64,000 nucleotides of DNA from positions 124,001-188,000 of the forward strand of contig NZ_FNBZ01000009.1 in the NCBI RefSeq assembly GCF_900102525.1, read 5' to 3'. The stretch comes from Allobosea robiniae (lineage in GTDB: Bacteria > Pseudomonadota > Alphaproteobacteria > Rhizobiales > Beijerinckiaceae). The translations under genes were made by a program, and so were the position numbers. The notes beneath the pieces were generated by a model, which worked only from the letters and a program-made list of their open reading frames with translations, had not been told where the DNA came from and ran no database searches. Shown in pieces: positions 1 to 64,000 of this stretch; position 1 is the stretch's first letter; each line of letters starts with the position of its first letter.

Positions 1-162
1 GGCGAGATGGTCCAGCGCGGCACGTACCGGCGTGCGTGACACCCCGAGCCGCTTCGCTGTCGCGTTCTCGTTGAGCCAGGCACCGGCCGCCAGCGCATCG
101 TCACGCACGAGCTGCAGGATGCGGTCGGCGATCTCCTGTTGCAGCCGGGTCGGCGCCGCCAT
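1..162 (-). CDS. GntR-family transcriptional regulator, N-terminal part (cut by window edge)
   Basis: The 54 visible codons give a GntR winged helix-turn-helix: an opening helix (LQQEIADRILQLV) followed by the recognition-helix motif LGVSRTPVRAALDHL. The ATG is at 162 and the gene runs off the window at base 1, so the effector domain is not visible. It is divergent from the C45 enzyme gene at 246 and probably controls it. Its N-terminus resembles that of the GntR regulator at 32164-33078, which sits in the same divergent position next to the other C45 gene. Family is clear; effector and subfamily are not determinable here. Confidence 0.85.
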   Translation of the reverse strand, partial: MAAPTRLQQEIADRILQLVRDDALAAGAWLNENATAKRLGVSRTPVRAALDHLA

Positions 163-245
163 CGGAAAAGACCTTGATTGTTTTAGTTCGGGATGAAATA
201 CACTACAGCACGATTTCTCGCCAGCATACCGGAAAGATGTGCGCC

Positions 246-1388
246 ATGGTCCAGCCCTGCCCCTTCGTCGACGTGTCGGGCACGCCCTATGAGCGCGGCC
301 GCCAGCATGGCGCAGCCGTCCCGCAGCGCGTCAAGCGCTCGATCGAGCTCTATGGCGGCCAGCTCGGCGAGCTCGGTTACGACACTGCGGCGAAATCGGC
401 GCTGATCGCCGAATTCGCCAAGGAGATCGAGCATTTCGGCGCGCATTACATCGAGGAGATGCGCGGCATCGCCGACGGCGCCGGCGTCGCGCTCGAAGAC
501 ATCGTCATGGTCAATGCCCGCACCGAGGTCATCGCCAAGGCCCGCCTCATCAAGAACAAGCCGATCGAGGCCCAGGAAGAGCTCGACGACGGCTGCACCG
601 GCGCGATCATCCTGCCGGAGCGCAGCGCCTCGGGCGAATTGATCCACGGCCAGAACTGGGACTGGAAGGCGGAATGCGCGGAGACCGCGATCGTGCTGCG
701 CGTGCGCCGCGACGACGGGCCGGACTTCCTGACCTTCGTCGAGGCTGGCGGCCTCGCCCGCTGCGGTATGAACGCGGCCGGCATCTCGATCACCGCCAAC
801 TATCTCGAATCCGAGCGTGACTTCACCCAGGCCGGCGTGCCGCTCGCCCTGATCCGCCGCAAGGTGCTGGAGCAGGAGCACCTCGCCTTCGCAATCAAGG
901 CCGTGGCCACGACGCCGAAGGCCTGCTCGAACAACATGATGCTCTCGACCGTGAAGGGTTTTGGCATCGATTTCGAATGCGCCCCGGACGAGGCCTTCCC
1001 GCTCTATCCGCAGGACGGCATGATCGTGCACGCCAATCACTGGGTCGGCCAGATCGCGCTGACCAAGATCAAGGACACCGGCATCCCGCGCGTGCCGGAG
1101 AGCTTCTATCGCGACTGGCGCGTCCGCAAGCTGCTCGACGAGGCCGGCCGCAAGCTGACCGTCGACGACCTCAAGCAGGCCTTTTTCGACGATTTCCTGG
1201 CGCCTCATTCGGTCTGCCGCCCGGTGCGTCCGAACGAGGCCGGCAATCTCTCGGCCACCGTCGCCATGGTGATCATGCAGCCGGCGAAGGGGATCATGGA
1301 GGTCGCGCCGCTGCCGGCCCAGAACCGCGTCTTCACGCGCTACAGCCTGACCGAGGAGCCCGTGCTGCTCGCCGAAGCGGCGGAATAA
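246..1388 (+). CDS. C45-family autoproteolytic acyltransferase/amidohydrolase
   Basis: About 380 aa, resembling the C45 (penicillin acyl-coenzyme A:6-APA acyltransferase) Ntn-hydrolase family, whose members self-cleave before a cysteine that becomes the nucleophile. An early ERGRQHG motif (residues about 16-22) and a GCTG motif with candidate nucleophile Cys117 preceded by Gly are visible, followed by HGQNWDW, a family hallmark. An in-frame ATG lies upstream at 174, but the start at 246 has a GGAAAG ribosome site nine bases before it and gives the same length as the paralogue at 33154 (379 aa). It is first in a probable operon of peptide-type transporter genes, so a role in cleaving or transferring an acyl/amide group of the imported compound is inferred. 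No signal peptide is seen, so it is probably cytoplasmic. Confidence 0.85.
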   Translation: MVQPCPFVDVSGTPYERGRQHGAAVPQRVKRSIELYGGQLGELGYDTAAKSALIAEFAKEIEHFGAHYIEEMRGIADGAGVALEDIVMVNARTEVIAKARLIKNKPIEAQEELDDGCTGAIILPERSASGELIHGQNWDWKAECAETAIVLRVRRDDGPDFLTFVEAGGLARCGMNAAGISITANYLESERDFTQAGVPLALIRRKVLEQEHLAFAIKAVATTPKACSNNMMLSTVKGFGIDFECAPDEAFPLYPQDGMIVHANHWVGQIALTKIKDTGIPRVPESFYRDWRVRKLLDEAGRKLTVDDLKQAFFDDFLAPHSVCRPVRPNEAGNLSATVAMVIMQPAKGIMEVAPLPAQNRVFTRYSLTEEPVLLAEAAE

Positions 1389-1432
1389 GCCGGCAACACC
1401 GCGTCACAACCGAAAAACAACAGGGGAATAGG

Positions 1433-2986
1433 ATGCGCCGAACCACCAAGACCGTCCTCGCCGCTGCACTTTTGTGTGGCGGCCTCGTCCCGGCCGCCGG
1501 GGCGAGTACGCTCAAGATCCAGTTGCGTGCCGACATCCGCTCGATCAATCCGGGCGTCAATCGCGACGCCAATACCGACGGCGTCGTCGTGCAGATGGTC
1601 GAGGGCCTCGTCGCCTATGGCGAGGACGCCCTGCCGAAGCCATTGCTGGCCGAGAAGGTCGACATCTCCCCGGACGGGAAGACTTATACCTTCACGCTGC
1701 GCCAGGGCGTGAAATTCCATAACGGAGCCGCCCTGACCTCGGCCGACGTGCTGTGGAGCTGGAAGCGCTACATGGACCCGAAGACCGACTGGCGCTGCCT
1801 CTCGGAATTCGACGGCCGCGGCCAGGTCAAGGTCGAGAAGATCTCGGCACCCGACGACAAGACCGTCGTCTTCGACCTGGACAAGCCGAGCGCGCTCTTC
1901 CTTGCCGCGCTCGCCCGCACCGACTGCGCCATGACCGGCATCCTGCACAAGGATTCGCTCAAGGCCGACGGCTCCTTCGACAAGCCGATCGGCACCGGCC
2001 CGTTCAAGTTCGCCGAGTGGAAGCGCGGCGAGTACATCCGGCTCGAGCGCTTCGCCGATTACGCCTCGCTGCCCGGCAAGATCGACGGCTTGACCGGCGC
2101 CAAGAAGCCGCTGGTCGACGAGGTCCGCTTCCTCGTCATTCCCGACAACTCGACCGCCAAGGCCGCGCTGCTGAAGGGCGATATCGATATCGTTCCGGAC
2201 ATCGCCAATACCGATATCGCCGAGCTCAAGAAGAACGACAAGGTCAAGACCTCCGTCGTCTCCAGCATGGGCCTCGTCGGTCTGATCATCCAGACGCGCG
2301 ATCCGCTGCTGCAGAACGTCAAGCTGCGCCAGGCCATGGCCGCTGCGATCGACTCCAAGGAGCTGGTTGGTGCCGTCACCGACGGCATCGGCTCGCCCAA
2401 CAACTCGATCGTGCCGGCGCTGTCCGCCTATTACGGACCGGTCCAGAAGCAGGGCTGGAAATACGACCCTGCCGCCGCGAAGAAGCTCCTGAGCGAAGCG
2501 GGCTACAAGGGCGAGAAGATCGTGATGCTCGCCAACAAGCGCTATCCCGAGAGCTTCGACGCCGCCGTCGTCGCCCAGCAGATGCTGCAGGCCGTCGGCT
2601 TCAACATCGAGATCGAGGTGCTGGAATGGGCGACGCAGCTCGACCGCTACAGCAAGGGCAACTACACGATCCAGGCCTTCCCCTATTCGGGTCGCATGGA
2701 CCCCGCCCTGAGCTACGAGTCGATGACCGGCCCGAAGGACAAGCAGCCGCGCAAGCTCTGGGACAATCCGGAGGTGCAGGCCCTGCTCGACAAGTCCATG
2801 GTCGTCAACGACAAGGCCGAGCGCCAGAAGATCTTCGACGAATTGCACAAGCGCTTCATCAACGATGTCCCGATGGTGATGCTCTATAACGGCATCGTCG
2901 GCGGCGCGATCAGCAGCAAGACCAAGGGCTATGTCTCGACGCTGAGCTCGCTGCCCCGCGCCTGGGAAGTCAGCACCGGCCAGTAA
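1433..2986 (+). CDS. ABC transporter substrate-binding protein, family 5 (paralogue A)
   Basis: 517 aa periplasmic binding protein of the DppA/OppA type. A Sec signal peptide (MRRTTK, hydrophobic stretch, then PAAGAS) is followed by the SBP_bac_5 body with motifs FHNGAALTSADVLWSW and GTGPFKF. The reading frame is open far upstream inside the C45 gene, but the ATG at 1433 follows a good AGGGG site and starts the signal peptide. Two cysteines (WRCLSEF and RTDCAM) recur at equivalent places in the paralogues at 3071, 6397 and 34440, possibly a disulfide. It likely delivers ligand to the transporter at 8055-11526. Ligand unknown; family-5 members bind peptides, opines, nickel or sugars. Confidence 0.92.
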   Translation: MRRTTKTVLAAALLCGGLVPAAGASTLKIQLRADIRSINPGVNRDANTDGVVVQMVEGLVAYGEDALPKPLLAEKVDISPDGKTYTFTLRQGVKFHNGAALTSADVLWSWKRYMDPKTDWRCLSEFDGRGQVKVEKISAPDDKTVVFDLDKPSALFLAALARTDCAMTGILHKDSLKADGSFDKPIGTGPFKFAEWKRGEYIRLERFADYASLPGKIDGLTGAKKPLVDEVRFLVIPDNSTAKAALLKGDIDIVPDIANTDIAELKKNDKVKTSVVSSMGLVGLIIQTRDPLLQNVKLRQAMAAAIDSKELVGAVTDGIGSPNNSIVPALSAYYGPVQKQGWKYDPAAAKKLLSEAGYKGEKIVMLANKRYPESFDAAVVAQQMLQAVGFNIEIEVLEWATQLDRYSKGNYTIQAFPYSGRMDPALSYESMTGPKDKQPRKLWDNPEVQALLDKSMVVNDKAERQKIFDELHKRFINDVPMVMLYNGIVGGAISSKTKGYVSTLSSLPRAWEVSTGQ

Positions 2987-3020
2987 GCCGCCACCTCGCC
3001 TTCGCGACCTCCGACAGCAC

Positions 3021-3042
3021 GGCATGCCCCACGGGGCATGCC
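3021..3042 (+). promoter_or_regulatory. Perfect inverted repeat between binding-protein genes A and B
   Basis: Ten-base arms GGCATGCCCC (3021-3030) and GGGGCATGCC (3033-3042) are separated by two bases, giving a very stable RNA hairpin 34 bases after the stop of binding protein A. There is no run of T behind it, so it fits mRNA protection or partial attenuation inside the operon better than a complete terminator. Confidence 0.5.
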
Positions 3043-3070
3043 CGAACGACAAGACAACGAGGGAACGGGA

Positions 3071-4612
3071 ATGATCCGCTTTTCGGCCTCTGCGCTGGCG
3101 CTCGCGCTGCTTGGCGGCGCAGTTCAGGCGCAGACCATCAATGTCGCGCTCAATGCCGACATCCGCTCGACAAATCCGGGCGTCAATCGCGACGACAATA
3201 CCGATGCCGTGGTGCTGCACATGGTCGAGGGCCTCGTCGGCTATCGCGAGAACGGTGCGGTCGCGCCCCTGCTCGCGGAAAAGATCGACATCTCGCCGGA
3301 CGGGCTGACCTATACCTTCCACCTGCGCAAGGGCGTGAAGTTCCATAACGGCGCCGAGATGAGCTCGGCCGACGTGCTGTGGAGCTGGAACCGCTACATG
3401 GACGCGAAGACCGACTGGCGCTGCAAGCCGGAATTCGACGGCCGCATCGGACTGAAGGTCACGGAAGCGAGCGCTCCCGATGCATCGACCTTCGTGATGA
3501 AGCTGGAGAAGCCGAGCGCGCTCTTCCTGGACACCATGGCCCGCACCGACTGCGCCATGGTCGCAATCCTGCACAAGGACTCGCTCAAGCCCGACGGTAG
3601 CTGGGACAAGCCGGTCGGCACCGGTCCGTTCCAGCTCGCCGACTGGCGCCGCGGCGAGTTCGTCCTGCTCAAGCGCTTCGATGGCTATGTCTCGCCACCC
3701 GGTGACAAGCGCGACGGCTATGTCGGCTCGAAGCGCCCGCTTGCGGCCGAGGTCAAGTTCCTCGCCATCGCCGATGGCGCGACCGTCAAGGCCGGCCTGA
3801 TCTCGGGCGCGCTCGACGTCGCCGACGTGCCGGACGAGGACGTGCCGGAAATGAAGAAGAGCGGCCTGCAGGTGCTGACCGCGCCCAGCGCCACCAAGCA
3901 CGGCATCCTGCTGCAGAGCCGCGACCCGCTGCTCAGCGACGTCCGCATGCGCCAGGCGATCATGGCGGCTTTCGATCAGGACGAGATCGTCGGCGCCGTC
4001 TCGAACGGGCTCGGCAAGGTCAACAACTCGGCGGTCTATGTCACCTCGCCCTATTATGACGAGGTTCAGAAGAAGCGCTACACGCACGATCCCGCGCGCG
4101 TGAAGAAGCTCTTGGCCGAGGCCGGCTACAAGGGCGAGACGATCAAGCTGATCGCCAACAAGCGCTCGACCGTGCCGAGCTATCCGATCGCCATCATGGC
4201 GCAGGCGATGCTCCAGGCCGCCGGCATCAAGGCCGATATCGAGATCCTGGAATGGGCGACGCAGCTCGATCGCTTCTCGAAGGGCAACTACCAGATGATG
4301 TCCTTCAGCTACTCCGCCCGCATCGACCCCGCCCAGAGCTACAACCAGTTCTCCGGCCCGAAGGACAAATTGCCTTCCAAGGTCTGGGACAACCGCGAGG
4401 CCGACGCCCTGATCGAGAAGGCGACGCTGGTCAGTGACGAGGCCGAGCGCCGGAAGATCTTCGACCAGCTCCATGTGATGATGCTGGCCGATGCGCCCTT
4501 GATCTTCCTGTATAATCAGGTCGACACGGCCGTCGTCTCGAAGCGGCTGCAGGGCTTCGCGCCCTGGGTCGCCTCGAAGCCGCGCCTCTGGGAAGTCGCC
4601 GTCGCCAAGTAA
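3071..4612 (+). CDS. ABC transporter substrate-binding protein, family 5 (paralogue B)
   Basis: 513 aa, close paralogue of the genes at 1433 and 6397, sharing NPGVNRD near the N-terminus, the SADVLWSWNRYMD block and the two-cysteine pattern (WRCKPEF, RTDCAM). The start at 3071 is chosen over an in-frame ATG at 3038 because the signal peptide (MIRFSASALALALLGG ending VQAQ) begins there and a GGGAACGGGA ribosome site precedes it; the upstream start would add charged residues and overlap the hairpin. Three such receptors in one operon with one permease set suggests that they widen the substrate range. Ligand unknown. Confidence 0.92.
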   Translation: MIRFSASALALALLGGAVQAQTINVALNADIRSTNPGVNRDDNTDAVVLHMVEGLVGYRENGAVAPLLAEKIDISPDGLTYTFHLRKGVKFHNGAEMSSADVLWSWNRYMDAKTDWRCKPEFDGRIGLKVTEASAPDASTFVMKLEKPSALFLDTMARTDCAMVAILHKDSLKPDGSWDKPVGTGPFQLADWRRGEFVLLKRFDGYVSPPGDKRDGYVGSKRPLAAEVKFLAIADGATVKAGLISGALDVADVPDEDVPEMKKSGLQVLTAPSATKHGILLQSRDPLLSDVRMRQAIMAAFDQDEIVGAVSNGLGKVNNSAVYVTSPYYDEVQKKRYTHDPARVKKLLAEAGYKGETIKLIANKRSTVPSYPIAIMAQAMLQAAGIKADIEILEWATQLDRFSKGNYQMMSFSYSARIDPAQSYNQFSGPKDKLPSKVWDNREADALIEKATLVSDEAERRKIFDQLHVMMLADAPLIFLYNQVDTAVVSKRLQGFAPWVASKPRLWEVAVAK

Positions 4613-4625
4613 GGGTGGCGGTCGT

Positions 4626-5291
4626 TCAGCCCGGCTCGACCGGGGCCGGGCCGACGGGCGCGCCCTTGACGATATGGGTCGCGATCAGGGCCGCCAGCCG
4701 CCCCGCATCGCGCGCCTTCAGGGCCGCCATCATCTCGTAATGCTCGCGGTCGCTCTTCTGGAGCAGTTCATGCGAGCTCCAGACCGTGATCTGCGAGCCG
4801 CGTCCGCGGTCCCGCAGGGCCCAGATCATCTCCTCCAGCACGGCATTGCCGCAAAAGGAGTACATGAATTGATGAAAGGCGCGGTTGATCTCGCTCTGCT
4901 CGGTGCGGCTCCCGGTCAGGACCGCGGCGGAGAATTGCGCCGCAAGCCCGTCCAGCCGCGCGATCGCGGCGGCGTCGATCCGCGCGACGATGCCGTCCGC
5001 CGTCGCTTTCTCCAGGATGATCCGCGCCGCGAGGATTTCCTCATAGGTCTTCAGGTCGACCTCGGCGACGCGATAGCCCCGGTTCGGGACATGCTCGATC
5101 GTCTTGCGCACCGCGAGCTCGTCCAGCGCGCTGCGCACGTCGAAGCGCGTCGCCTCGAAGCGCTCCTCGAGATCGATCTGACGCAGCCATTCGCCCGGCC
5201 TGAACGCGCGCAAGCGGATCGCCTGCGCGATTTCGTTGGCGAGCATCGCCCGCCGCGTGCTGGTGTTCTTGCGTTTCCGCTCGGACGTCAT
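4626..5291 (-). CDS. GntR-family regulator with FCD domain
   Basis: 221 aa. The N-terminal winged helix-turn-helix is followed by an all-helical FCD effector domain (EEILAARIILEKATADG, then INRAFHQFMYSF with candidate metal/ligand His, and a late EHYEMMAALKARD helix with another His). The start at 5291 (MTSERKRK) has AGAGAG just upstream; the frame is open 90 bases further but that stretch contains an extragenic repeat. It lies antisense inside the transporter operon, convergent with binding protein B and divergent from the hydrolase at 5483, so it probably controls the segment from the hydrolase onward. FCD regulators usually sense organic acids. Confidence 0.87.
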   Translation of the reverse strand: MTSERKRKNTSTRRAMLANEIAQAIRLRAFRPGEWLRQIDLEERFEATRFDVRSALDELAVRKTIEHVPNRGYRVAEVDLKTYEEILAARIILEKATADGIVARIDAAAIARLDGLAAQFSAAVLTGSRTEQSEINRAFHQFMYSFCGNAVLEEMIWALRDRGRGSQITVWSSHELLQKSDREHYEMMAALKARDAGRLAALIATHIVKGAPVGPAPVEPG

Positions 5292-5301
5292 GGCAGGCTC
5301 T

Positions 5302-5389
5302 CTAAAGCATTTTCGAGCGGAGTGGACATCGGTTCGCGTGGAAAACCGAAGGCCCGCGCCAGCGAACATGCGACAAAACAATGCTCTAG
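5302..5389. repeat. Extragenic palindromic repeat, copy 1
   Basis: Bounded by CTAAAGCAT (5302-5310) and its near-perfect inverse ATGCTCTAG (5381-5389), with an internal TTTCGAGCG and GGTTCGCGTG. The opening AGCATTTTCGAGCG and GGTTCGC elements and the closing ATGCTC recur at 7977-8033, and a shorter relative is at 32132-32167. It resembles the short palindromic extragenic elements common in Hyphomicrobiales genomes. Confidence 0.55.
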
Positions 5390-5447
5390 CAGGATTCGCG
5401 CAGGCTGGAAGAAGTTGGTTGCGAAGCGGACCATACCATGCAACATA

Positions 5448-5459
5448 ATTGGCGCCAAT
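5448..5459. promoter_or_regulatory. Perfect 12-bp palindrome, probable GntR operator
   Basis: ATTGGCGCCAAT is a perfect palindrome lying 24 bases upstream of the GTG start of the hydrolase at 5483 and in the divergent region with the GntR/FCD gene at 4626-5291. Its place between the genes and its symmetry fit an operator for that regulator; binding is inferred. Confidence 0.5.
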
Positions 5460-5482
5460 AATTTCGCCAGAGGAGAAACGCC

Positions 5483-6367
5483 GTGAACGCCGTGGCTGAA
5501 CAGACCGCCAAACCCGATGTCGAGGCGGCCGCGCGCGCGAAGGCGCTCTACGATTACGGCCCGACCCCGATCTATGCCTCGAAGCACGATCCGCGCTTCG
5601 CCTATTGCCTCTATGTCCCGCCCACGCTGGGCCAGGGTGGTGAGAAGCCCGAGCTGATCGTGGCGATGCACGGCACCGGCCGCGGCTTCACCGGCTATCG
5701 CGACGCCTTCTCGGCCTTCGCTCGCTGGAACAACTGCATCATCCTGGCGCCGCTCTTCCCGATCGGCGTGATGGGCGACGACAACAAGGACGGCTTCAAG
5801 TACATGCGCGAGGGCAACCTCCGCTACGATCATGTGCTGCTCGCCATCGTCGAGGAGGTCTCTCGGCGTTATGGCGTCGCCTTCGATCGTTTCGGCCTGT
5901 TCGGCTATTCCGGCGGCGGCCATTTCGCCCATCGCTTCCTGATGCTGCAGCCAAACAAGCTCTGGGGCGTCTCGATCGGCGCGCCGGGCTCGGTCACCCT
6001 GCTCGATCCCAGCCGCGACTGGTGGGTCGGCACGCGCAACTTCGCCGCGCTCTTCGGCCAGGAGCTCGACATCCCCGCGATGAAGCAGGTCGCAGTGCAG
6101 ATGATCGTCGGCGCCGCCGACCTCGAGACCTGGGAGATCACCCACAAGCCGGGCGGCCGCAACTGGATGCCGGACGCCAACCATGCCGGCACCAACCGGC
6201 CGGAGCGGCTGGCCAGCCTGCGCGACAACTTCGCCGAGAACGGCATCGCCGCCCGCTTCGACCTCGTGCCGAACACGCCGCATGACGGCGTCAAGGTCGT
6301 GCCGATGGTCGAGGACTTCTTCGCCGGCGAGCTTCGCCGGATCCGCACCGCCCGCAAGGCCGGCTGA
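5483..6367 (+). CDS. Alpha/beta-hydrolase fold protein (esterase/poly-hydroxybutyrate-depolymerase-like)
   Basis: 294 aa. The nucleophile elbow GYSGGG places the catalytic serine at residue 143; candidate triad partners are Asp213 (GAADLETW) and His267 (NTPHDGVK), in the expected order. A preceding VAMHGTGRGF segment fits the oxyanion-hole loop. It starts with GTG after an AGGAG site (5471-5475). No signal peptide is evident. It sits between a GntR gene and binding protein C, so it probably hydrolyses the imported substrate or a product of the C45 enzyme. The exact bond cut cannot be read from the sequence. Confidence 0.8.
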   Translation: MNAVAEQTAKPDVEAAARAKALYDYGPTPIYASKHDPRFAYCLYVPPTLGQGGEKPELIVAMHGTGRGFTGYRDAFSAFARWNNCIILAPLFPIGVMGDDNKDGFKYMREGNLRYDHVLLAIVEEVSRRYGVAFDRFGLFGYSGGGHFAHRFLMLQPNKLWGVSIGAPGSVTLLDPSRDWWVGTRNFAALFGQELDIPAMKQVAVQMIVGAADLETWEITHKPGGRNWMPDANHAGTNRPERLASLRDNFAENGIAARFDLVPNTPHDGVKVVPMVEDFFAGELRRIRTARKAG

Positions 6368-6396
6368 ACGATCATAAGAACAACAGGGGAAACATC

Positions 6397-7938
6397 ATGA
6401 AGCGCTTCCTTGTCTCCGCCGCCGCGCTCGCCCTCTCGGCTGGCGCCCTCCAGGCCCAGACGCTGACGGCCGTGCTCAACGCCGATATCCGCTCGACCAA
6501 TCCCGGCGTGAACCGCGACGGCAATACCGATTCCGTCGTGCTTCACATGGTCGAGGGCCTCGTCGGCTATGCTGAGGACGGCTCGGTCGGCCCGCTCTTG
6601 GCCGAGAAGGTCGAGATCTCGCCTGATGGCAAGACCTACACCTTCCGCCTGCGCAAGGGCGTGAAGTTCCATAACGGCGCGACCATGACCTCGGCCGACG
6701 TGCTGTGGAGCTGGAACCGCTACATGGACCCGAAGACCGACTGGCGCTGCCGGTCCGATTTCGACGGGCGCAACGGCCTCAAGGTCGAGAAGATCTCGGC
6801 TCCGGATGCCGACACCGTCGTGATGGAGATCAACGAGCCGAACGGCCTCTTCCTCGACTCGCTCGCCCGCGCCGATTGCGGCGGCACCGCCGTGATCCAC
6901 AAGGATTCGGTCAAGGCCGATGGCAGCTGGGACAAGCCGATCGGCACCGGCCCGTTCATGCTGGGCGACTGGAAGCGCGGCCAATCGGTCCAGCTTCTCG
7001 CCTTCGACCAGTATGTCTCGCCCAAGGGCGACAAGCGCGACGGCTATATCGGCTCGAAGCGCCCGCTGGTGAAGGAAGCCCGCTTCATGGTCATTCCCGA
7101 CGCGGCGACGGTGAAGGCGGGCCTGCTCTCAGGCTCGCTCGACATGGCGCTGATGCCGGAATCGGACGTTCCCGATCTCAAGAACGCGCCGAACCTCACG
7201 CTCGCGATCGCGCCGAACCCGGTGCGCCACAGCCTGATCATCCAGACGCGCGACCCCGTCATGAAGAACCAGGCCTTGCGCCAGGCGATCGCCGCCGCGA
7301 TCGATTTCCCCGAGCTCGTCGCCAATGTCTCGAACGGTCTCGGCAAGCCAAACAACTCGCCGGTCTACACGACCTCGAAATACTATGGCGATGTCGAGAA
7401 GCAGGGCTTCAAATACGATCCCGCCGCCGCCAAGGCCCTGCTGCAGAAGGCCGGCTACAAGGGCGAGAAGATCACGATCCTCGCCAACAAGCGCTCCTCG
7501 GTGCCGAGCTTCAACACCGCCGTCATCGCCCAGGCGATGATGCAGGCGGTCGGCATCAATGCCGAGATCGAGGTGCTGGAATGGGCGACGCAGCTCGATC
7601 GCTACAACAAGGGCAACTACCAGATGCAGTCCTTCTCCTATTCGAGCCGCTTCGACCCCGCGCTCGGATTCGAGCAGATCGCCGGCCCGAAGGACAAGCA
7701 GCCGCGCAAGATCTGGGAGGAGCCGGAGGCGCTCGCCCTGATCCAGAAGTCGATGGTGGTGACCGATACCGCCGAGCGTCAGAAGATCTTCGACGACCTG
7801 CACAAGCGCTTCATCGACGAGGTCCCGACCATCTTTACCCATAACGACCTCGACATCATCGCCCATTCCAAGAAGGTGAGCGGCGTGACGCCCTGGGCGT
7901 CCCAGTTGCGCCTCTGGGAAGTCAGCGTCGCGAAGTGA
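6397..7938 (+). CDS. ABC transporter substrate-binding protein, family 5 (paralogue C)
   Basis: 513 aa with Sec signal (MKRFLVSAAALALSAG ending LQAQ) after an AGGGG ribosome site. It shares NPGVNRD, SADVLWSWNRYMDPKTDWRC and GTGPFMLGDW with paralogues A and B and is closest to B in its N-terminal half. It directly precedes the permease genes, separated by a hairpin and an extragenic repeat, and is the most likely cognate receptor of the transporter at 8055-11526. Confidence 0.92.
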   Translation: MKRFLVSAAALALSAGALQAQTLTAVLNADIRSTNPGVNRDGNTDSVVLHMVEGLVGYAEDGSVGPLLAEKVEISPDGKTYTFRLRKGVKFHNGATMTSADVLWSWNRYMDPKTDWRCRSDFDGRNGLKVEKISAPDADTVVMEINEPNGLFLDSLARADCGGTAVIHKDSVKADGSWDKPIGTGPFMLGDWKRGQSVQLLAFDQYVSPKGDKRDGYIGSKRPLVKEARFMVIPDAATVKAGLLSGSLDMALMPESDVPDLKNAPNLTLAIAPNPVRHSLIIQTRDPVMKNQALRQAIAAAIDFPELVANVSNGLGKPNNSPVYTTSKYYGDVEKQGFKYDPAAAKALLQKAGYKGEKITILANKRSSVPSFNTAVIAQAMMQAVGINAEIEVLEWATQLDRYNKGNYQMQSFSYSSRFDPALGFEQIAGPKDKQPRKIWEEPEALALIQKSMVVTDTAERQKIFDDLHKRFIDEVPTIFTHNDLDIIAHSKKVSGVTPWASQLRLWEVSVAK

Positions 7939-7945
7939 GGCGATT

Positions 7946-7973
7946 GCCGGCTCCGCCATCCGGTGGAGCCGGC
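7946..7973 (+). promoter_or_regulatory. Stem-loop between binding protein C and permease genes
   Basis: Arms GCCGGCTCC (7946-7954) and GGAGCCGGC (7965-7973) are perfectly complementary, eight bases after the binding-protein stop codon. Such stem-loops between receptor and membrane genes commonly limit read-through or protect the upstream message so that the receptor is made in excess. Confidence 0.5.
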
Positions 7974-7976
7974 CTT

Positions 7977-8033
7977 GAGCATTTTCGAGCGAAGCGAGCC
8001 CCGGTTCGCATAGAAGAAGATGCGGGGATGCTC
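7977..8033. repeat. Extragenic palindromic repeat, copy 2
   Basis: Starts GAGCATTTTCGAGCGAAGCG and ends GATGCTC, so its ends are inverse to one another (GAGCAT/ATGCTC). It matches the repeat at 5302-5389 in the AGCATTTTCGAGCG and GGTTCGC elements but is about 30 bases shorter in the middle. Its right end lies 21 bases before the first permease start. Confidence 0.55.
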
Positions 8034-8054
8034 TGAGGCTTGGGAGGGCCTTTG

Positions 8055-8999
8055 ATGTTTCGATTTGCGCTGACACGGATAGGGATGGCTTTGCCGACGC
8101 TGCTGATCGTGGCGGTGTCGGTCTTCGTGCTGATCCGTCTGATCCCGGGCGATCCGGCCCAGTTGATGCTGGGCGATCTTGCGACGCCGGCGAGCCTGGC
8201 CGACCTCAGGGCCCGCCTCGGGCTCGACCAGTCTTTGCCGGTGCAGTTCGGCATCTGGATCGGCAATGTCCTGACCGGCGATTTCGGCCAGTCGATCTCG
8301 TCGCAGCAGGCGGTGCTGCCGCTGATCCTGCAGCGCTTCTGGATCTCCGCCCAGATCGTGCTGGTCGCGGTCTTGCTGGCGAGCTGCGTCGCGGTGCCCG
8401 CCGGCGTCATCGCCGCCTGGAAGCAGGATTCCGCTGTTGATCTCGGCCTCGTCGCGACCGCGACGCTGCTGCTCTCGATCCCGACCTTCTGGCTGGGTCT
8501 CCTGCTCCTGCTGTTCTTCGGGCTCAAGCTCGAATGGCTGCCGGTGGTCGGCTATGTCTCGATCGCCGAGAACCCGTGGGCCGGCATCCTCTATCTGGTC
8601 ATGCCGATCATGACGCTGTTCCTGCACGAGATCGGCGTGATCCTGCGCATGGCGCGCGCCTCGACACTGGAGGTGCTCCGGCTCGACTACATCACCCATG
8701 CCCGCGCCAAGGGCCTCTCGGAGCGCGCCGTGCTCTGGCGCCACGCCTTCAAGAACGCCTTCGGCCCGACCTGGACCCTGATCGGCCTCGTGCTCGGCAA
8801 TCTCCTCGGCGGCATCGCGGTGGTCGAGACGGTCTTCACCATCCCCGGTCTCGGGCGCCTGCTGGTCGATGCGATCTTTGCCCGCGACTATCCGGTGATC
8901 CAGGGCTGCATGCTCTTCGTCGCCTTCACCTATGTGCTGGTGAACCTCGTCATCGACCTCTGCTACCCGGTCTTCGATCCAAGGGTGACGGCGCAATGA
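8055..8999 (+). CDS. ABC transporter permease, DppB/OppB type
   Basis: 314 aa, with an N-terminal transmembrane helix (FRFALTRIGMALPTLLIVAV), a short periplasmic loop containing IPGDPAQ, then five further hydrophobic segments. The cytoplasmic ATPase-contact (EAA) region reads THARAKGLSERAVLWRHAFK. The start at 8055 is preferred over 8040 because GGGAGGG precedes it. Its stop overlaps the next start (ATGA). It forms the inner-membrane channel with the product of 8996-9868. Confidence 0.93.
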   Translation: MFRFALTRIGMALPTLLIVAVSVFVLIRLIPGDPAQLMLGDLATPASLADLRARLGLDQSLPVQFGIWIGNVLTGDFGQSISSQQAVLPLILQRFWISAQIVLVAVLLASCVAVPAGVIAAWKQDSAVDLGLVATATLLLSIPTFWLGLLLLLFFGLKLEWLPVVGYVSIAENPWAGILYLVMPIMTLFLHEIGVILRMARASTLEVLRLDYITHARAKGLSERAVLWRHAFKNAFGPTWTLIGLVLGNLLGGIAVVETVFTIPGLGRLLVDAIFARDYPVIQGCMLFVAFTYVLVNLVIDLCYPVFDPRVTAQ

Positions 9000-9868
9000 G
9001 CATCGACAGCACAACGACGGGTGGCGCCTCCATGAAGAAGCCCCGCCGCATGAAGCTCCCCGCTCCCAATGCGATCGTCGGCGGCACGCTGATCGGCATC
9101 CTGCTGCTCGCCGCCGGCACCGGCGCGCTCTGGACGCCCTATGATCCGCTCAAGCTCTCCTTCCGCGAGAAGCTGGCCGCACCGAGCGCGCTGCACTGGC
9201 TCGGTACCGACGAGTTCGGCCGCGACGTGCTCTCGCGCCTGATGGCGGGGGCCGCGACTTCGGTCTGGATCTCGATCCTGACCGTGACTCTGGCCGTCGT
9301 CTTCGGCACGCTGATCGGCCTGTTCTCCGGCTATATGCGCGGCTGGACCGACCGGATCATCATGGCCTTCAACGACGCCTTGCTCGCCTTCCCCGGCATC
9401 CTGCTGGCGCTCGGCCTGCTCGCGGTGGTCGGCGCCAACAAATACGGCATCATCGTCGCGCTCGGCATCGCCTATACGCCGTCGGTCGCCCGCGTCGTGC
9501 GCGGCACCGTGCTCTCGCTGCGCGAGCGCGAGTTCATCGCGGCCTCGCGCGTGATGGGCAATGCCGAGGCCTTCACCATGGCCCGCCACATCCTGCCGAA
9601 CTGCATCGCGCCGCTCACCGTGCTGGCGACCTCGATGTTCGGCTATGTCCTGCTGGCCGAGAGCGCGCTCTCCTTCCTGGGACTGGGCGTGCCGCCGCCG
9701 GCCCCGACCTGGGGCAACATGCTCGCCGGTTCCAGACCCTATATCGGCCAGGCCGTCTGGCTCGGCATCTTCCCGGGCCTCGCGATCTCGCTGACCCTGC
9801 TCGGCATCAACCTGCTCGGCGACGCCGTGCGCGACCGGCTCGACCCGCGGATGAGGGGCTCGCGATGA
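8996..9868 (+). CDS. ABC transporter permease, DppC/OppC type
   Basis: 290 aa. A cytoplasmic N-terminal leader is followed by a first membrane helix (AIVGGTLIGILLLAAGTGAL), the OppC-typical HWLGTDEFGRDVLSRL motif and the EAA loop (FIAASRVMGNAEAFTMARH). Although the frame is open upstream from 8534, the ATG at 8996 overlaps the preceding stop as ATGA and gives the usual DppC length. It pairs with the permease at 8055. Confidence 0.93.
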   Translation: MSIDSTTTGGASMKKPRRMKLPAPNAIVGGTLIGILLLAAGTGALWTPYDPLKLSFREKLAAPSALHWLGTDEFGRDVLSRLMAGAATSVWISILTVTLAVVFGTLIGLFSGYMRGWTDRIIMAFNDALLAFPGILLALGLLAVVGANKYGIIVALGIAYTPSVARVVRGTVLSLREREFIAASRVMGNAEAFTMARHILPNCIAPLTVLATSMFGYVLLAESALSFLGLGVPPPAPTWGNMLAGSRPYIGQAVWLGIFPGLAISLTLLGINLLGDAVRDRLDPRMRGSR

Positions 9869-11526
9869 ACACGACAGCTCCACTCCTCGACGTCGCCGGC
9901 CTCACCTTGAAGATCGGCGGCTCCGGCCGCACCGTCGTCAACGACGTCTCCTTCCAGGTCTTCCCCGGCGAGATCGTCGGCATTGTCGGCGAATCCGGTT
10001 CGGGCAAGACGCTCGCCGCTCGCGCGGTGATGGGCTTCATCCCGCCGGCGGTGCGGCTCGAAGGCGGCAGGATCCGCTTCGACGGCCAGGACGTCATGAC
10101 GATGAGCCCGAAGGACCTGCGCGCCATGCGCGGCTCCAAGGTCGGCATGGTCTTCCAGGAGCCGATGACCTCGCTCAACCCCTCGATGCTGATCGGGCGC
10201 CAGCTCGACGAGGGGCTGGCCCTGCACCGCAAGCTCGACGCCCCCGCCCGCCGGGCGCTGATCCTCGACATGCTCAGGAGCGTCGGCCTGCGCGATCCGG
10301 AAGGCGCGCTCACCGCCTATCCGCATCAGTTCTCCGGTGGCATGCGCCAGCGCATCATGCTGGCCTCGGTGATGCTCTTGAAGCCCGGGCTGCTGCTGGC
10401 CGACGAGCCGACCACCGCGCTCGACGCCGTCGTCCAGCGCGACGTGATGGAGCTGATGGTCGAGCTGACGAAGGCGAACCACACCGCCGTGCTGTTGATC
10501 TCGCATGATCTCGGCATGGTCGCGCGCTATTGCAGCCGCATCGTCGTGATGTCACAGGGCGACGTGGTCGAACAGGGCAAGGCCGAGGACATCCTGGCCC
10601 GGCCACAGCACCCCTATACCCGCAAGCTGCTCTCGGCGATGCCGCACCGCTCGCCGGCGCGCCCGCTGCCGGAGGCCAGGACGCCGATCGTCGCGGTTCG
10701 CGACCTCGTCGTCGAATATCCCGGCCGGCAGGGCTTCTTCCGCAAGAGTGAGGCCAAGCGCGCGCTGCACGGCATCAGCATCGACGTGCAGCCCGGCGAG
10801 GTCGTCGCGGTGGTCGGCGGCTCGGGCTCGGGCAAGACCACGCTCGGCCAGTCGATCGCCGGCCTGGTCAGGCCGACCGGCGGCGAGATCCGCTTCAACG
10901 GCAAGCCGATCGAGAAGAGCGACGCCGCCTACTGGGATTATCGCCTCAACTGCCAGATGGTCTTCCAGGACCCCTACTCCTCGCTCGACCCGCGCATGAC
11001 GATCCGGCAGCTCGTCGCCGAGCCGCTCAGGCTGGTCCCCGACATGAGCCCGGCCGACCGCAAGGCCCGCGTCGCGGAGGTGCTGACCGAGGTCGGCCTG
11101 GGCAACGGCTTCGCCGAGCGCTATCCGCACGAGCTCTCAGGCGGCCAGCGCCAGCGCATTGCGATCGCCCGCGCGATCGTGCGCCGGCCGAGCTTCGTCA
11201 TCGCCGACGAGCCGGTCTCGGCGCTCGACGTCACCGTGCGTGCGCAGGTGCTGGAGCTTTTCGACGAGCTCCAGAAGAAGCACGGTTTCTCCTGCCTGTT
11301 CATCAGCCACGATCTCGGCGTGGTCGAGCAGGTCGCGGACCGCGTCATCGTCATGCAGGACGGCCGCATCGTCGAGGAAGGCCCCCGCGACGACATCTTC
11401 GACAATCCGACACACCCCTATACCCAGAAGCTCCTCGCAGCCGTCCCGGGTCTCGAAGCCACATCGGAAGGCGGCGTCAGGCTCTTCTGGAGGCGGGCGG
11501 AGAACGACCAGGAAATCGTCGGGTGA
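9865..11526 (+). CDS. Fused double-domain peptide-type ABC ATPase (DppD-DppF fusion)
   Basis: 553 aa with two nucleotide-binding domains. Domain 1 has Walker A GESGSGKT (residues 42-49) and signature FSGGMRQR; domain 2 has Walker A GGSGSGKT (about residues 316-323) and signature LSGGQRQR. Each keeps a HDLG switch histidine. The start overlaps the DppC stop (ATGA). One protein therefore replaces the usual DppD/DppF pair and energises the permeases at 8055 and 8996. The last codons (about 11440-11526) carry an unusual tail, LEATSEGGVRLFWRRAEND, that recurs 24 kb away at 36011-36097. Confidence 0.93.
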   Translation: MNTTAPLLDVAGLTLKIGGSGRTVVNDVSFQVFPGEIVGIVGESGSGKTLAARAVMGFIPPAVRLEGGRIRFDGQDVMTMSPKDLRAMRGSKVGMVFQEPMTSLNPSMLIGRQLDEGLALHRKLDAPARRALILDMLRSVGLRDPEGALTAYPHQFSGGMRQRIMLASVMLLKPGLLLADEPTTALDAVVQRDVMELMVELTKANHTAVLLISHDLGMVARYCSRIVVMSQGDVVEQGKAEDILARPQHPYTRKLLSAMPHRSPARPLPEARTPIVAVRDLVVEYPGRQGFFRKSEAKRALHGISIDVQPGEVVAVVGGSGSGKTTLGQSIAGLVRPTGGEIRFNGKPIEKSDAAYWDYRLNCQMVFQDPYSSLDPRMTIRQLVAEPLRLVPDMSPADRKARVAEVLTEVGLGNGFAERYPHELSGGQRQRIAIARAIVRRPSFVIADEPVSALDVTVRAQVLELFDELQKKHGFSCLFISHDLGVVEQVADRVIVMQDGRIVEEGPRDDIFDNPTHPYTQKLLAAVPGLEATSEGGVRLFWRRAENDQEIVG

Positions 11527-11549
11527 ACGCCTCTCGCCTGAAAGAAACG

Positions 11550-11584
11550 CGCCGTCATTCCGGGTCAAGCCCGGAATGACGGCG
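11550..11584. terminator. Strong inverted repeat between convergent operons
   Basis: Fifteen-base arms CGCCGTCATTCCGGG (11550-11564) and CCCGGAATGACGGCG (11570-11584) around the loop TCAAG. It lies between the plus-strand transporter operon and the minus-strand MFS gene, so it can act for both directions, although a clear T-run is lacking. The left arm is repeated at 43914, showing that it belongs to a dispersed extragenic family. Confidence 0.6.
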
Positions 11585-11643
11585 TAAAATCGGGACGATC
11601 CAAACCCGAAACAAAGGCGGCCGGAGCGGCGGCCTTCGCGACA

Positions 11644-12873
11644 TTACGCGCCGCGCTTGTCCAGAGGCACGATGAAGAAGCAGATCACGCCCGACAGCGC
11701 ACAGGCGAACAAGCCGAGGTCGAAGCGGCCGGTGAAGCTCAGCACCATCGCAAACGCCGATGGGGCCACGACATAACCGAGGAAGATGACGAGTGTCGCG
11801 GCGGCAGATGCCTCCCGAACCAGGCTTGGCGGGCACGCACGCGCAATTTCGGACAATTGGACGCCGTTCCAGCTGGATACGGTAACGCCGGCGATCGCTG
11901 CGATGACGCAGTATATGGGGAAGGACCACTCCGGCGTCGCCAAGGCTAAAGTCAGTGACGTCGCGCCCGACGCCAATCCGATCACGCGCAACAGGAGCCG
12001 CGGAGCTCCCAGGTGATCGGATAGCCAACCGAGAAAGACACGGCCAGCGACGCTCGTAGCTTGCATCAACGCGTAGAGCGCGCCGGCGGTCTCGAGGCTG
12101 TAGCCGAGCTGCGAGACCGCATAGGTCATGAGATAGGCGAACCAGATCCCCTGCCCTATGGCCAGGCAGGCACCGGCTGCCGCCAGGCGAAACAACATCG
12201 AGGACGCTGCCAGCGTCCTGATCGGCGTCACCAGATTGGAGAGGGAGAGGATGGCTCCGAGCCCGAATTTCAGGCCCCTCTCCCGATCACGATCGAGCGC
12301 CTCTCGCATCGGCTGGACGCTGGCGATGATGGCAAGCACGAAGACTGCCGATGCCAGGAGGGCGACGCGCCAGCCATAGGCTGCTGCGAGAGGTGGCAGG
12401 GCGAGCCCCGCGATGACCCCGCCGAGGGGCACTCCAGCCTGCTTGATCGAGAAGATCATGCTGCGACGGCCATGAGGTGCCGTCCGATGAAGCACATCGT
12501 TACCCGCGGGCGAAGACGGCCCGTAGCCAACTCCGATGAGGAGCGAGGCCATACATGCTGCTATCGTCCAGCTCGGAAGAAAAAGCGCCAGCCCCAGGAT
12601 TCCGATCATCAACCCGGCCTGGAGCGCCCGCACGGAGCCGAGAGCTCTCAGATAGGGCGCGCCCAGGGCGAGGAAGAGAATCGACCCCAGCGTGTTCAGG
12701 CTGGCGAGATAGCCCACCACTGAATCCGACCAGCCGCGCTCGGCGGCAAGGATCGGCGCAATCGTGGGAGGGATGCGGCTGAGGAAGGCCGTAGCCATCT
12801 GTACCGCAACCATGGTGGCGAGAGCGAGCTGCCATGATGGAGCGGACCCGGTCTCCAAATGCCCAGGTTTCAC
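11644..12873 (-). CDS. MFS transporter
   Basis: 409 aa with about twelve hydrophobic segments and a major-facilitator-like loop after helix 2 (LGAPYLRALGSVRALQAGL). The N-terminal half includes an EKSAV-like organisation typical of organic-acid or aromatic-acid carriers, but I do not recognise a specific subfamily. Its ATG overlaps the stop of the OppF gene (12870), so it is the last gene of the long minus-strand operon starting at 24820. It may export a product of the pathway or act as a second importer. Confidence 0.87.
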   Translation of the reverse strand: MKPGHLETGSAPSWQLALATMVAVQMATAFLSRIPPTIAPILAAERGWSDSVVGYLASLNTLGSILFLALGAPYLRALGSVRALQAGLMIGILGLALFLPSWTIAACMASLLIGVGYGPSSPAGNDVLHRTAPHGRRSMIFSIKQAGVPLGGVIAGLALPPLAAAYGWRVALLASAVFVLAIIASVQPMREALDRDRERGLKFGLGAILSLSNLVTPIRTLAASSMLFRLAAAGACLAIGQGIWFAYLMTYAVSQLGYSLETAGALYALMQATSVAGRVFLGWLSDHLGAPRLLLRVIGLASGATSLTLALATPEWSFPIYCVIAAIAGVTVSSWNGVQLSEIARACPPSLVREASAAATLVIFLGYVVAPSAFAMVLSFTGRFDLGLFACALSGVICFFIVPLDKRGA

Positions 12874-13856
12874 ACGCTCAACTCGCGCCAGCGCAAACAG
12901 GCAACGCCGTGACCGTCTTCATCATCCAGCTCCGGGTCGATGTCGGCGCATTCCGATGTCGCGTATTGGCAGCGCGTACGGAAGCGACACCCACTCGGAA
13001 CATTGGACGGATCGGGCGGCTCACCTTGCAGGGAAAAGTTTTCAGTGACGCGGGGCCCGCCGATCACAGGGGCAGCCGACAGCAAAGCCTGCGTGTAGGG
13101 GTGGCGTGGTGCGGCAAAAACCTCGGCGGTCCGCCCGATCTCGACGATCCTCCCGAGATACATGACGATCACACGGTCGCAGATCGACTGCACGACGGCG
13201 AGGTCATGGCTGATGAAGAGGTAGGTCAGATCGAACTCTGACTTCAGGTCGCGGAACAGCCTCAGCACGGTCGCCTGGACGGAAACGTCGAGCCCCGATG
13301 TGGGTTCGTCGAAAATGACCAGTTCCGGTCCGAGAACCAGGATCCGGGCCAAACCGACCCGTCGCTGCTGGCCGCCGCTGATCTCGTGGGGGTAAAGGTC
13401 AAGATGCTCGACGGGCAATCCCACCGCCTTCACGATCTCCCTGACCTTTTCCTCCCGCTTCTCTTTCGGCCAGTCCGTGTGGATGATCAGCGGCTCGTGG
13501 AGCGAACGACGCAGCGTCCAGCGCGGGTCGAGGGAAGCGCCGGGGTCCTGGTAGACATATTGCAGCCGCGCCCGGATTCGCGCAGCGCGCTTCTGGCCCG
13601 GCGAGGCGATCCTCTCGCCCAGCATCCGGACTTCGCCCTCGCTGGGTTCGTGAATGCCCATGAGCGTCTTGCCGAGCGTGGACTTGCCACAGCCGGATTC
13701 CCCGACAATGCCCAGGATCTCGCCCGGCTCGACCGCGAAGGAGACATTGTCCAGCGCGCGCAGGCTGCCGACCTGCCGGTTGAGGAAACCCCGGACCGGA
13801 AAGTGCCGGGCCAGGTTGTCGACTTCCAGGATCGCGGGATTATCGCTGTCAGACAT
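12870..13856 (-). CDS. Peptide-type ABC transporter ATPase, OppF/DppF type
   Basis: 328 aa. Walker A is GESGCGKS, the signature ISGGQQRR, followed by the Walker B region ELVIFDEPTSGLDVS and the switch HDLAVV. The C-terminal oligopeptide-transporter extension (GCRFRTRC with further cysteines) is present. The start at 13856 (MSDSDNP) overlaps the end of the OppD gene by eight bases; an open frame upstream of it is ignored. Partner of the OppD subunit at 13849. Confidence 0.92.
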   Translation of the reverse strand: MSDSDNPAILEVDNLARHFPVRGFLNRQVGSLRALDNVSFAVEPGEILGIVGESGCGKSTLGKTLMGIHEPSEGEVRMLGERIASPGQKRAARIRARLQYVYQDPGASLDPRWTLRRSLHEPLIIHTDWPKEKREEKVREIVKAVGLPVEHLDLYPHEISGGQQRRVGLARILVLGPELVIFDEPTSGLDVSVQATVLRLFRDLKSEFDLTYLFISHDLAVVQSICDRVIVMYLGRIVEIGRTAEVFAAPRHPYTQALLSAAPVIGGPRVTENFSLQGEPPDPSNVPSGCRFRTRCQYATSECADIDPELDDEDGHGVACLRWRELSV

Positions 13857-14853
13857 GCGCACCCTCCGCCTTGGCCAACCAGGGATGATGACACGCAACC
13901 GCGTGGCCATCGGAACCTGTCGTCAGCGCCGGCCTGCTCTCGTGACAGATGTCCGTTGCGCGGGGGCAGCGGGGATTGAAGCGGCAACCGTCGGGAGCCT
14001 TGAGCGGGCTTGGGACACCGCCGGGAATGCCGACGGGATCGCGCCCCGGGGACGGCAGGCTGTCGAGCAGCATGCGGGTATAAGGGTGGCGGGGATCGCC
14101 GAAGAACTGCTCGCGCGGAGCGATCTCCGCCGTCTGCCCGGCATACATCACCACGATCCGGTCGCAGATTTCCCAGGCGGCACCAAGGTCATGGGTCGTG
14201 AACAGGACGGATACGCCGCGTTCGACGGCCAGCCGGCGCAACAGCCCGAGGATCTGCGCCTGAACCGTCACATCCAAAGCCGTCGTCGGCTCGTCGGCGA
14301 TGATCATCCGGGGCTGGGGGAGCAGTGCCATGGCGATCATCACGCGCTGCCGCTGGCCGCCGGAGAGCTGATGAGGATATTTCGCCAGGATCGCTTTCGG
14401 TTGCGGCAGCTGGACCGCATCGAGCATGGCGATCGCGCTGGCCTCGTCGGCCTTCCGCGAGCGGCCAAAACTGCCCGCTCCATCCCGCGGGGCCTTGAAG
14501 CGCATCAGGTCCTGGATCTGGGTACCGATCCGGAACAGCGGATTGAAGCTCGCAAAAGGATCCTGCGGGACGAAGGTCACGACGCGGCCGCGCAGATGTT
14601 CGGCCGCCTTGCCACCCGAGAGCATATCAACACCGTCGAGCCGGATATGTCCGCTGTTGATCTCCGTCTGGCCTTCGGGAAGCGTCCCGAGAATCGCACG
14701 GGCAAGCGTTGACTTGCCGCAGCCGGATTCTCCGACCAGGCCGACAATCTCTCCCGGCTTCACGCTGATATCGATCCGGTCGAGCACCTTGGCGATGCCC
14801 TTTTCGGTTCGGAAGCCCAGGGACAGAGCCTGGATATCGAGAAGATTGCTCAT
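13849..14853 (-). CDS. Peptide-type ABC transporter ATPase, OppD/DppD type
   Basis: 334 aa with Walker A GESGCGKS, signature LSGGQRQR, Walker [15 protein letters not shown], switch HDLG and the family C-terminal cysteine motif ([12 protein letters not shown]). The start at 14853 (MSNLLDIQ) lies two bases after the DppC stop. It belongs to the five-gene transporter 16734-12870 embedded in the HyuAB operon. Confidence 0.92.
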
Positions 14854-14855
14854 GA

Positions 14856-15698
14856 TCAGACGCTGCGCCGCGTGCGCGGGTCGAGGATGTCGCGCAGGCC
14901 GTCGCCAAAGAGATTGAAGCCCAGCACCGTCAGGAAGATCGCGATGCCCGGAGCGAGCGCGTACCACCAGGCTTCGGGAAGGAACTCGCGGCTCTCGGCG
15001 ATCATCCGGCCCCATTCGGGCGTGGGCGGCGGCGCTCCAAGCCCGAGAAAGCCCAGCGTTGCCGCGGTGAGAATCGTCGCGCCCATGCCGATCGACGTCC
15101 GCACGATGATGGGCGAGGCGATGTTCGGCAGAATGTGCAGGACAATGACGCGCCAGGGCGATGCTCCGAGCGCAACCGCGGACTCCACGAAGACCTCGTT
15201 TCGCATCGACCGCGTCTCGGCATAGACCAACCGCGCCCAGAATGGCCAGTAGGTCAACGAGAGCGCCAGGATGACGTTCTCGATCGATGGCCCGAGCGTC
15301 TGCGCGATGGCGATGGCCAGGACGATCTGGGGCACGGCCAGGAAGATCTCGGCAATCCGCATCAGCGCGTCGCTGACCCAGTTCTGGTAATAGCCGGCGA
15401 TGAGGCCGATCGGCACGCCGATGACCAGTGCCGAGCCGATGGCGATCCCGGCCAGCATCAACGTGATCCTGGCGCCGAACAGCATCCGGCTGAAGATGTC
15501 GCTGCCCATACGGTCGGTGCCGAAAAGAGCGGTGGCCGAGGGCGGTTGAAGTCGGTTCCCGATGTGGAAATCGAAGACATCGTTGGGAAAGGGAGCCAAC
15601 AGCGGCGCAAACAGCGCAGCCAGCACGAGAAGGCTCAACAGGCTCAACCCGATGAAAGCAGCCTTGTCCCTGGTGAGGCGCTTGAGGAGATCCATCAT
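14856..15698 (-). CDS. ABC transporter permease, DppC type
   Basis: 280 aa ([18 protein letters not shown]). It carries the OppC motif [16 protein letters not shown] and the EAA loop ([19 protein letters not shown]). The frame is open far upstream, but the ATG at 15698 overlaps the DppB stop as ATGA and gives the normal length. Inner-membrane channel partner of the gene at 15695. Confidence 0.92.
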
Positions 15699-16699
15699 GC
15701 CGCCCCCCGCGGATCGATCGCGGCCTGCAGCATGTCCACCAGCAGGTTGATGAGGACGAACAAGGCCCCCGTGCAGAGGGTAAAACCCATCACCGCGTTG
15801 TAGTCGGACTGCAGGATCGAGCGCACGGCATAGGCACCGAGACCCGGCCAGTCGAAGACGGTCTCGACCACGACCGCGCCTGCCAGGAGGATGCCGAAGA
15901 TGAGGCCGAGCTGCGTGACGGTGGCGGTCAATGCCATGCGCAGCACGTATTTCCAGACGATCAGGCGGCGCGGCAGCCCCATCGCCGTCTGGTAGGCTAC
16001 GGAGGGCGAGCCGATCACGCCGATGACGCCGTTTCGGGTAAAGCGGACGACCGTGGCCGCCGCGGGCAGGGCCAGGGTGAGCGTCGGCAGGACGATGTGC
16101 CGGAATGCGGAGCCGATCATCTCGCGATCGCCCTCGATCATCGCGTCGACCAGCATGAGGCCCGTCACCGTCTCCGGCGGAAATCCCTCGATGCGACCGG
16201 ACAGCGGCAGCCACCCGAGCTTCATCGAGAACAGGAACTGGAACTGCATCGCCAGCCAGAAGGACGCCACGGCCAGACCCGAAACCGTCACGACCCGAAG
16301 CACGTGGTCGATCCACGAGTTGCGGTGCAGGCCGCAAAGGACCCCAAGGGGGATGCCGATGAAACCCGCTATCAGGACCGCGAAGATGGTCAGCTCCAGC
16401 GTGGCGGGCAGGCGCGATTTCAGGTCGTCGATGATGGGCTGCTGGGTGAAGAGGCTGACACCGAGATTGCCCTGCGCGATGTCGCGCAGGTAATTCACGA
16501 ACTGCACCGGCAACGGCTTGTCGAACCCGAACCGCTCGCGCACCTGCTGCACCTGCTCGGGCGAGGAATTCTCCCCCGCGGCCAAAACCGCGGGGTCGAC
16601 GGGGATCACGCGCGACAGCACGAACACGATCGCGAGCAGCCCCACGAGCGTCGGTACGAACCAAAGCAATCGGTTCGCCACCATTGACAGCCAGTTCAT
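15695..16699 (-). CDS. ABC transporter permease, DppB type
   Basis: 334 aa. The first membrane helix (RLLWFVPTLVGLLAIVFVL) is followed by the VIPVDPA loop motif and an EAA-type loop (VAYQTAMGLPRRLIVWKYVL). It starts 34 bases after the binding-protein gene and overlaps DppC by four bases. Same importer as 12870-14853. Confidence 0.92.
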   Translation of the reverse strand: MNWLSMVANRLLWFVPTLVGLLAIVFVLSRVIPVDPAVLAAGENSSPEQVQQVRERFGFDKPLPVQFVNYLRDIAQGNLGVSLFTQQPIIDDLKSRLPATLELTIFAVLIAGFIGIPLGVLCGLHRNSWIDHVLRVVTVSGLAVASFWLAMQFQFLFSMKLGWLPLSGRIEGFPPETVTGLMLVDAMIEGDREMIGSAFRHIVLPTLTLALPAAATVVRFTRNGVIGVIGSPSVAYQTAMGLPRRLIVWKYVLRMALTATVTQLGLIFGILLAGAVVVETVFDWPGLGAYAVRSILQSDYNAVMGFTLCTGALFVLINLLVDMLQAAIDPRGAA

Positions 16700-16733
16700 G
16701 GCGATGCCTCCGGTTGGAGAAGTCGAGGACCGC

Positions 16734-18302
16734 TCAGCGCTTCAGGGATGCCCAGCGAATATCCTGGCCATTGCTGACCGGTGAGAAGCGGATGCCCTCG
16801 ACCTTGCTCGAATAGGGTCCGTACCAGCGGGTATTGTAGACGAAGATGCCGGCGGCATCGTCGTTCACCATCTGGGTCATCTCCTCGTAGAGCTTGCGCC
16901 GTTCATCCTGGTCTGCCGAGACGAGCGCACGATCGAGCCGTTTGTCGAATTCGGGATTGCTGTAATACGAGAAGGTGCGCGTGCCGTGATAACGCGTGCC
17001 ATAGAGCTCGCCGACCCAGTTATTCGGATCGACGTAGTAGGTGCTCTTCCATAGCGGCACGATATCCGCCTGCGTATCGGCCTTGCGCATGCGGGTGGAG
17101 ACGAGCGACCAGGGCGAGACCTCGACCACGACCTCGACCCCGATCTGGCGCAGGGTACTCTGGAAGAGCGTGGCCGCCTGCTCCGACTCGCTGAAGCCGG
17201 CAAGGGCATTGATGGTGATCGGCCGCAGCGGCTCCGTGACCTTCTTCAGCTCCTCGCGGGCCTTGTCGAGATTGTAGCTGTAGCCTTTGAGGCCGGGCGG
17301 CGTGCCCCAGATATTGTTCGGGTTCGGCCCCGGATTGCGCGAAACCGAATCCTTCATGATGCTCTTGATGAAGCCGTCATAGTCGAAGGCGTAGGCCAGC
17401 GCGCGGCGGAAATTGGGGTTGTTCATCGGCGGCTTGGTGCAGTTCAGCGCCAGGATGAACACGCGCATCGATTCCTGCTCGATGATCTGCACGTTGCTCG
17501 ACTGCCGGAGCCGCTGGATCTGATCGTAGGGAAGGTAGCCGTCGGCGCCCTGGAAATCGCCGCGGATCAGGCCGAGCACGCGCGTGTTCGTCTCGAGAAC
17601 CGTGCGGAATTCCAGATCGTCGAAAGGCTGACCGGTCCAGCCCGCGAAATGATCGGCGAAGCGGCGTGCGGTGAAGCCTACGGCCGGATCGTGCCGGCGC
17701 AGGGCATAGGATCCGGAACCCGCCTCATTCCTGGCGAGCCAGGCCTCGCCCCAGTCGCCATCCTTCTCATTGGCCTTAACCAGCGCGCTGTTGACCACGA
17801 GGATGTCGGGCACGGTCGTGAGAAAGATCGCCGATGGGGCATTCAGGTTGAAGACGACCGTGTGCGGGTCGGGCGCCTGTGTCGATCCGGGCTTGATGCT
17901 GGCGAGGTAGAGACTGGCCGGGCCCTTCTTGAGGGCGAGGATGCGCTCGATCGAATAGACGACGTCAGCCGATGTCAGCGGCTTGCCATCGTGGAACTTG
18001 GCATTCTGCCGCAGCTTGAACGTGTAGACCTTGCCGTCATCCGAGACGGTATGGCTTTCCGCGAGCCATGGGATCATCTTCGGAGGGTTGTCGACCCAGC
18101 GGTAGAGCCCGTCATAGAGATTGAAGCGCGAAGCGGCGCGGGCCGTGTCGAAAATCGTGTGCGGGTCGAGATTGTCGTACGGGCTGTTGTTCGCATAGAC
18201 GAACTTGCCGCCAGCCTGTGCCAGAACTCCCTCGATCGAGAGCGATGCCAGGGCGACCGATCCCGCAACCGCTTTAAGTGCGTCTCTCCGTGTCGTCGTC
18301 AT
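16734..18302 (-). CDS. ABC transporter substrate-binding protein, family 5, Tat-exported
   Basis: 522 aa. The N-terminus TTTRRDALKAVAG is a twin-arginine signal ending near VLAQA. The SBP_bac_5 body has the DGKPLTSADVVYSIER block. It is clearly distinct from the four paralogues in modules 1 and 4 and lacks their two-cysteine pattern and NPGVNRD motif. It sits immediately before its permease genes in the HyuAB operon and so probably captures a cyclic amide or peptide-like compound; ligand unproven. Confidence 0.9.
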   Translation of the reverse strand: MTTTRRDALKAVAGSVALASLSIEGVLAQAGGKFVYANNSPYDNLDPHTIFDTARAASRFNLYDGLYRWVDNPPKMIPWLAESHTVSDDGKVYTFKLRQNAKFHDGKPLTSADVVYSIERILALKKGPASLYLASIKPGSTQAPDPHTVVFNLNAPSAIFLTTVPDILVVNSALVKANEKDGDWGEAWLARNEAGSGSYALRRHDPAVGFTARRFADHFAGWTGQPFDDLEFRTVLETNTRVLGLIRGDFQGADGYLPYDQIQRLRQSSNVQIIEQESMRVFILALNCTKPPMNNPNFRRALAYAFDYDGFIKSIMKDSVSRNPGPNPNNIWGTPPGLKGYSYNLDKAREELKKVTEPLRPITINALAGFSESEQAATLFQSTLRQIGVEVVVEVSPWSLVSTRMRKADTQADIVPLWKSTYYVDPNNWVGELYGTRYHGTRTFSYYSNPEFDKRLDRALVSADQDERRKLYEEMTQMVNDDAAGIFVYNTRWYGPYSSKVEGIRFSPVSNGQDIRWASLKR

Positions 18303-18327
18303 GCCGTCCCTCCATTGTTATCGTGTT

Positions 18328-19071
18328 TCAAGGACTGCCGGTCACCGAAACGACCTGGCCTGTGATGAAGTCCGCATAGTCGGAAGCAAGGAACATCACC
18401 GTGTAGGCAATGTCCTGCGGTGTCCCCGGACGGCGTCGTGCCGTGTTGGCGATCATGTTTTCCTGCCGCTCGGCCGAGTATGATTGCCATTGCCGCTCAT
18501 AGTCCGGGCTCGTGCGCTGGAACCCGGGAGCAACCGCGTTGACCGTGATCCCGAATGGCCCGAGCTCCTGCCCGAGCTGGCGCGCCAGCCCGATCTCGCC
18601 AGCCTTGGCGGAGGCGTAAGCCTGGATGCCCGTCAGCGAGGTGCGCAAGCCCGCACCGCTGGCGATCAGGACGATCCGCCCCTTGCCGCGGGCCTTCATG
18701 CCGGGGCAAACCGCCTGGGACGACAGGAAGGCGCCGGTCAGATTGACGTCGAGCACGGCGCGCCAGTCAGCCTCTTCGACGTCCTCGAGCGGCTTCGCGC
18801 TTTGCCCGAGAACCCCGCCGGCCACATAGACAAGGACGTCAGGCGCTCGCCCGCTGATCCTCTCGGCCTCCGCAACCCATCCCTTGACCGCCGCCTTGTC
18901 GAGCAGGTCGAGCTGCGTCGGGTGCGCAGGCAGGCCAGCCATCTCTTCCTTGAGCCGGTCGGCCGCGAAAACCTGGGCGCCCCTCGCTGCGAATTCCTCG
19001 ACGATGCCGCGGCCGATCCCGCGGGCAGCGCCGGCCACGAGCACCGTCTGATTGGCGAACTCGATATTCAC
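18328..19071 (-). CDS. SDR-family NAD(P)-dependent oxidoreductase
   Basis: 247 aa classical short-chain dehydrogenase: cofactor motif AGAARGIGRG near residue 14-23, the IASGAG serine and the YASAK catalytic pair (Tyr and Lys) in the usual order. The ATG overlaps the HyuB stop (ATGA). It is followed by the binding-protein gene after 25 bases. Probably oxidises or reduces an alcohol/ketone intermediate of the pathway; substrate unknown. Confidence 0.88.
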   Translation of the reverse strand: MNIEFANQTVLVAGAARGIGRGIVEEFAARGAQVFAADRLKEEMAGLPAHPTQLDLLDKAAVKGWVAEAERISGRAPDVLVYVAGGVLGQSAKPLEDVEEADWRAVLDVNLTGAFLSSQAVCPGMKARGKGRIVLIASGAGLRTSLTGIQAYASAKAGEIGLARQLGQELGPFGITVNAVAPGFQRTSPDYERQWQSYSAERQENMIANTARRRPGTPQDIAYTVMFLASDYADFITGQVVSVTGSP

Positions 19072-21056
19072 GCCGCATCCTCCAGCTGACGAGGCAGGAT
19101 CTGCGGGTACTGCGCCAGAACATTGACGAAGGCCCGTTCCAAAGCCGCGACCGGATCCCTGTCAGCGGCGCCATCCGCATTCACCGCCGCAAAGAGCTCG
19201 TGTTTGACGAAGAAGCGCCACTCGACCGGCAGGGCGAACAACTGCTGCGACAGCCGGTCCCAAACCGCATCCGACCAGATACGCTCGAAGCTCAGCCTCT
19301 CGGGGTCGAAGGTCATGCCTTTGATGCGTTCCCGCGGAGCCGACCGCAGGGCCTCGGTGGCGGCCTCGTCGACGACACCGTCCTTGACCACTACGCCATA
19401 GGCCCTGGCGCCACCCTCGGTGACCTTGCCCCCGAGGACATCGCCCAGGACGTCCTGAACCGGGCGCTCGAACGGGTCGCCCCAGCCGCCTGCTCCCGCA
19501 GCCGAAATGGTCAGCACGTCGCCCGGACCGCAGCGAACCACGTCGGTATTCCCCAGGTCTTCCGGCTTCGTGTTGCCGTTGGCGCGCTGGAAGCTGCAGG
19601 TCGAGCCCGGCAGTCCGCCTTCGAGCCCCCAGCAGGAGAAACGCACACGGTCGCGGTTCCGGGCGGTCACGACCGAATTCGGCGTGAACATCTGGAAGGT
19701 CATCTGAGCCGCAAGGCCGCCGCGATAGCGACCAGGACCACCGGAATCCGGCACGAGCTCATAGCTCCTGACACGGATCGGCACCTCGGCCTCGGTGATC
19801 TCGACCGGCGTGTTCTTCAGGAAGGAGTTCGAACCGTCCTGGCCATCCTCGAACGAACTCCCGCCACCGCCGCCGGTAATGGGATTGATGGAGGCCATGG
19901 CCAGGCGCCCCGTACGACTGTCCGTGGTGCGCACGTTCAGGATGCCGCCGCCGCCCGCGGGGCCGGCAGGCAGGCGATCGGGCATCGCACGCGAGAAGGC
20001 ACCGATGACCATGCCTTGAATGCGTGCGCAGGTCAGGCTGCGCATGCCCGTGGCCGCCGGGTAGACCGGATTGACGACGGACCCTTCCGGCAGAATGCAC
20101 TGAACCGGTCGCAGAAGCCCCATGTTGAGGGCGACCGTTCGATCGAGCGAGTAAACGACGTAATTGTAGCCGACGAGCGGCAGGATATGGCGCGGCAGAC
20201 CGCCGGTCGGCATGTTCAGCGCCGATTGGAGCTGCGGATCGCTGCCCGTGAAGTCGAAGACCGCTTCGTCGCCTCGCACCTTGACGGAGAGTTTCAGGCG
20301 GCAGGGGATGCCGCCGGGGCTGTCCTCGTCGATGTAGTCGGTGAAATCGTAATCCCCGTCCTGCATCGACGCGAAGAGCTGACGCGCCTGTTTCTCCGCC
20401 AGGTCGAGCACGCCATAGGTCGCGGCGCAGACGGTATCGACGCCAAATCGTGCGACGGCCTCGCGGATCTTGCGTTCACCGGTCTTGAGCGAGGCGATCT
20501 GGGCTTTCAGGTCGCCCCAGTTCTGATCCGGCATGCGGACGTTGCGCAGCATGATGCGCAACACGCTTTCATCCATCACCCCGGCTTCAACCAGCTTCAT
20601 GGGTGGAATCCGGATCCCTTCCTGCTGCACCTCAGTGAGCGCGCGGGACAGCGAGGCCGGCACGGCGCCGCCCATATCGGTATTGTGGATATGGCCGACC
20701 GCGAAGCAGATCAGCCTGTCCTCATGGAAGACGGGCATCCACAGGTGGATGTCGGGGGCGTGAGTGCAGACGTAGCCGGAATACGGGTCGTTGGTGATGC
20801 AGATGTCGCCAGGCTTGTAATCCGCGACGGCGTCGATCGCGCCCTTGTAGTCGAGCCCGATGAACCAGGTCGCGCCGAGGTCCTTCGGGCTGGCGAAGGT
20901 TTGCCCGCACGGCGTCGTCAATCCGCTGGTGAAATCCTCCGTCTCCTTGACGAAAGCGGAATGGGCCGTGCGCAGGAGTGTGAACGCCATGCTCTCGGCC
21001 GCAGCCTCGAAATGGCTCTTTAGGATCTGCAGCGTTACCGGATCCAGCGCCGCCAT
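19068..21056 (-). CDS. hyuB: Hydantoinase B / oxoprolinase family protein
   Basis: 662 aa, the HyuB-type partner of ATP-dependent cyclic amide hydrolases (hydantoinases, 5-oxoprolinase, and relatives such as acetone carboxylase alpha-type subunits). Typical stretches seen are DPVTLQILKSHFEAAAESM at the N-terminus, NDPYSGYVCTHAPDIHLW, and the glycine-rich AGAGGWGDPFERP near the C-terminus. It overlaps HyuA (TGATG) and the SDR gene (ATGA), so the three are co-translated. The substrate cannot be fixed, but the nearby NodB-fold hydrolase suggests a cyclic amide or imide. Confidence 0.9.
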   Translation of the reverse strand: MAALDPVTLQILKSHFEAAAESMAFTLLRTAHSAFVKETEDFTSGLTTPCGQTFASPKDLGATWFIGLDYKGAIDAVADYKPGDICITNDPYSGYVCTHAPDIHLWMPVFHEDRLICFAVGHIHNTDMGGAVPASLSRALTEVQQEGIRIPPMKLVEAGVMDESVLRIMLRNVRMPDQNWGDLKAQIASLKTGERKIREAVARFGVDTVCAATYGVLDLAEKQARQLFASMQDGDYDFTDYIDEDSPGGIPCRLKLSVKVRGDEAVFDFTGSDPQLQSALNMPTGGLPRHILPLVGYNYVVYSLDRTVALNMGLLRPVQCILPEGSVVNPVYPAATGMRSLTCARIQGMVIGAFSRAMPDRLPAGPAGGGGILNVRTTDSRTGRLAMASINPITGGGGGSSFEDGQDGSNSFLKNTPVEITEAEVPIRVRSYELVPDSGGPGRYRGGLAAQMTFQMFTPNSVVTARNRDRVRFSCWGLEGGLPGSTCSFQRANGNTKPEDLGNTDVVRCGPGDVLTISAAGAGGWGDPFERPVQDVLGDVLGGKVTEGGARAYGVVVKDGVVDEAATEALRSAPRERIKGMTFDPERLSFERIWSDAVWDRLSQQLFALPVEWRFFVKHELFAAVNADGAADRDPVAALERAFVNVLAQYPQILPRQLEDAA

Positions 21057-23101
21057 CAGATCGCACTCCGCTTCAAGATCAGATTGCCGAAGCCATCGAC
21101 ATGGCCCTCGAAACCGGGCGGAGCCCAGGTCGTCGTATCGTCCTGCAGGATCACGGCCGGACCGGCGAAGGACGAGCCCGGGGACAGGTCGTTGCGATCG
21201 AAGAGGCCGGCCTCGACGATGGAGCCCTGATGGGCGATCGGGATCAGCTTCCTAGGCTGGACCTGTTGCTGCGTCACGCGCTGTTCCGCGAAGTGAGGCT
21301 TGGGCGTGACGCCAGCAATGACGACACGGATTGCAACGATCTGCACATCCGCCGCATCGTCCGAATGGTCGTAGATTTCGGAGTGGCGCTTGTGGAAGGC
21401 AGCGGCGATGGCGCCATGATCGCCATCGACGACCCAGGACTGCTCCAGGGGCGTCTCGATCTCGTAGGACTGGCCGCGGTAGCGCATGTCTGCCGTGATC
21501 GACAGCGCGGCCTCGCCTGCATAGCCCTGGCCTTCGAACAGCCAGGCGCGCGCTTCCTTGGTGAGGTCGTCCATCGCCCGACGCAAGCCGTCGGCTGAGC
21601 TCGGGCCGACATCGAGGAAGACGACGCGCACGAAGTCCGATCGCAGATCGGCCAGAAGGCCTCCCAGCGCGGCCAGAACACCGGGAGTCTGGGGGATGAT
21701 GACCGACTGCATCCCCATGGCATCGGCCAGCAGGCAGCCGAGCATCGGACCAGCACCGCCGAAGGCCAGCAGCGTGTAGCCGCTCGGCTCTTCGCCAACC
21801 TGGGAGAACAGCCGGCTCGTTTCGCGATACATGTTGGCGACGGCCAGCTGGATGATGGCTTCGGCGGCGAGCTCCGACGAGCGGTCGAGGCCCCTGGCGA
21901 TCGGCTCAAGTGCAGCAAGTGCCTGGGAGCGGTCGACATTGACGGCTCCGTATCCGAGCCCGCCGGCCCCCAGAACGCCGATCGTCGCGAAGGCGTCGGT
22001 GATCGTCGCTCGTTCGCCGCCTCGGCCGTAACAGGCCGGCCCCGGCGTCGAGCCGGCGCTTTCGGGCCCGACGCGCAGCACCCCCAACGCGTCCACCGAC
22101 GCAATCGAGCCCCCGCCGGCGCCGATCGAAGACACCGAGACCGTCGGAAGATAGATCGGATACGCCCCGACGAGCTCGCCGGAGCGGAAGTCGGGCATAC
22201 CGTCCTTCAGGAGGGCGACGTCGGCGCTCGTGCCGCCGATGTCGAGGCTCATGACCCTCGAGAAGCCGGCCAGCTTGGCCGTGAAGCCTGCGCCGATCAC
22301 GCCGGCAGCCGTGCCGGATAGCAGCATCTCGATGCTGCGCACCTTGCCGGCCGCTGCGGTCATGACGCCGCCGTTCGACTTGGTGATCATCGGAGCCGGA
22401 ACGACGCCCCGCTCGATCAGGGCGTCCTCGAGGCGGCCGATATAATGGGACACACGCGGCTGTACCGAGCCATGGATACAGGCTGTGATGGTCCGCTCGT
22501 ACTCCCTGACGATCGGCCAGACGTCTGCGGAGCAGAAAACCGGCAGGTCGGGGCGCAGGCGATTGATCTCCGCTTTGACCGATCGCTCGTGAGCCGGGTT
22601 CTTGTAGCTGTGAAGCAAGGCGATGACGATCGCTTCGGCGCCTCTTGCTTCTGCCTGCTCAAGCGCCGCGGCGATCGCTGCCGGATCCGGAACGATTTCC
22701 GCTACGCCATCGGCGTTGATGCGTTCCAGCAAGGGAACCACCCGGTCTCGCGGAACGAGCGGAACCGGCCGGCGCGAGAACAGGTCGTAGGGATCGGGTA
22801 TCTTGAGGCGAGCCAATTCGAGCACGTCACGGAAACCTGCGGTGACGATGAGCCCGAGCTTGGCGCCCTTGCCCTGGATGATGCTGTTCACGCCGACAGT
22901 CGAGCCGTGGGTGAAGTAGCTGACCTGCGAAGGCGCGATGCCGAAGCGCTTCTCGATCTCGTCCAGCCCCTGAAGCACCTCGGCTCCAGGAGCATCGGGA
23001 CGAGACAGAACCTTGAGTGTCCGCAGATTCAGCGTCGCCTCGTCCAGCACGCTGAAATCGGTGAAGGTGCCGCCGATATCGACGCCGATGCGATAGCCCA
23101 T
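21056..23101 (-). CDS. hyuA: Hydantoinase A / oxoprolinase family protein
   Basis: 681 aa. The N-terminus YRIGVDIGGTFTDF is the hydantoinase A nucleotide-binding motif, followed by THGSTVGVNSIIQ and later SLDIGGTSADVALL, giving the two-lobe ASKHA-type ATPase. It works with HyuB to open a ring amide at the cost of ATP in characterised members. It is separated by three bases from the upstream deacetylase-like gene. Length is usual for HyuA. Confidence 0.92.
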   Translation of the reverse strand: MGYRIGVDIGGTFTDFSVLDEATLNLRTLKVLSRPDAPGAEVLQGLDEIEKRFGIAPSQVSYFTHGSTVGVNSIIQGKGAKLGLIVTAGFRDVLELARLKIPDPYDLFSRRPVPLVPRDRVVPLLERINADGVAEIVPDPAAIAAALEQAEARGAEAIVIALLHSYKNPAHERSVKAEINRLRPDLPVFCSADVWPIVREYERTITACIHGSVQPRVSHYIGRLEDALIERGVVPAPMITKSNGGVMTAAAGKVRSIEMLLSGTAAGVIGAGFTAKLAGFSRVMSLDIGGTSADVALLKDGMPDFRSGELVGAYPIYLPTVSVSSIGAGGGSIASVDALGVLRVGPESAGSTPGPACYGRGGERATITDAFATIGVLGAGGLGYGAVNVDRSQALAALEPIARGLDRSSELAAEAIIQLAVANMYRETSRLFSQVGEEPSGYTLLAFGGAGPMLGCLLADAMGMQSVIIPQTPGVLAALGGLLADLRSDFVRVVFLDVGPSSADGLRRAMDDLTKEARAWLFEGQGYAGEAALSITADMRYRGQSYEIETPLEQSWVVDGDHGAIAAAFHKRHSEIYDHSDDAADVQIVAIRVVIAGVTPKPHFAEQRVTQQQVQPRKLIPIAHQGSIVEAGLFDRNDLSPGSSFAGPAVILQDDTTTWAPPGFEGHVDGFGNLILKRSAI

Positions 23102-23104
23102 CGC

Positions 23105-24049
23105 TCAGCTCCGGCTGCTGTCGACTGACGGGGCCCGCGCGCTAAGGCCCGCTTCGGAGGCGCAATACCGGCAGATCTCCTCATGCGTGGCGAACCAGAC
23201 GGAGCCCTTCGCCTTCGCCGCCCTGATCACCTCGTCCAGAATGAAGATCCGCGAGCGGTGCCCGGTGATGTGCGGATGCATCGTCAGCTGGAAGAGACCG
23301 CCTTCCTCCGCGGCGACGTCCAGCTCCCGCAGGAAGATATCGAGCACCATCGGAGGGCCGCTGTGAGGCCTCAGCCCCTTGAAGCGATCCATGCCGAAAT
23401 AAACGGCATCGTCGCGGATCCACTCGACAGGCAGCTCGACGATTCCGGTCGGCTGCCCCTCGTCGAGAAGCTCGTAGGGCTCGTCGTCCGCCATCAGGGA
23501 GGAATCGTAAAGCAACCCCATTTCGCGCACGATCTTCAACGTCCACGGGCTGAAATCCCATGATGCGGTGCGCATCCCTTTCGGCTCGCGCCCGGTCAGC
23601 TTCGTCAAGGTGTCGCGGGCACGAAGCGCCAGATCGCGCTCGGTGTCGTAGTCGAGAACCGAGTTCAGCTCGTGGATCCAGCTATGGATCGCGACCTCGT
23701 GCCCGGCATCCGCAACCGAACGCGCCTCCCGGTCATGCAGAAGCGCCGCAACGGCCGGCATGAAGAAGCTGGCTGGGACGGAATGCCGGGCGAGCGTCGC
23801 CAGGATGCGCGGAATGCCCGATCGATTGCCGTATTGCCCCTGGCTGAGCTTCGAGTAGGAGCGCCCGCCCTCCCGGAGCTCGTTCGTCTCGTGATCAGAG
23901 TCGAAGGACAGGGCGACTGCGAAGCGGGCGCCATCCTTCCAGACTCCAGGCTTGAGCGAACGCCCCGCCCGGACATGACTGACGACCTGTCGCCAGGTCT
24001 CCTCACTCCATGTCCAAGGCTTGGTATCAGGGGGGAGCGTGACGTTCAT
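23105..24049 (-). CDS. NodB-fold polysaccharide-deacetylase-family hydrolase, probable cyclic imide/allantoinase-type
   Basis: 314 aa. The metal-binding NodB motifs are present: SFDSDHE (Asp and His) and HSWIHE (two His). Length and the ELREGGRSYSKLSQGQYG segment fit the PuuE/PgdA-like branch, which contains allantoinases and cyclic imidases rather than only sugar deacetylases. There is no signal peptide, so it is cytoplasmic, against a role on cell-wall polymers. I take the ATG at 24049; a GTG at 24058, directly after the upstream stop, is possible. Lying next to HyuAB it may open or process a cyclic amide in the same pathway. Confidence 0.82.
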   Translation of the reverse strand: MNVTLPPDTKPWTWSEETWRQVVSHVRAGRSLKPGVWKDGARFAVALSFDSDHETNELREGGRSYSKLSQGQYGNRSGIPRILATLARHSVPASFFMPAVAALLHDREARSVADAGHEVAIHSWIHELNSVLDYDTERDLALRARDTLTKLTGREPKGMRTASWDFSPWTLKIVREMGLLYDSSLMADDEPYELLDEGQPTGIVELPVEWIRDDAVYFGMDRFKGLRPHSGPPMVLDIFLRELDVAAEEGGLFQLTMHPHITGHRSRIFILDEVIRAAKAKGSVWFATHEEICRYCASEAGLSARAPSVDSSRS

Positions 24050-24058
24050 GGGGATCAC

Positions 24059-24820
24059 TCAGCGATTGAACTGGAACCCGTCCACCACGATGTCTTGGCC
24101 CGTGATGAAGCAGGGGGTCGAAGTTGCGAGGAACGTGACGAGCTCAGCCACATCGTCGGGCTTGCCCATTCGCTTCAGAGCGATGCCGGCATCGGCGATC
24201 GCGGGGCCGCGAGCCCGGGTCAGCGTGTTGCCGACTTCCGTCTCGATGATGCCCGGGCACACGGCATTGATCAGGATCTCGGGGCCGAGTTCCTTGGCGA
24301 GAGCCCGGGTCATCCCGATGATCCCCGCCTTTGCGGCAGCGTAGGCGAACCGGCTGACGGCAGCCGTCACGCCACCCGAATGCGCGTTCAGCGACGACAT
24401 CGAGACGATGCGGCCATGACCCTGACGCTGCATGATGGGCGCGACAGCCTGGATGTAATTGAAGCAGCTCTTCAGATTGAGAGCGATCGTGTGGTCGAAC
24501 TCGGCTTCGGTGATCTCGAAGATGCCCTTCGGCATCCCCTTCCCGGCATTGTTCACAAGGACGTCGACGCGCCCCCATTGGCCGGCGACTTCCGTGACAA
24601 TACGGCTCGCCTCTTCTTTGAAGATGACGTCCGATTGGAAAGTCAACGCGCGGCGCCCAAGCGCTTTTATCTCTTCAGCAGTGCGAGACAGCTCGTCAGA
24701 CAGCAGATCAACGAGCGCAATATCCAGCCCCGCTTTTGCAAGAGACAGAGCGCAAGCGCGTCCGATACCTCGCGCGCCACCCGTGACAATCGCCACGGAC
24801 GCAGCGTTGCTTGAAATCAT
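24059..24820 (-). CDS. SDR-family NAD(P)-dependent oxidoreductase, first gene of the HyuAB operon
   Basis: 253 aa. Cofactor motif TGGARGIGRA, structural NNAG, the SMSSLNAHSGG serine segment and catalytic YAAAK are all visible. The start at 24820 (MISSNAAS) follows GAAAGAGGG; the frame is open for 75 bases more but this would run into the palindromes at 24829-24864. It is the first gene of the minus-strand operon, divergent from the IclR regulator. Ends two to ten bases from the next start. Confidence 0.9.
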   Translation of the reverse strand: MISSNAASVAIVTGGARGIGRACALSLAKAGLDIALVDLLSDELSRTAEEIKALGRRALTFQSDVIFKEEASRIVTEVAGQWGRVDVLVNNAGKGMPKGIFEITEAEFDHTIALNLKSCFNYIQAVAPIMQRQGHGRIVSMSSLNAHSGGVTAAVSRFAYAAAKAGIIGMTRALAKELGPEILINAVCPGIIETEVGNTLTRARGPAIADAGIALKRMGKPDDVAELVTFLATSTPCFITGQDIVVDGFQFNR

Positions 24821-24828
24821 GGCATGCC

Positions 24829-24864
24829 CTCTTTCAAGAGTGTTGATTTCCTCTTGATTAAGAG
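24829..24864. promoter_or_regulatory. Two tandem palindromes in the SDR/IclR divergent promoter
   Basis: CTCTTTCAAGAG (24829-24840) and CTCTTGATTAAGAG (24851-24864) share CTCTT/AAGAG arms with two- and four-base spacers. They lie between the SDR start (24820) and the IclR start (24916). A repeated palindrome next to a divergently transcribed regulator is the usual sign of its operator, here inferred for the IclR protein. Confidence 0.55.
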
Positions 24865-24915
24865 TGAGCCTATCGCCGGCAAATTGGTTCGCCAAGAGAG
24901 ATTCGGTTCACGTCC

Positions 24916-25734
24916 ATGAACACTGAGGTCAAATCCGCAGCCCGTGTGCTGGACCTGCTGGAGTATCTCGCCGGCTGCTCGGAGCCCGTGAAGCTCAAGG
25001 AGATCGTCGCCGCGCTGGGATTTCCGAAGAGCAGCGCTCATGCGCTGGCGCAGACCCTGGTCTCACGCGGGTATGCGATTCAGGACGCAACCGAGCGCTA
25101 CGTGCTCGTCCATGCGAGTCGGCATCAATCGGCATCGCGGGCCCTCGAAGCCCGTCTGCTGTCGGCTGCCCATCCGATCATGGAACAGCTTCGCGACGAA
25201 ACAGGTGAGACCGTCATGCTGGCGGTTTTGACCGTGCGCGGCGATTGCCGACGAATCGCCAAATGCGTGAGCCGGCAAGCTGTGCGCTACGATATCGAAC
25301 TGGATGGCCTGTCCGATTCCTATTGCTCGGCAACCGGCCGCGTCCTGCTTGCGCACTGGGACCCGGCTCTCACTGACGGGTACTTTGCGAGAGCGCATCT
25401 CGTACCCAGGACACCCAAGACGATCACCGACCCCGGCACGATACGGGGAATGTTCGAGACGATCCGCGCGGAAGGCATCGCCGTCAGCGACGAGGAGCAC
25501 GTCACTGGCTCCACAGGACTTGCCGCGCCGATCTGGGGGAGAGAGGGCAAGGTGATAGCCGCTCTCAACCTTGGTGTTGTGACGCTGCGATACCATGCCC
25601 GCGCGAACGAGCTTGCAGAGCTTCTCAGGAATGGCGCGCGTCGTATAAGCGAACGGCTCGGCCACAAAAGCAGCCCGAATCCGGCCATCCTAGCGACAGT
25701 ACCGAGGCCGCCGCGAGCCTTGAGCGACGGTTAG
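24916..25734 (+). CDS. IclR-family transcriptional regulator
   Basis: 272 aa. An N-terminal winged helix-turn-helix (KEIVAALGFPKSSAHALAQT, about residues 32-51) is followed by the IclR effector domain, with ETVMLAVL and ATGRVLLAH motifs and a late TGSTGLAAPIWG segment. Divergent from the eleven-gene HyuAB operon, which it probably controls through the palindromes at 24829-24864. The effector is likely the substrate or an intermediate of that pathway; sign of control unknown. Confidence 0.9.
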   Translation: MNTEVKSAARVLDLLEYLAGCSEPVKLKEIVAALGFPKSSAHALAQTLVSRGYAIQDATERYVLVHASRHQSASRALEARLLSAAHPIMEQLRDETGETVMLAVLTVRGDCRRIAKCVSRQAVRYDIELDGLSDSYCSATGRVLLAHWDPALTDGYFARAHLVPRTPKTITDPGTIRGMFETIRAEGIAVSDEEHVTGSTGLAAPIWGREGKVIAALNLGVVTLRYHARANELAELLRNGARRISERLGHKSSPNPAILATVPRPPRALSDG

Positions 25735-26035
25735 GCTGGGCTGCCAGCGTAGAAACGAGCGGCCCTTCATCCTTGGCTGCCGGAGATGGCGTTCGGCGCA
25801 GCCGTCTCGCACGTTCCTGGGCCGGGACGTGTTCTCTGCACGCGCATGCGAGCATTTCGCGCCAGCCCGGGCGCGTAAAAAGAAATGCATATTTGCGCTC
25901 AGAAAAACAATTTGTTAGTTGAGGCGAAGCCGTGCCGCTGCAGCGCCGGGCTGGCAGGCGGACAGACCCCAAGCCGCCGGCGCCTGGCGCAGTGACGGAT
26001 TCCGTTCACGGACTTCGAACGCAAGAAGGCTTCCG
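25735..26035. other. Intergenic region upstream of the dehydrogenase gene, with a short palindrome
   Basis: No convincing gene. The last third is AT-rich against the local background and contains AACAA-T-TTGTT (25906-25916), a possible operator or promoter element, about 120 bases before the dehydrogenase start. An open frame running from 25919 into the dehydrogenase is only an N-terminal extension without homology-like character. Confidence 0.4.
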
Positions 26036-27121
26036 ATGAAGATCATCATACTGCCCGGGGACGGCATCGGGCCCGAGATCACCGAGGCCACGCTGCGGGT
26101 TCTGGAGGCGGCCGACCGGGCTTTGTCGCTGGGGCTGGAATTCGAGCCGCACGAGATCGGTCTCGCCAGCCTGAAGGCACAGGGCACCACCCTGCCCGAC
26201 GCAGTGATGCAGCGCATCCCGCAGGTCGGCGGCGTGATCCTGGGGCCGGTTTCCCATTACGAGTACCCCTCGCGGGACCAGGGCGGGATCAATCCGTCGG
26301 GCGAGCTTCGCGTCAAGTTCGAGCTCTATTCGAATGTTCGACCCTGCCGGTCGCGTCCGGAGATGAGCATCCTGCGCAGGCCCATGGATCTCGTCATCAT
26401 CCGCGAGGCGACGGAAGGCTTCTACTCGGACCGCAATATGTTCGCGGGCTCGGGGGAATTCATGCCCGATCCGGACATGGCGCTCTCGGTCCGCAAGATC
26501 ACCGCCAGGGCCTCCGAGCGCGTCGCCCGCACTGCATTTGAGTTGGCGAGCCTCCGCAGAAAGAAGGTCACCGCCGTTCACAAGGCGAATGTGCTCAAGC
26601 TTTCGGACGGCCTGTTCCTCCGGGAAGTCCGCAAGGTCGCAGCCGGATATCCCGACATCGAGCTCGAAGAGCTGATCGTCGATGCGACGGCCGCGCTCCT
26701 CATCCGGACACCCGATCGTTTCGACGTCATGGTCACCACCAACATGTTCGGAGACATTCTCTCCGACGAGGCCTCCGAACTGTCGGGCAGCCTCGGCCTC
26801 GGTGGTTCGATCAATGCCGGCGACACGATCTGCGTCGCCCAGGCCCAGCATGGTTCGGCCCCTGACATCGCCGGCCAGGATATCGCCAACCCGACATCGC
26901 TCATCCTGTCAGCCGCGATGCTGCTGCAGTGGCGCGGGCAGCGCGACGGAAACCGGAAGCTTCTGGATGCCGCTCGCCTGATCGAGGCGGCGGTCGAACA
27001 CACCCTCGACAATCCGGCGACGCGTACGCGGGACATTGGCGGGGAGCTTGGCACAAAGGCCTTCGCCGGCGCCGTGATCGCGGCGATCCCGTCCATGGCC
27101 GCCCGCGTCGCGGCCCTCTGA
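26036..27121 (+). CDS. Isocitrate/isopropylmalate/tartrate-type beta-decarboxylating dehydrogenase
   Basis: 361 aa. The N-terminal LPGDGIGPEI motif, the RKITARASERVARTAF substrate-arginine block, the KANVLKLSDGLF motif and the FGDILSDEASELSGSLGLG metal/NAD motif define the family of Mg- and NAD(P)-dependent oxidative decarboxylases acting on malate-like hydroxyacids. The ATG at 26036 has AAGAAGG upstream. It is 23 bases ahead of a cupin gene and near an aconitase, so it may oxidise the isomerised hydroxyacid produced by that aconitase. Which of isocitrate, 3-isopropylmalate, tartrate or another substrate is used cannot be read. Confidence 0.88.
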   Translation: MKIIILPGDGIGPEITEATLRVLEAADRALSLGLEFEPHEIGLASLKAQGTTLPDAVMQRIPQVGGVILGPVSHYEYPSRDQGGINPSGELRVKFELYSNVRPCRSRPEMSILRRPMDLVIIREATEGFYSDRNMFAGSGEFMPDPDMALSVRKITARASERVARTAFELASLRRKKVTAVHKANVLKLSDGLFLREVRKVAAGYPDIELEELIVDATAALLIRTPDRFDVMVTTNMFGDILSDEASELSGSLGLGGSINAGDTICVAQAQHGSAPDIAGQDIANPTSLILSAAMLLQWRGQRDGNRKLLDAARLIEAAVEHTLDNPATRTRDIGGELGTKAFAGAVIAAIPSMAARVAAL

Positions 27122-27144
27122 GTTCAAACGCGAAAGGAAGAGGC

Positions 27145-27567
27145 ATGCCGACACGAGCCAAGCCGGCCGTTCTGCGGCCGTCCGAAATCCCGGCCCGCCA
27201 GCGCGGCGGCGGTGCCAGGACCATTCCCCTGGTGACGCGGCGGACCGGATCCACCAGCTTCATCAACGGCATCACGATCTTCGAGCCGGGTGCCGCGATC
27301 CCGATGCACAGGCACAATTGCGAGGAAAGCGTCATGCTCCTCGAAGGCACGGCCATCGCGGAGATCGACGGTGTCGAATATCCGATCCAGGCCGGCGACA
27401 TAACCTTCATCCCGGCGAATCTTCCGCATTGCTTCCGCAACGTCTCCGACAGCGAAGGCATGAAGATCCTCTGGATCTACGCGTCGATCGATGCGACCCG
27501 CACGCTGATCGAAACGGGAGACACCCGCTCCATCGACGAAGAGCACAAGGCCCCGATCGCGAACTGA
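27145..27567 (+). CDS. Small cupin-domain protein
   Basis: 140 aa single cupin. Motif 1 appears as PMHRHNCEESVMLLEG (His, His, Glu metal ligands) and motif 2 as PANLPHCFRNV (His). A good AAAGGAAGAG site precedes the ATG. It is co-directional with the dehydrogenase. Such small cupins are isomerases, sugar-acid binding proteins or auxiliary factors; no specific function is claimed. Confidence 0.85.
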   Translation: MPTRAKPAVLRPSEIPARQRGGGARTIPLVTRRTGSTSFINGITIFEPGAAIPMHRHNCEESVMLLEGTAIAEIDGVEYPIQAGDITFIPANLPHCFRNVSDSEGMKILWIYASIDATRTLIETGDTRSIDEEHKAPIAN

Positions 27568-27605
27568 GGATGCCGCTCCCGCTCGCGGTTCAGCCAAGCC
27601 CGATA

Positions 27606-27631
27606 TTGGCCATTTCATGATATAAAGCCAA
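27606..27631. promoter_or_regulatory. 26-bp inverted repeat upstream of gntR, probable operator
   Basis: TTGGC (27606-27610) and GCCAA (27627-27631) frame an AT-rich centre; the right half reads ATAAAGCCAA. The same ends, right half and total length occur at 28677-28702 before the aconitase gene. It precedes the GntR gene by about 40 bases, which fits autoregulation. Confidence 0.6.
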
Positions 27632-27672
27632 ATATACGCCAGAGCGCCCCCGCGCGATTTGCCATCGCCGCC

Positions 27673-28626
27673 ATGACCTGCGATCACTCCCGCGTTTCAA
27701 TGGCGCCGGACATGCCCCATAGCCCTCTCGCTCTTCGCATCGCCAACGACATCATCGCGCGCATCGGTATGGGCGAATTCGGCACGGGCTCGCATCTGGC
27801 GACGGAGGTGCTGGCGAAGCACTTCGAGGTCTCGCGTTCGCCGGTGCGCGAGGCGCTGGCCATCCTCTGCGACCGGGGCGTCATCGAAAACCGCCGGAAC
27901 CGCGGCTTCTTCGTGCTGCCGGCCGCGGGGCGAACAGCCGGAGAGACGGGGCTGGAGCCTGTCGGCCCTTGCGAAAGCGATCCCTATTACGAACTGGCGG
28001 AAGACTGGCTCAAGGACCGGATCGGCGCCGACCAGACCGAGCAGGCTATCCGGGATCGCTACAGCCTGACGCGCGCGCAGGCGCAGGACCTCCTGTCTCG
28101 CGCCTCTCGCGAAGGCTGGGCCGAGCCGAAGCCCGGCTATGGCTGGAAATTGCGCCAGGTCGCCAAGACGGTCGAGGCCTTCGAGGAAATCTACCGTTTT
28201 CGCGCGGTCATCGAACCTGCCGCCCTGCTCGAGCCGAGCTTCCGGTTCGACCGTACGGTCGCCGCAGCCCTGCGCCGGACGCAGGAGCGGCTGGCATCGG
28301 GCGACCTCGGCGGGCTGGCGCCTGCGGCGATGACGGCGGCCGGCGCCGCGTTCCATGAGGGCATCATCAGGATGTCCGGCAATCCAATGTTCTTCTACGC
28401 GCTGGAGCGTGCCAACCAGTTGCGGCGGCTGGCGGAATACCGGCTCAAGGTGAACCCGCAGCGCATTGCCGTGCAGAGCCGCGAGCATCTGGAGATGCTC
28501 GACCTCCTCGCCAGGGGCGACAATCTGGAGGCGGCCCATCTGATGCGCCGGCATCTCAGCGGGGCGCTCGCCTCCAAATCGCCGGTCGTGCATCCGCGCT
28601 CCAGCGACCCAGGGCGCACGGCCTAG
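27673..28626 (+). CDS. GntR-family regulator with two winged-helix segments and an FCD domain
   Basis: Up to 317 aa. The N-terminal GntR helix-turn-helix has FEVSRSPVREALAIL. A second winged-helix-like segment (residues about 115-155, SLTRAQAQDLLSRASREG, ending EPKPGYGWKL) precedes an FCD-type helical domain (EEIYRFRAVIEPAALLEP). This layout is shared with the regulator at 32164-33078. Start uncertain: ATGs at 27673, 27700 and 27712 lack a clear ribosome site; the longest is used. Inverted repeats at 27606 and 28677 suggest that it controls itself and the aconitase. Confidence 0.85.
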   Translation: MTCDHSRVSMAPDMPHSPLALRIANDIIARIGMGEFGTGSHLATEVLAKHFEVSRSPVREALAILCDRGVIENRRNRGFFVLPAAGRTAGETGLEPVGPCESDPYYELAEDWLKDRIGADQTEQAIRDRYSLTRAQAQDLLSRASREGWAEPKPGYGWKLRQVAKTVEAFEEIYRFRAVIEPAALLEPSFRFDRTVAAALRRTQERLASGDLGGLAPAAMTAAGAAFHEGIIRMSGNPMFFYALERANQLRRLAEYRLKVNPQRIAVQSREHLEMLDLLARGDNLEAAHLMRRHLSGALASKSPVVHPRSSDPGRTA

Positions 28627-28676
28627 CTCCACAGACAAGTCCAACGGCACTCCAGGGAAAATCCGTCACGCCAACA

Positions 28677-28702
28677 TTGGTTTTATAGATTGATAAAGCC
28701 AA
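28677..28702. promoter_or_regulatory. 26-bp inverted repeat upstream of the aconitase gene, probable operator
   Basis: TTGGTTTTAT (28677-28686) and ATAAAGCCAA (28693-28702) are inverse at nine of ten positions around six bases. The repeat has the same length and outer halves as the one at 27606-27631. It overlaps a possible TTG start at 28690, an argument for the later start used for the aconitase. Confidence 0.6.
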
Positions 28703-28788
28703 TCAATATCATTAGGCTCCCGCCATGGCGTTCCGGTCTTCCTTCGACCCGGCATTTCAATAAGGCGGGCTCAGGCCCGAACGAGATC

Positions 28789-31413
28789 GTGACGTTGAAC
28801 GACAAGGCCCGGTGGACGGGTTTCGAAGCGGCGGGCGAACAGTTCTACCGCCTCGATGTCGCGTCGTTGCTGGGTGCGGATTTCCGGTGCCTGCCGCACG
28901 TGCTGCGGATTCTGTTCGAGAATGCGATGCGCTCGGCCCCCGCTGAAGAGACGGCGCATCTGCCTCAGGCCTTTCGTGACTGGCTCGCTCAGGGTTCAAG
29001 TCTCGTCGAGATTCCGTTCCTCCCGAACCGGATCATGATGCATGACACGACCTGCGGCCCGGCGCTGGTCGATATTGCGGCGATGCGCGACGTGCTCGCC
29101 GAGAACGGTCGCGATCCCGACCTGCTGATGCCGCGTATTCCCGTCGACGTCTCGACGGACCATTCCTCCGGCGTCGATGTCTTCGCCCGGCCCGATGCCT
29201 TCCAGCGGAACCTGGAGAAGGAATTCGCGCGCAATGCCGAGCGCTATCGCCTGATGAAATGGGCGGCGGCGGCCATGCCGGGCGTCCGGGTGCACCCGCC
29301 GGGATCGGGTATCATGCACACGATCAATCTGGAGCGGCTTTCCAGAGTGATCGTCAGCGAGACGCATCGGGGCGAGCGTCGGGCCTTCCCGGATGCCCTG
29401 CTCGGGACCGACAGCCATACGCCGACCGTCAACGGGCTCGGCGTGCTCGGCTGGGGCGTCGGCGGGCTGGAGGCGGAAGGCGCATTGTTCGGCGTGCCTG
29501 TCGTGCTGCGCATTCCCAACGTGATCGGTGTGAAGCTCACGGGCCGGTTGCGCGACGGCGTGCTCGCGACCGACCTTGCGCTGGAAGTGACCCGTGCGCT
29601 GCGCGCCATCGGCGTCACCGGCGATTTCGTCGAGTTCTTCGGGCCGGGCGTGCGGAGCTTGTCGGTCGGCGAACGCGCCGCGATCGCCAACATGGCGCCG
29701 GAATACGGGGCATCGACCGGGTATTTCCCGATTGATGACAAAGCGCTGGCCTATCTCGCGCGGATCGGCCGGCCGCCTGAAGACTGCGCGCTGGTCGAGG
29801 CCTATGCCAGGGCGAGCGGGCTCTGGTTCGATGCCGAGGCCGAGCCGCGTTTCACGCAGACCACCGCCATCGATCTCAACGCGATCGAAGCCAGCGTCGC
29901 CGGGCCGCGGCGCCCGCAGGATCGGCTCACCGCCGGCTCGACCCGTTCAGCCTTCACCCCGGCTCTGCGTCCCGCGCGTAAAGGCGCTTTGCCCGATGGG
30001 GCGGTCGTGATCGCCGCGATCACGAGCTGCACCAACACATCCGATGCGAGCATGCTCGCGGCTGCGGGCATTCTCGCCGGCAAGGCCCGCGCGCGCGGGT
30101 TGTTGCCGCCGGCCCATGTCAAGACCTCGCTGGCGCCGGGATCGCCCACGGCGGAACGGTTCCTGCGTCGCGCCGGCCTGCTCGACGATCTCGAAGGGCT
30201 CGGCTTCGGCATCGTCGGCTATGGCTGCACGACCTGCATCGGCAATTCCGGAGCCTTGCTCGATGTCGTCAGGAACGAGCTGGGCCGCGAGGGCTTCCGC
30301 CCGGTCGCGGTCCTGTCCGGCAACCGCAATTTCCCGGGTCGTGTCCATCCCGATCTCGAGAACGGCTTTCTGGCCTCGCCCCCGCTGGTCATCGCCTTCG
30401 CGCTCGCCGGCACCGTCAACATCGACATCGCGCGGGAGCCGCTCGGCTTCGACCGGGCCGGCGAGCCCGTGATGCTCGGCGAGATCTGGCCGACCGGCGC
30501 CGAGATCGACGAGGCCGTCGCCTCCGGCTGGGATATGGCCGATTTCGACGCGGCCTATCAGGAGGCCGCGACCCGGCCGCTCTGGATCGATCTCGATGCG
30601 CCGAGTGGACCGCAATTCCCGTGGAACCCCGCCTCGACCTATCTGCGCAAGCCGCCCTTCGTCCGCCCGCAAGGGTTGCCTGCGGCGGAAGGGCATGCCC
30701 GGCCGCTGATCGTGCTGGGCGACGACGTCACCACCGACCATATTTCGCCGGCAAACCAGATCCGCCCGGACAGCCCCGCCGGGCAACACATCATCGCCGG
30801 CGGTGGCGATCCCGCCGATCTCAACGTCTTCGCCTCGCGGCGCGGCAATTTCGAGGTGATGGTCCGGGGCGCATTTACCAACCGGATGGCGGTCAACCGC
30901 CTGCTGCCGGCGGATGCACCGGCCGGCTTCACGCGGCACGAGCCGTCCGGGGAGATCGTGCCGCTGACCGAAGCGGCCGAGCGTTATGCAAGCGAGAGCA
31001 CCCCGCTCGTCCTTGTGGCGGGCGAGCGCTACGGCATGGGCTCCTCGCGGGACTGGGCTGCGAAGGCCGTGGCGCTGCTCGGCGTTCGCGCCGTGATCGC
31101 TGCGAGCATCGAGCGCATCCACCGCACCAACCTGATCGGGATGGGCATCCTGCCGCTCTTGCTGCCCGAAGGCGTCGATCCGGGCACCCTCGCCATCGGT
31201 TCGGCCGATCTTTTTGCGGTCGATCTTCGCCCGGATCACCTGATGCCACGATGCACGGTCCCGCTGACGCTCATTCGCCCCTCCGGCGAAACCGTCGCAA
31301 TCGCCCTGCGGGCCGCGATCGAGACCTCGCTCGAGATCACTCTCCTGAAATCGGGCGGGCTGATCCCGCATGTTCTCGGCGGTCTTTTGGAGGATGCCGG
31401 ATCGCGGATCTGA
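28789..31413 (+). CDS. acnA: AcnA-type aconitate hydratase family protein
   Basis: About 874 aa from a GTG at 28789 (a longer TTG start at 28690 lies in an operator-like repeat). The three iron-sulfur cysteines are Cys414 (SCTNTSD), Cys480 and Cys483 (GYGCTTCIGNSG); their spacing of 66 and 3 equals that of E. coli AcnA (435, 501, 504). The GSSRDWAAK motif and DSHTPTVNGLG are also present. It interconverts a tricarboxylate via dehydration/hydration, citrate/isocitrate in the best-known members. Its regulator-linked location beside a hydroxyacid dehydrogenase suggests a dedicated catabolic paralogue and not the housekeeping TCA enzyme. Confidence 0.9.
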   Translation: MTLNDKARWTGFEAAGEQFYRLDVASLLGADFRCLPHVLRILFENAMRSAPAEETAHLPQAFRDWLAQGSSLVEIPFLPNRIMMHDTTCGPALVDIAAMRDVLAENGRDPDLLMPRIPVDVSTDHSSGVDVFARPDAFQRNLEKEFARNAERYRLMKWAAAAMPGVRVHPPGSGIMHTINLERLSRVIVSETHRGERRAFPDALLGTDSHTPTVNGLGVLGWGVGGLEAEGALFGVPVVLRIPNVIGVKLTGRLRDGVLATDLALEVTRALRAIGVTGDFVEFFGPGVRSLSVGERAAIANMAPEYGASTGYFPIDDKALAYLARIGRPPEDCALVEAYARASGLWFDAEAEPRFTQTTAIDLNAIEASVAGPRRPQDRLTAGSTRSAFTPALRPARKGALPDGAVVIAAITSCTNTSDASMLAAAGILAGKARARGLLPPAHVKTSLAPGSPTAERFLRRAGLLDDLEGLGFGIVGYGCTTCIGNSGALLDVVRNELGREGFRPVAVLSGNRNFPGRVHPDLENGFLASPPLVIAFALAGTVNIDIAREPLGFDRAGEPVMLGEIWPTGAEIDEAVASGWDMADFDAAYQEAATRPLWIDLDAPSGPQFPWNPASTYLRKPPFVRPQGLPAAEGHARPLIVLGDDVTTDHISPANQIRPDSPAGQHIIAGGGDPADLNVFASRRGNFEVMVRGAFTNRMAVNRLLPADAPAGFTRHEPSGEIVPLTEAAERYASESTPLVLVAGERYGMGSSRDWAAKAVALLGVRAVIAASIERIHRTNLIGMGILPLLLPEGVDPGTLAIGSADLFAVDLRPDHLMPRCTVPLTLIRPSGETVAIALRAAIETSLEITLLKSGGLIPHVLGGLLEDAGSRI

Positions 31414-31419
31414 TGACGA

Positions 31420-32058
31420 TCAGCGCGTCAGCATGGCCGCGACGACCGGAGCCAGGGCCGTCCCGATCGCCCGGGTATTGACGGCATCCAGATGCACGCC
31501 GTCGACCTTCGAGGCCACGGAAACGGACGCGGCATCGAAGAAGGAGCAATCCGCGCGCTCGGCGACAGCCTTATAGAGCGGTGCCAGCTTTTGCGATTCC
31601 ACGATGCTGCGGCCGCCGCCGGGCTGTCCGTCCGGCGCCCGGCTTGCGCCGAAATGGGGCGGGCTCATCAACAGGATCGCTGGCGGCTGGCGGCCATGCG
31701 GATACGTCCGCACGATTTCCACAAGACGCGCCATGCCGAATGAGGCCGCGAGCGCGCTGCCGCAAACATGCGGTTTCAGATCGTTGGTGCCCAGCATGAT
31801 GATCACGAGATCGAGCGGAGCATGGCTGCCGATGAGAACAGGGAGCGCGCGCGTGCCGTTGCGGTCGGCCGGCCCGGCGTGATCGTCGAAGCAGGTCGTG
31901 CGACCGCTCAGCCCTTCGGCGATGACCCGCACATCGGCAAGTTCGGCCTCGACGACACTGGTCCAGCGATCCGCGTGACGATGCCTGGCTTTGGCCTCCG
32001 GGTCTCGGCCCCAGGTCAAGCTGTCGCCGAATGCCAGAACTTGCTTCTTCTCGATCAT
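31420..32058 (-). CDS. SGNH/GDSL-family hydrolase (arylesterase-like)
   Basis: 212 aa. Block I is LAFGDSLTWG with the nucleophile Ser, block III LGTNDLK (Asn) and block V DGVHLD (Asp, His), giving the complete SGNH set. The start at 32058 (MIEKKQ) is chosen because the family normally begins just ahead of the GDS block; the open frame continues 63 bases further. No signal peptide. It converges on the aconitase with six bases between the stop codons. It probably cleaves an ester or acyl group in the cytoplasm. Confidence 0.88.
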   Translation of the reverse strand: MIEKKQVLAFGDSLTWGRDPEAKARHRHADRWTSVVEAELADVRVIAEGLSGRTTCFDDHAGPADRNGTRALPVLIGSHAPLDLVIIMLGTNDLKPHVCGSALAASFGMARLVEIVRTYPHGRQPPAILLMSPPHFGASRAPDGQPGGGRSIVESQKLAPLYKAVAERADCSFFDAASVSVASKVDGVHLDAVNTRAIGTALAPVVAAMLTR

Positions 32059-32131
32059 GTCGACCCCGACAACTGCCCATGTGACTGACCATGCCGGGCC
32101 GGCCGGCACGCTGGCCTCCATCTGCCGGGCC

Positions 32132-32167
32132 CCTCGAGCGAACCCATGTTCGCCGGAAATGCTCTAG
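32132..32167. repeat. Partial extragenic palindromic repeat, copy 3
   Basis: Read on the minus strand it starts TAGAGCATTTCC, then GGCGAACATGGGTTCGCTCG, resembling the left half of the elements at 5302 and 7977 (AGCATTTTCGAGCG, GGTTCGC). Its CTAG end supplies the stop codon of the GntR gene at 32164. Confidence 0.4.
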
Positions 32168-33078
32168 GAGGCGGCCGGACTGAACCTCCGGGACGTCGAT
32201 TCCCATGCGATCCGCAGATGGGCTCGCATCAGATCCGAAGCCTCGTCGAGACGACCCCGTTCGATCGCATCCAGGATCGCCATATGCTCGGTGAAGTTCT
32301 TCTCAACGCGCACACGCCCGCTTCTCCAATTGTACATCGCGAACCGGCGCAGTCTGCTCTGGAGGCGAGCGGCTTCTCGATAGAAGCGATTTCCGGAAGC
32401 GGCTGCGAGATCCTCATGGAAAGCGGCATTCGTCTCGAACAGCGCCACGCTCATGTCTTCCGTCCAGGCCTTCTTGAGAAAGATCTCATGCGCGGCGCGC
32501 GTGTCGTCGAGCCACTTGCGAGACACGCTGAAGCCGGGCTCCAGCAAGGCCGCGGGCTCGATCACCATCCTGAACCGATAGCTTTCATCGACGATGGTCA
32601 GGTTCCAGTCCGTCAGGAAGCGCCAGCCATAGCCCGGCTTCTTTTCGATCATGCCGAGCCCCGCCAGACGTTCCAGGATCGGAACGAGGGCGGCCCGGGC
32701 GACGCCGTATCGCTCAGCCAGTTCGACGACGGAAAACTCGTCGCCCAGCTCCTGCCGATCCCTCTCGGTCGCGATCCGGAGAACCAGCGCCTCCTCCCGG
32801 GCGGCTGAAGGGGCCAGCTCGCGGGTCTCGATTCCGATGCCGCCGTCATCGGGCAGGTTGACCAGCACAACGCCGGTGCCCGGGCGCCGCAGCACCACGC
32901 CATCGTCCTGGAGAAGCGCGAGAGCCGTCCTGATCGGCGTGCGGGACACCCCCAGCCGCAAGGCGATCTGCTGCTCGTTGATGCGGTCGCCGGGACGCAA
33001 CCCTTCGTGCCGGACGAATTCGAGAATCCGGTCGATCAGCCTGCGCTGCAGATTGGTCAGGGCGCGATCTGTGTTCAT
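32164..33078 (-). CDS. GntR-family regulator with two winged-helix segments and an FCD domain
   Basis: 304 aa. The first helix-turn-helix contains LGVSRTPIRTALALL; a second winged-helix segment (about residues 110-150, FSVVELAERYGVARAALVPI, ending KKPGYGWRF) precedes the FCD-like helices (VDESYRFRMVIEPAALLEP and NAAFHEDLAAASG). The start at 33078 (MNTDRA) gives a normal N-terminus; the frame is open 720 bases further, antisense to the C45 gene, which is rejected. It is divergent from the C45 enzyme at 33154, as the partial GntR gene at 1-162 is from the C45 gene at 246. Confidence 0.88.
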   Translation of the reverse strand: MNTDRALTNLQRRLIDRILEFVRHEGLRPGDRINEQQIALRLGVSRTPIRTALALLQDDGVVLRRPGTGVVLVNLPDDGGIGIETRELAPSAAREEALVLRIATERDRQELGDEFSVVELAERYGVARAALVPILERLAGLGMIEKKPGYGWRFLTDWNLTIVDESYRFRMVIEPAALLEPGFSVSRKWLDDTRAAHEIFLKKAWTEDMSVALFETNAAFHEDLAAASGNRFYREAARLQSRLRRFAMYNWRSGRVRVEKNFTEHMAILDAIERGRLDEASDLMRAHLRIAWESTSRRFSPAAS

Positions 33079-33085
33079 TTGATTC

Positions 33086-33100
33086 CAGAAAAACATTCTG
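33086..33100. promoter_or_regulatory. Inverted repeat in the gntR/C45 divergent promoter
   Basis: CAGAA (33086-33090) and TTCTG (33096-33100) flank five bases, between the divergent starts at 33078 and 33154. A likely operator for the adjacent GntR protein, by position and symmetry only. Confidence 0.4.
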
Positions 33101-33153
33101 TTACATGACTGTCGACGACCACTAGTGCAATCGCACCGGCGAAGGAATCGAAC

Positions 33154-34293
33154 ATGGCTGCTCCCGTTGAATGCCCGACGATCGAGGTTTCCGGTGCGCC
33201 GCGCGAGCAGGGTCGCCAGTACGGTGAGCAGGCCGCCGCCCGCATCAGGCTGGGCGTGCAGCATTATACCGATCAGATCCGCAAGAAGAACGTCAGCCAG
33301 GCGGTCATCGAGGAGACCGCGCTCGGCTTCGAAAGCCAGGTGGCGGCTTTCGACGCGAATTATGTCGAGGAGATGCACGGGATCGCTGAAGGCGCCGGTG
33401 TGAATTTCGCCTCCGTCATGTTGCTGAACGCCAGGACGGAACTGCTCAAGCTCGCTGGCAGGACCGAGGCAAGCCGCGAGCTTCATGATGAGTGCACCGG
33501 TCTGGTTGTGCTGCCCAAGGCCTCCAAGGAGGGCGCCTTGATTCACGCCCAGAACTGGGACTGGAAGACGGAGTGCGTCGACACGGCCGTTGTCCTGAAA
33601 ATCAGGAATGAGGATGGGCCGGACATCATCACCTTCACGGAAGCCGGCGTGCTCGCGCGCTTCGGGTTCAACACCGCCGGCATCAGCATTACCGGCAACT
33701 ATCTCGAATGCGAACGCGACTACCGTCGTCTCGGCGTTCCGCTGGCACTGATCCGCAGGAAGGTTCTCGAGCAGGACCTGCTCGGCCGGGCGATGCACGC
33801 AGTCTATACGACGCCCAAATCGGCCTCAAACAACATCATCGTGACGCAGAGCGAGGGAATCGCGATCGATTTCGAATGCGTGCCGGACGAGACCTTCATG
33901 ATCCAGCCGCAGGATGGCCTGATCGTGCACGCCAATCACTTCCAGAGCCCCATCGCCCTGTCGAAGCTGACCGATACCGGCATCGCCAACATGCCGGATT
34001 CGCTCTATCGCGACACCCGCGTGCGCGAAAGCCTGGAGCCGCATGTCGGGCAGATCACGGTCGATCACGTCAAGATGGCGCTGTTCGACGATTATCAGTC
34101 GCCCTGGTCGGTCTGCCGGCCGCCGCGTCCCAGCTTCTCCGGCAACAATCAGTCCGTGACCGTGGCGATGATCGTCATGCAGCCGGCGAAGGCGATCATG
34201 GACGTGGCCCTGCTCCCCGCGCTCCATCGCAATTTCACGCGCTACAACCTCGCGCCCAAGGACGTGGCGGGCAGCACCCGGTCGGCGGCCTGA
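33154..34293 (+). CDS. C45-family autoproteolytic acyltransferase/amidohydrolase (second paralogue)
   Basis: 379 aa, paralogue of the gene at 246: shared EQGRQYG/ERGRQHG, the nucleophile region ECTGLVVLP, HAQNWDWKTEC, FGFNTAGISITGNYLE and the IRRKVLEQ block. Candidate nucleophile is Cys114, here preceded by Glu and not Gly. The ATG follows GAAGGA. It is the first gene of a short operon with binding protein D, divergent from the GntR gene. Predicted cytoplasmic amide/acyl-transfer enzyme; substrate unknown. Confidence 0.86.
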   Translation: MAAPVECPTIEVSGAPREQGRQYGEQAAARIRLGVQHYTDQIRKKNVSQAVIEETALGFESQVAAFDANYVEEMHGIAEGAGVNFASVMLLNARTELLKLAGRTEASRELHDECTGLVVLPKASKEGALIHAQNWDWKTECVDTAVVLKIRNEDGPDIITFTEAGVLARFGFNTAGISITGNYLECERDYRRLGVPLALIRRKVLEQDLLGRAMHAVYTTPKSASNNIIVTQSEGIAIDFECVPDETFMIQPQDGLIVHANHFQSPIALSKLTDTGIANMPDSLYRDTRVRESLEPHVGQITVDHVKMALFDDYQSPWSVCRPPRPSFSGNNQSVTVAMIVMQPAKAIMDVALLPALHRNFTRYNLAPKDVAGSTRSAA

Positions 34294-34439
34294 GCATCGC
34301 GCGGCTCCGGCTTCCCCTTGCATCCCGAACGTGCAGGGCGGCCCGGATTCCCCCTTTGCATCGGATCGTTCCCGAAAGCGCAGGCCGTTTTTCGATCCGT
34401 TGCTCCAGCGAATCTGAATCAAAAACAATGAGGGGCGTC

Positions 34440-35984
34440 ATGAAGAAGCTTGTCATCGTCCTGGGCCTGCTGGGTGCTGCGCTTCCCGCGGCAGCTCAAC
34501 AGCCGGCGCTGCGGATTCGGCTGGGCGCCGATGCGCGCACGCTCGATCCCGGTACCAATCGCGACGCGATCACCGATGCCATCCAGACCAACCTGTTCGA
34601 AGGGCTGGTCGCCTTCAGGGACGACAGCTCGGTCGGGCCGGTGCTCGCGAAATCCGTCGCCGTCTCGGAGGACGGCAAGACCTACACCTTCGTGCTGCGC
34701 GACGGCGTCAAGTTCAGCAACGGCGCACCCCTGACGACCAAGGACGTCCTCTTCGCCTGGCAGCGCTATACCGACCCGAAGACCGGCTGGCGTTGCCTGA
34801 GCGAGGTCGACGGACGCGGCGCGGTCAAAGTCACGGGCGTCACGGCACCGGACGACAGAACGGTCGTCTTCACGCTGGAAAAACCCTCGGCGCTGTTCCT
34901 CGCCACCCTGGCCCGGCCCGATTGCGGCGGGACAGGCATCTTCCATTCGAGTTCGCTCAACCCGGACGGAAGCTGGCGCGAGCCAGTGACGACCGGGCCC
35001 TACAAGCTCGGCGAGTGGAAGCGCGGCCAGTTCATCCGCCTCCTCGCCAACGAGCATTATACGGCCGGCCCCGGCCCGCGGGACGGCCTCACCGGCGACA
35101 AGACCCCTCTCGTCGCGCAGGTCGACTATCTCGTCATCCCCGACGAGGCCACGGCGAAGGCTGCACTGCTGTCGAACGGGATCGACATCAACTGGGACAT
35201 CGCCACGAGCGATCTCCAGGAATACCGCTCGCGCAAGGACATCGTCATCGAAAGCGTCCCGACGATGAGCATCAGCGACCTTCTGATCCAGACGAAGGAC
35301 CCGTTGCTGTCGGACGTCCGGATGCGCCAGGCGATCCTTCTCTCGCTGGACCTGGAAACCATCGCCGACGAGGTGACCGGTTCGCAATCCAGGGCGAGCC
35401 ATTCGCCGATCCCGCGCTCGAGCGCCTATCACAAGGCAAAGCAGGCCGCTCCGATCCGCCGGGATATCCCGGCGGCGAAAAAGCTGCTGATGGAGGCAGG
35501 ATATCGCGGGCAGGCCATCAAGCTGCTGGCGAACAAGCGCTATCCGGAGATGTTCGACCAGGCGATCCTCGTCCAGGCGATGGCCAGGGAAGCGGGCATC
35601 AATATCGAGGTCGAAGTCGTCGACTGGGGCGTCCAGCAGGATCGCTACCTGGCCGGCAACTACCAGATGATGTCGCACTCCTTCTCCGCGCGCCTCGACC
35701 CGTCGCTGTCCTTCGAGATGTTCACCGGCGAAAAGGCCACCCAGCCCCGCAAGGCCTGGGACAGCAAGGCGGCGGCGGATCTCGTCACGCGCAGCATGGC
35801 GATCGCCGATCCGGCGCAGCGCCAGGCGATCTTCGACAAGCTCGAGGACATGTACCGCGCGGACATTCCGATGATCACGCTGTTCTCCGGCACGCGCCTC
35901 AGCGCCTCCAGGAGCAATATCGAAGGTTACAGGAGCTGGGCACTCGGCACGCCCCGCCCTTGGGGCATATCGATCAAGCAGTAA
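34440..35984 (+). CDS. ABC transporter substrate-binding protein, family 5 (paralogue D, orphan)
   Basis: 514 aa with Sec signal (MKKLVIVLGLLGAALPAAAQ) after AGGGG. It shares the YTFVLRDGVKFSNGAPL block, WRCLSEVDGRG and RPDCGG with paralogues A-C, closest in those segments to A. The frame is open upstream through the C45 gene but the signal peptide fixes the start. No permease or ATPase gene follows; instead there is an ATPase-tail-like remnant (36011-36097) and a terminator. It may feed the transporter at 8055-11526. Confidence 0.9.
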   Translation: MKKLVIVLGLLGAALPAAAQQPALRIRLGADARTLDPGTNRDAITDAIQTNLFEGLVAFRDDSSVGPVLAKSVAVSEDGKTYTFVLRDGVKFSNGAPLTTKDVLFAWQRYTDPKTGWRCLSEVDGRGAVKVTGVTAPDDRTVVFTLEKPSALFLATLARPDCGGTGIFHSSSLNPDGSWREPVTTGPYKLGEWKRGQFIRLLANEHYTAGPGPRDGLTGDKTPLVAQVDYLVIPDEATAKAALLSNGIDINWDIATSDLQEYRSRKDIVIESVPTMSISDLLIQTKDPLLSDVRMRQAILLSLDLETIADEVTGSQSRASHSPIPRSSAYHKAKQAAPIRRDIPAAKKLLMEAGYRGQAIKLLANKRYPEMFDQAILVQAMAREAGINIEVEVVDWGVQQDRYLAGNYQMMSHSFSARLDPSLSFEMFTGEKATQPRKAWDSKAAADLVTRSMAIADPAQRQAIFDKLEDMYRADIPMITLFSGTRLSASRSNIEGYRSWALGTPRPWGISIKQ

Positions 35985-36010
35985 GGCTCGCAGCCTCGTC
36001 ATGCAGGATG

Positions 36011-36097
36011 GCCGCCCCGGGTCTCGAAGCCACATCGGAAGGCGGTGTCAGATTGTTCTGGAGGAGAGCCGAAAACGACAAGGAAATCGCCTACTGA
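36011..36097 (+). pseudogene. Remnant resembling the C-terminal end of the fused ABC ATPase gene
   Basis: By hand alignment, 73 of 87 bases match 11440-11526, including a 30-base block without mismatch and the stop codon at the same place. Translated, it reads PGLEATSEGGVRLFWRRAEN then DKEIAY, against DQEIVG in the intact gene. There is no start or nucleotide-binding domain upstream, since the preceding bases are the 3' end of binding protein D. It may mark a deletion in a once complete transporter operon, or a dispersed sequence that also forms the ATPase tail. Confidence 0.55.
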
Positions 36098-36112
36098 TTT
36101 CGAAACGAAAAA

Positions 36113-36145
36113 GGCCCGGAATCCATCGGCGATGGCTTCCGGGCC
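36113..36145. terminator. Rho-independent terminator between convergent operons
   Basis: Fifteen-base arms starting GGCCCGGAATCC (36113-36127) and GATGGCTTCCGGGCC (36131-36145), one mismatch, loop GGC, with a run of A before and TTTCCTTT after. It can stop both the binding protein D message and the minus-strand gene at 36195. Confidence 0.8.
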
Positions 36146-36194
36146 TTTCCTTTCGCCCCACCGCAAGGGCAGAGCGAAAAGATGGCGGTATGGA

Positions 36195-37388
36195 TCAGCG
36201 CTTGCGCTTGGCGCCGACCAGTTCGTCCCACTTGCGGAAGGCGACGACCATCTTGTCGGGCTTCAGCGGCAGTTCGATCGGGTTATTGGCGATGAGATCG
36301 GCATATTCGGGCCGGCCGAACTCCGCGATCACCTCCTGGCTGCGCTGCGGCGCGAGCGACAGCGGCACATTCTTCACCGCCGGGCCGGGGTAGAGATAGC
36401 CCTCGTCATAGGAATAGGCCTGCATCTTCGGCGTCAGCACATGCGCCATGATGTCGAGCACGACGGCGAGCCGGTCGTTCGGGATGCCCTTCGGCACGCA
36501 CATGAAGAAGGCGTCCGAGACCCAGTGGAAGCCCTTCAGCGTCTGGATCTTCGCTTCCTTCGGCACGATGCCGAGCGCGCGCGGATTGATGTCCCAGCCC
36601 GTGGTCGAGATGATGATGTCGCGCGAGCCGTCGCCGAACTCCTTCATCGTGGCGCCGGTGCCGGCCGGATAATACTCGATATATTCGCCGATCGCCTGCA
36701 GATAGGCCCAGGTCTTGTCCCAGCCATTGACCGGGTCCTGCGGGTCCTTGTCGCCGAGGAGATAGGGCAGGCCCATCATGAAGGTACGGCCCGGCCCCGA
36801 ATTGGTCGGACGGGCGTACATGAACTTGTTGGGGTTGGCCTTGGCCCAGGCGAGCAGCTCCTCGGCGGTGGTCGGCACCTGCTTGACGCGCGCCGGCATG
36901 TATTCGAGCAACGGCCCGGACGGATAGTAGTTCACCACCGTGCCGAAGCCTGCGCCCTGCGCCTTGTGCAGGTTGAGCGCCGCCGGCTCGTAGTTCTGTT
37001 CGATATTGGGGAACTTCTCGGCGAAATCCGGGAAGATCTTGAGCCAGAGATTCTGCTCCAGGCCGGCCGCGAGCCCGTCCGAGCCGGTCAGGATGAGGTC
37101 GAGATCGGAGCGGCCCGCATCCTGCTGCGCCTTGATCTTGCTCGCCAGTTCCGGCGCCGGCGCCTTCACATAGGTGATGCGCGAGACCAGCTTCGGATTG
37201 TTCGTGCGATAGTCGTCGAAGGCCTGCTGCATCAGCGCCAGCGCGCCGCCGACATCGATGATGTTGATGCCGACCGGCGCGGAAGGCAGTGCCGGCACGG
37301 CGGCCAGCGCACTGCCTCCGCCCAGGGTCAGCGCGCTCAGCCCGCCCAGGACGGTGCGGCGATCCACGCCTTTCGGAAATTCGCTCAT
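36195..37388 (-). CDS. Extracellular solute-binding protein, family-1-like, Tat-exported (nag cluster, copy 1)
   Basis: 397 aa. The twin-arginine signal is DRRTVLGGLSALTLGGG ending around ALAAV. The mature part is a periplasmic-binding fold with the segments TNSGPGRTFMMGLPY and STTGWDINPRALGIVPKEAK, nearly repeated in the protein at 40644-41819. The start at 37388 (MSEFPKG) is chosen for the signal; the frame is open upstream. It follows nagA by 34 bases as the last gene of the minus-strand operon. No permease or ATPase gene is nearby. Confidence 0.85.
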   Translation of the reverse strand: MSEFPKGVDRRTVLGGLSALTLGGGSALAAVPALPSAPVGINIIDVGGALALMQQAFDDYRTNNPKLVSRITYVKAPAPELASKIKAQQDAGRSDLDLILTGSDGLAAGLEQNLWLKIFPDFAEKFPNIEQNYEPAALNLHKAQGAGFGTVVNYYPSGPLLEYMPARVKQVPTTAEELLAWAKANPNKFMYARPTNSGPGRTFMMGLPYLLGDKDPQDPVNGWDKTWAYLQAIGEYIEYYPAGTGATMKEFGDGSRDIIISTTGWDINPRALGIVPKEAKIQTLKGFHWVSDAFFMCVPKGIPNDRLAVVLDIMAHVLTPKMQAYSYDEGYLYPGPAVKNVPLSLAPQRSQEVIAEFGRPEYADLIANNPIELPLKPDKMVVAFRKWDELVGAKRKR

Positions 37389-37422
37389 GATTCTCCCCTT
37401 CTTGCTTTGGTTGGTGACGTCT

Positions 37423-38445
37423 TCAGGCGGCAAAATCGCGGCGCTCGCTGCCGATGCGAGCGCTGCGGACATGGAGTTCCGGCGACCAGTCGATCGCGCT
37501 CTCCGGCAAGCTGATGCCGGCCCCGGCCAATGCGCCGGCGATGCAGGCGAGCGCATGGGTCGAGGCCATCGCGACCGCTTCGTCGGGCGTCGCGATGCCC
37601 CAGGCGACGACGTTGCGGACGGCATCGTCGAGCTTCAGTGCCGAACCCGCCAGCGAGGTGCCCCCGGGCTGGCGCACCGAGCCGTCGGCGGCGAGATCGA
37701 CCGGCATGCCGGCGAAGCTGTAGCGGCCGGGCACCGCGCCCGCCGCGACCACGGCATCGGTGACGAGGATCGAACGTTCGAAGCCCTTGGCCCGGATCAG
37801 GCTCTTCAGCGCCTTCGGATGGATATGGATGCCGTCCGCGATGAAGCCGGCCATCAAACGATCCTCGGCGAGCTGCGCGAAGAGCGGATTGACCAGCTTG
37901 TGCATCTGCTGCGGCAGGCCGTTTCCGAGATGGGTCGAGAGCGTTGCTCCCGCGGCAGCGGCGGCCTCGACAGCCTCGAAATCGGCGGCCGAATGGCCGA
38001 TCGCGACGATCTTGCCCATCCCTGCCAGCTGGCCGGCGAGCGCGACGCCGCCCTCGACCTCCGGCGCCAGCGTCACCATCAGGATCGGCCGCGACAGCAA
38101 TGTTTCGAGATGTGCGACAAGGTCGGTGGTCGCCGCCGTCATCGCGTCGGGCGGATGGCAGCCGGCATAGCCGGCCGACGGGTTCAGGAACGGGCCTTCG
38201 AGATGATAGCCCGGGCACATCAGCGGTCCGAGCCTGCTTCCTGTCACGGCCGCGTCGAGCGCCCGGAAGCGCTGTTCCAGCTCATGCGGATGCGCCGTGA
38301 TGATCGTCGGCAGGCAGATCGTGACGCCCGTCGCCAGCATCGCCTCCAGCGCCCGGTCGAGCTCGGCCGCAGTGATCGTGCCGGAGTTGAAATCCACCCC
38401 GGCAAAGCCGTTCACCTGCAGGTCGACGAGGCCGGGCGTGCGCAT
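37423..38445 (-). CDS. nagA: N-acetylglucosamine-6-phosphate deacetylase-like amidohydrolase, short N-terminus
   Basis: 340 aa. It starts directly at the barrel motif GLVDLQVNGFAGVDFN, matching the QLNG form of E. coli NagA and not the HxH form. Metal and active-site residues follow: LEGPFLNP (Glu), GHSAADF (His), STHLGNGL (His), DGIHIHP (His) and VTDAVVAAG (catalytic Asp). The first about 50 residues of a usual NagA (small beta-domain strands) are missing; the frame is open upstream but that would overlap nagB almost entirely. Removes the acetyl group from an N-acetylated amino-sugar phosphate. Confidence 0.85.
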   Translation of the reverse strand: MRTPGLVDLQVNGFAGVDFNSGTITAAELDRALEAMLATGVTICLPTIITAHPHELEQRFRALDAAVTGSRLGPLMCPGYHLEGPFLNPSAGYAGCHPPDAMTAATTDLVAHLETLLSRPILMVTLAPEVEGGVALAGQLAGMGKIVAIGHSAADFEAVEAAAAAGATLSTHLGNGLPQQMHKLVNPLFAQLAEDRLMAGFIADGIHIHPKALKSLIRAKGFERSILVTDAVVAAGAVPGRYSFAGMPVDLAADGSVRQPGGTSLAGSALKLDDAVRNVVAWGIATPDEAVAMASTHALACIAGALAGAGISLPESAIDWSPELHVRSARIGSERRDFAA

Positions 38446-38447
38446 TC

Positions 38448-39194
38448 TCAGCCTTTCCGGCTCAGCAGCGAGGCAGCCGGCGGATCGATGAACAGCACGG
38501 TCCGCTTGTGCGTCTGCAGGATCGAGGCCGGGCTGAGATTGCTGACCGGGCCTTCCAGCGCCGCCTTCGTGGCCGCGGCCTTGCGCGTGTCCGAGACCGA
38601 AAGGACGATCAATTCGCTCTTCAGGATCTGGCGGATGCTCATCGAGATCGCCTGTTGCGGCACGGCGTCGAAGCTTGGGAACCAGCCCTCGCCGAATTGC
38701 TGCTGCCGGCAGGCATCGTCGAGATTGACGACCAGATACGGCTCTTCCGTGTCGAAATCGGCCGGCGGATCGTTGAAGGCGAGATGGCAGTTCTCGCCGA
38801 ACCCGGCAAAGCAGACCGCAATGCGCTTGCCGGCGATCTGCTGGTTGAGCTGCTTCACCGCCGCCGCGGGATCGCCCTCGCCTTCGACCGGGATGAAGGT
38901 CGGCGCGTTCTTCAGCGGCGCCATGAAGCGCTCGCGCAGATAGCGCCGGAAGCTCGCCGGATGGCTCTCGGGCAGGCCGACATATTCGTCGAGATGGAAG
39001 GCCGTGACCTTCGACCAGTCGATGCCCTCGGCCGCGACGAGATGGTTCAGCATTTCGAACTGGCTGGCGCCGGTCGCCACGATGATCGTCGCCTCGCCAT
39101 GGCGAGCAAGCTCGTCGCGGATCGCCTGCGCACCAGCCGCCGCCGCCTGCCGGCCGAGCTCTTCCTTGTCGGAAGCGACATGCATCTCGATCAT
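38448..39194 (-). CDS. nagB: Glucosamine-6-phosphate deaminase/isomerase-like protein
   Basis: 248 aa. It keeps the LDEYVGL motif with the general acid/base Asp. The motif that reads GNDGHIAFNEP in E. coli NagB is [11 protein letters not shown] here, so the positions of Asp141 and Glu148 are Asn and Asp, the pattern of a NagB-related subgroup. It lies two bases from nagA and would convert the deacetylated amino-sugar phosphate to a ketose phosphate with ammonia release, or act on a related sugar phosphate. Divergent from the ROK regulator. Confidence 0.82.
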
Positions 39195-39214
39195 CGAATT
39201 TTGAACCTTTTGTG

Positions 39215-39237
39215 TCAGAAAATTTCCGATATTCTGA
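39215..39237. promoter_or_regulatory. Inverted repeat in the nagB/ROK divergent promoter
   Basis: TCAGAA (39215-39220) and TTCTGA (39232-39237) with eleven bases between, inside an AT-rich intergenic region. A ten-base direct repeat AATTTTGAAC also occurs at 39197-39206 and 39276-39285. These are candidate sites for the adjacent ROK repressor. Confidence 0.45.
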
Positions 39238-39310
39238 AAGCGAGCTTATGAAGCTTCGGCCGAAACGCAATGATTAATTTTGAACGCAACCGTTCCGAAT
39301 AGAGCCCGCC

Positions 39311-40495
39311 TTGTCCCTGCTGACGCTCGACGAAACCCGCCTGGCCCTCGCCCATGACCGGGATTGCGCCCGGATCTACCGGCTGATCCTCAATGGCGAG
39401 GCCCATTCCCGCGCCGATATCGGACGTATCCTGCAATTGCGCTCGACCAGCGTCTCGCGCGTTGTCGGAGATCTCATCGCGCGCCGCCTCGTCATCGAGG
39501 CCACCGGCGAGACGAGCGGGCGCGGGCGGCCACCGGCGATCCTCGTCGCCCATACCCGCCGCATCGGCGCCTCCGTGATCTATGTCTCCAGCCAGTCGCT
39601 GTCGGGCGCGCTGGTCGATCTCAACGGCCATCTCGTCGCCGAGCGCCGCCGCCCCATCGCCGCCGATGCCGACAACGCCGCCATCGCCGAGGCCATGGCC
39701 AAACTGGCACGGGACCTCATCGACGCGATGCCACCGGGCATGAGCCATGCCGGCACCGCCGTCTCGCTCTCCGGCCTGATCGACCTGAAGCAGGGGCAAT
39801 GGCTCTTGGCCTCGCGCTGGCCGCGCATGCGCGGGCTCGACATCGCCGCGGTGCTCGAACCCGTGGCTGGCCCGGTCACGATCTGCCGCAATCTCGATGC
39901 CGAACTGCGCGCCCGCGCTGCCCGCGAGCCCGAGAATTTCGCGGGCGGGACGATCCTGCTGCACTGGGGCTGGGGCGTCGGTCTCGCCTACGCGGTCGAC
40001 GGCGAGCCCTTCGCGCCGACCGGCTCCTTCGGCGAGATCGGCCATTGGCGCCTCGCCGCGCTGGGGGAGCGCCGCTGCGGCTGCGGCAACACCGCCTGCC
40101 TCGAAACCGGCGCCGCGCTCTGGTCGCTGCTCCCCGCGCTGCGCCGGCATTGGCCCGATCTCGACCAGGACGAGGTGCGTCTCGCCCGGCAGCTCGCCGG
40201 GCTCGACCTGCTGGCCCTGCCCGAACTGGAGATGGCGGCAGCGCTGCTCGCCCGCGCGCTCGCCAATGCCTGCCGCCTGCTCTTCCCGGCCCGGATCGCG
40301 GTTAGCGGCCCCTTCTCCGCCAATCCGCAGCTCTGGGCCCGGTTCAACACGCTGTTCCGGGCAGAGGGCACGATGGATGGCTTCGCCGTGCCCGATCTCG
40401 CCGGCGTGCCCGCCAGCCATCTCTACGAGATCCACGGTGCCGCCGCCCCCCTGCTCAGCCGCGCGACCGAGGCGCTGCTGCTCGAACAGGCCTGA
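39311..40495 (+). CDS. ROK-family transcriptional regulator (NagC-like)
   Basis: 394 aa. An N-terminal winged helix-turn-helix (SRADIGRILQLRSTSVSRVV) precedes the ROK sugar-binding domain. The zinc motif reads GHWRLAALGERRCGCGNTAC followed by LET, with the conserved His and three Cys. The start is TTG at 39311: a stop codon 12 bases before it closes the frame and no nearby ATG is in frame. Divergent from nagB-nagA, it probably represses both directions and is released by an amino-sugar phosphate. Confidence 0.87.
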   Translation: MSLLTLDETRLALAHDRDCARIYRLILNGEAHSRADIGRILQLRSTSVSRVVGDLIARRLVIEATGETSGRGRPPAILVAHTRRIGASVIYVSSQSLSGALVDLNGHLVAERRRPIAADADNAAIAEAMAKLARDLIDAMPPGMSHAGTAVSLSGLIDLKQGQWLLASRWPRMRGLDIAAVLEPVAGPVTICRNLDAELRARAAREPENFAGGTILLHWGWGVGLAYAVDGEPFAPTGSFGEIGHWRLAALGERRCGCGNTACLETGAALWSLLPALRRHWPDLDQDEVRLARQLAGLDLLALPELEMAAALLARALANACRLLFPARIAVSGPFSANPQLWARFNTLFRAEGTMDGFAVPDLAGVPASHLYEIHGAAAPLLSRATEALLLEQA

Positions 40496-40643
40496 TCGAC
40501 CCGCTTCGCCATGTCCCGGCGCGGAGCCAGCCATGCCGCCGAATCCGCTGGCGCCTCCCAAAGTGGTGCACTAGTATCCCAGTCAAATGCTCCGGATGTC
40601 GCTGATGGCATCGCAAAAGAGAGCCGCAACCCAGGGAGAGATC

Positions 40644-41819
40644 ATGAACCATCCGACACGTCGCACCGTCATGGCCGGAGCTGCCGGCCTCGCTGCGCTG
40701 AAAGCCGGCGGAGCGCTGGCGCAGAACGCGCCCGTCTCGCTCAACATCATCGATGTCGCCGGCAATCTTCAGCTCACGCAGGCGGCCATCGAGAAATTCG
40801 CCAAGGACAATCCGAAGCTGATCTCGCGCCTGAATTTCTCGCGCGCGCCCTCTCCGGAACTGCCGGCGAAGCTCAAGGCGCAGCAGGCGGCCAACCGGGT
40901 CGATATCGACCTCGTGCTCACCGGCCCCGGCGCCATGTCGGACGGCATCCAGCAGGGGCTCTGGGTCGATGTCTGGAAGTCCCATGCCAAGGACCTGCCG
41001 AAGCCCGAGGAGGTCTATCACGAGCAGGCGCTGATGATGCAGCGCAATTTCGGCCAGAACGAGGGCGTCGCCGTCGTCTATTCGCCCTCCGGCCCGCTCT
41101 TCGAATACGCGCCCGATCGCCTCAAGACCGTGCCGAAGACGGCGGAAGAGCTGCTTGCCTATGTCAAGCAGAACCCGAAGCGATTCACCTATGCCCGCCC
41201 CATCAATTCCGGCCCCGGCTGGACCTGGCTCATGGGCCTGCCCTACATCCTCGGCGATGCCGACCCGACCGATCCGATCAAGGGCTGGGACAAGAGCTGG
41301 GCCTATCTCAAGGAACTCGGCACCGGCATCGACTACTATCCGGGCGGCACCGCCGCGACGATGAAGGAGCTCGGCGAGGGCACCCGCGACGTCATCGTCT
41401 CGACGCTGGGCTGGGACATCAACCCGCGCGTGCTCGGCATCGTGCCGAAGGAGGCGAAGGTCTTCGTCCTCGCCAACACGCACTGGATTCCCGACACCCA
41501 GTTCATGTGCATCCCCAAGGGTGTCCCGGCCGACAAGATGCCGGCGCTGGTCGCGCTGATGGCCTACATGCTCAAGCCGGAAGCGCAGGCCGTGACCTAC
41601 GACAAGGGCTATTTCTACCCCGGTCCGGCGGTCAAGGGCGTGACGCTCGCCATGGCGCCGCAGGAGAGCCGCGATATCCTCGCCGAGTACGGCCGGACGG
41701 AATATGACGGGCTGATCACCAGCCTGCCGACCCGCCCGCCCTTGACGCCTGAGCGTCTCGTCGCCGCCTTCCGGCGCTGGGACCAGGAGGTCGGCGTCGG
41801 CCACGGCGCGCCGCAATAG
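40644..41819 (+). CDS. Extracellular solute-binding protein, family-1-like, Tat-exported (nag cluster, copy 2)
   Basis: 391 aa. Twin-arginine signal PTRRTVMAGAAGL ending GALAQ. It is a clear paralogue of the protein at 36195: INSGPGWTWLMGLPYILGD, STLGWDINPRVLGIVPKEAK and the SLNIIDVAGN start all have counterparts. GGGAGAG precedes the ATG. It is followed after two bases by a Gfo/Idh/MocA gene, so it belongs to an operon of sugar enzymes, again without permease or ATPase genes. Confidence 0.85.
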   Translation: MNHPTRRTVMAGAAGLAALKAGGALAQNAPVSLNIIDVAGNLQLTQAAIEKFAKDNPKLISRLNFSRAPSPELPAKLKAQQAANRVDIDLVLTGPGAMSDGIQQGLWVDVWKSHAKDLPKPEEVYHEQALMMQRNFGQNEGVAVVYSPSGPLFEYAPDRLKTVPKTAEELLAYVKQNPKRFTYARPINSGPGWTWLMGLPYILGDADPTDPIKGWDKSWAYLKELGTGIDYYPGGTAATMKELGEGTRDVIVSTLGWDINPRVLGIVPKEAKVFVLANTHWIPDTQFMCIPKGVPADKMPALVALMAYMLKPEAQAVTYDKGYFYPGPAVKGVTLAMAPQESRDILAEYGRTEYDGLITSLPTRPPLTPERLVAAFRRWDQEVGVGHGAPQ

Positions 41820-41821
41820 CG

Positions 41822-42838
41822 ATGAAGTTCGCCGCCATCGGCCTCGACCACCGCCATATCTACCATATGGTCGACGGTCTCCTCGAAGCCGGCGCGACCT
41901 GCGTCGGCTTCGATCCCGCGACCAGCGACGAGCGCGTCCTCACAGGCTTCCGCGAGCGCTTCCCCGACCTGCCCGAGAGCACGGCCGCCCGGCTGATCGA
42001 CGACCCGTCGATCGACCTGATCGTCTGCGCCGGAATCCCGGCGGAGCGCGCCGCACTGGCCATCCGCGCCATGCGGGCCGGCAAGGACGTGATGGTCGAC
42101 AAGCCCGGCGTCACCGATTTCGACCAGCTCGCCGCCGTCGAGCAGGCGGTCGCCGAAACCGGCCGCATCTTCTCGATCTGCTTCTCCGAGCGCTTCACCG
42201 TTCCAGCCACGCTCATCGCCGGCAAATTGATCGCGGACGGCGCGATCGGCCGCGTGGTGCAGACGCTCGGCATGGGCCCGCACCGGCTCAACCGCGCGAT
42301 CCGGCCAGGCTGGTTCTTCGACAAGCGCCATTATGGCGGCATCCTCACCGACATCGCCTCGCACCAGATCGATCAGTTCCTGCATTTCACCGGCTCGGAC
42401 GATGCGGAGATCGTTGCTTCCGGCACCGGCCATTTCGGCGTGCCCGACCTGCCCGATTTCGAGGATTTCGGCGAAGTCCTGCTGCGCAGCGACCGGGCCG
42501 GCGGCTATATCCGCGTCGACTGGTTCACGGCCGACGGCCTGCCGACCTGGGGCGACGGCCGCCTGACCATCCTCGGCACCGAAGGCACGATCGAGCTGCG
42601 CAAATATGTCGACATCGCCGGCCGCCCGGGCACCGACCATGTCTTCCTCGTCGACAAGGCCGGCACCCGCCATATCGACGCCTCCAGCGAGCCGCTGACC
42701 TACTTCCGCAACCTGATTGCCGATATCGGCGCGCGCAGCGAAACCGCGATGAGCCAGCGCCACGTCTTCACCGTCTGCCGGCTCGCGCTGGAGGCGCAGG
42801 CCAAGGCGGTGTGGCTGCCGGCGAAGCCCCGCGCTTGA
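41822..42838 (+). CDS. Gfo/Idh/MocA-family oxidoreductase (1)
   Basis: 338 aa. The Rossmann part includes MRAGKDVMVDKPGVTDFDQL (the family VEKP-type motif with catalytic Lys as DKP) and the C-terminal part has GGILTDIASHQIDQFLHF, with the family's Asp/His pair. The N-terminal nucleotide-binding glycine motif is poorly kept (IGLDHRHIYH), so cofactor use is less certain. Two bases follow the binding-protein stop. Likely a sugar or sugar-acid dehydrogenase. Confidence 0.83.
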   Translation: MKFAAIGLDHRHIYHMVDGLLEAGATCVGFDPATSDERVLTGFRERFPDLPESTAARLIDDPSIDLIVCAGIPAERAALAIRAMRAGKDVMVDKPGVTDFDQLAAVEQAVAETGRIFSICFSERFTVPATLIAGKLIADGAIGRVVQTLGMGPHRLNRAIRPGWFFDKRHYGGILTDIASHQIDQFLHFTGSDDAEIVASGTGHFGVPDLPDFEDFGEVLLRSDRAGGYIRVDWFTADGLPTWGDGRLTILGTEGTIELRKYVDIAGRPGTDHVFLVDKAGTRHIDASSEPLTYFRNLIADIGARSETAMSQRHVFTVCRLALEAQAKAVWLPAKPRA

Positions 42839-42851
42839 GGAAGCACCTGAC

Positions 42852-43859
42852 ATGACACGCAAGCTCGGCATCGCCGTGATCGGGCTCGGCCCCGCCTCTC
42901 TGCCGCATTCGAAAAGCCTGCTCGACCTCGCTGATCGCGCCGAGACGCGCTGGGCCGTGAGCCGCACGCCGGATCGGGCTAAGGCCTATGCCGGGCAATT
43001 CCCGTTCCCGACCACGACCGATCTCGACGCCGTGCTGGCCGACCCGGCGGTCGATGCCTGCATCGTGCTGACACCCCCGTCGAGCCATCTCGACGTCTCC
43101 GCGCTCTGCCTCGAAGCCGGCAAACATGTTCTCGTCGAGAAGCCGCTGGAACTCACCAGCGAGCGCGGCCAGCGCCTCGTCGATACCGCCCGCCGGACGG
43201 GCAGGACCTTCGGCGTGACCCTCCAGCACCGCTTCCGCCCGGCCAGCCTGCGCCTGAAGGCCGCCCTGCAATCGGGCGAGCTCGGCACCATCGAAGCCGC
43301 CTTCCTCTCCGTGCCCTGGTGGCGCCCACAGAGCTACTATGACGAGCCCGGCCGCGGCACGCTCGGCCGTGACGGCGGCGGCGTACTGCTGACCCAGGCG
43401 ATCCACTCGCTCGACCTGTTCCGCTCGCTTGTCGGCGTATCGAAAGTGGTCGCGGCGCAGGCCCGCACGACCGCCCTCCACCGCATGGAGACCGAGGATT
43501 ACGTCTCCGCGCTGCTGGAGACCGCCAACGGCGCCCCCGCCACGCTGGTGACGACCACGGCCGCCTATCCGGGCTATCCCGAGCGCATCGAAATCACCGG
43601 CACCAAGGGTTTTGCCGCCCTCATCGGCGGGCGCCTGCGCCTCGCTTTTCTCGACGGGCGCGAGGAGATCGTCGAGGCCGAGGGCTCGACCGGCAGCGGC
43701 GCCAACATCATGGATTTCCCCCATGACGCCCACCGCGCCGTCATCGCCGATTTCCTCGATGCGATCGCTCAGGGCCGCGACCCCGTCGTCACCGGCGAGG
43801 AAGCGCTCGCTTCACAGCGCCTGGTCGACGACATCCTGAAGGCGGCACGGCTGGCATGA
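42852..43859 (+). CDS. Gfo/Idh/MocA-family oxidoreductase (2)
   Basis: 335 aa. N-terminal VIGLGPAS cofactor region, the VEKPLEL motif with catalytic Lys, and GGGVLLTQAIHSLDLF with the Gln/His/Asp cluster. It starts 13 bases after the previous gene and ends the plus-strand ROK operon. It is better conserved in the family motifs than its neighbour. A pair of such enzymes often performs sequential oxidation and reduction on a sugar ring. Confidence 0.87.
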   Translation: MTRKLGIAVIGLGPASLPHSKSLLDLADRAETRWAVSRTPDRAKAYAGQFPFPTTTDLDAVLADPAVDACIVLTPPSSHLDVSALCLEAGKHVLVEKPLELTSERGQRLVDTARRTGRTFGVTLQHRFRPASLRLKAALQSGELGTIEAAFLSVPWWRPQSYYDEPGRGTLGRDGGGVLLTQAIHSLDLFRSLVGVSKVVAAQARTTALHRMETEDYVSALLETANGAPATLVTTTAAYPGYPERIEITGTKGFAALIGGRLRLAFLDGREEIVEAEGSTGSGANIMDFPHDAHRAVIADFLDAIAQGRDPVVTGEEALASQRLVDDILKAARLA

Positions 43860-43913
43860 CGCCATCGGTTTCTTGACTTCGTGACGATTTGCGGTGTGTT
43901 TCCAATGATGAAA

Positions 43914-44010
43914 CGCCGTCATTCCGGGCTTGACCCGGAGCCTATCGCAGAGCGCAGAGCCTTGTGATGGATTCCGGATCGGCGCCGCTTCGCGGCTTGT
44001 CCGCAATGAC
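43914..44010. repeat. Extragenic repeat between the Gfo/Idh and kinase genes
   Basis: Opens CGCCGTCATTCCGGG, the same 15 bases as the left arm at 11550, and closes GTCCGCAATGAC, so GTCATT and AATGAC are inverse ends. This 97-base element explains most of the 178-base gap before the kinase; no gene is seen in it. Confidence 0.5.
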
Positions 44011-44037
44011 ACCTATGTTGCTGTCCAGGTGCCTCCG

Positions 44038-45555
44038 ATGAACGTCGTTCTCGCCTGCGATCTCGGCGGCAGCAGCTTCCGCGCCGCGCTGATCGATGAG
44101 CATGGTGTGACGAGAGCGGACCATGCCGTTCCCGGCCCCGCTTTGAACGACCATCTCGACCACTCGGAAGTCTGGGCTACGGCCTGGTGGGCACAGCTGC
44201 TCGAGGCTACCGCCAAGCTCGCCGAACAAGCACCAGATCTGTTCGCAAGCGTCCAGGGCATCGCGATTTGCGGCGTGACCCGGACGCAGGTCTTCCTCGG
44301 CCATCAAGGGCAGGAATTGCGCCCGGCCATGACCTGGAAGGACGCGCGCTCCGACGGCATTGCCGCTCGCCTGCGCGAGAGGCTGCCCGATCATCCCGAA
44401 GCCGGGCGGATCAACGCCTTTCACCCGCTCGCGCGCCTCGCCTGGCTGGTCGAGAACGAGCCGGAACACGCCCAAGCGCTCGCCTGCGTGCTGGAACCCA
44501 AGGACTACCTGAATTTCCGACTGACCGGCCGACAAGCGAGCGACCCGGTTTCGCTGGCGCGGTTGATCGCTTGCACTGAAAGCGTCGATGGCCACTCGGC
44601 ATTTGAAGCAGTGGGTCTCTCGCCAAGCGTCATTCCGGCGATCCTCGAACCCATCGATATCGTCGGCTCCGTCATCACCGGCCTGCCCGCCCCCTTCGAC
44701 AGGCTCGCCGGCATCCCCGTCTTCTGCGGCTGCAACGATACCTGGGCGGCCGTCGCGGGGCTCGGTGCGCTGCGGCCGGGCTATGCCTACAACATCTCCG
44801 GTACCACCGAAGTGCTCGGCGTGCTCGGTCCCGATCAGGCGGAGGCCGAGGGGCTGATCTCCGTCGACTGGCGTGGCCTCTGGCATGTCGGCGGCCCCAG
44901 CCAGAACGGCGCCGACACAGCCGCCTGGCTCGCGGGCCTGCTCGGTGGGCAAGGCCCTGTCGGCGAGACGATCGAGCGCCTTCTCGCAGGTCCGCGCCAC
45001 TCGCAGCCGCTGATCTTCCTGCCCTATCTGCAGGGCGAGCGCGTGCCTTATTGGGACCCGAACCTGCGCGGCGCTTTCATCGGGCTTGGCCGCCGGCACG
45101 GCCCGACCGATCTCGCCTATGCCGTGCTCGAAGGCGTCGCCTGCCTGAACCGGCTCGTGCTGGAGCGGGCGGAAGGGGCGCTCGGCACCCGCGTCGAGGA
45201 GATCCGCTTCGGCGGCGGCGCGGCCGCCAATCCGGTCTGGGCGCAAGTCAAGGCCGATATCTGCGGCCGCCCGATTGCGGTCGGCACGGCGAGAGAGCCC
45301 GGCCTGCTCGGTGCGGCGATCATCGCCTGGACCGGCCTCGGCCGCTTCGCCTCGCTGGAGACCGCGCAGGATGCCCTCGTGACCATCGCCCGCTGCTATG
45401 CGCCCGACCCGGCCCGCCGCCCGGCCTATAACGCGCTCTATGCACTCTATCGGCAGAGCGAAGCGGCGCTGGCCCCGATCTCGGCCGATCTCGTAGCGCT
45501 GGCGCAGAACACGGCCGCGCTGCCCGGCCTCGCCAACGCGACAAGCGCCACGTAA
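44038..45555 (+). CDS. FGGY-family carbohydrate kinase
   Basis: 505 aa. The phosphate-1 motif is LACDLGGSSFRAAL, the catalytic aspartate lies in CGCNDTWAAVAGLGA, and an adenosine-binding RFGGGAAANPVW motif follows. The start at 44038 is chosen because the upstream in-frame extension from 43930 is entirely repeat sequence. It heads an operon with a sugar ABC importer, so it phosphorylates the incoming sugar or sugar alcohol. Xylulokinase-like by length; substrate not determinable. Confidence 0.87.
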   Translation: MNVVLACDLGGSSFRAALIDEHGVTRADHAVPGPALNDHLDHSEVWATAWWAQLLEATAKLAEQAPDLFASVQGIAICGVTRTQVFLGHQGQELRPAMTWKDARSDGIAARLRERLPDHPEAGRINAFHPLARLAWLVENEPEHAQALACVLEPKDYLNFRLTGRQASDPVSLARLIACTESVDGHSAFEAVGLSPSVIPAILEPIDIVGSVITGLPAPFDRLAGIPVFCGCNDTWAAVAGLGALRPGYAYNISGTTEVLGVLGPDQAEAEGLISVDWRGLWHVGGPSQNGADTAAWLAGLLGGQGPVGETIERLLAGPRHSQPLIFLPYLQGERVPYWDPNLRGAFIGLGRRHGPTDLAYAVLEGVACLNRLVLERAEGALGTRVEEIRFGGGAAANPVWAQVKADICGRPIAVGTAREPGLLGAAIIAWTGLGRFASLETAQDALVTIARCYAPDPARRPAYNALYALYRQSEAALAPISADLVALAQNTAALPGLANATSAT

Positions 45556-45566
45556 AGGACGCTTCA

Positions 45567-45595
45567 TGCCGGCGATTCGAAGCAGGGCGCCGGCA
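45567..45595 (+). promoter_or_regulatory. Small stem-loop between kinase and permease genes
   Basis: Arms TGCCGGCG (45567-45574) and CGCCGGCA (45588-45595) are perfectly inverse. The hairpin lies between the kinase stop and the TTG start of the permease and may tune expression within the operon. Confidence 0.35.
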
Positions 45596-45624
45596 CGCAT
45601 GATCGCGAAGAAGGGAAGCTGAGC

Positions 45625-46581
45625 TTGGGCCGCATCGACCCGCGCGAACTGATCGGACGCTACGGCACGGCGCTCGCCGGCCTCGCGCTGATCCTGTTCT
45701 TCCTGATCTTCGCGCCGAACTTCGCCAGCACGATGAACATCATCAACGTGCTGAAGGATACGAGCTTCCTCGCCATCCTCGCGCTCGGCTTCGCGCTGGC
45801 CTTCACCGTGGCCGAACTCGATCTCTCCGTCGCGGAAATGGCGAGCCTCGCGGCTGTCGTCTGCGGCTGGCTGGTCCATGCCCAATATCCTCCGGCCGTC
45901 GCGGTGAGCGCCGCGATTGGCGTCGGCATCGTGCTGGGCTCGCTCAACGGCTACGGCGTCACCGTCCTGCGCATCCCCTCGCTGATCATGACGCTGGGCA
46001 CCGCGGCGATCGCCAAGGGCTTCGCCTTCATGATCACGCAGGGCGTCGCCTTCGTCGGGCGCTGGCCGGTCGGCTTCACCGGGCTCGCCCGCGGCTACTC
46101 CTTCGGCATCCCCAACCTCGTGCTCTGGATGGCGGGCGCCACGCTCTTCGCCTACGGCCTCGTCAAATGGACCCGGACCGGCGCGCATATGGTCGCGACC
46201 GGCGAGGCGGACGAGGCCGCGCGGCTCGCCGGCATCGCCACCGCACGGATGAAGCGCATCGGCCTCCTGCTCTCCGGCGTCTTCGCCGGCCTCATGGCCA
46301 TGCTGCTCGCCGCCAACCTGTCCTCGGCCGCGCCGAACATGGCGGGCGACTACCTGCTTTATGCCATCGCCGCCGTGCTGCTCGGCATGACCATGTTCGA
46401 GCCCGGCAAGCCGAACATCCCCGGCACGGTTTTTGCGGCGCTGGTGCTCAAGGTGCTCGGCAACGGCTTGGTGCTGATGGGCGCGCCCTATTACATCCAG
46501 GACATCGTGCTCGGCGCGATCATCATCGGCTCGGTCGCCTTCTCGGCCAGCGCGATGAAGAAGGCGGCGTTCAAGGTCTGA
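45625..46581 (+). CDS. Sugar ABC transporter permease, RbsC/FrcC type
   Basis: 318 aa, strongly hydrophobic with about eight to ten membrane segments. The family features LSVAEMASLAAVV and an ATPase-contact region (GEADEAARLAGIATARMKRI) are seen. It starts with TTG after AAGGGAAG; no closer ATG fits. It forms a homodimeric channel with the ATPase at 47638 and receptor at 46620. Confidence 0.9.
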   Translation: MGRIDPRELIGRYGTALAGLALILFFLIFAPNFASTMNIINVLKDTSFLAILALGFALAFTVAELDLSVAEMASLAAVVCGWLVHAQYPPAVAVSAAIGVGIVLGSLNGYGVTVLRIPSLIMTLGTAAIAKGFAFMITQGVAFVGRWPVGFTGLARGYSFGIPNLVLWMAGATLFAYGLVKWTRTGAHMVATGEADEAARLAGIATARMKRIGLLLSGVFAGLMAMLLAANLSSAAPNMAGDYLLYAIAAVLLGMTMFEPGKPNIPGTVFAALVLKVLGNGLVLMGAPYYIQDIVLGAIIIGSVAFSASAMKKAAFKV

Positions 46582-46619
46582 TCGCGACAACAACAAACAA
46601 AATGAGGGGAGTGGGTTTC

Positions 46620-47564
46620 ATGTTCGGTTTCAGGAAATTGCTGGTCGCCGCCGCCGCGCTCGTCGCGCTCGGCCAATCGGCTCAGGCCTTCGAGCTCGGC
46701 ATCATCGGCTTCCAGTTCACCTCGGAAACGCATGCCCGCGTCGCCAATGCGGCTGCCGCCGCCGCCAAGGCCAAGGGCTGGAACGTCACGCTGCTGAACT
46801 CGGAAGGCGCGCTGCCCAAGCATGCCGAGCAGTTCGACGCGCTGATCGCCAAGAAGGTCGACGCCATCATCATCGCCATGGGCAAGCCGGTCGAGGCCGA
46901 CGCCCAGTTCAAGGCGGCCAAGGACGCCAAGATCCCCGTGATCACCGTGCAGTCGGGTTCGAGCCCGCATGCGCTCTTCGACATCCAGACCAACGAGTAC
47001 AAGGTCGGCGCCGATGCCGCGCTCTACCTGCTCGGCCAGCTCGGCTATCAGGGCAATATCGTCTCGGCCCGCTTCGACCTCAACGTCGCCTCGCGCATCC
47101 GCGGCCGCCTGCTCGACGCCGTGCTCGCCGAGAACCAGGCGGTGAAGGAGCTCGGCAAGTTCTCGATGGCCCGTACCCAGAGCTGGCGCGACGACGTCCG
47201 CGCCGGCATGCAGGCGCTGCTGCTGCAGAACCAGGGCAAGATCAACGGCATCTGGGCCTCCTTCGACGGCCAGGCCTACATCATCGACGACCTGCTGCAG
47301 GCTCAAGGGGTGAAGAAGGGCCAGATCCCGCTCGTCTCGGTCGATGGCGGCCAGGAAAGCTACGAGCGCATCGCCGATCCGAACTCGACCTTCATGGCGA
47401 CCGTCGCCGTTCCCTTCGACGAGATGGGCAAGCAAGCGGTCGACGCCATCCAGGCGATCGTCGTCGAAAAAAAGCCGAAGGAGAGCATCACCTCCGGCCC
47501 CTATCTCTTCACGGAAGCCGTGCTGGTCGACAAGAACAACGTCCAGCAGTTCCTGAAGAAGTGA
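46620..47564 (+). CDS. Sugar ABC transporter substrate-binding protein, RbsB/FrcB type
   Basis: 314 aa. Sec signal (MFGFRKLLVAAAALVAL ending AQAF), then a periplasmic-binding-protein-I fold with IIGFQFTSETHARVANAA, DAIIIAMGKPVEADAQF and VSVDGGQESYERIA. The frame is open upstream through the permease gene but the signal peptide and a GAGGGG site set the start. A stem-loop follows at 47574-47606. Binds a pentose/hexose-like ligand. Confidence 0.9.
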   Translation: MFGFRKLLVAAAALVALGQSAQAFELGIIGFQFTSETHARVANAAAAAAKAKGWNVTLLNSEGALPKHAEQFDALIAKKVDAIIIAMGKPVEADAQFKAAKDAKIPVITVQSGSSPHALFDIQTNEYKVGADAALYLLGQLGYQGNIVSARFDLNVASRIRGRLLDAVLAENQAVKELGKFSMARTQSWRDDVRAGMQALLLQNQGKINGIWASFDGQAYIIDDLLQAQGVKKGQIPLVSVDGGQESYERIADPNSTFMATVAVPFDEMGKQAVDAIQAIVVEKKPKESITSGPYLFTEAVLVDKNNVQQFLKK

Positions 47565-47573
47565 GCGTGCAGG

Positions 47574-47606
47574 CCGTCATGCTCGGGCCTGCCCTGGGCG
47601 TGACGG
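47574..47606 (+). promoter_or_regulatory. Stem-loop after the sugar-binding-protein gene
   Basis: Arms CCGTCATGC (47574-47582) and GCGTGACGG (47598-47606) pair at eight positions plus one G-T. It lies nine bases after the stop codon, between receptor and ATPase genes. Confidence 0.4.
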
Positions 47607-47637
47607 AACCTTGCGCCTGCCAATGCCCGGACAGACC

Positions 47638-48402
47638 ATGACCGACCCCACCTCCCTCCTCTCGCTGCGCGGCATCGGCAAGGCCTATGGCCCGGTCGTC
47701 GCCGTCCGCGATGTCGATCTCGACATCTTCAAGGGCGAGGTCGTGGCGCTGTGCGGTGACAATGGCGCCGGCAAGTCGAGCCTAATCAAGGTGATCTCCG
47801 GCGCCGAGGAGGCAACCAGCGGCACGATCAGCCTGCGCGGCAAGCCGGTCACCTTCGCCTCGCCGCACGATGCGCTGGAGAACGGCGTCGCGACGATCTA
47901 CCAGGACCTCGCGCTGGCCCCGCGCCTCTCGATTGCCCAGAACGTCTTCATGGGCTCGGAACTGACCAAGCCCCTGCTGCTGCCCTTCCTACGCATCCTC
48001 GACAAGAAGAGGATGATCGCGGAATCGCAGCGCTATCTCTCACAGCTCTCCGCCGCCGTCACCGATATGACCCGGCCGGTCGAGCGGCTCTCGGGCGGCC
48101 AGCGCCAGGCGGTCGCGATCTCCCGCGCGCTGCGCTGGAACGCCGAGATCATCATCATGGACGAGCCGACGGCCGCGCTCGGCGTCAAGGAGAGCGCGCT
48201 CGTCCTCGATCTCATCCGCAAGCTCAAGGCCGACGGGCGCACCGTCATCCTGATCAGCCACAACATGCGCGATGTCGTGGCGCTGGCCGACCGCGTCGTC
48301 ATCATGGGCGCTGGCCGCAAATATGTGGACCGGCCGCTCGGCGACCTCACCGCCGACGACATCGCCCATATGATCATGGCCGGCAACGCCAAGGCAGCGT
48401 GA
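47638..48402 (+). CDS. Sugar ABC transporter ATPase, single-domain (FrcA type)
   Basis: 254 aa with one nucleotide-binding domain: Walker A GDNGAGKS, signature LSGGQRQ, Walker B EIIIMDEPTAAL and switch SHNM. Length equals the fructose-type FrcA and is half of RbsA. The ATG at 47638 (MTDPTSLL) is chosen; earlier in-frame starts at 47611 and 47623 would reach toward the stem-loop. Works as a dimer with the permease at 45625. Confidence 0.9.
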   Translation: MTDPTSLLSLRGIGKAYGPVVAVRDVDLDIFKGEVVALCGDNGAGKSSLIKVISGAEEATSGTISLRGKPVTFASPHDALENGVATIYQDLALAPRLSIAQNVFMGSELTKPLLLPFLRILDKKRMIAESQRYLSQLSAAVTDMTRPVERLSGGQRQAVAISRALRWNAEIIIMDEPTAALGVKESALVLDLIRKLKADGRTVILISHNMRDVVALADRVVIMGAGRKYVDRPLGDLTADDIAHMIMAGNAKAA

Positions 48403-48406
48403 AGCG

Positions 48407-49336
48407 ATGCGTGAAGCCATCATCATCGATACCGATCCCGGCCAGGACGACGCCGTCGCCCTGCTGCTGGCCTGCGCCAGCGCCGAACAGGTCGATTTCA
48501 GGGCCATCACCACCGTCGCCGGCAATGTCCCGGTCGCGCAGACCACCGCGAATGCCCTGCGCATCTGCGATCTCGCCGGCCGGGGCGATGTCCCCGTGTA
48601 TCGTGGCGCCGAGGGCCCGCTGGTCTTCTCGCTCGAAACCGCGGAATTCGTCTGCGGCCCGGACGGGCTGGATGGCGCCGACCTGCCTCAACCAAGGAGC
48701 GACGCCGCACCCGGCCATGCCGTGCAGGCGATCATCGATCTCTGCCGCGCGGCTCCTGCGGACGGCATCACGCTCTGCCCGCTCGGGCCGCTGACCAATC
48801 TGGCGCTGGCCTTTCGGCTCGCGCCCGACATCCTGCCGAAGGTCAAACGCATCGTACTGATGGGCGGCGCCATCGGGCTGGGCAACATCACGCCTGCCGC
48901 CGAGTTCAACACCTATGTCGACCCGCATGCGGCAGCGGTGGTCTTCGACTGCGGCCGGCCGATCGTGATGTTGGGCCTCGGCGTCACGCTCCAGGCCATC
49001 GCCAAGCATGAACAGATCGCCCGCATCGGCGCCCTCGGCAACGCCGCCGGCAAGGCCGTCCATGGCATGCTGACACGTCCACGCCCCGGCGGGCTCGGCA
49101 GCGACGGCCACCCGATGCACGACCCCTGCGTCATCGCCTTCCTGCTCTGGCCGGAATTGTTCGACGGCCGCGACTGCTTCGTCACGGTCGAGACCGGCGA
49201 CGGTCCTCTGCGCGGACGCACCACGATCGACTGGAATGGCCGCCTCAGGCGCGAGCCCAACGCCCATGTCGTCTCAGCCGTGAAGGCCCACGACCTGTTC
49301 GAGCGCATGATCGAACGCCTCGCCACGTTGCCTTGA
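48407..49336 (+). CDS. Nucleoside hydrolase (IUNH family)
   Basis: 309 aa. The Ca-binding motif IIIDTDPGQDDAVALLLA is at the N-terminus; LGPLTNLALAF, VLMGGAIGLGN, AEFNTYVDPHAAA and HDPCVIAF complete the family pattern. It hydrolyses the N-glycosidic bond of ribonucleosides to base and ribose. It starts four bases after the ATPase gene, so the imported ligand may be a nucleoside or the operon may salvage ribose. Confidence 0.92.
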   Translation: MREAIIIDTDPGQDDAVALLLACASAEQVDFRAITTVAGNVPVAQTTANALRICDLAGRGDVPVYRGAEGPLVFSLETAEFVCGPDGLDGADLPQPRSDAAPGHAVQAIIDLCRAAPADGITLCPLGPLTNLALAFRLAPDILPKVKRIVLMGGAIGLGNITPAAEFNTYVDPHAAAVVFDCGRPIVMLGLGVTLQAIAKHEQIARIGALGNAAGKAVHGMLTRPRPGGLGSDGHPMHDPCVIAFLLWPELFDGRDCFVTVETGDGPLRGRTTIDWNGRLRREPNAHVVSAVKAHDLFERMIERLATLP

Positions 49337-49347
49337 AAGACCCGGAC

Positions 49348-49869
49348 ATGCCGCATTTCGTCGAAGCACTGCAGCAGGAAGCGGCGGAAGCCATCGCGCA
49401 GATGCAGGAGGCAGCGCTCCGCGCCCGCCACGCCCATGCCCGCGCGGAACTGATGCGCCACATGCTGACCACGGCTCGCAAGGTCAAGGACAAGCCGAAG
49501 GCCGAGGCTGTCGAAACCGTCGTGCGCGAATGGATGGACGCCTGGAATCTCGGGCGCTCCGACTGGCCGCATATCGCCCGCGAGATGGAGAACTTCACTG
49601 AAGCTTTCCACGACTACGTCAACGATCCGAGCGACGCCCATGACACGCGCCTGCGCGAAACCTGCGCAGCGCTCGACAAGGTTCTGGAGCAGGAGGGCAC
49701 CTCGATCTCCGACCAGATGGCCTTCCGCTCGCAATGTGCCCATGGCTGGTGGGAACAGGTGAAGCCCGTCCCCGCCGACCTGCCCGGCCGCAAGCCGCGC
49801 CCGTCCGTGCCGGCGCTTGAATCCGGCAAAGCATTCTGGGAAGCCGGCTGCGCGGAGTTCTGTCGCTGA
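49348..49869 (+). CDS. Uncharacterised protein
   Basis: 173 aa, not recognised. It is mostly helical and charged, with an alanine/glutamate-rich N-terminal stretch (about residues 5-45) and two tryptophan-containing patches (EWMDAWNLGRSDWPH, HGWWEQV). No membrane segment or signal peptide. An alternative TTG start at 49333 overlaps the nucleoside hydrolase stop. It is co-directional with the sugar/nucleoside operon and ends four bases from the convergent gene at 49874. Confidence 0.6.
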   Translation: MPHFVEALQQEAAEAIAQMQEAALRARHAHARAELMRHMLTTARKVKDKPKAEAVETVVREWMDAWNLGRSDWPHIAREMENFTEAFHDYVNDPSDAHDTRLRETCAALDKVLEQEGTSISDQMAFRSQCAHGWWEQVKPVPADLPGRKPRPSVPALESGKAFWEAGCAEFCR

Positions 49870-49873
49870 CGCG

Positions 49874-50230
49874 TTACGGCAGCTGCTGGTTCTCGAAGAA
49901 CCCATCCAGCGGGATCTGGGTCGTCTTCTCGAAATCATCCATCGCGTCGAGCAGGCGCTGGCGGTAGTTCAAAAGCGCCAGCAGCAATTGCGCCGCGTCG
50001 CGCGATAGCCCGTAGCGCGCCCAGCTCTCGGATGTCCGGCGCTCCAGCCCGATCTGGTCGCCGAAGGCCTCGACCGTCGCGAAGCCGAGGCCCTGCACGA
50101 CTTCCAGCAGTTCCTCGGCCGACATGCGCGGCTTCACCACATGGGAATGCACCCGCTCCAGCATCAGGCGGATATCGGAGGGCCGGAACTGCAGGGAGTT
50201 GCGCGCGAACTGCTCGAAATTATTGGCCAT
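49874..50230 (-). CDS. Uncharacterised small protein, possible helix-turn-helix
   Basis: 118 aa, not recognised. The segment TVEAFGDQIGLERRTSESWA followed by RYGLS resembles a helix-turn-helix, and the C-terminal half is helical (LLALLNYRQRLLDAMDDFE). Its start at 50230 overlaps the 3' end of the SorC gene by eleven bases, so it is probably translated from the same message and may be an auxiliary regulator. Confidence 0.6.
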   Translation of the reverse strand: MANNFEQFARNSLQFRPSDIRLMLERVHSHVVKPRMSAEELLEVVQGLGFATVEAFGDQIGLERRTSESWARYGLSRDAAQLLLALLNYRQRLLDAMDDFEKTTQIPLDGFFENQQLP

Positions 50231-51284
50231 GGCGTGTTTCCCGATCGGCTCCCTCTGTCGCCGGTTTCGCGCCGCCGGCCAGCAGGGCCTCCGCAGCGCC
50301 TTCATCTGTGATCAGCACTTTCGCCGCGCTCGCCCGCAAGGCCGCGCGGATCGCATGTTCCTTATGGGCGCCGCCGGCCGCGATCGCGACGAGGCCGATG
50401 CCCCTGAGATCGGCCGGGCTCACCGCCATGATACGCCGGTTCACGGGATGGTCCACCAGTTCGCCCTCGGCATCGATGAAATGGCAGACGAGGTCGCCGA
50501 CCGCCCCGGCCTTCTTCAAACCGGCCAGATCGGATTGCGGCAGAAGCCCCTCGCGGAACAGCGTCGAATCGGGGACGAGATCGCCGACGCTGACCAGCGC
50601 GACATCCGCCGCCCGCGCCCGGTCGAGCAGGTCCCGCAGGGTCGGCTCGCGCCAGAGCGCATCGCGAATCTCGGCATTCGAGACGAAGACCGGCGCCGTC
50701 AATTGAAAGCAGTCGGCACCGAACATGTCGGCGACGCGGCGCGCCACCGCCGAGGGATTGATGCTGCGCGAATGGGTAAGCCCGCCCAGCAGCGAGACCA
50801 CCGACATCGCTTCGACCTGGCGCGGCTGCATGCCGCGCAGCGCCAGATGCAGCGTCTGCCCCCAGCCGACGGCCAGTGACATGTTGTCGGTCAGCTTGTC
50901 GGAAAGCCACAAGCCCGCGGCATAGCCGACGAGCGCCGAGACGCTCGCCGCATCGCGCGCCGCCGGCACCACCACCGCCTCCTTCAGCCCGAAGGCGGTG
51001 ACGAGCCCGCGCTCCAGCCCCGCCTGCCGGGCCGAGCGCGCATCGATCCTGATCTTGACCAGCCCTTCGGAGCGCGCCGCCGCCAGCATGCGGATCACCT
51101 TGATCCGGCTCAGGCCGAGTGCCTCGGCGATCTGCTCCTGGGTCAGGCCCTCGACATAGTAGAGCCATGCCGCCCGGACTTTTGCCTCCGCGACCGGCAC
51201 ATCGCCCTGGATCTGTCCTGCTCCGAATGCGTCTTCCACGAGCGCTCCCTGCCGCGCCACCGCGAGCACGTGCGACAGCATCAC
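50220..51284 (-). CDS. SorC/DeoR-like sugar-binding transcriptional regulator
   Basis: 354 aa. An N-terminal helix-turn-helix (EGLTQEQIAEALGLSRIKVI) is followed by the SorC effector domain, with VGYAAGLWLSDKL, LAVGWGQTLH and late IGLVAIAAGGAHKEHAIRAA motifs. Such regulators sense phosphorylated sugars or polyols. Divergent from the SAF-oxidoreductase operon at 51396, and the intergenic region carries three GAACAT-type sites. Confidence 0.9.
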   Translation of the reverse strand: MMLSHVLAVARQGALVEDAFGAGQIQGDVPVAEAKVRAAWLYYVEGLTQEQIAEALGLSRIKVIRMLAAARSEGLVKIRIDARSARQAGLERGLVTAFGLKEAVVVPAARDAASVSALVGYAAGLWLSDKLTDNMSLAVGWGQTLHLALRGMQPRQVEAMSVVSLLGGLTHSRSINPSAVARRVADMFGADCFQLTAPVFVSNAEIRDALWREPTLRDLLDRARAADVALVSVGDLVPDSTLFREGLLPQSDLAGLKKAGAVGDLVCHFIDAEGELVDHPVNRRIMAVSPADLRGIGLVAIAAGGAHKEHAIRAALRASAAKVLITDEGAAEALLAGGAKPATEGADRETRHGQ

Positions 51285-51313
51285 CGCATCGCGTGGTCCA
51301 AGGCAACCCGTTC

Positions 51314-51379
51314 GAACATCTGTGCGCTTGACAGGACGAAAGACATGTTCTTTTGTTCCTATATAAGAACATATGTCCT
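51314..51379. promoter_or_regulatory. Divergent promoter region with three GAACAT sites, probable SorC operators
   Basis: GAACATCTGT (51314-51323), GACATGTTCT (51342-51351, inverse of AGAACATGTC) and AGAACATATGTCCT (51366-51379, a palindrome with one mismatched pair) share the AGAACAT core. A TTGACA at 51328-51333 could be a -35 box for the plus strand; no convincing -10 at the right distance was found. Their location between sorC and its target operon supports operator function. Confidence 0.55.
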
Positions 51380-51395
51380 AGGGAGAGTGTCGACG

Positions 51396-52757
51396 ATGGC
51401 CGCGATCCAGCCGCAGCCGCCTTTGGGCGCGCCCGTCGCCGGCCTCTCCCTGGCCGAGGCCCTCGAATTGCGCGCCAAGGCCGGCAAGCCGGTCCGCGTC
51501 GGCCTGATCGGCGCCGGCCAGATGGGCACCGATATCGTCGTCCAGATCTCCCAGATGACCGGCATCGAGATCGCCGCCGTCGCCGATATCGCGCCGGATC
51601 GCGTTTCGGAGGCCGCCGCGCTCGCCGGGCGCAAGGGCGAGGTCGACAATGTCACCGATGAGGCCGGGCTCGACGCCAGCAGACGCAAGGGCCGCATCGC
51701 CGCCACGACCTCGCTCGACCTGATCTGCCGTTCGCCCCATGTCGACGTCATCATCGACGCCACCGGCAATCCCGAAGCCGGCTCGCGCGTCGCGCTGACT
51801 GCCATCGCCGCGCGCAAGCATATCGTGATGATGAATGTCGAGGCCGACATCACCATCGGCTCCTATCTCGCGGTCGAGGCGGCGAAGGCGGGCGTGGTCT
51901 ACACGCTCGGCGCCGGCGACGAGCCCGCTGCCGCGATGGAGCTGATCAATTTCGTCCGCGCCATGGGCTATCCGGTGGTTGCCGCCGGGAAGGGCAAGAA
52001 CAACCCGTTCCGCATCGATGCGGTGCCCGCCGACTATGTCGAGGAAGCCACGCGCCGGAACATGAACCCGCGCATGCTCGTCGAATTCGTCGACGGCTCG
52101 AAGACGATGGTCGAGATGGTCGCCATCGCCAATGCCTGCGGCTTCGTGCCGGATATCCCCGGCATGCACGGTCCGGCTGCGCCAAAGGACGAATTGCAGA
52201 AGTATTTCTGCCCGAAGGAAGAGGGCGGCCTGCTCTCGCAGAAAGGCGTCGTCGATTTCTCGGTGGCCAAGGGCGTCGCGCCCGGCGTCTTCGCCATCGC
52301 AGAGATGCGCCATCCCCGCGTCCGCGAGCGGATGAGCGACCTGCATCTCGGCCCCGGCCCCTACTATTCCTTCTTCCGGCCCTATCACCTGACGAGTCTC
52401 GAAGTCCCGCTCTCGGCCGCTGCCGCCGTCATCTTCAACCAGAGCCATATGCGCCCGCTGCCGGTGCCGACCTCCGAGGTCGGCTGCGTCGCCAAGCGCG
52501 ATCTCGCGGCCGGCGAGACGCTCGATGCCATCGGCGAATACGGCTATCGCGGCTTCGCCCTCTCTCGCGCCGATGCCCAGACCCGCAAAGCGCTCCCGAT
52601 CGGCCTCGCCCAGGGCGCGACCATGACCCGGCCCGTCCGCAAGGGCGAACTCATCACGCTGGCCGACGCCACGCCCGACGAACGACTGAAGATCGTCGAG
52701 GTCCGCCGCGCGCAGGACGCGATGATCGCCGCGCTGACCTCCGGAGCCCAGGCATGA
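51396..52757 (+). CDS. NAD(P)-dependent oxidoreductase with C-terminal SAF domain (homoserine dehydrogenase/DRL-like)
   Basis: 453 aa. N-terminal Rossmann motif [16 protein letters not shown], a central homoserine-dehydrogenase-like part with [18 protein letters not shown] and GKGKNNPF, and a C-terminal SAF-like region ([20 protein letters not shown]). The architecture matches the SAF oxidoreductases that include the Brucella DXP-reductoisomerase-like (DRL) enzymes of the MEP pathway, but also unassigned catabolic members. GGGAGAG precedes the ATG. The stop overlaps E1alpha (ATGA), tying it to that enzyme complex. Reaction unassigned. Confidence 0.83.
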
Positions 52758-53755
52758 GCGCCCATCAGAAGCCGAACCAGCGGCCGGAACTCGCCGCGCT
52801 CGACGATGCGACGGTGGCGCAGGCGCTGACCCGCATGCACCTGATCCGCAAGTTCGAGGAGGCGGCCGAGGCGAGCTACATGCGCGGCCTGATCCACGGC
52901 ACGATGCATCTCTCGATCGGGCAGGAAGCCAGTGCCGTTGGCACGACGCTGCCGCTCGAAGCGCATGACTACATCCTCTCGACCCATCGCGGCCATGGCC
53001 ACTGCATCGCCCGCGGCGCCGAGCCTAAGCTGATGTTCGCCGAGTTCTTCGGCAAGGAGACCGGCTACTGCAAGGGTCGCGGCGGCTCGATGCATATCGC
53101 CGATGTCGAAGGCGGCAATCTCGGCGCCAACGGCATCGTCGGCGGCGGCCTGCCGATCGCCGTCGGCGTCGGCATGAGCATCAAGGCGCAGAAGAACGGC
53201 CGCGTCTGCATGGTCTTCTTCGGCGATGGTGCCTCGAACGAGGGCGCCTTCCACGAGGCGCTCAACATGGCCTCGATCTGGAAGCTGCCGGTCGTCTTCG
53301 TCTGCGAGAACAACAAATACGGCATGTCGATGGATATCGGTCGCGCCATGGCGGTGGCCAACGTCGCCGACCGCGCTTCCGCCTACGGCATGCCCGGCCA
53401 TTGCCTGGATGGTAACGACCTCGCCGGCGTCGCAGCCGTGGCCAAGGTCGCGATCGCGCGCGCCCGCTCCGGCGAAGGCCCCTCGCTGATCGAGTGCAAG
53501 ACCTATCGCTGGCGCGGACACTCCAAGAGCGACCGCAATCTCTACCGGACCAAGGAAGAGATCGAGGAATGGCGCAACCAGGACCCGATCCGGCGGCTCG
53601 AGGACGAACTCAAGGCGCATGACCGCTTCGACGCGGCCGCGCTGATGAAGCTCGAAGAGGGTGCCCAGCGCGACATCGACGCCGCCGTCGAATTCGCCCG
53701 CACCTGCCCGGACCCCGATCCGAAAGACCTGACCCGTGACGTCTATGCCCTCTGA
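52754..53755 (+). CDS. Thiamine-diphosphate-dependent dehydrogenase E1 alpha subunit
   Basis: 333 aa. The ThDP motif is [20 protein letters not shown] ending at VCENN, and GHGHCIARG and [10 protein letters not shown] are the E1alpha-typical segments. Members act on pyruvate, branched 2-oxoacids or acetoin. It overlaps the SAF gene by four bases and E1beta by eleven. Which substrate is used is not determinable; the size fits acetoin- and pyruvate-dehydrogenase alpha chains. Confidence 0.9.
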
Positions 53756-54767
53756 CACGCTCGAAGCCGTGAGCGAAATCCGCGAGCTCTCCTATGCCGA
53801 GGCCGTGCGCGAGGCGCTCGGTCAGGCGATGGAAGCCGACGAGCGCGTTTTCCTCTTCGGCGAGGATGTCGGCGTCTATGGCGGCGCCTTCGGCGTCTCC
53901 GGCGACCTCGTCCACCGCTTCGGCAAGGACCGCGTGATCGACACCCCGATCAGCGAGCTCGGCATTGCCGGCGCGGCGGTCGGCGCCGCGATCACCGGCA
54001 TGCGCCCGGTGCTGGAGATCCAGTTCTCGGATTTCGTCACGCTCGCCATGGAGCAGCTCGTCAACCAGGCGGCAAAAATCCGTTTCATGTTCGGCGGCAA
54101 GGCGAGCGTGCCGATGGTCGTGCGCCTGCCCGGTGGCTCGGGCACCGGCGCGGCCGCCCAACACAGCCAGAGCCTCGAAGCCTGGTTCGCCCATGTTCCC
54201 GGCCTGAAGGTTCTCCAGCCGAGCACGCCGCATGACGCCAAGGGCATGCTGCTCGCTGCGATCGACGACCCCAACCCAGTGCTGATCTTCGAGCACAAGC
54301 TGCTCTACAAGACCAAGGGCCATGTCCCGGCGGAAGCCTATCGCGTGCCGATCGGCAAGGCCGCGATCCGCCGCGAGGGCACGGACCTCACCATCGTCGG
54401 CTCCTCGATCATGGCCCGCAAGGCCGAGGCCGCGGCCGAGCGCCTGGCCGCAGACGGCATTTCGGCGGAGGTGATCGACCTGCGCTCGATCCGGCCGATC
54501 GACTTCACCACGATCGCCGAGAGCGTGCGCAAGACGCATCGCCTGCTGGTCGTCTACGAGGGCGTGAAGACCATGGGCATCGGCGCCGAGATTTCGGCCA
54601 TGATCGCCGAGAGCGAGGTCTTCGATTTCCTCGATGCGCCGATCATCCGGTTGGGCGGCGCCGATGCGCCGATCCCCTACAATCCGGTTCTGGAGAAGGC
54701 GGCCGTCCCGCAGGAGGACGACATCGTCACCGCCGCCACCAATCTCGTCCGCCGCGGGGAAGCCTGA
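53745..54767 (+). CDS. Thiamine-diphosphate-dependent dehydrogenase E1 beta subunit
   Basis: 340 aa. Characteristic parts are [34 protein letters not shown] and the [20 protein letters not shown] substrate-loop segment, then [10 protein letters not shown] take the ATG at 53745; a GTG at 53736 is possible. Stop overlaps the E2 start (TGATG). Forms the alpha2beta2 E1 with the preceding subunit. Confidence 0.9.
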
Positions 54768-55996
54768 TGCCGGTCGAGGTCATCCTTCCCAAGGTCGACA
54801 TGGACATGGAGACAGGCACGATCGAGGCCTGGCATGTCAAGGAAGGCGACCTTGTCCGCCAGGGCGACACGATCTTCGAGATCGGCACCAACAAGGCCGT
54901 GATGGAGGTCGAGGCCCCCGCCAGCGGCGCGATCCGGAACATCAAGACCGAGACCGGCGTACCGATCTCGGTGGGAACCCCCGTTGCGTGGATCTACCTC
55001 GACGGTGAGGCCGCCACCACACCGTCCGAGCCGGCAGCCGCTGCGGCTACCGTGGCGGCTGCCACAACCCTTTCAAAAGCAGAAACGCCGGCCGCTCCGG
55101 TGATCACGGTTGCACCAACCTCGTCAGGCCTGCGCGCGACCCCGCTAGCACGCCGCATCGCCCGCCAGAACGCCCTCGACCTCAAGACCGTGACCGGCTC
55201 CGGCCCGCGCGGACGCATCGGGGAATCCGACGTGAAGCGCCATCTGGAGCAGCGGCCGCGCTGCGCTCCGGCGCAGGAAGCGCGCCCCGCGCCAGCCGCT
55301 GGCGCTTCCGAAGGCCGCCTGCAGCCCTTCTCGGCGATCCGCCGCATCGTCGCGAACCGGCTCTCCGAGAGCATGCGCACCGCCCCGCATTTCTATCTGA
55401 CGTCCGAGATCGAGATGAGCGCCGCGCGCGACCTGCTTGGCCGCCTCGCCAAACGTCACGAGCGCATCGGCGCCCCCAAGCCCAGCCTCACCGTGCTGAT
55501 CGCCCGCGTCGCCGCCCGCATCCTGCGCGACCACCCGGTGATCAATGCGTCCGTCGAGGGTGAGGCGACCCGCTTCCACGAGCGCATCGATATCGGCATC
55601 GCCATGGAGCGCGACGGCGACCTCGTCGTGCCCGTGCTGCGCGATGCCGGCAGCATGGACATGCCCGCCATGACCCGCGAGTTCGCGAGGCTGCGCGAGG
55701 GCATGGCCAAGCGCACGCTGACCCCGGCCGAGCTCGGCGGCGGCACCTTCACCATCTCCAATCTCGGCATGTACGGCGTCGACTCGTTCACCGCGATCAT
55801 CAACCCGCCGCAAGGCGCGATCCTCGCCGTCGGCCGCACCGTCGACAAGCCGGTCGGGCGCGAGGGCCAGATCGTGCTGAGGCCGATGGCGAACTTCACG
55901 CTGTCCTCGGATCATCGCATCGTCGACGGCGTCGCGGCAGCCCGTTTCATGGCCGATCTGCGCGAGGCCCTTGAAAACCCCGAGCTGCTCCTGTGA
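54767..55996 (+). CDS. Dihydrolipoamide acyltransferase E2 component
   Basis: 409 aa. One N-terminal lipoyl domain (lysine in EIGTNKAVMEVEA), an alanine/proline linker, a peripheral-subunit-binding domain (TPLARRIARQNALDLKTVTG, GPRGRI) and a C-terminal acyltransferase domain with the catalytic SDHRIVDGVAAARF motif (His, Asp). It carries the acyl intermediate of the E1 reaction to CoA. No dihydrolipoamide dehydrogenase (E3) gene follows, so E3 must come from elsewhere. Confidence 0.92.
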   Translation: MPVEVILPKVDMDMETGTIEAWHVKEGDLVRQGDTIFEIGTNKAVMEVEAPASGAIRNIKTETGVPISVGTPVAWIYLDGEAATTPSEPAAAAATVAAATTLSKAETPAAPVITVAPTSSGLRATPLARRIARQNALDLKTVTGSGPRGRIGESDVKRHLEQRPRCAPAQEARPAPAAGASEGRLQPFSAIRRIVANRLSESMRTAPHFYLTSEIEMSAARDLLGRLAKRHERIGAPKPSLTVLIARVAARILRDHPVINASVEGEATRFHERIDIGIAMERDGDLVVPVLRDAGSMDMPAMTREFARLREGMAKRTLTPAELGGGTFTISNLGMYGVDSFTAIINPPQGAILAVGRTVDKPVGREGQIVLRPMANFTLSSDHRIVDGVAAARFMADLREALENPELLL

Positions 55997-56128
55997 AGGA
56001 TAATGCCGCCGGTCGCGCCGCATTGCGGGTGGCCGGCGAGAGACGACCTGACATGACGACCAGACACGAAGATCGGCCGGCGCATTTGGCGTAAAGGTCG
56101 GCATCGCGACAACGGAGGAGATGAAACC

Positions 56129-57136
56129 ATGACCCTGACACGACGCCACTTTACCCGGCACGGCCTGATGATGACGGCTGCCGCTGCCCTGCTCGCCGCC
56201 GCGCCCGCCTTCGCACAGGCGCCCTCGGGCAAGCTCGTGCTCTACACCTCGCAGCCCGAGAAGGACGCGGCCCAGACCGTCGCCGCCTTCAAGAAGGCCT
56301 ATCCCAATGTCGAGGTCGATATCTTCCGCTCCGGCACGACCGAGGTGATGGGCAAGCTCGCCGCCGAGATCTCGGCCGGCCAGCCCGGCGCCGACGTCCT
56401 CCTGATCGCGGATGCCGCGAGCATGGAAATCCTGAAGGGGCAAAAGCAGCTCCTCGCCTATCCCGGCGCCAAGACGGAAGGCCTCCAGCCCGGTTCCTTC
56501 GACGCCGACAAGACCTATTTCGGCTCGAAGCTGATCACCACCGGCATCGCCTACAACACCGCCGCCAAGGAGAAGCCGACCTCCTGGACCGATCTCGACA
56601 AGCCCGCCTACAAGGGCCAGATCTCAATGCCGAGCCCGCTCTATTCCGGTGCCGCCGCCATCATGCTCTCGACCATGACGGCCCGTCCCGATCTCGGCTG
56701 GAAGCTGTTCGAGGGTCTGAAGGCCAACGAGGCCGTCGCCGTGCGCGGCAACGGCGCCGTGCTCAAGGCCGTCGCCACCGGGGAGAAGTCCTATGGCGTG
56801 CTGGTCGATTTCATGGCCTTCAACGCCAAGAAGCAGGGCTCGCCGGTCGACTTCGTCTTCCCCAAGGAAGGCGCCCCGGCCGTGACCGAGCCCGTCGCCA
56901 TCGTGAAGACGACCAAGAACGAGGCTGCCGCAAAAGCCTTCGTCGACTTCATCCTCTCCGATGACGGGCAGAAGCTTGCTCTGACCATGGGCTACATCCC
57001 GGCCAAGCCGAGCATCGGCTCGCCCGCCTGGCTGCCGGAAGGCACCAAGATCAACGTCATGGCCTCCGACATCGCCGCCGTGGTCAAGGCGACGGAGGCC
57101 GACAAGGCTCGCTTCGCCACGATGTTCGGTAACTGA
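56129..57136 (+). CDS. ABC transporter substrate-binding protein, Fbp/Afu-type, Tat-like signal
   Basis: 335 aa. The N-terminus TRRHFTRHGLMMTAAAALLA is a Tat-like signal ending AFAQA. The mature part opens KLVLYTSQPEKDAAQTVAAF and resembles ferric- or organophosphate-binding receptors of the AfuA/FbpA group. The paired C-terminal tyrosines that bind iron in FbpA are not evident. It starts a four- to five-gene operon ending with SurE, and lies 132 bases after E2, a gap with no gene. Confidence 0.86.
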   Translation: MTLTRRHFTRHGLMMTAAAALLAAAPAFAQAPSGKLVLYTSQPEKDAAQTVAAFKKAYPNVEVDIFRSGTTEVMGKLAAEISAGQPGADVLLIADAASMEILKGQKQLLAYPGAKTEGLQPGSFDADKTYFGSKLITTGIAYNTAAKEKPTSWTDLDKPAYKGQISMPSPLYSGAAAIMLSTMTARPDLGWKLFEGLKANEAVAVRGNGAVLKAVATGEKSYGVLVDFMAFNAKKQGSPVDFVFPKEGAPAVTEPVAIVKTTKNEAAAKAFVDFILSDDGQKLALTMGYIPAKPSIGSPAWLPEGTKINVMASDIAAVVKATEADKARFATMFGN

Positions 57137-57153
57137 GCCCGGAAGCGTTGCGC

Positions 57154-58866
57154 ATGTCTATCGCCGACCCCGCGACGCTGCGCACGCGCGTCGAGGAGAC
57201 GGGCCTCCTCTGGGGGCTCGTCGGCCTCGTCGCGCTGCTTTCGCTGCTGCCGATCGGGCGCCTGATCGTCGAGGGCCTCGCCCCCGGCGGCCAGCTCTCG
57301 GCGACGGCGCTGGGCAAGGTGATGGCGAGCCCGGCGACCTGGACGGCGACCTGGAACAGCCTCACCACGGCCATCGCCGGCACCATCCTCGCCACGCTGA
57401 TCGGCGGCACCGTCGCGCTGCTGGCAACGCTGACCGACATCCGCGCCCGCAACGCCTTCACTTTCTGCTTCGTCCTGCCGCTGATGATCGCGCCGCAGGT
57501 CACGGCGCTGGCCTGGCTGCAGATCTTCGGGCCATCGAGCACGCTGCTGAAGCTGATCGGCATGGCGCCGCCGCTCGGCAGCCGCAACCCGCTCTATTCG
57601 CGCGAGGGCATCATCCTGCTGCTCGGCCTGCAATATGCGCCGCTGGTCTTCCTGACCTTGCGCGCGGGCCTGCGCGCCCTGCCGAAGGAGCTGATCGAGG
57701 CCGGCCTTGCCGCCGGTGCACACCCCCTCACAGTGCTGCGCACCGTCGTGCTGCCGCTGATGACGCCGCCACTCGTCGCCGGCATCGCGCTGTGTTTCGT
57801 CTCCTGCCTCGGGAATTTCGGCATTCCCGCCTTCCTCGGCATTCCCGGCAACTTCCTCGTCCTGCCGACGCTGATCTACCAGCGCCTCGCCGGCCTTGGC
57901 CCGGGCGTGCTTTCGGAGGTCGCGATCCTCTCCCTGCTGATCGGCCTGATCGCGATGATCGGCATCCTCATGCAGGATTTCATGCTGCGCCGCCGCGACT
58001 TCCGGATCACCACGACCTCGAGCGCAGCGCGCCCCTTCGAGCTTGGCCGCTGGCGTCGGCCGGTCGAGATCGGGCTCTGGAGCTTCGCCATTCTCGTGCT
58101 GGCACTGCCCTTTCTCGGCCTGCTCACGACCTCGCTGATCCCCGCCTTCGGCGTGCCGCTCAACGCCGGGACCGCGACGCTCGCCAACTACGCCTATGTC
58201 CTTTTCGAGCACGCCGCCTCGAAGCGCGCCTTCGTCAACTCCTTCCTGATGTCGGCGGGTGCGGCCACCCTGATCGTCCTGATCTGCGTGCCGCTCGGCT
58301 ATTTCATTGTCTGGAAGAAGTCCCGCGCCCTGCGCCTGCTCAATCTCGCAGCGGAACTGCCCTACGCCATGCCCGGTGTCGTTCTCGCCATCGCCGCGAT
58401 CCTGCTCTTCCTCAAGCCGCTGCCGGTGCTGAACGTCTCGCTCTACAACACCATCTGGATCATCGTCTTCGCCTATCTCGCCCGCTTCCTCGTGCTGGGC
58501 CTGCGCCCCGTCATCAGCGGCTATCTCCAGATCGACCGCACGCTGGAGGAGGCCGCCCAGATCGCCGGCGCCGGCCTGCCGCGCCGGCTCGTCACCATCA
58601 TCTTCCCGCTGGTCGCCCCGGCTGCAGTGGCCGGCGCGCTCCTGGTCTTCCTGACCGCCTTCAACGAGCTCACCGTCTCGGCCTTGCTCTGGTCCTCAGG
58701 CGCCGAGACGCTCGGCGTCGTCGTCTTCTCCTTCGAGCAGGGCGGCGATTCCACCTATGCCTCGGCGCTGGCCGCCGTGACCGTGCTCGTCACCATCAGC
58801 CTGATGGCCTCCACCACCCTCTTCGCCCATAAACTGCCCCAGGGAGTCCTGCCGTGGCGCGACTGA
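57154..58866 (+). CDS. ABC transporter permease, double-domain FbpB/AfuB type
   Basis: 570 aa with about twelve membrane segments in two related halves. Two EAA-type loops are seen: LIEAGLAAGAHPLTVLRTVV in the first half and LEEAAQIAGAGLPRRLVTII in the second. This single fused permease is the rule for the Fbp/Afu group. The ATG at 57154 is preferred over a TTG at 57148. Its end overlaps the ATPase start by thirteen bases. Confidence 0.91.
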   Translation: MSIADPATLRTRVEETGLLWGLVGLVALLSLLPIGRLIVEGLAPGGQLSATALGKVMASPATWTATWNSLTTAIAGTILATLIGGTVALLATLTDIRARNAFTFCFVLPLMIAPQVTALAWLQIFGPSSTLLKLIGMAPPLGSRNPLYSREGIILLLGLQYAPLVFLTLRAGLRALPKELIEAGLAAGAHPLTVLRTVVLPLMTPPLVAGIALCFVSCLGNFGIPAFLGIPGNFLVLPTLIYQRLAGLGPGVLSEVAILSLLIGLIAMIGILMQDFMLRRRDFRITTTSSAARPFELGRWRRPVEIGLWSFAILVLALPFLGLLTTSLIPAFGVPLNAGTATLANYAYVLFEHAASKRAFVNSFLMSAGAATLIVLICVPLGYFIVWKKSRALRLLNLAAELPYAMPGVVLAIAAILLFLKPLPVLNVSLYNTIWIIVFAYLARFLVLGLRPVISGYLQIDRTLEEAAQIAGAGLPRRLVTIIFPLVAPAAVAGALLVFLTAFNELTVSALLWSSGAETLGVVVFSFEQGGDSTYASALAAVTVLVTISLMASTTLFAHKLPQGVLPWRD

Positions 58867-59945
58867 CCATCGACCGGGCGCAGAAGCGCTTCGGTTCCTA
58901 TCTCGCGCTCGACGACGTCTCGATCGCGGTCGAGGATGGGGAGTTCCTCGCCGTGCTCGGCCCCTCCGGCTGCGGCAAGACCACGCTGCTGCGACAGATC
59001 GCTGGTTTCGACAAGCTCGACGGCGGCCAGATCCGCATCGGCGACCGGCTCGTCTCTTCGGCGCAGACCCATATCCCGCCGGAGCATCGCAAACTCGGCA
59101 TCGTCTTCCAGTCCTATGCGCTCTGGCCGCATATGACCGTGGCGGAGAACGTCGCTTATGGCCTGACCGTCGCCGGCGTGCGCGATCCCGAGCGAGCCAA
59201 GCGCGTTGCCGCCGCGCTCGATCTCGTCGGCCTGGACGGCTTCGCCGAGCGCCGGCCGGGCCTGCTCTCCGGCGGTCAGCGCCAACGCGTCGCGCTCGCC
59301 CGTTGCCTCGTCACCGAGCCCTCGCTGGTGCTGCTCGACGAGCCGCTCGCCAATCTCGACGTGCACCTGCGCGCCTCGATGGAAGAGGAGTTCTCCCGCT
59401 TCCACGAGCGCACCGGCACGACCATGGTCTACATCACCCATGATCAGGCCGAGGCCATGGCGCTGGCCGATCGCATCGCCGTGATGGATCGCGGCCGCCT
59501 GCTCCAGCTCGCCACGCCCTCGCTGCTGTTCCGCGAGCCCGCCAACGTGACCGTCGCCGGCTTCATCGGCGAAGGCATGGTGCTGCCGGCGACCGTCCTC
59601 TCCGCGCCGCAGGCCGGCCGCTGCAAGGTCAGCGTGCTCGGCGTCGAGGCTATCGTGCGCTGCCGGCCCGATCAGGCGATCTCCGGTCAGGCGAAGCTCT
59701 GCCTGCGCGCCCGCGACATCGGCATCGCCTCGGCCGGCGAAGGCGGCCTCGCCGCCACGGTCGAGCGCCTGTCCTACCAGGGCGGCTTCTTCCGGATGGA
59801 GGTACGACCTGCCGCCAGCCAGGACATCGTCCTGCATCTCGACGCGAACGAGCCCGCCCCGGCCCAGGCCGGCGAGGCCATCCGCATCGCCATCACCGAC
59901 GGCTGGATCATCCCGGAGAGCGCCTCCCTGGACAAGGCTGCGTGA
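58854..59945 (+). CDS. ABC transporter ATPase, FbpC/AfuC/PotA type
   Basis: 363 aa starting with GTG. Walker A GPSGCGKT, signature LLSGGQRQR, Walker B VLLDEPLANLDVH and the switch THDQAEAMALAD; the C-terminal about 120 residues form the TOBE-like regulatory domain. It overlaps the permease gene and completes the importer 56129-59945. Confidence 0.92.
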   Translation: MARLTIDRAQKRFGSYLALDDVSIAVEDGEFLAVLGPSGCGKTTLLRQIAGFDKLDGGQIRIGDRLVSSAQTHIPPEHRKLGIVFQSYALWPHMTVAENVAYGLTVAGVRDPERAKRVAAALDLVGLDGFAERRPGLLSGGQRQRVALARCLVTEPSLVLLDEPLANLDVHLRASMEEEFSRFHERTGTTMVYITHDQAEAMALADRIAVMDRGRLLQLATPSLLFREPANVTVAGFIGEGMVLPATVLSAPQAGRCKVSVLGVEAIVRCRPDQAISGQAKLCLRARDIGIASAGEGGLAATVERLSYQGGFFRMEVRPAASQDIVLHLDANEPAPAQAGEAIRIAITDGWIIPESASLDKAA

Positions 59946-59955
59946 GACCGGCGCC

Positions 59956-61101
59956 ATGAAACTGACAGTCCATGGCGGGATCGGCGAAAAAGGCCGGACC
60001 TGCGTCGGCATCGAACATGGTGGAACGCGTCTTCTGCTCGATGTCGGCGTCGACACCAGCGCACAGGGCACCGCCTACCATCCGGCGATCACGCGCGCCG
60101 AGCTCGAACGCATCGACGCGATCATCGTCACCCACGCCCATGAGGATCATGTCGCGGCGCTCGGCTGGTGTCTCGCCAACGGCTTTTCCGGCCGCATCCT
60201 GATGACCGCGGAATCGGTCGCCGAGACGGACGCCACACTTGCCGCCTACGCCACGCCGCACGAGAGGGCGCTTGCCCAAGCTGCTACCGCAGAGATCATC
60301 GCGCCCGGCACCGATTTCGTGCTCGGCCCGATCACCATCCGCACCGGCCGCAGCGGCCACGTCGTCGGCGGCATCTGGTGCCATCTGTGCGCAGGCGGTC
60401 GCAGCCTCGGCTATTGCGGCGACGTCGTTCCGGATAGCCCGGTCTTCGCCATGGACGCTCTCCCGCCCAGCGATCTCGTGCTGATCGATGCGTCTTACGG
60501 CGCCGATCGCATCCCCGCCATCGAACGCGGCGCAGCCATCAAAGGCTGGCTCGCGGCCCATCCGCAGGGCGCCGTGCTGCCGACCCCCCTTTCCGGCCGC
60601 TCCGTCGAGTTGATCGGCCTGATCGAGGGCCCGATCGCAATCCACCCCTCGATGCGCGAGGCTCTGGCCCAGCAGATCGCCGCTTCGACATGGTTGAAGC
60701 CCGGTGCCGCCGATGCCCTCTCGGCGCGTTTCGCCGAAGCGCTGCTTTGGGAGGAAGGGCAGAAGCTGCCCCGAGCCGCACTGCTCGTCGATGACGGCAT
60801 GGGGCTCTCCGGTCCCTCCAAAGCCGCGCTCGCACAGGCCCGCCGCGAGAAGCATCCGGCCCTGCTGACCGGCGGCATTCCCAAGGGCAGCCCGGCCGAT
60901 CTCATGCTGGCCGCAGGCGAGGCCGACTGGCTGCGCTTCCCGACGCATCCGACACTGCCCGAGAACATCGCGATCGCGGCGGCAAGCGGCGCCGGCCGCA
61001 TCCTCGCCCATTCCTGCGATGCCGCGACCGCAGCCTTGCTGGCCACCGACATCCCCAAGCTCGTCACCGGCCTCAAGCCCGGCGATACCATCGAGATCTG
61101 A
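59956..61101 (+). CDS. Metallo-beta-lactamase-fold hydrolase, RNase J/CPSF-like core
   Basis: 381 aa. The metal site motif THAHEDH is complete, preceded by LLLDVGVDTSA (family Asp) and followed by GHVVGGIW (His) and CGDVVPDSP (Asp). The N-terminal layout resembles ribonuclease J-like MBL proteins, but the length and lack of an obvious beta-CASP RNA-binding part argue against an RNase. It follows the importer by ten bases and precedes surE by two, so a phosphodiesterase or ester hydrolase acting on the imported compound is inferred. Confidence 0.82.
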   Translation: MKLTVHGGIGEKGRTCVGIEHGGTRLLLDVGVDTSAQGTAYHPAITRAELERIDAIIVTHAHEDHVAALGWCLANGFSGRILMTAESVAETDATLAAYATPHERALAQAATAEIIAPGTDFVLGPITIRTGRSGHVVGGIWCHLCAGGRSLGYCGDVVPDSPVFAMDALPPSDLVLIDASYGADRIPAIERGAAIKGWLAAHPQGAVLPTPLSGRSVELIGLIEGPIAIHPSMREALAQQIAASTWLKPGAADALSARFAEALLWEEGQKLPRAALLVDDGMGLSGPSKAALAQARREKHPALLTGGIPKGSPADLMLAAGEADWLRFPTHPTLPENIAIAAASGAGRILAHSCDAATAALLATDIPKLVTGLKPGDTIEI

Positions 61102-61103
61102 TC

Positions 61104-61868
61104 ATGCGCATCCTCATCGCCAATGACGACGGCATCGATGCTCCCGGCATCGCTTTGCTGCGTAAAGCCGCCGCGCGCCTCGCGACCGATATCTGGGTCG
61201 TCGCGCCCGAACGGAAATGGACGGCAGCGAGCCACCATCTCTCCTTCGACAAGGAATTGACGCTCAGCCGGCGCGAGCCGCAGGTCTATGCGCTGAACGG
61301 CACACCGGCCGATTGCGTCGTCGCCGCCATGACCGTGCTGTTCCGCGACGGCAGCATGCCCGATCTGGTGCTCTCCGGCGTCAATGACGGCCGCAACGCC
61401 GCCGAGGATGCCGCCTATTCCGGCACGCTCTCGATCGCCCGCGAGGCGAGCTTCTGGAACCTCCCCGCCATCGGCTTCTCCCGCACCAAGGGCGGCACGT
61501 CCGAGGAGCGCGACGTCGCAGCGCTCGCGGCCCTGATCGAAAACCTCTGGCAGACGCGCGCGCAATGGACCCGCGAGGGCACATTCCTGAGCGTCAACCT
61601 GCCGAAGGAATTGCCGGCCGAGATCGGCCTTGCCGGCATCGGTCGCGACAAGATCGCGAGCGCTGCGGATATCGTCTCGGAAGAGGTCGACCGGGTCACC
61701 TGGCGTATCCGGCGCGGCCGGCCGCATACCAGCCGTCCGGGCGACGAGAACAGCCTGATCGATTCAGGCCGCATCGCCATCGTCCGCCATTGCTGGAGCG
61801 ACGGCGCGCCGCTGGACGCGGGCTTCGCTGCTGAGTTCAACAATGCGCTGAGACAGCCTGCAGGCTGA
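61104..61868 (+). CDS. surE: SurE-family 5'-nucleotidase/phosphomonoesterase
   Basis: 254 aa. The metal-binding IANDDGIDAPGI motif opens the protein, NGTPADCV and SGVNDGRNAAEDAAYSGT follow, as in SurE. It removes a terminal phosphate from nucleotides or polyphosphate-type substrates. Here it is a catabolic accessory of the importer operon and not beside pcm/rpoS-type genes as in enterobacteria, so a different phosphoester substrate is plausible. Confidence 0.9.
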   Translation: MRILIANDDGIDAPGIALLRKAAARLATDIWVVAPERKWTAASHHLSFDKELTLSRREPQVYALNGTPADCVVAAMTVLFRDGSMPDLVLSGVNDGRNAAEDAAYSGTLSIAREASFWNLPAIGFSRTKGGTSEERDVAALAALIENLWQTRAQWTREGTFLSVNLPKELPAEIGLAGIGRDKIASAADIVSEEVDRVTWRIRRGRPHTSRPGDENSLIDSGRIAIVRHCWSDGAPLDAGFAAEFNNALRQPAG

Positions 61869-61877
61869 GCCGACGGC

Positions 61878-63698
61878 TCACCCCTCCAGGAACTGCATCC
61901 GGTGCAAACGGGCATAGGCGCCGTCGCGCGCCAACAGCTCATCATGGCTGCCGGTCTCGACGACCTTGCCCTCGTCCATCACCACGATCATGTCGGCCTC
62001 GCGAATGGTCGAGAGCCGATGCGCGATGACGATGGTGGTGCGCCCCTTCATGAGCGCCGCCAGCGCCTGCTGGACGAGCCGTTCGGATTCGGTGTCGAGC
62101 GCGCTCGTCGCCTCGTCGAGCAGCAGGATCGGCGCGTTCTTCAGGATGGCGCGGGCGATCGCGATCCGCTGGCGCTCGCCGCCCGAGAGCTTGTGGCCGC
62201 GCTCGCCGACCGAAGCATCGTAGCCGCCCGGCATCGCCATGATGAAATCATGCGCGGCGGCGCCCTTCGCCGCGGCGACGATCTCGTCCAGCGAAGCGTC
62301 CGGCCGCCCGAAGGCGATATTCGCCCGCACGCTGTCGTCGAACAGCACGACATCCTGGCTGACAACGCCGATCTGGCGGCGCAGGCTGGTCAGGGTGACG
62401 TTGCGCAGGTCCTGCCCGTCGATCTCTATGCGGCCCTCGGTCGGGTCGTAGAGGCGCGGCACCAGCGCCAGCAGCGTCGATTTGCCGGAACCGGAGCGGC
62501 CGACCAGCGCCATCGTTTTCCCACCCTGCGCGACGAGGTCGATGCCCTCCAGCGCACGCTGGTCCTCGCGATAGCGGAAGCGCAGCTGGCGGAAGGCGAC
62601 CTCGCCGGCAGTGACCGTCAACGGCTTCGCTTCCGGACGGTCGAGAACCTGCGGCTTCTCGTCCATCAGCGCGTAGTAGCGCTTCAGCGAGGCCCCGGCC
62701 TCCTGGACGATGGCGTTGAGGTTGCCGAGCGAGCGCATCGGCTGGGCCGCGAGCAGGAGCGCCGAGACATAGCCGGTGAAATCGCCGACCGTCGAATTGC
62801 CGGCGGTGATGCGCACCCCGATGGCGGCGAGCACGCCGGCGACCGCGAGCCCACCGCCGACCTCGAGCAGGGGGTCGAGGCGCCCGCGCGCATTGGCCGC
62901 CTTCATCTTCAGCGCCCGGATCGTCTCGAAGGCATTGGCCGCCCGCGTCTTCAGATAGGGCTCGAGCCGGTCGGTCTTGGCGACGCGCGCGCCCTGCAGA
63001 CTCTCGGTGACGAGATTGGCCATCAGCCCGGTCTGTTCCTGCTGGGAGCTGGCCATCCGCCTGAGCTTGCGGCCGATCCGGCCGATCGGATGGGCGATCA
63101 CCGGTGCGATCAGGAGCACGACCAGCGTCATCTGCCAGTCGATCCAGATCAGCGCGCCGACCAGCGCGATCGCGGTGACGACGTCGCGGATAGCGATGTT
63201 GACGATGCGCGTCAGCGCTTCCTTGACGAAGGTGAAGTCGGTGGTGAAGCGCTGCGTGAGGGAGGCCGGATTTTCCCGCTGCAATTGCGCCAGGTCGGCA
63301 TCGATCAGATGGCCGTAGAGGGCCGTCTGCATGTCCGCCTCGATGCGGCTGACGACATTGTTGGTCATCACCGTCTGGGCGAGCAGCGAGAAACCCTTGA
63401 TGGCGGTGACGATCACGACGACGGTCGCGACCGCGTTGATGACGCCGATCTCGTAGCCGATCGACTTCGAGACCAATCGCTCCATGCGCCGGACGAAGCC
63501 GGTCGATTCGGCCATCAATGGATCGGCGAAGGCGTCGAATGCCGCCTTGATCAGGAGCGGATAGAAGCTCGTCGTCGCCGCGATGATCACGACGAGGCCG
63601 AGAATCATCAGCATCTGCGGGAGGTAGGATCTGATCTGCTCACGCCAGACACGGGCAAAGAGCGCAAGGGTGTCGTCGGTGACGCGGCCGATCTTCAT
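61878..63698 (-). CDS. MsbA-like ABC exporter (half-transporter, lipid/multidrug type)
   Basis: 606 aa: six membrane helices in the N-terminal about 320 residues and a C-terminal nucleotide-binding domain with Walker A GRSGSGKST, signature KLSGGERQR, Walker B ILLLDEATSALD and switch AHRLST. It functions as a homodimer, exporting lipids or hydrophobic compounds. Convergent with surE, ten bases apart, and unrelated to the preceding importer. Subfamily function is not resolved. Confidence 0.9.
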   Translation of the reverse strand: MKIGRVTDDTLALFARVWREQIRSYLPQMLMILGLVVIIAATTSFYPLLIKAAFDAFADPLMAESTGFVRRMERLVSKSIGYEIGVINAVATVVVIVTAIKGFSLLAQTVMTNNVVSRIEADMQTALYGHLIDADLAQLQRENPASLTQRFTTDFTFVKEALTRIVNIAIRDVVTAIALVGALIWIDWQMTLVVLLIAPVIAHPIGRIGRKLRRMASSQQEQTGLMANLVTESLQGARVAKTDRLEPYLKTRAANAFETIRALKMKAANARGRLDPLLEVGGGLAVAGVLAAIGVRITAGNSTVGDFTGYVSALLLAAQPMRSLGNLNAIVQEAGASLKRYYALMDEKPQVLDRPEAKPLTVTAGEVAFRQLRFRYREDQRALEGIDLVAQGGKTMALVGRSGSGKSTLLALVPRLYDPTEGRIEIDGQDLRNVTLTSLRRQIGVVSQDVVLFDDSVRANIAFGRPDASLDEIVAAAKGAAAHDFIMAMPGGYDASVGERGHKLSGGERQRIAIARAILKNAPILLLDEATSALDTESERLVQQALAALMKGRTTIVIAHRLSTIREADMIVVMDEGKVVETGSHDELLARDGAYARLHRMQFLEG

Positions 63699-63818
63699 GG
63701 CCGGGGCCTATCATGACAGCCCGACAAGCGCCACTGGTGCATGGCTGGCTGCGACAGGGGGGCCTTGCTACGGACACGAAGCTGTCTTCCCATGGCCATA
63801 ACCGATTCAGGAGACTTC

Positions 63819-64000
63819 ATGCCGCTATCCCCGCCGGCCCAGCCCGGCCAGAGCTTCGCCGAGATCGAAACCCCCGCCCTCGTGCTCGATCTCGATGCGT
63901 TCGAGCGCAATCTCGTCGCCATGGCCGCTTTCACCCAGGCCCATGGCATCAGGCTCAGGCCCCATGCCAAGTCGCACAAGAGCCCCGAGATCGCGCTGCG
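63819..64000 (+). CDS. PLP-dependent D-threonine aldolase/D-serine dehydratase-like protein, N-terminal part (cut by window edge)
   Basis: The 60 visible codons begin after a good AGGAG site. TPALVLDLDAFERNL is the usual N-terminus of the fold-type III alanine-racemase-like family and RPHAKSHKS contains the PLP-binding lysine. Continues beyond base 64000. Function at the level of family only. Confidence 0.82.
   Translation, partial: MPLSPPAQPGQSFAEIETPALVLDLDAFERNLVAMAAFTQAHGIRLRPHAKSHKSPEIAL

Follow-up and report, generated by a model that had tools for sequence, protein, structure and literature searches.

The block of about 24.4 kb that separates a transporter operon from its native downstream flank in Allobosea robiniae is an accessory insertion with an instructive scar, ending in a bare receptor-enzyme cassette. 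The window analysed here is a stretch of 64,000 nucleotides (contig NZ_FNBZ01000009.1, positions 124,001 to 188,000 of the forward strand), within which the block runs from 11.53-11.66 kb to 35,995, downstream of an operon at the window start that is called operon 1. An earlier reading of this DNA from the sequence alone had taken the end of the block for a shortened duplicate of operon 1. The explanation that best accounts for the whole, and that we hold with considerable confidence, combines an insertion, a scar derived from operon 1, and a satellite cassette belonging to another operon clade.

Operon 1 lies on the forward strand and consists of a C45 enzyme gene, C45_1 (246..1388; NCBIfam NF040521, 287 bits; up to 99% identical to its orthologues in the genus), three family-5 binding proteins, SBP1a (1433-2986), SBP1b (3071-4612) and SBP1c (6397..7938), two permease genes (8055-8999 and 8996-9868) and a fused double ATPase (9865..11526), giving three binding proteins for a single permease-ATPase set. 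SBP1a and SBP1b were recognised from repeat families, open frames and the tree, SBP1c from repeat families, the tree and a profile match, the permeases from open frames and by tblastn against the permeases of relatives, and the ATPase from its two ABC_tran stretches. The divergent GntR gene of this operon lies mostly upstream of the window and was seen in locus L144. The cassette at 32164-35984 has the same opening order, namely the divergent regulator GntR2 (32164..33078, reverse strand; GntR and FCD domains), the autoproteolytic acyltransferase/hydrolase C45_2 (33154..34293, forward; NF040521, 280.3 bits against a cut-off of 85, and the tree) and the family-5 binding protein SBP2 (34440..35984, forward; PF00496, 274 bits, and the tree), with no permease after it. 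Translation together with Pfam and NCBIfam searches confirmed this shared GntR(-)/C45(+)/family-5 SBP(+) order, which the sequence-only reading had described, and its claim that the two C45 enzymes are paralogues was likewise borne out, as C45_1 and C45_2 share 53% amino acid identity and both score far over the cut-off of the C45 family. Directly 3′ of SBP2 come an ATPase scrap, a terminator and the flank, so that the complete C45-SBP-permease-permease-ATPase series is absent there.

Eleven genomes carrying the operon 1 ATPase were fetched for comparison of the junction. In eight of them (loci L129, L130, L131, L136, L140, L141, L142 and L143), a short intergenic stretch comes directly after the ATPase, then a terminator and then the flank, and the relatives' sequence past operon 1 corresponds to window sequence starting between 36,098 and 36,204. 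The direct junction was absent from the other three of the eleven, G010, G052 and G001, the last being the nearest genome by C45_1. Across the genus, an ATPase anchor was found in 48 of 67 genomes (the match in G031 being to its own C45_2-type operon) and a flank anchor in 50 at 86% or more (51 at threshold). Both anchors are present in 45 genomes besides that of the window, lying 187-365 bp apart in 17 of them, where the block is absent from the orthologous site, and the corresponding distance in the window's genome is 24,750 bp. Where the ATPase anchor reaches 87% or more, 15 of 18 genomes besides that of the window have the two joined directly. In the unjoined genomes the flank lies elsewhere or on another contig; adjacency is not judgeable where the anchors fall on different contigs, as in G065 with its flank at a contig start, and because the number of candidates scored per genome was limited in these searches, absences in them are not proof. 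Since operon 1 is joined to the flank in close relatives, the window carries an insertion. The junctions of relatives also delimit the native downstream flank (36098..64000), which begins with the terminator, followed by a minus-strand ORF at 36195-37625 and beyond.

Both edges of the block lie beside operon 1 sequence. On the right, the boundary is formed by a forward-strand copy of the operon 1 ATPase end at 36011..36097, identified by alignment, by the relatives' junctions and by comparison of tails, and this copy makes a flanking direct repeat with the ATPase end itself at 11440..11526 (forward strand). On the left, the boundary zone (11527..11664, forward strand) contains a segment, 11557-11627, that resembles the intergenic DNA following operon 1 in some relatives. 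Local alignment of this zone to six relatives gave scores of 52 and 54 in two, 31 in one and 18-24 in three, compared with a maximum of 28 in 200 shuffles of one relative, and a palindrome that is dispersed elsewhere makes up part of the match. The left boundary may therefore be placed softly between 11527 and 11665, with the match extending to 11627 in two of the six relatives and the first module of the block starting by 11665.

The two 87-base copies agree at 73 positions, as the sequence-only reading had reported. Seven of the 14 differences fall at third codon positions, with six codons differing synonymously and four non-synonymously. These 14 differing bases speak against a recent duplication, though such tails vary in general. 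A second collinear match absent from the earlier reading pairs 35996..36015 (forward strand) with 11348-11367 at 19 of 20 bases, so the scrap covers about 179 nt of the ATPase end, minus a 77-nt internal deletion. It starts directly after SBP2, a layout that would also result from a deletion within a second operon. When a 160-nt scrap query was run against the organism's own genome, it matched itself, operon 1 and the self-complementary arm of the terminator only, indicating that the scrap is neither a chance similarity nor a dispersed repeat. A dispersed repeat, seen as copies at many intergenic sites, was what the earlier reading had named as evidence against itself; this was rejected, since the only further match in the genome is operon 1. 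With a difference of 16% between the two tails, a mis-assembly is unlikely.

The ending of the scrap, GGVRLFWRR.END..I.., places it with operon 1. The tail GGVRLFWRR.END..I.G occurs at 11 loci of seven relatives (G023, G027, G028, G029, G035, G059 and G062) and at two loci of G001, while the ATPases of G005, G052 and G010 have GGVRLFWR in common and then another end. Operon ATPases of Chelatococcus and Microvirga have a partly similar end, GGVRLKWR or RWR, and the FWRR.END tail was found in no listed ATPase of another genus, nor in the C45_2-type operon of G031. In a comparison of ten tails, the two from the window were sisters (support 0.933), with 6 of 87 sites in common that were seen in none of the eight relatives. 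They are 0.839 alike, compared with at most 0.805 for either against any relative and 0.70-0.91 (mean 0.79) among the relatives themselves. The cassette of Bosea sp. BK604 showed no ATPase piece after its SBP, and the window scrap thus does not have to derive from an ATPase of the cassette itself. The simplest reading of these comparisons is that the scrap would be a decaying duplicate of the ATPase end of operon 1 itself and not the end of a second operon's ATPase, as had been claimed, its tail being sister to that of operon 1 and operon 1's flank following it. We regard the insertion at the ATPase/flank junction, together with the origin of the scrap from operon 1, as highly likely.

The ancestry of the cassette genes was traced in a C45 tree (112 of 118 rows, identical ones removed) and an SBP tree (143 rows), both built by a quick method after exclusion of hits shorter than 330 aa (C45) or 380 aa (SBP), SBP hits below 250 bits, internal stops and repeat loci; the rows from outside the genus were gathered with C45_2 as query. 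C45_1 falls inside the genus clade. C45_2 pairs with the enzyme of Bosea sp. BK604 (SH-aLRT 95), among neighbours from Rhizobiaceae, Chelatococcus, Microvirga, Cupriavidus and others, with G031 nearby and not sister, and SBP2 likewise pairs with BK604 (SH-aLRT 99) within a set of 34 rows (98) to which SBP1a-c do not belong, although both C45_2 and SBP2 were flagged as long branches of unsure place. In neither tree are the window's two copies each other's closest relatives, and the cassette genes group with operons of other genera and with BK604, contradicting the view of the cassette as a duplicate of operon 1. Copies lying in different subfamilies had in fact been named by the sequence-only reading as evidence against it, and the trees returned copies in different clades. 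Relatives of C45_2 at 65% or more were found in two other genomes of the genus only, G024 and G031.

Of 150 loci with C45_2 relatives, the best 80 were kept, and 67 of these have an SBP, both permeases and an ATPase within 7 kb downstream. At one further locus (BK604) the SBP stands without permeases, seven lack all of these genes despite at least 6 kb of room, and five have less than 6 kb of downstream room. With 67 of the best 80 complete, permease loss is the likelier direction, so that the cassette would likelier descend from a complete operon that lost its permeases and ATPase. The deletion put forward earlier thus survives for the cassette itself, and fails in that the 87 bases are not its remnant. 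Intact relatives, which the earlier reading had named as possible support, do exist within the genus (G031, G033 and G040), and that of G031, where read, lacks this ATPase end.

These results bear directly on the possibility that operon 1 was duplicated and that a single internal deletion afterwards removed the permeases and most of the ATPase from the copy, leaving the 87 bases behind. The position of the scrap directly 3′ of SBP2 and its collinearity with the ATPase end fit such a history, as do the permeases and ATPase that 67 of the best 80 relatives hold in the gap, but the trees do not place C45_2 and SBP2 as sisters of C45_1 and SBP1a-c, the scrap carries both the tail and the flank of operon 1, and the sister cassette of BK604 has no scrap, making this history extremely improbable. 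It was dropped, as relatives show operon 1 joined directly to the flank at 36.1 kb.

A circular molecule bearing a complete C45_2-type operon could also have recombined with operon 1 through the two ATPases, in a Campbell-type event that set the entire second operon ahead of the flank and was followed by deletion of the permeases and most of the hybrid ATPase. Such an event accounts for the position of the C45 cassette, exactly next to a duplicated end of the ATPase, as well as for the identical-base run within the two copies and a decay in two steps. We nevertheless judge it unlikely, given that the C45_2-type ATPase of G031 has about 58% protein identity to that of operon 1 and a different end, and that the BK604 cassette is permease-less without any such scrap. 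Less probable still is a site-specific island in which an integrase-borne element, with the ATPase ends as its attachment repeats, replaced the 3′ end of the gene. Direct repeats 24.6 kb apart at a gene 3′ end, with an identical-base run and a synonymous-rich pattern of differences, would be in keeping with this, as would the partial tails at two further sites in G001. However, no Pfam match to a mobility gene (integrase or recombinase) was found in the scanned set of 16 island frames that precede the cassette (one of them opposite-strand), nor in GntR2, C45_2 and SBP2, and the 20-base ATPase piece to the left of the repeat is not expected of an attachment site. Ten frames beside the broken copies of the region in G001 likewise contained no mobility gene.

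The inserted block is a composite, two pieces of which occur elsewhere in sister genomes. The first module (11665..25664), assigned from Pfam and from the genomes G017 and G061, encodes an MFS protein, a peptide-type ABC transporter (12870-18302), an SDR, hydantoinase A/B, a deacetylase, a second SDR and an IclR regulator. It corresponds to one collinear block of 14,000 bases, 87% identical, at another locus in G017, and nearly all of it is also present in G061. The second module (27605..31386, forward strand), a GntR regulator and an aconitase-family gene, matches other loci in G029, G059, G060 and G017 at 80-87%, with the two genes 0.3-5.7 kb apart in these genomes. Base composition was no help, as G+C was 0.636-0.673 in the six segments measured, flank included. 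In a plasmid collection, C45_2 relatives were present in 74 records, the best of them 67% identical, and no donor was found.

The cassette genes look as though they have been kept under purifying selection. Compared with Bosea sp. BK604, C45_2 has a dN of 0.23 and a dS of 0.96 (dN/dS about 0.24) and SBP2 a dN of 0.29 and a dS of 0.74 (dN/dS about 0.39), ratios that are rough at such high dS. The putative nucleophile Cys of C45_2 is kept and is preceded by Glu rather than Gly (HDECT), at what we take, from the position in penicillin acyltransferase, to be the Gly-Cys self-cleavage site of C45 enzymes. DGCT stands there in 107 of the 112 C45 tree rows, and SDECT in two others. The closest solved structures are 2x1c, 2x1d and 2x1e, entries for a fungal-type acyl-CoA:6-APA acyltransferase.

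Under the favoured explanation, recombination at the terminator or the end of the ATPase would have brought the block into this lineage, in an event that would have duplicated about 180 nt or more of the ATPase end, after which the unconstrained right copy would have decayed and the left copy stayed intact. GntR2-C45_2-SBP2 would come from a different operon clade, its permeases and ATPase lost either already or independently. In the present cassette, GntR2 would control C45_2 and SBP2, SBP2 would deliver its ligand, an amide or a peptide-like compound, to a transporter whose genes lie elsewhere, and C45_2 would act on the compound after import.

The transporter that the cassette uses is probably encoded at another site. 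The best candidate is that of operon 1, which already has three binding proteins, and we lean, with modest confidence, toward this being the one that the cassette borrows; the island's own peptide-type ABC set could also be the partner of SBP2. Extra C45-SBP sets were recorded in the genomes with operon 1, ten sets of 15 being examined (two each in G000 and G024, one each in G001, G002, G007, G015, G027 and G054), and in none of the ten do permeases of the same family follow directly, the third sets of G000, G001 and G027 having a distant SBP-permease set (38-46%) 1.8-1.9 kb on. In the C45 genomes of the genus that lack the operon 1 ATPase, permeases follow the SBP in all four (G031, G033, G040 and G045), the operons being complete in the first three and cut by a contig end after the first permease in G045. 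This contrast favours borrowing, although it is weaker than ten to four, as the extra sets fall into about four related kinds. On this pattern we tentatively propose, as a possibility somewhat short of even, that regulator-C45-receptor cassettes may be a recurrent satellite form in the genus, bare where the core operon is present and with permeases of their own where it is not.

The cassette resembles the operons of Alpha- and Betaproteobacteria that pair C45 (acyl-CoA:6-APA acyltransferase-like) enzymes with transporters in its GntR/C45/SBP order and related proteins, and it differs from them in having no permeases or ATPase, as in Bosea sp. BK604. In genomic islands of the kind bordered by a duplicate gene end, accessory genes lie at the 3′ end of another gene. 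The block is like these in placing accessory metabolic genes at a gene 3′ end with a direct repeat of that end, but the repeat is imperfect (73 of 87 bases plus the 77-nt deletion), the frames scanned contained no recombinase, and the insertion has the gene of an ABC ATPase as its target. Sharing of one transporter has a parallel in Pseudomonas aeruginosa, where the several binding proteins DppA1-A5 serve the single peptide-type permease and ATPase set DppBCDF (PMC4206461). Operon 1, with three binding proteins per set, is similar to this arrangement. The case of SBP2 differs in that this receptor is encoded in a separate cassette, together with a regulator and a C45 enzyme, and its sharing of a transporter is inferred.

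A convincing deletion remnant can thus be an insertion scar, which only the junctions in relatives reveal. The window also provides a compact, testable example of receptor-enzyme cassettes without their own transporter, which may couple to a core one; if the satellite reading is true, a single transporter would gain new receptor-enzyme pairs by insertion.

A bare cassette, in which the GntR regulator, the C45 enzyme and the family-5 binding protein stand without permeases of their own, is also found in genome G024 (contig C10; L176 and L004, the latter being the Bosea sp. BK604 locus that carries the sister copies of C45_2 and SBP2), where the same flank gene as in the window follows it after ~16 kb, again in the same orientation, with operon 1 of that genome on a different contig. 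A third GntR-C45-SBP set was located in G000 (contig C19, L145, 8834-11564) and is common to G001 and G027. Directly after this set, at L145, L184 and L185, no permease of the C45-operon transporter family is present; a distantly related SBP-permease set is located 1.8-1.9 kb further along.

Operon 1 is disrupted in G001 (L132, L133, L134, L135), the genome that is nearest when judged by C45_1, and ends near the start of permease 1. At a distance of ~1.3 Mb, the contig carries fragments of this permease start and the ATPase 3′ part. Two partial ATPase tails are isolated in this genome, with the flank still attached to one of them. The palindrome CCGGGTCAAGCCCGG, found 3′ of operon 1 (11560-11574), recurs in the window at 43924-43938 and in 8 of the 187 loci compared, and is thus a small dispersed repeat.

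GntR2 (32164-33078) seems to hold a second winged-helix region, which at ~97-153 would separate its GntR domain from its FCD domain; MarR/Rrf2 matches to this region are weak, and residues 111-289 align with a GntR-FCD model at a score under the model's cut-off. In C45_2 (33154-34293), Glu directly precedes the nucleophile Cys (HDECT), whereas 107 of the 112 sequences in the C45 tree have Gly (DGCT) and two further ones read SDECT. Given this substitution and the long terminal branch of C45_2 (0.51 compared to 0.18 for BK604), self-cleavage of the enzyme may be altered.
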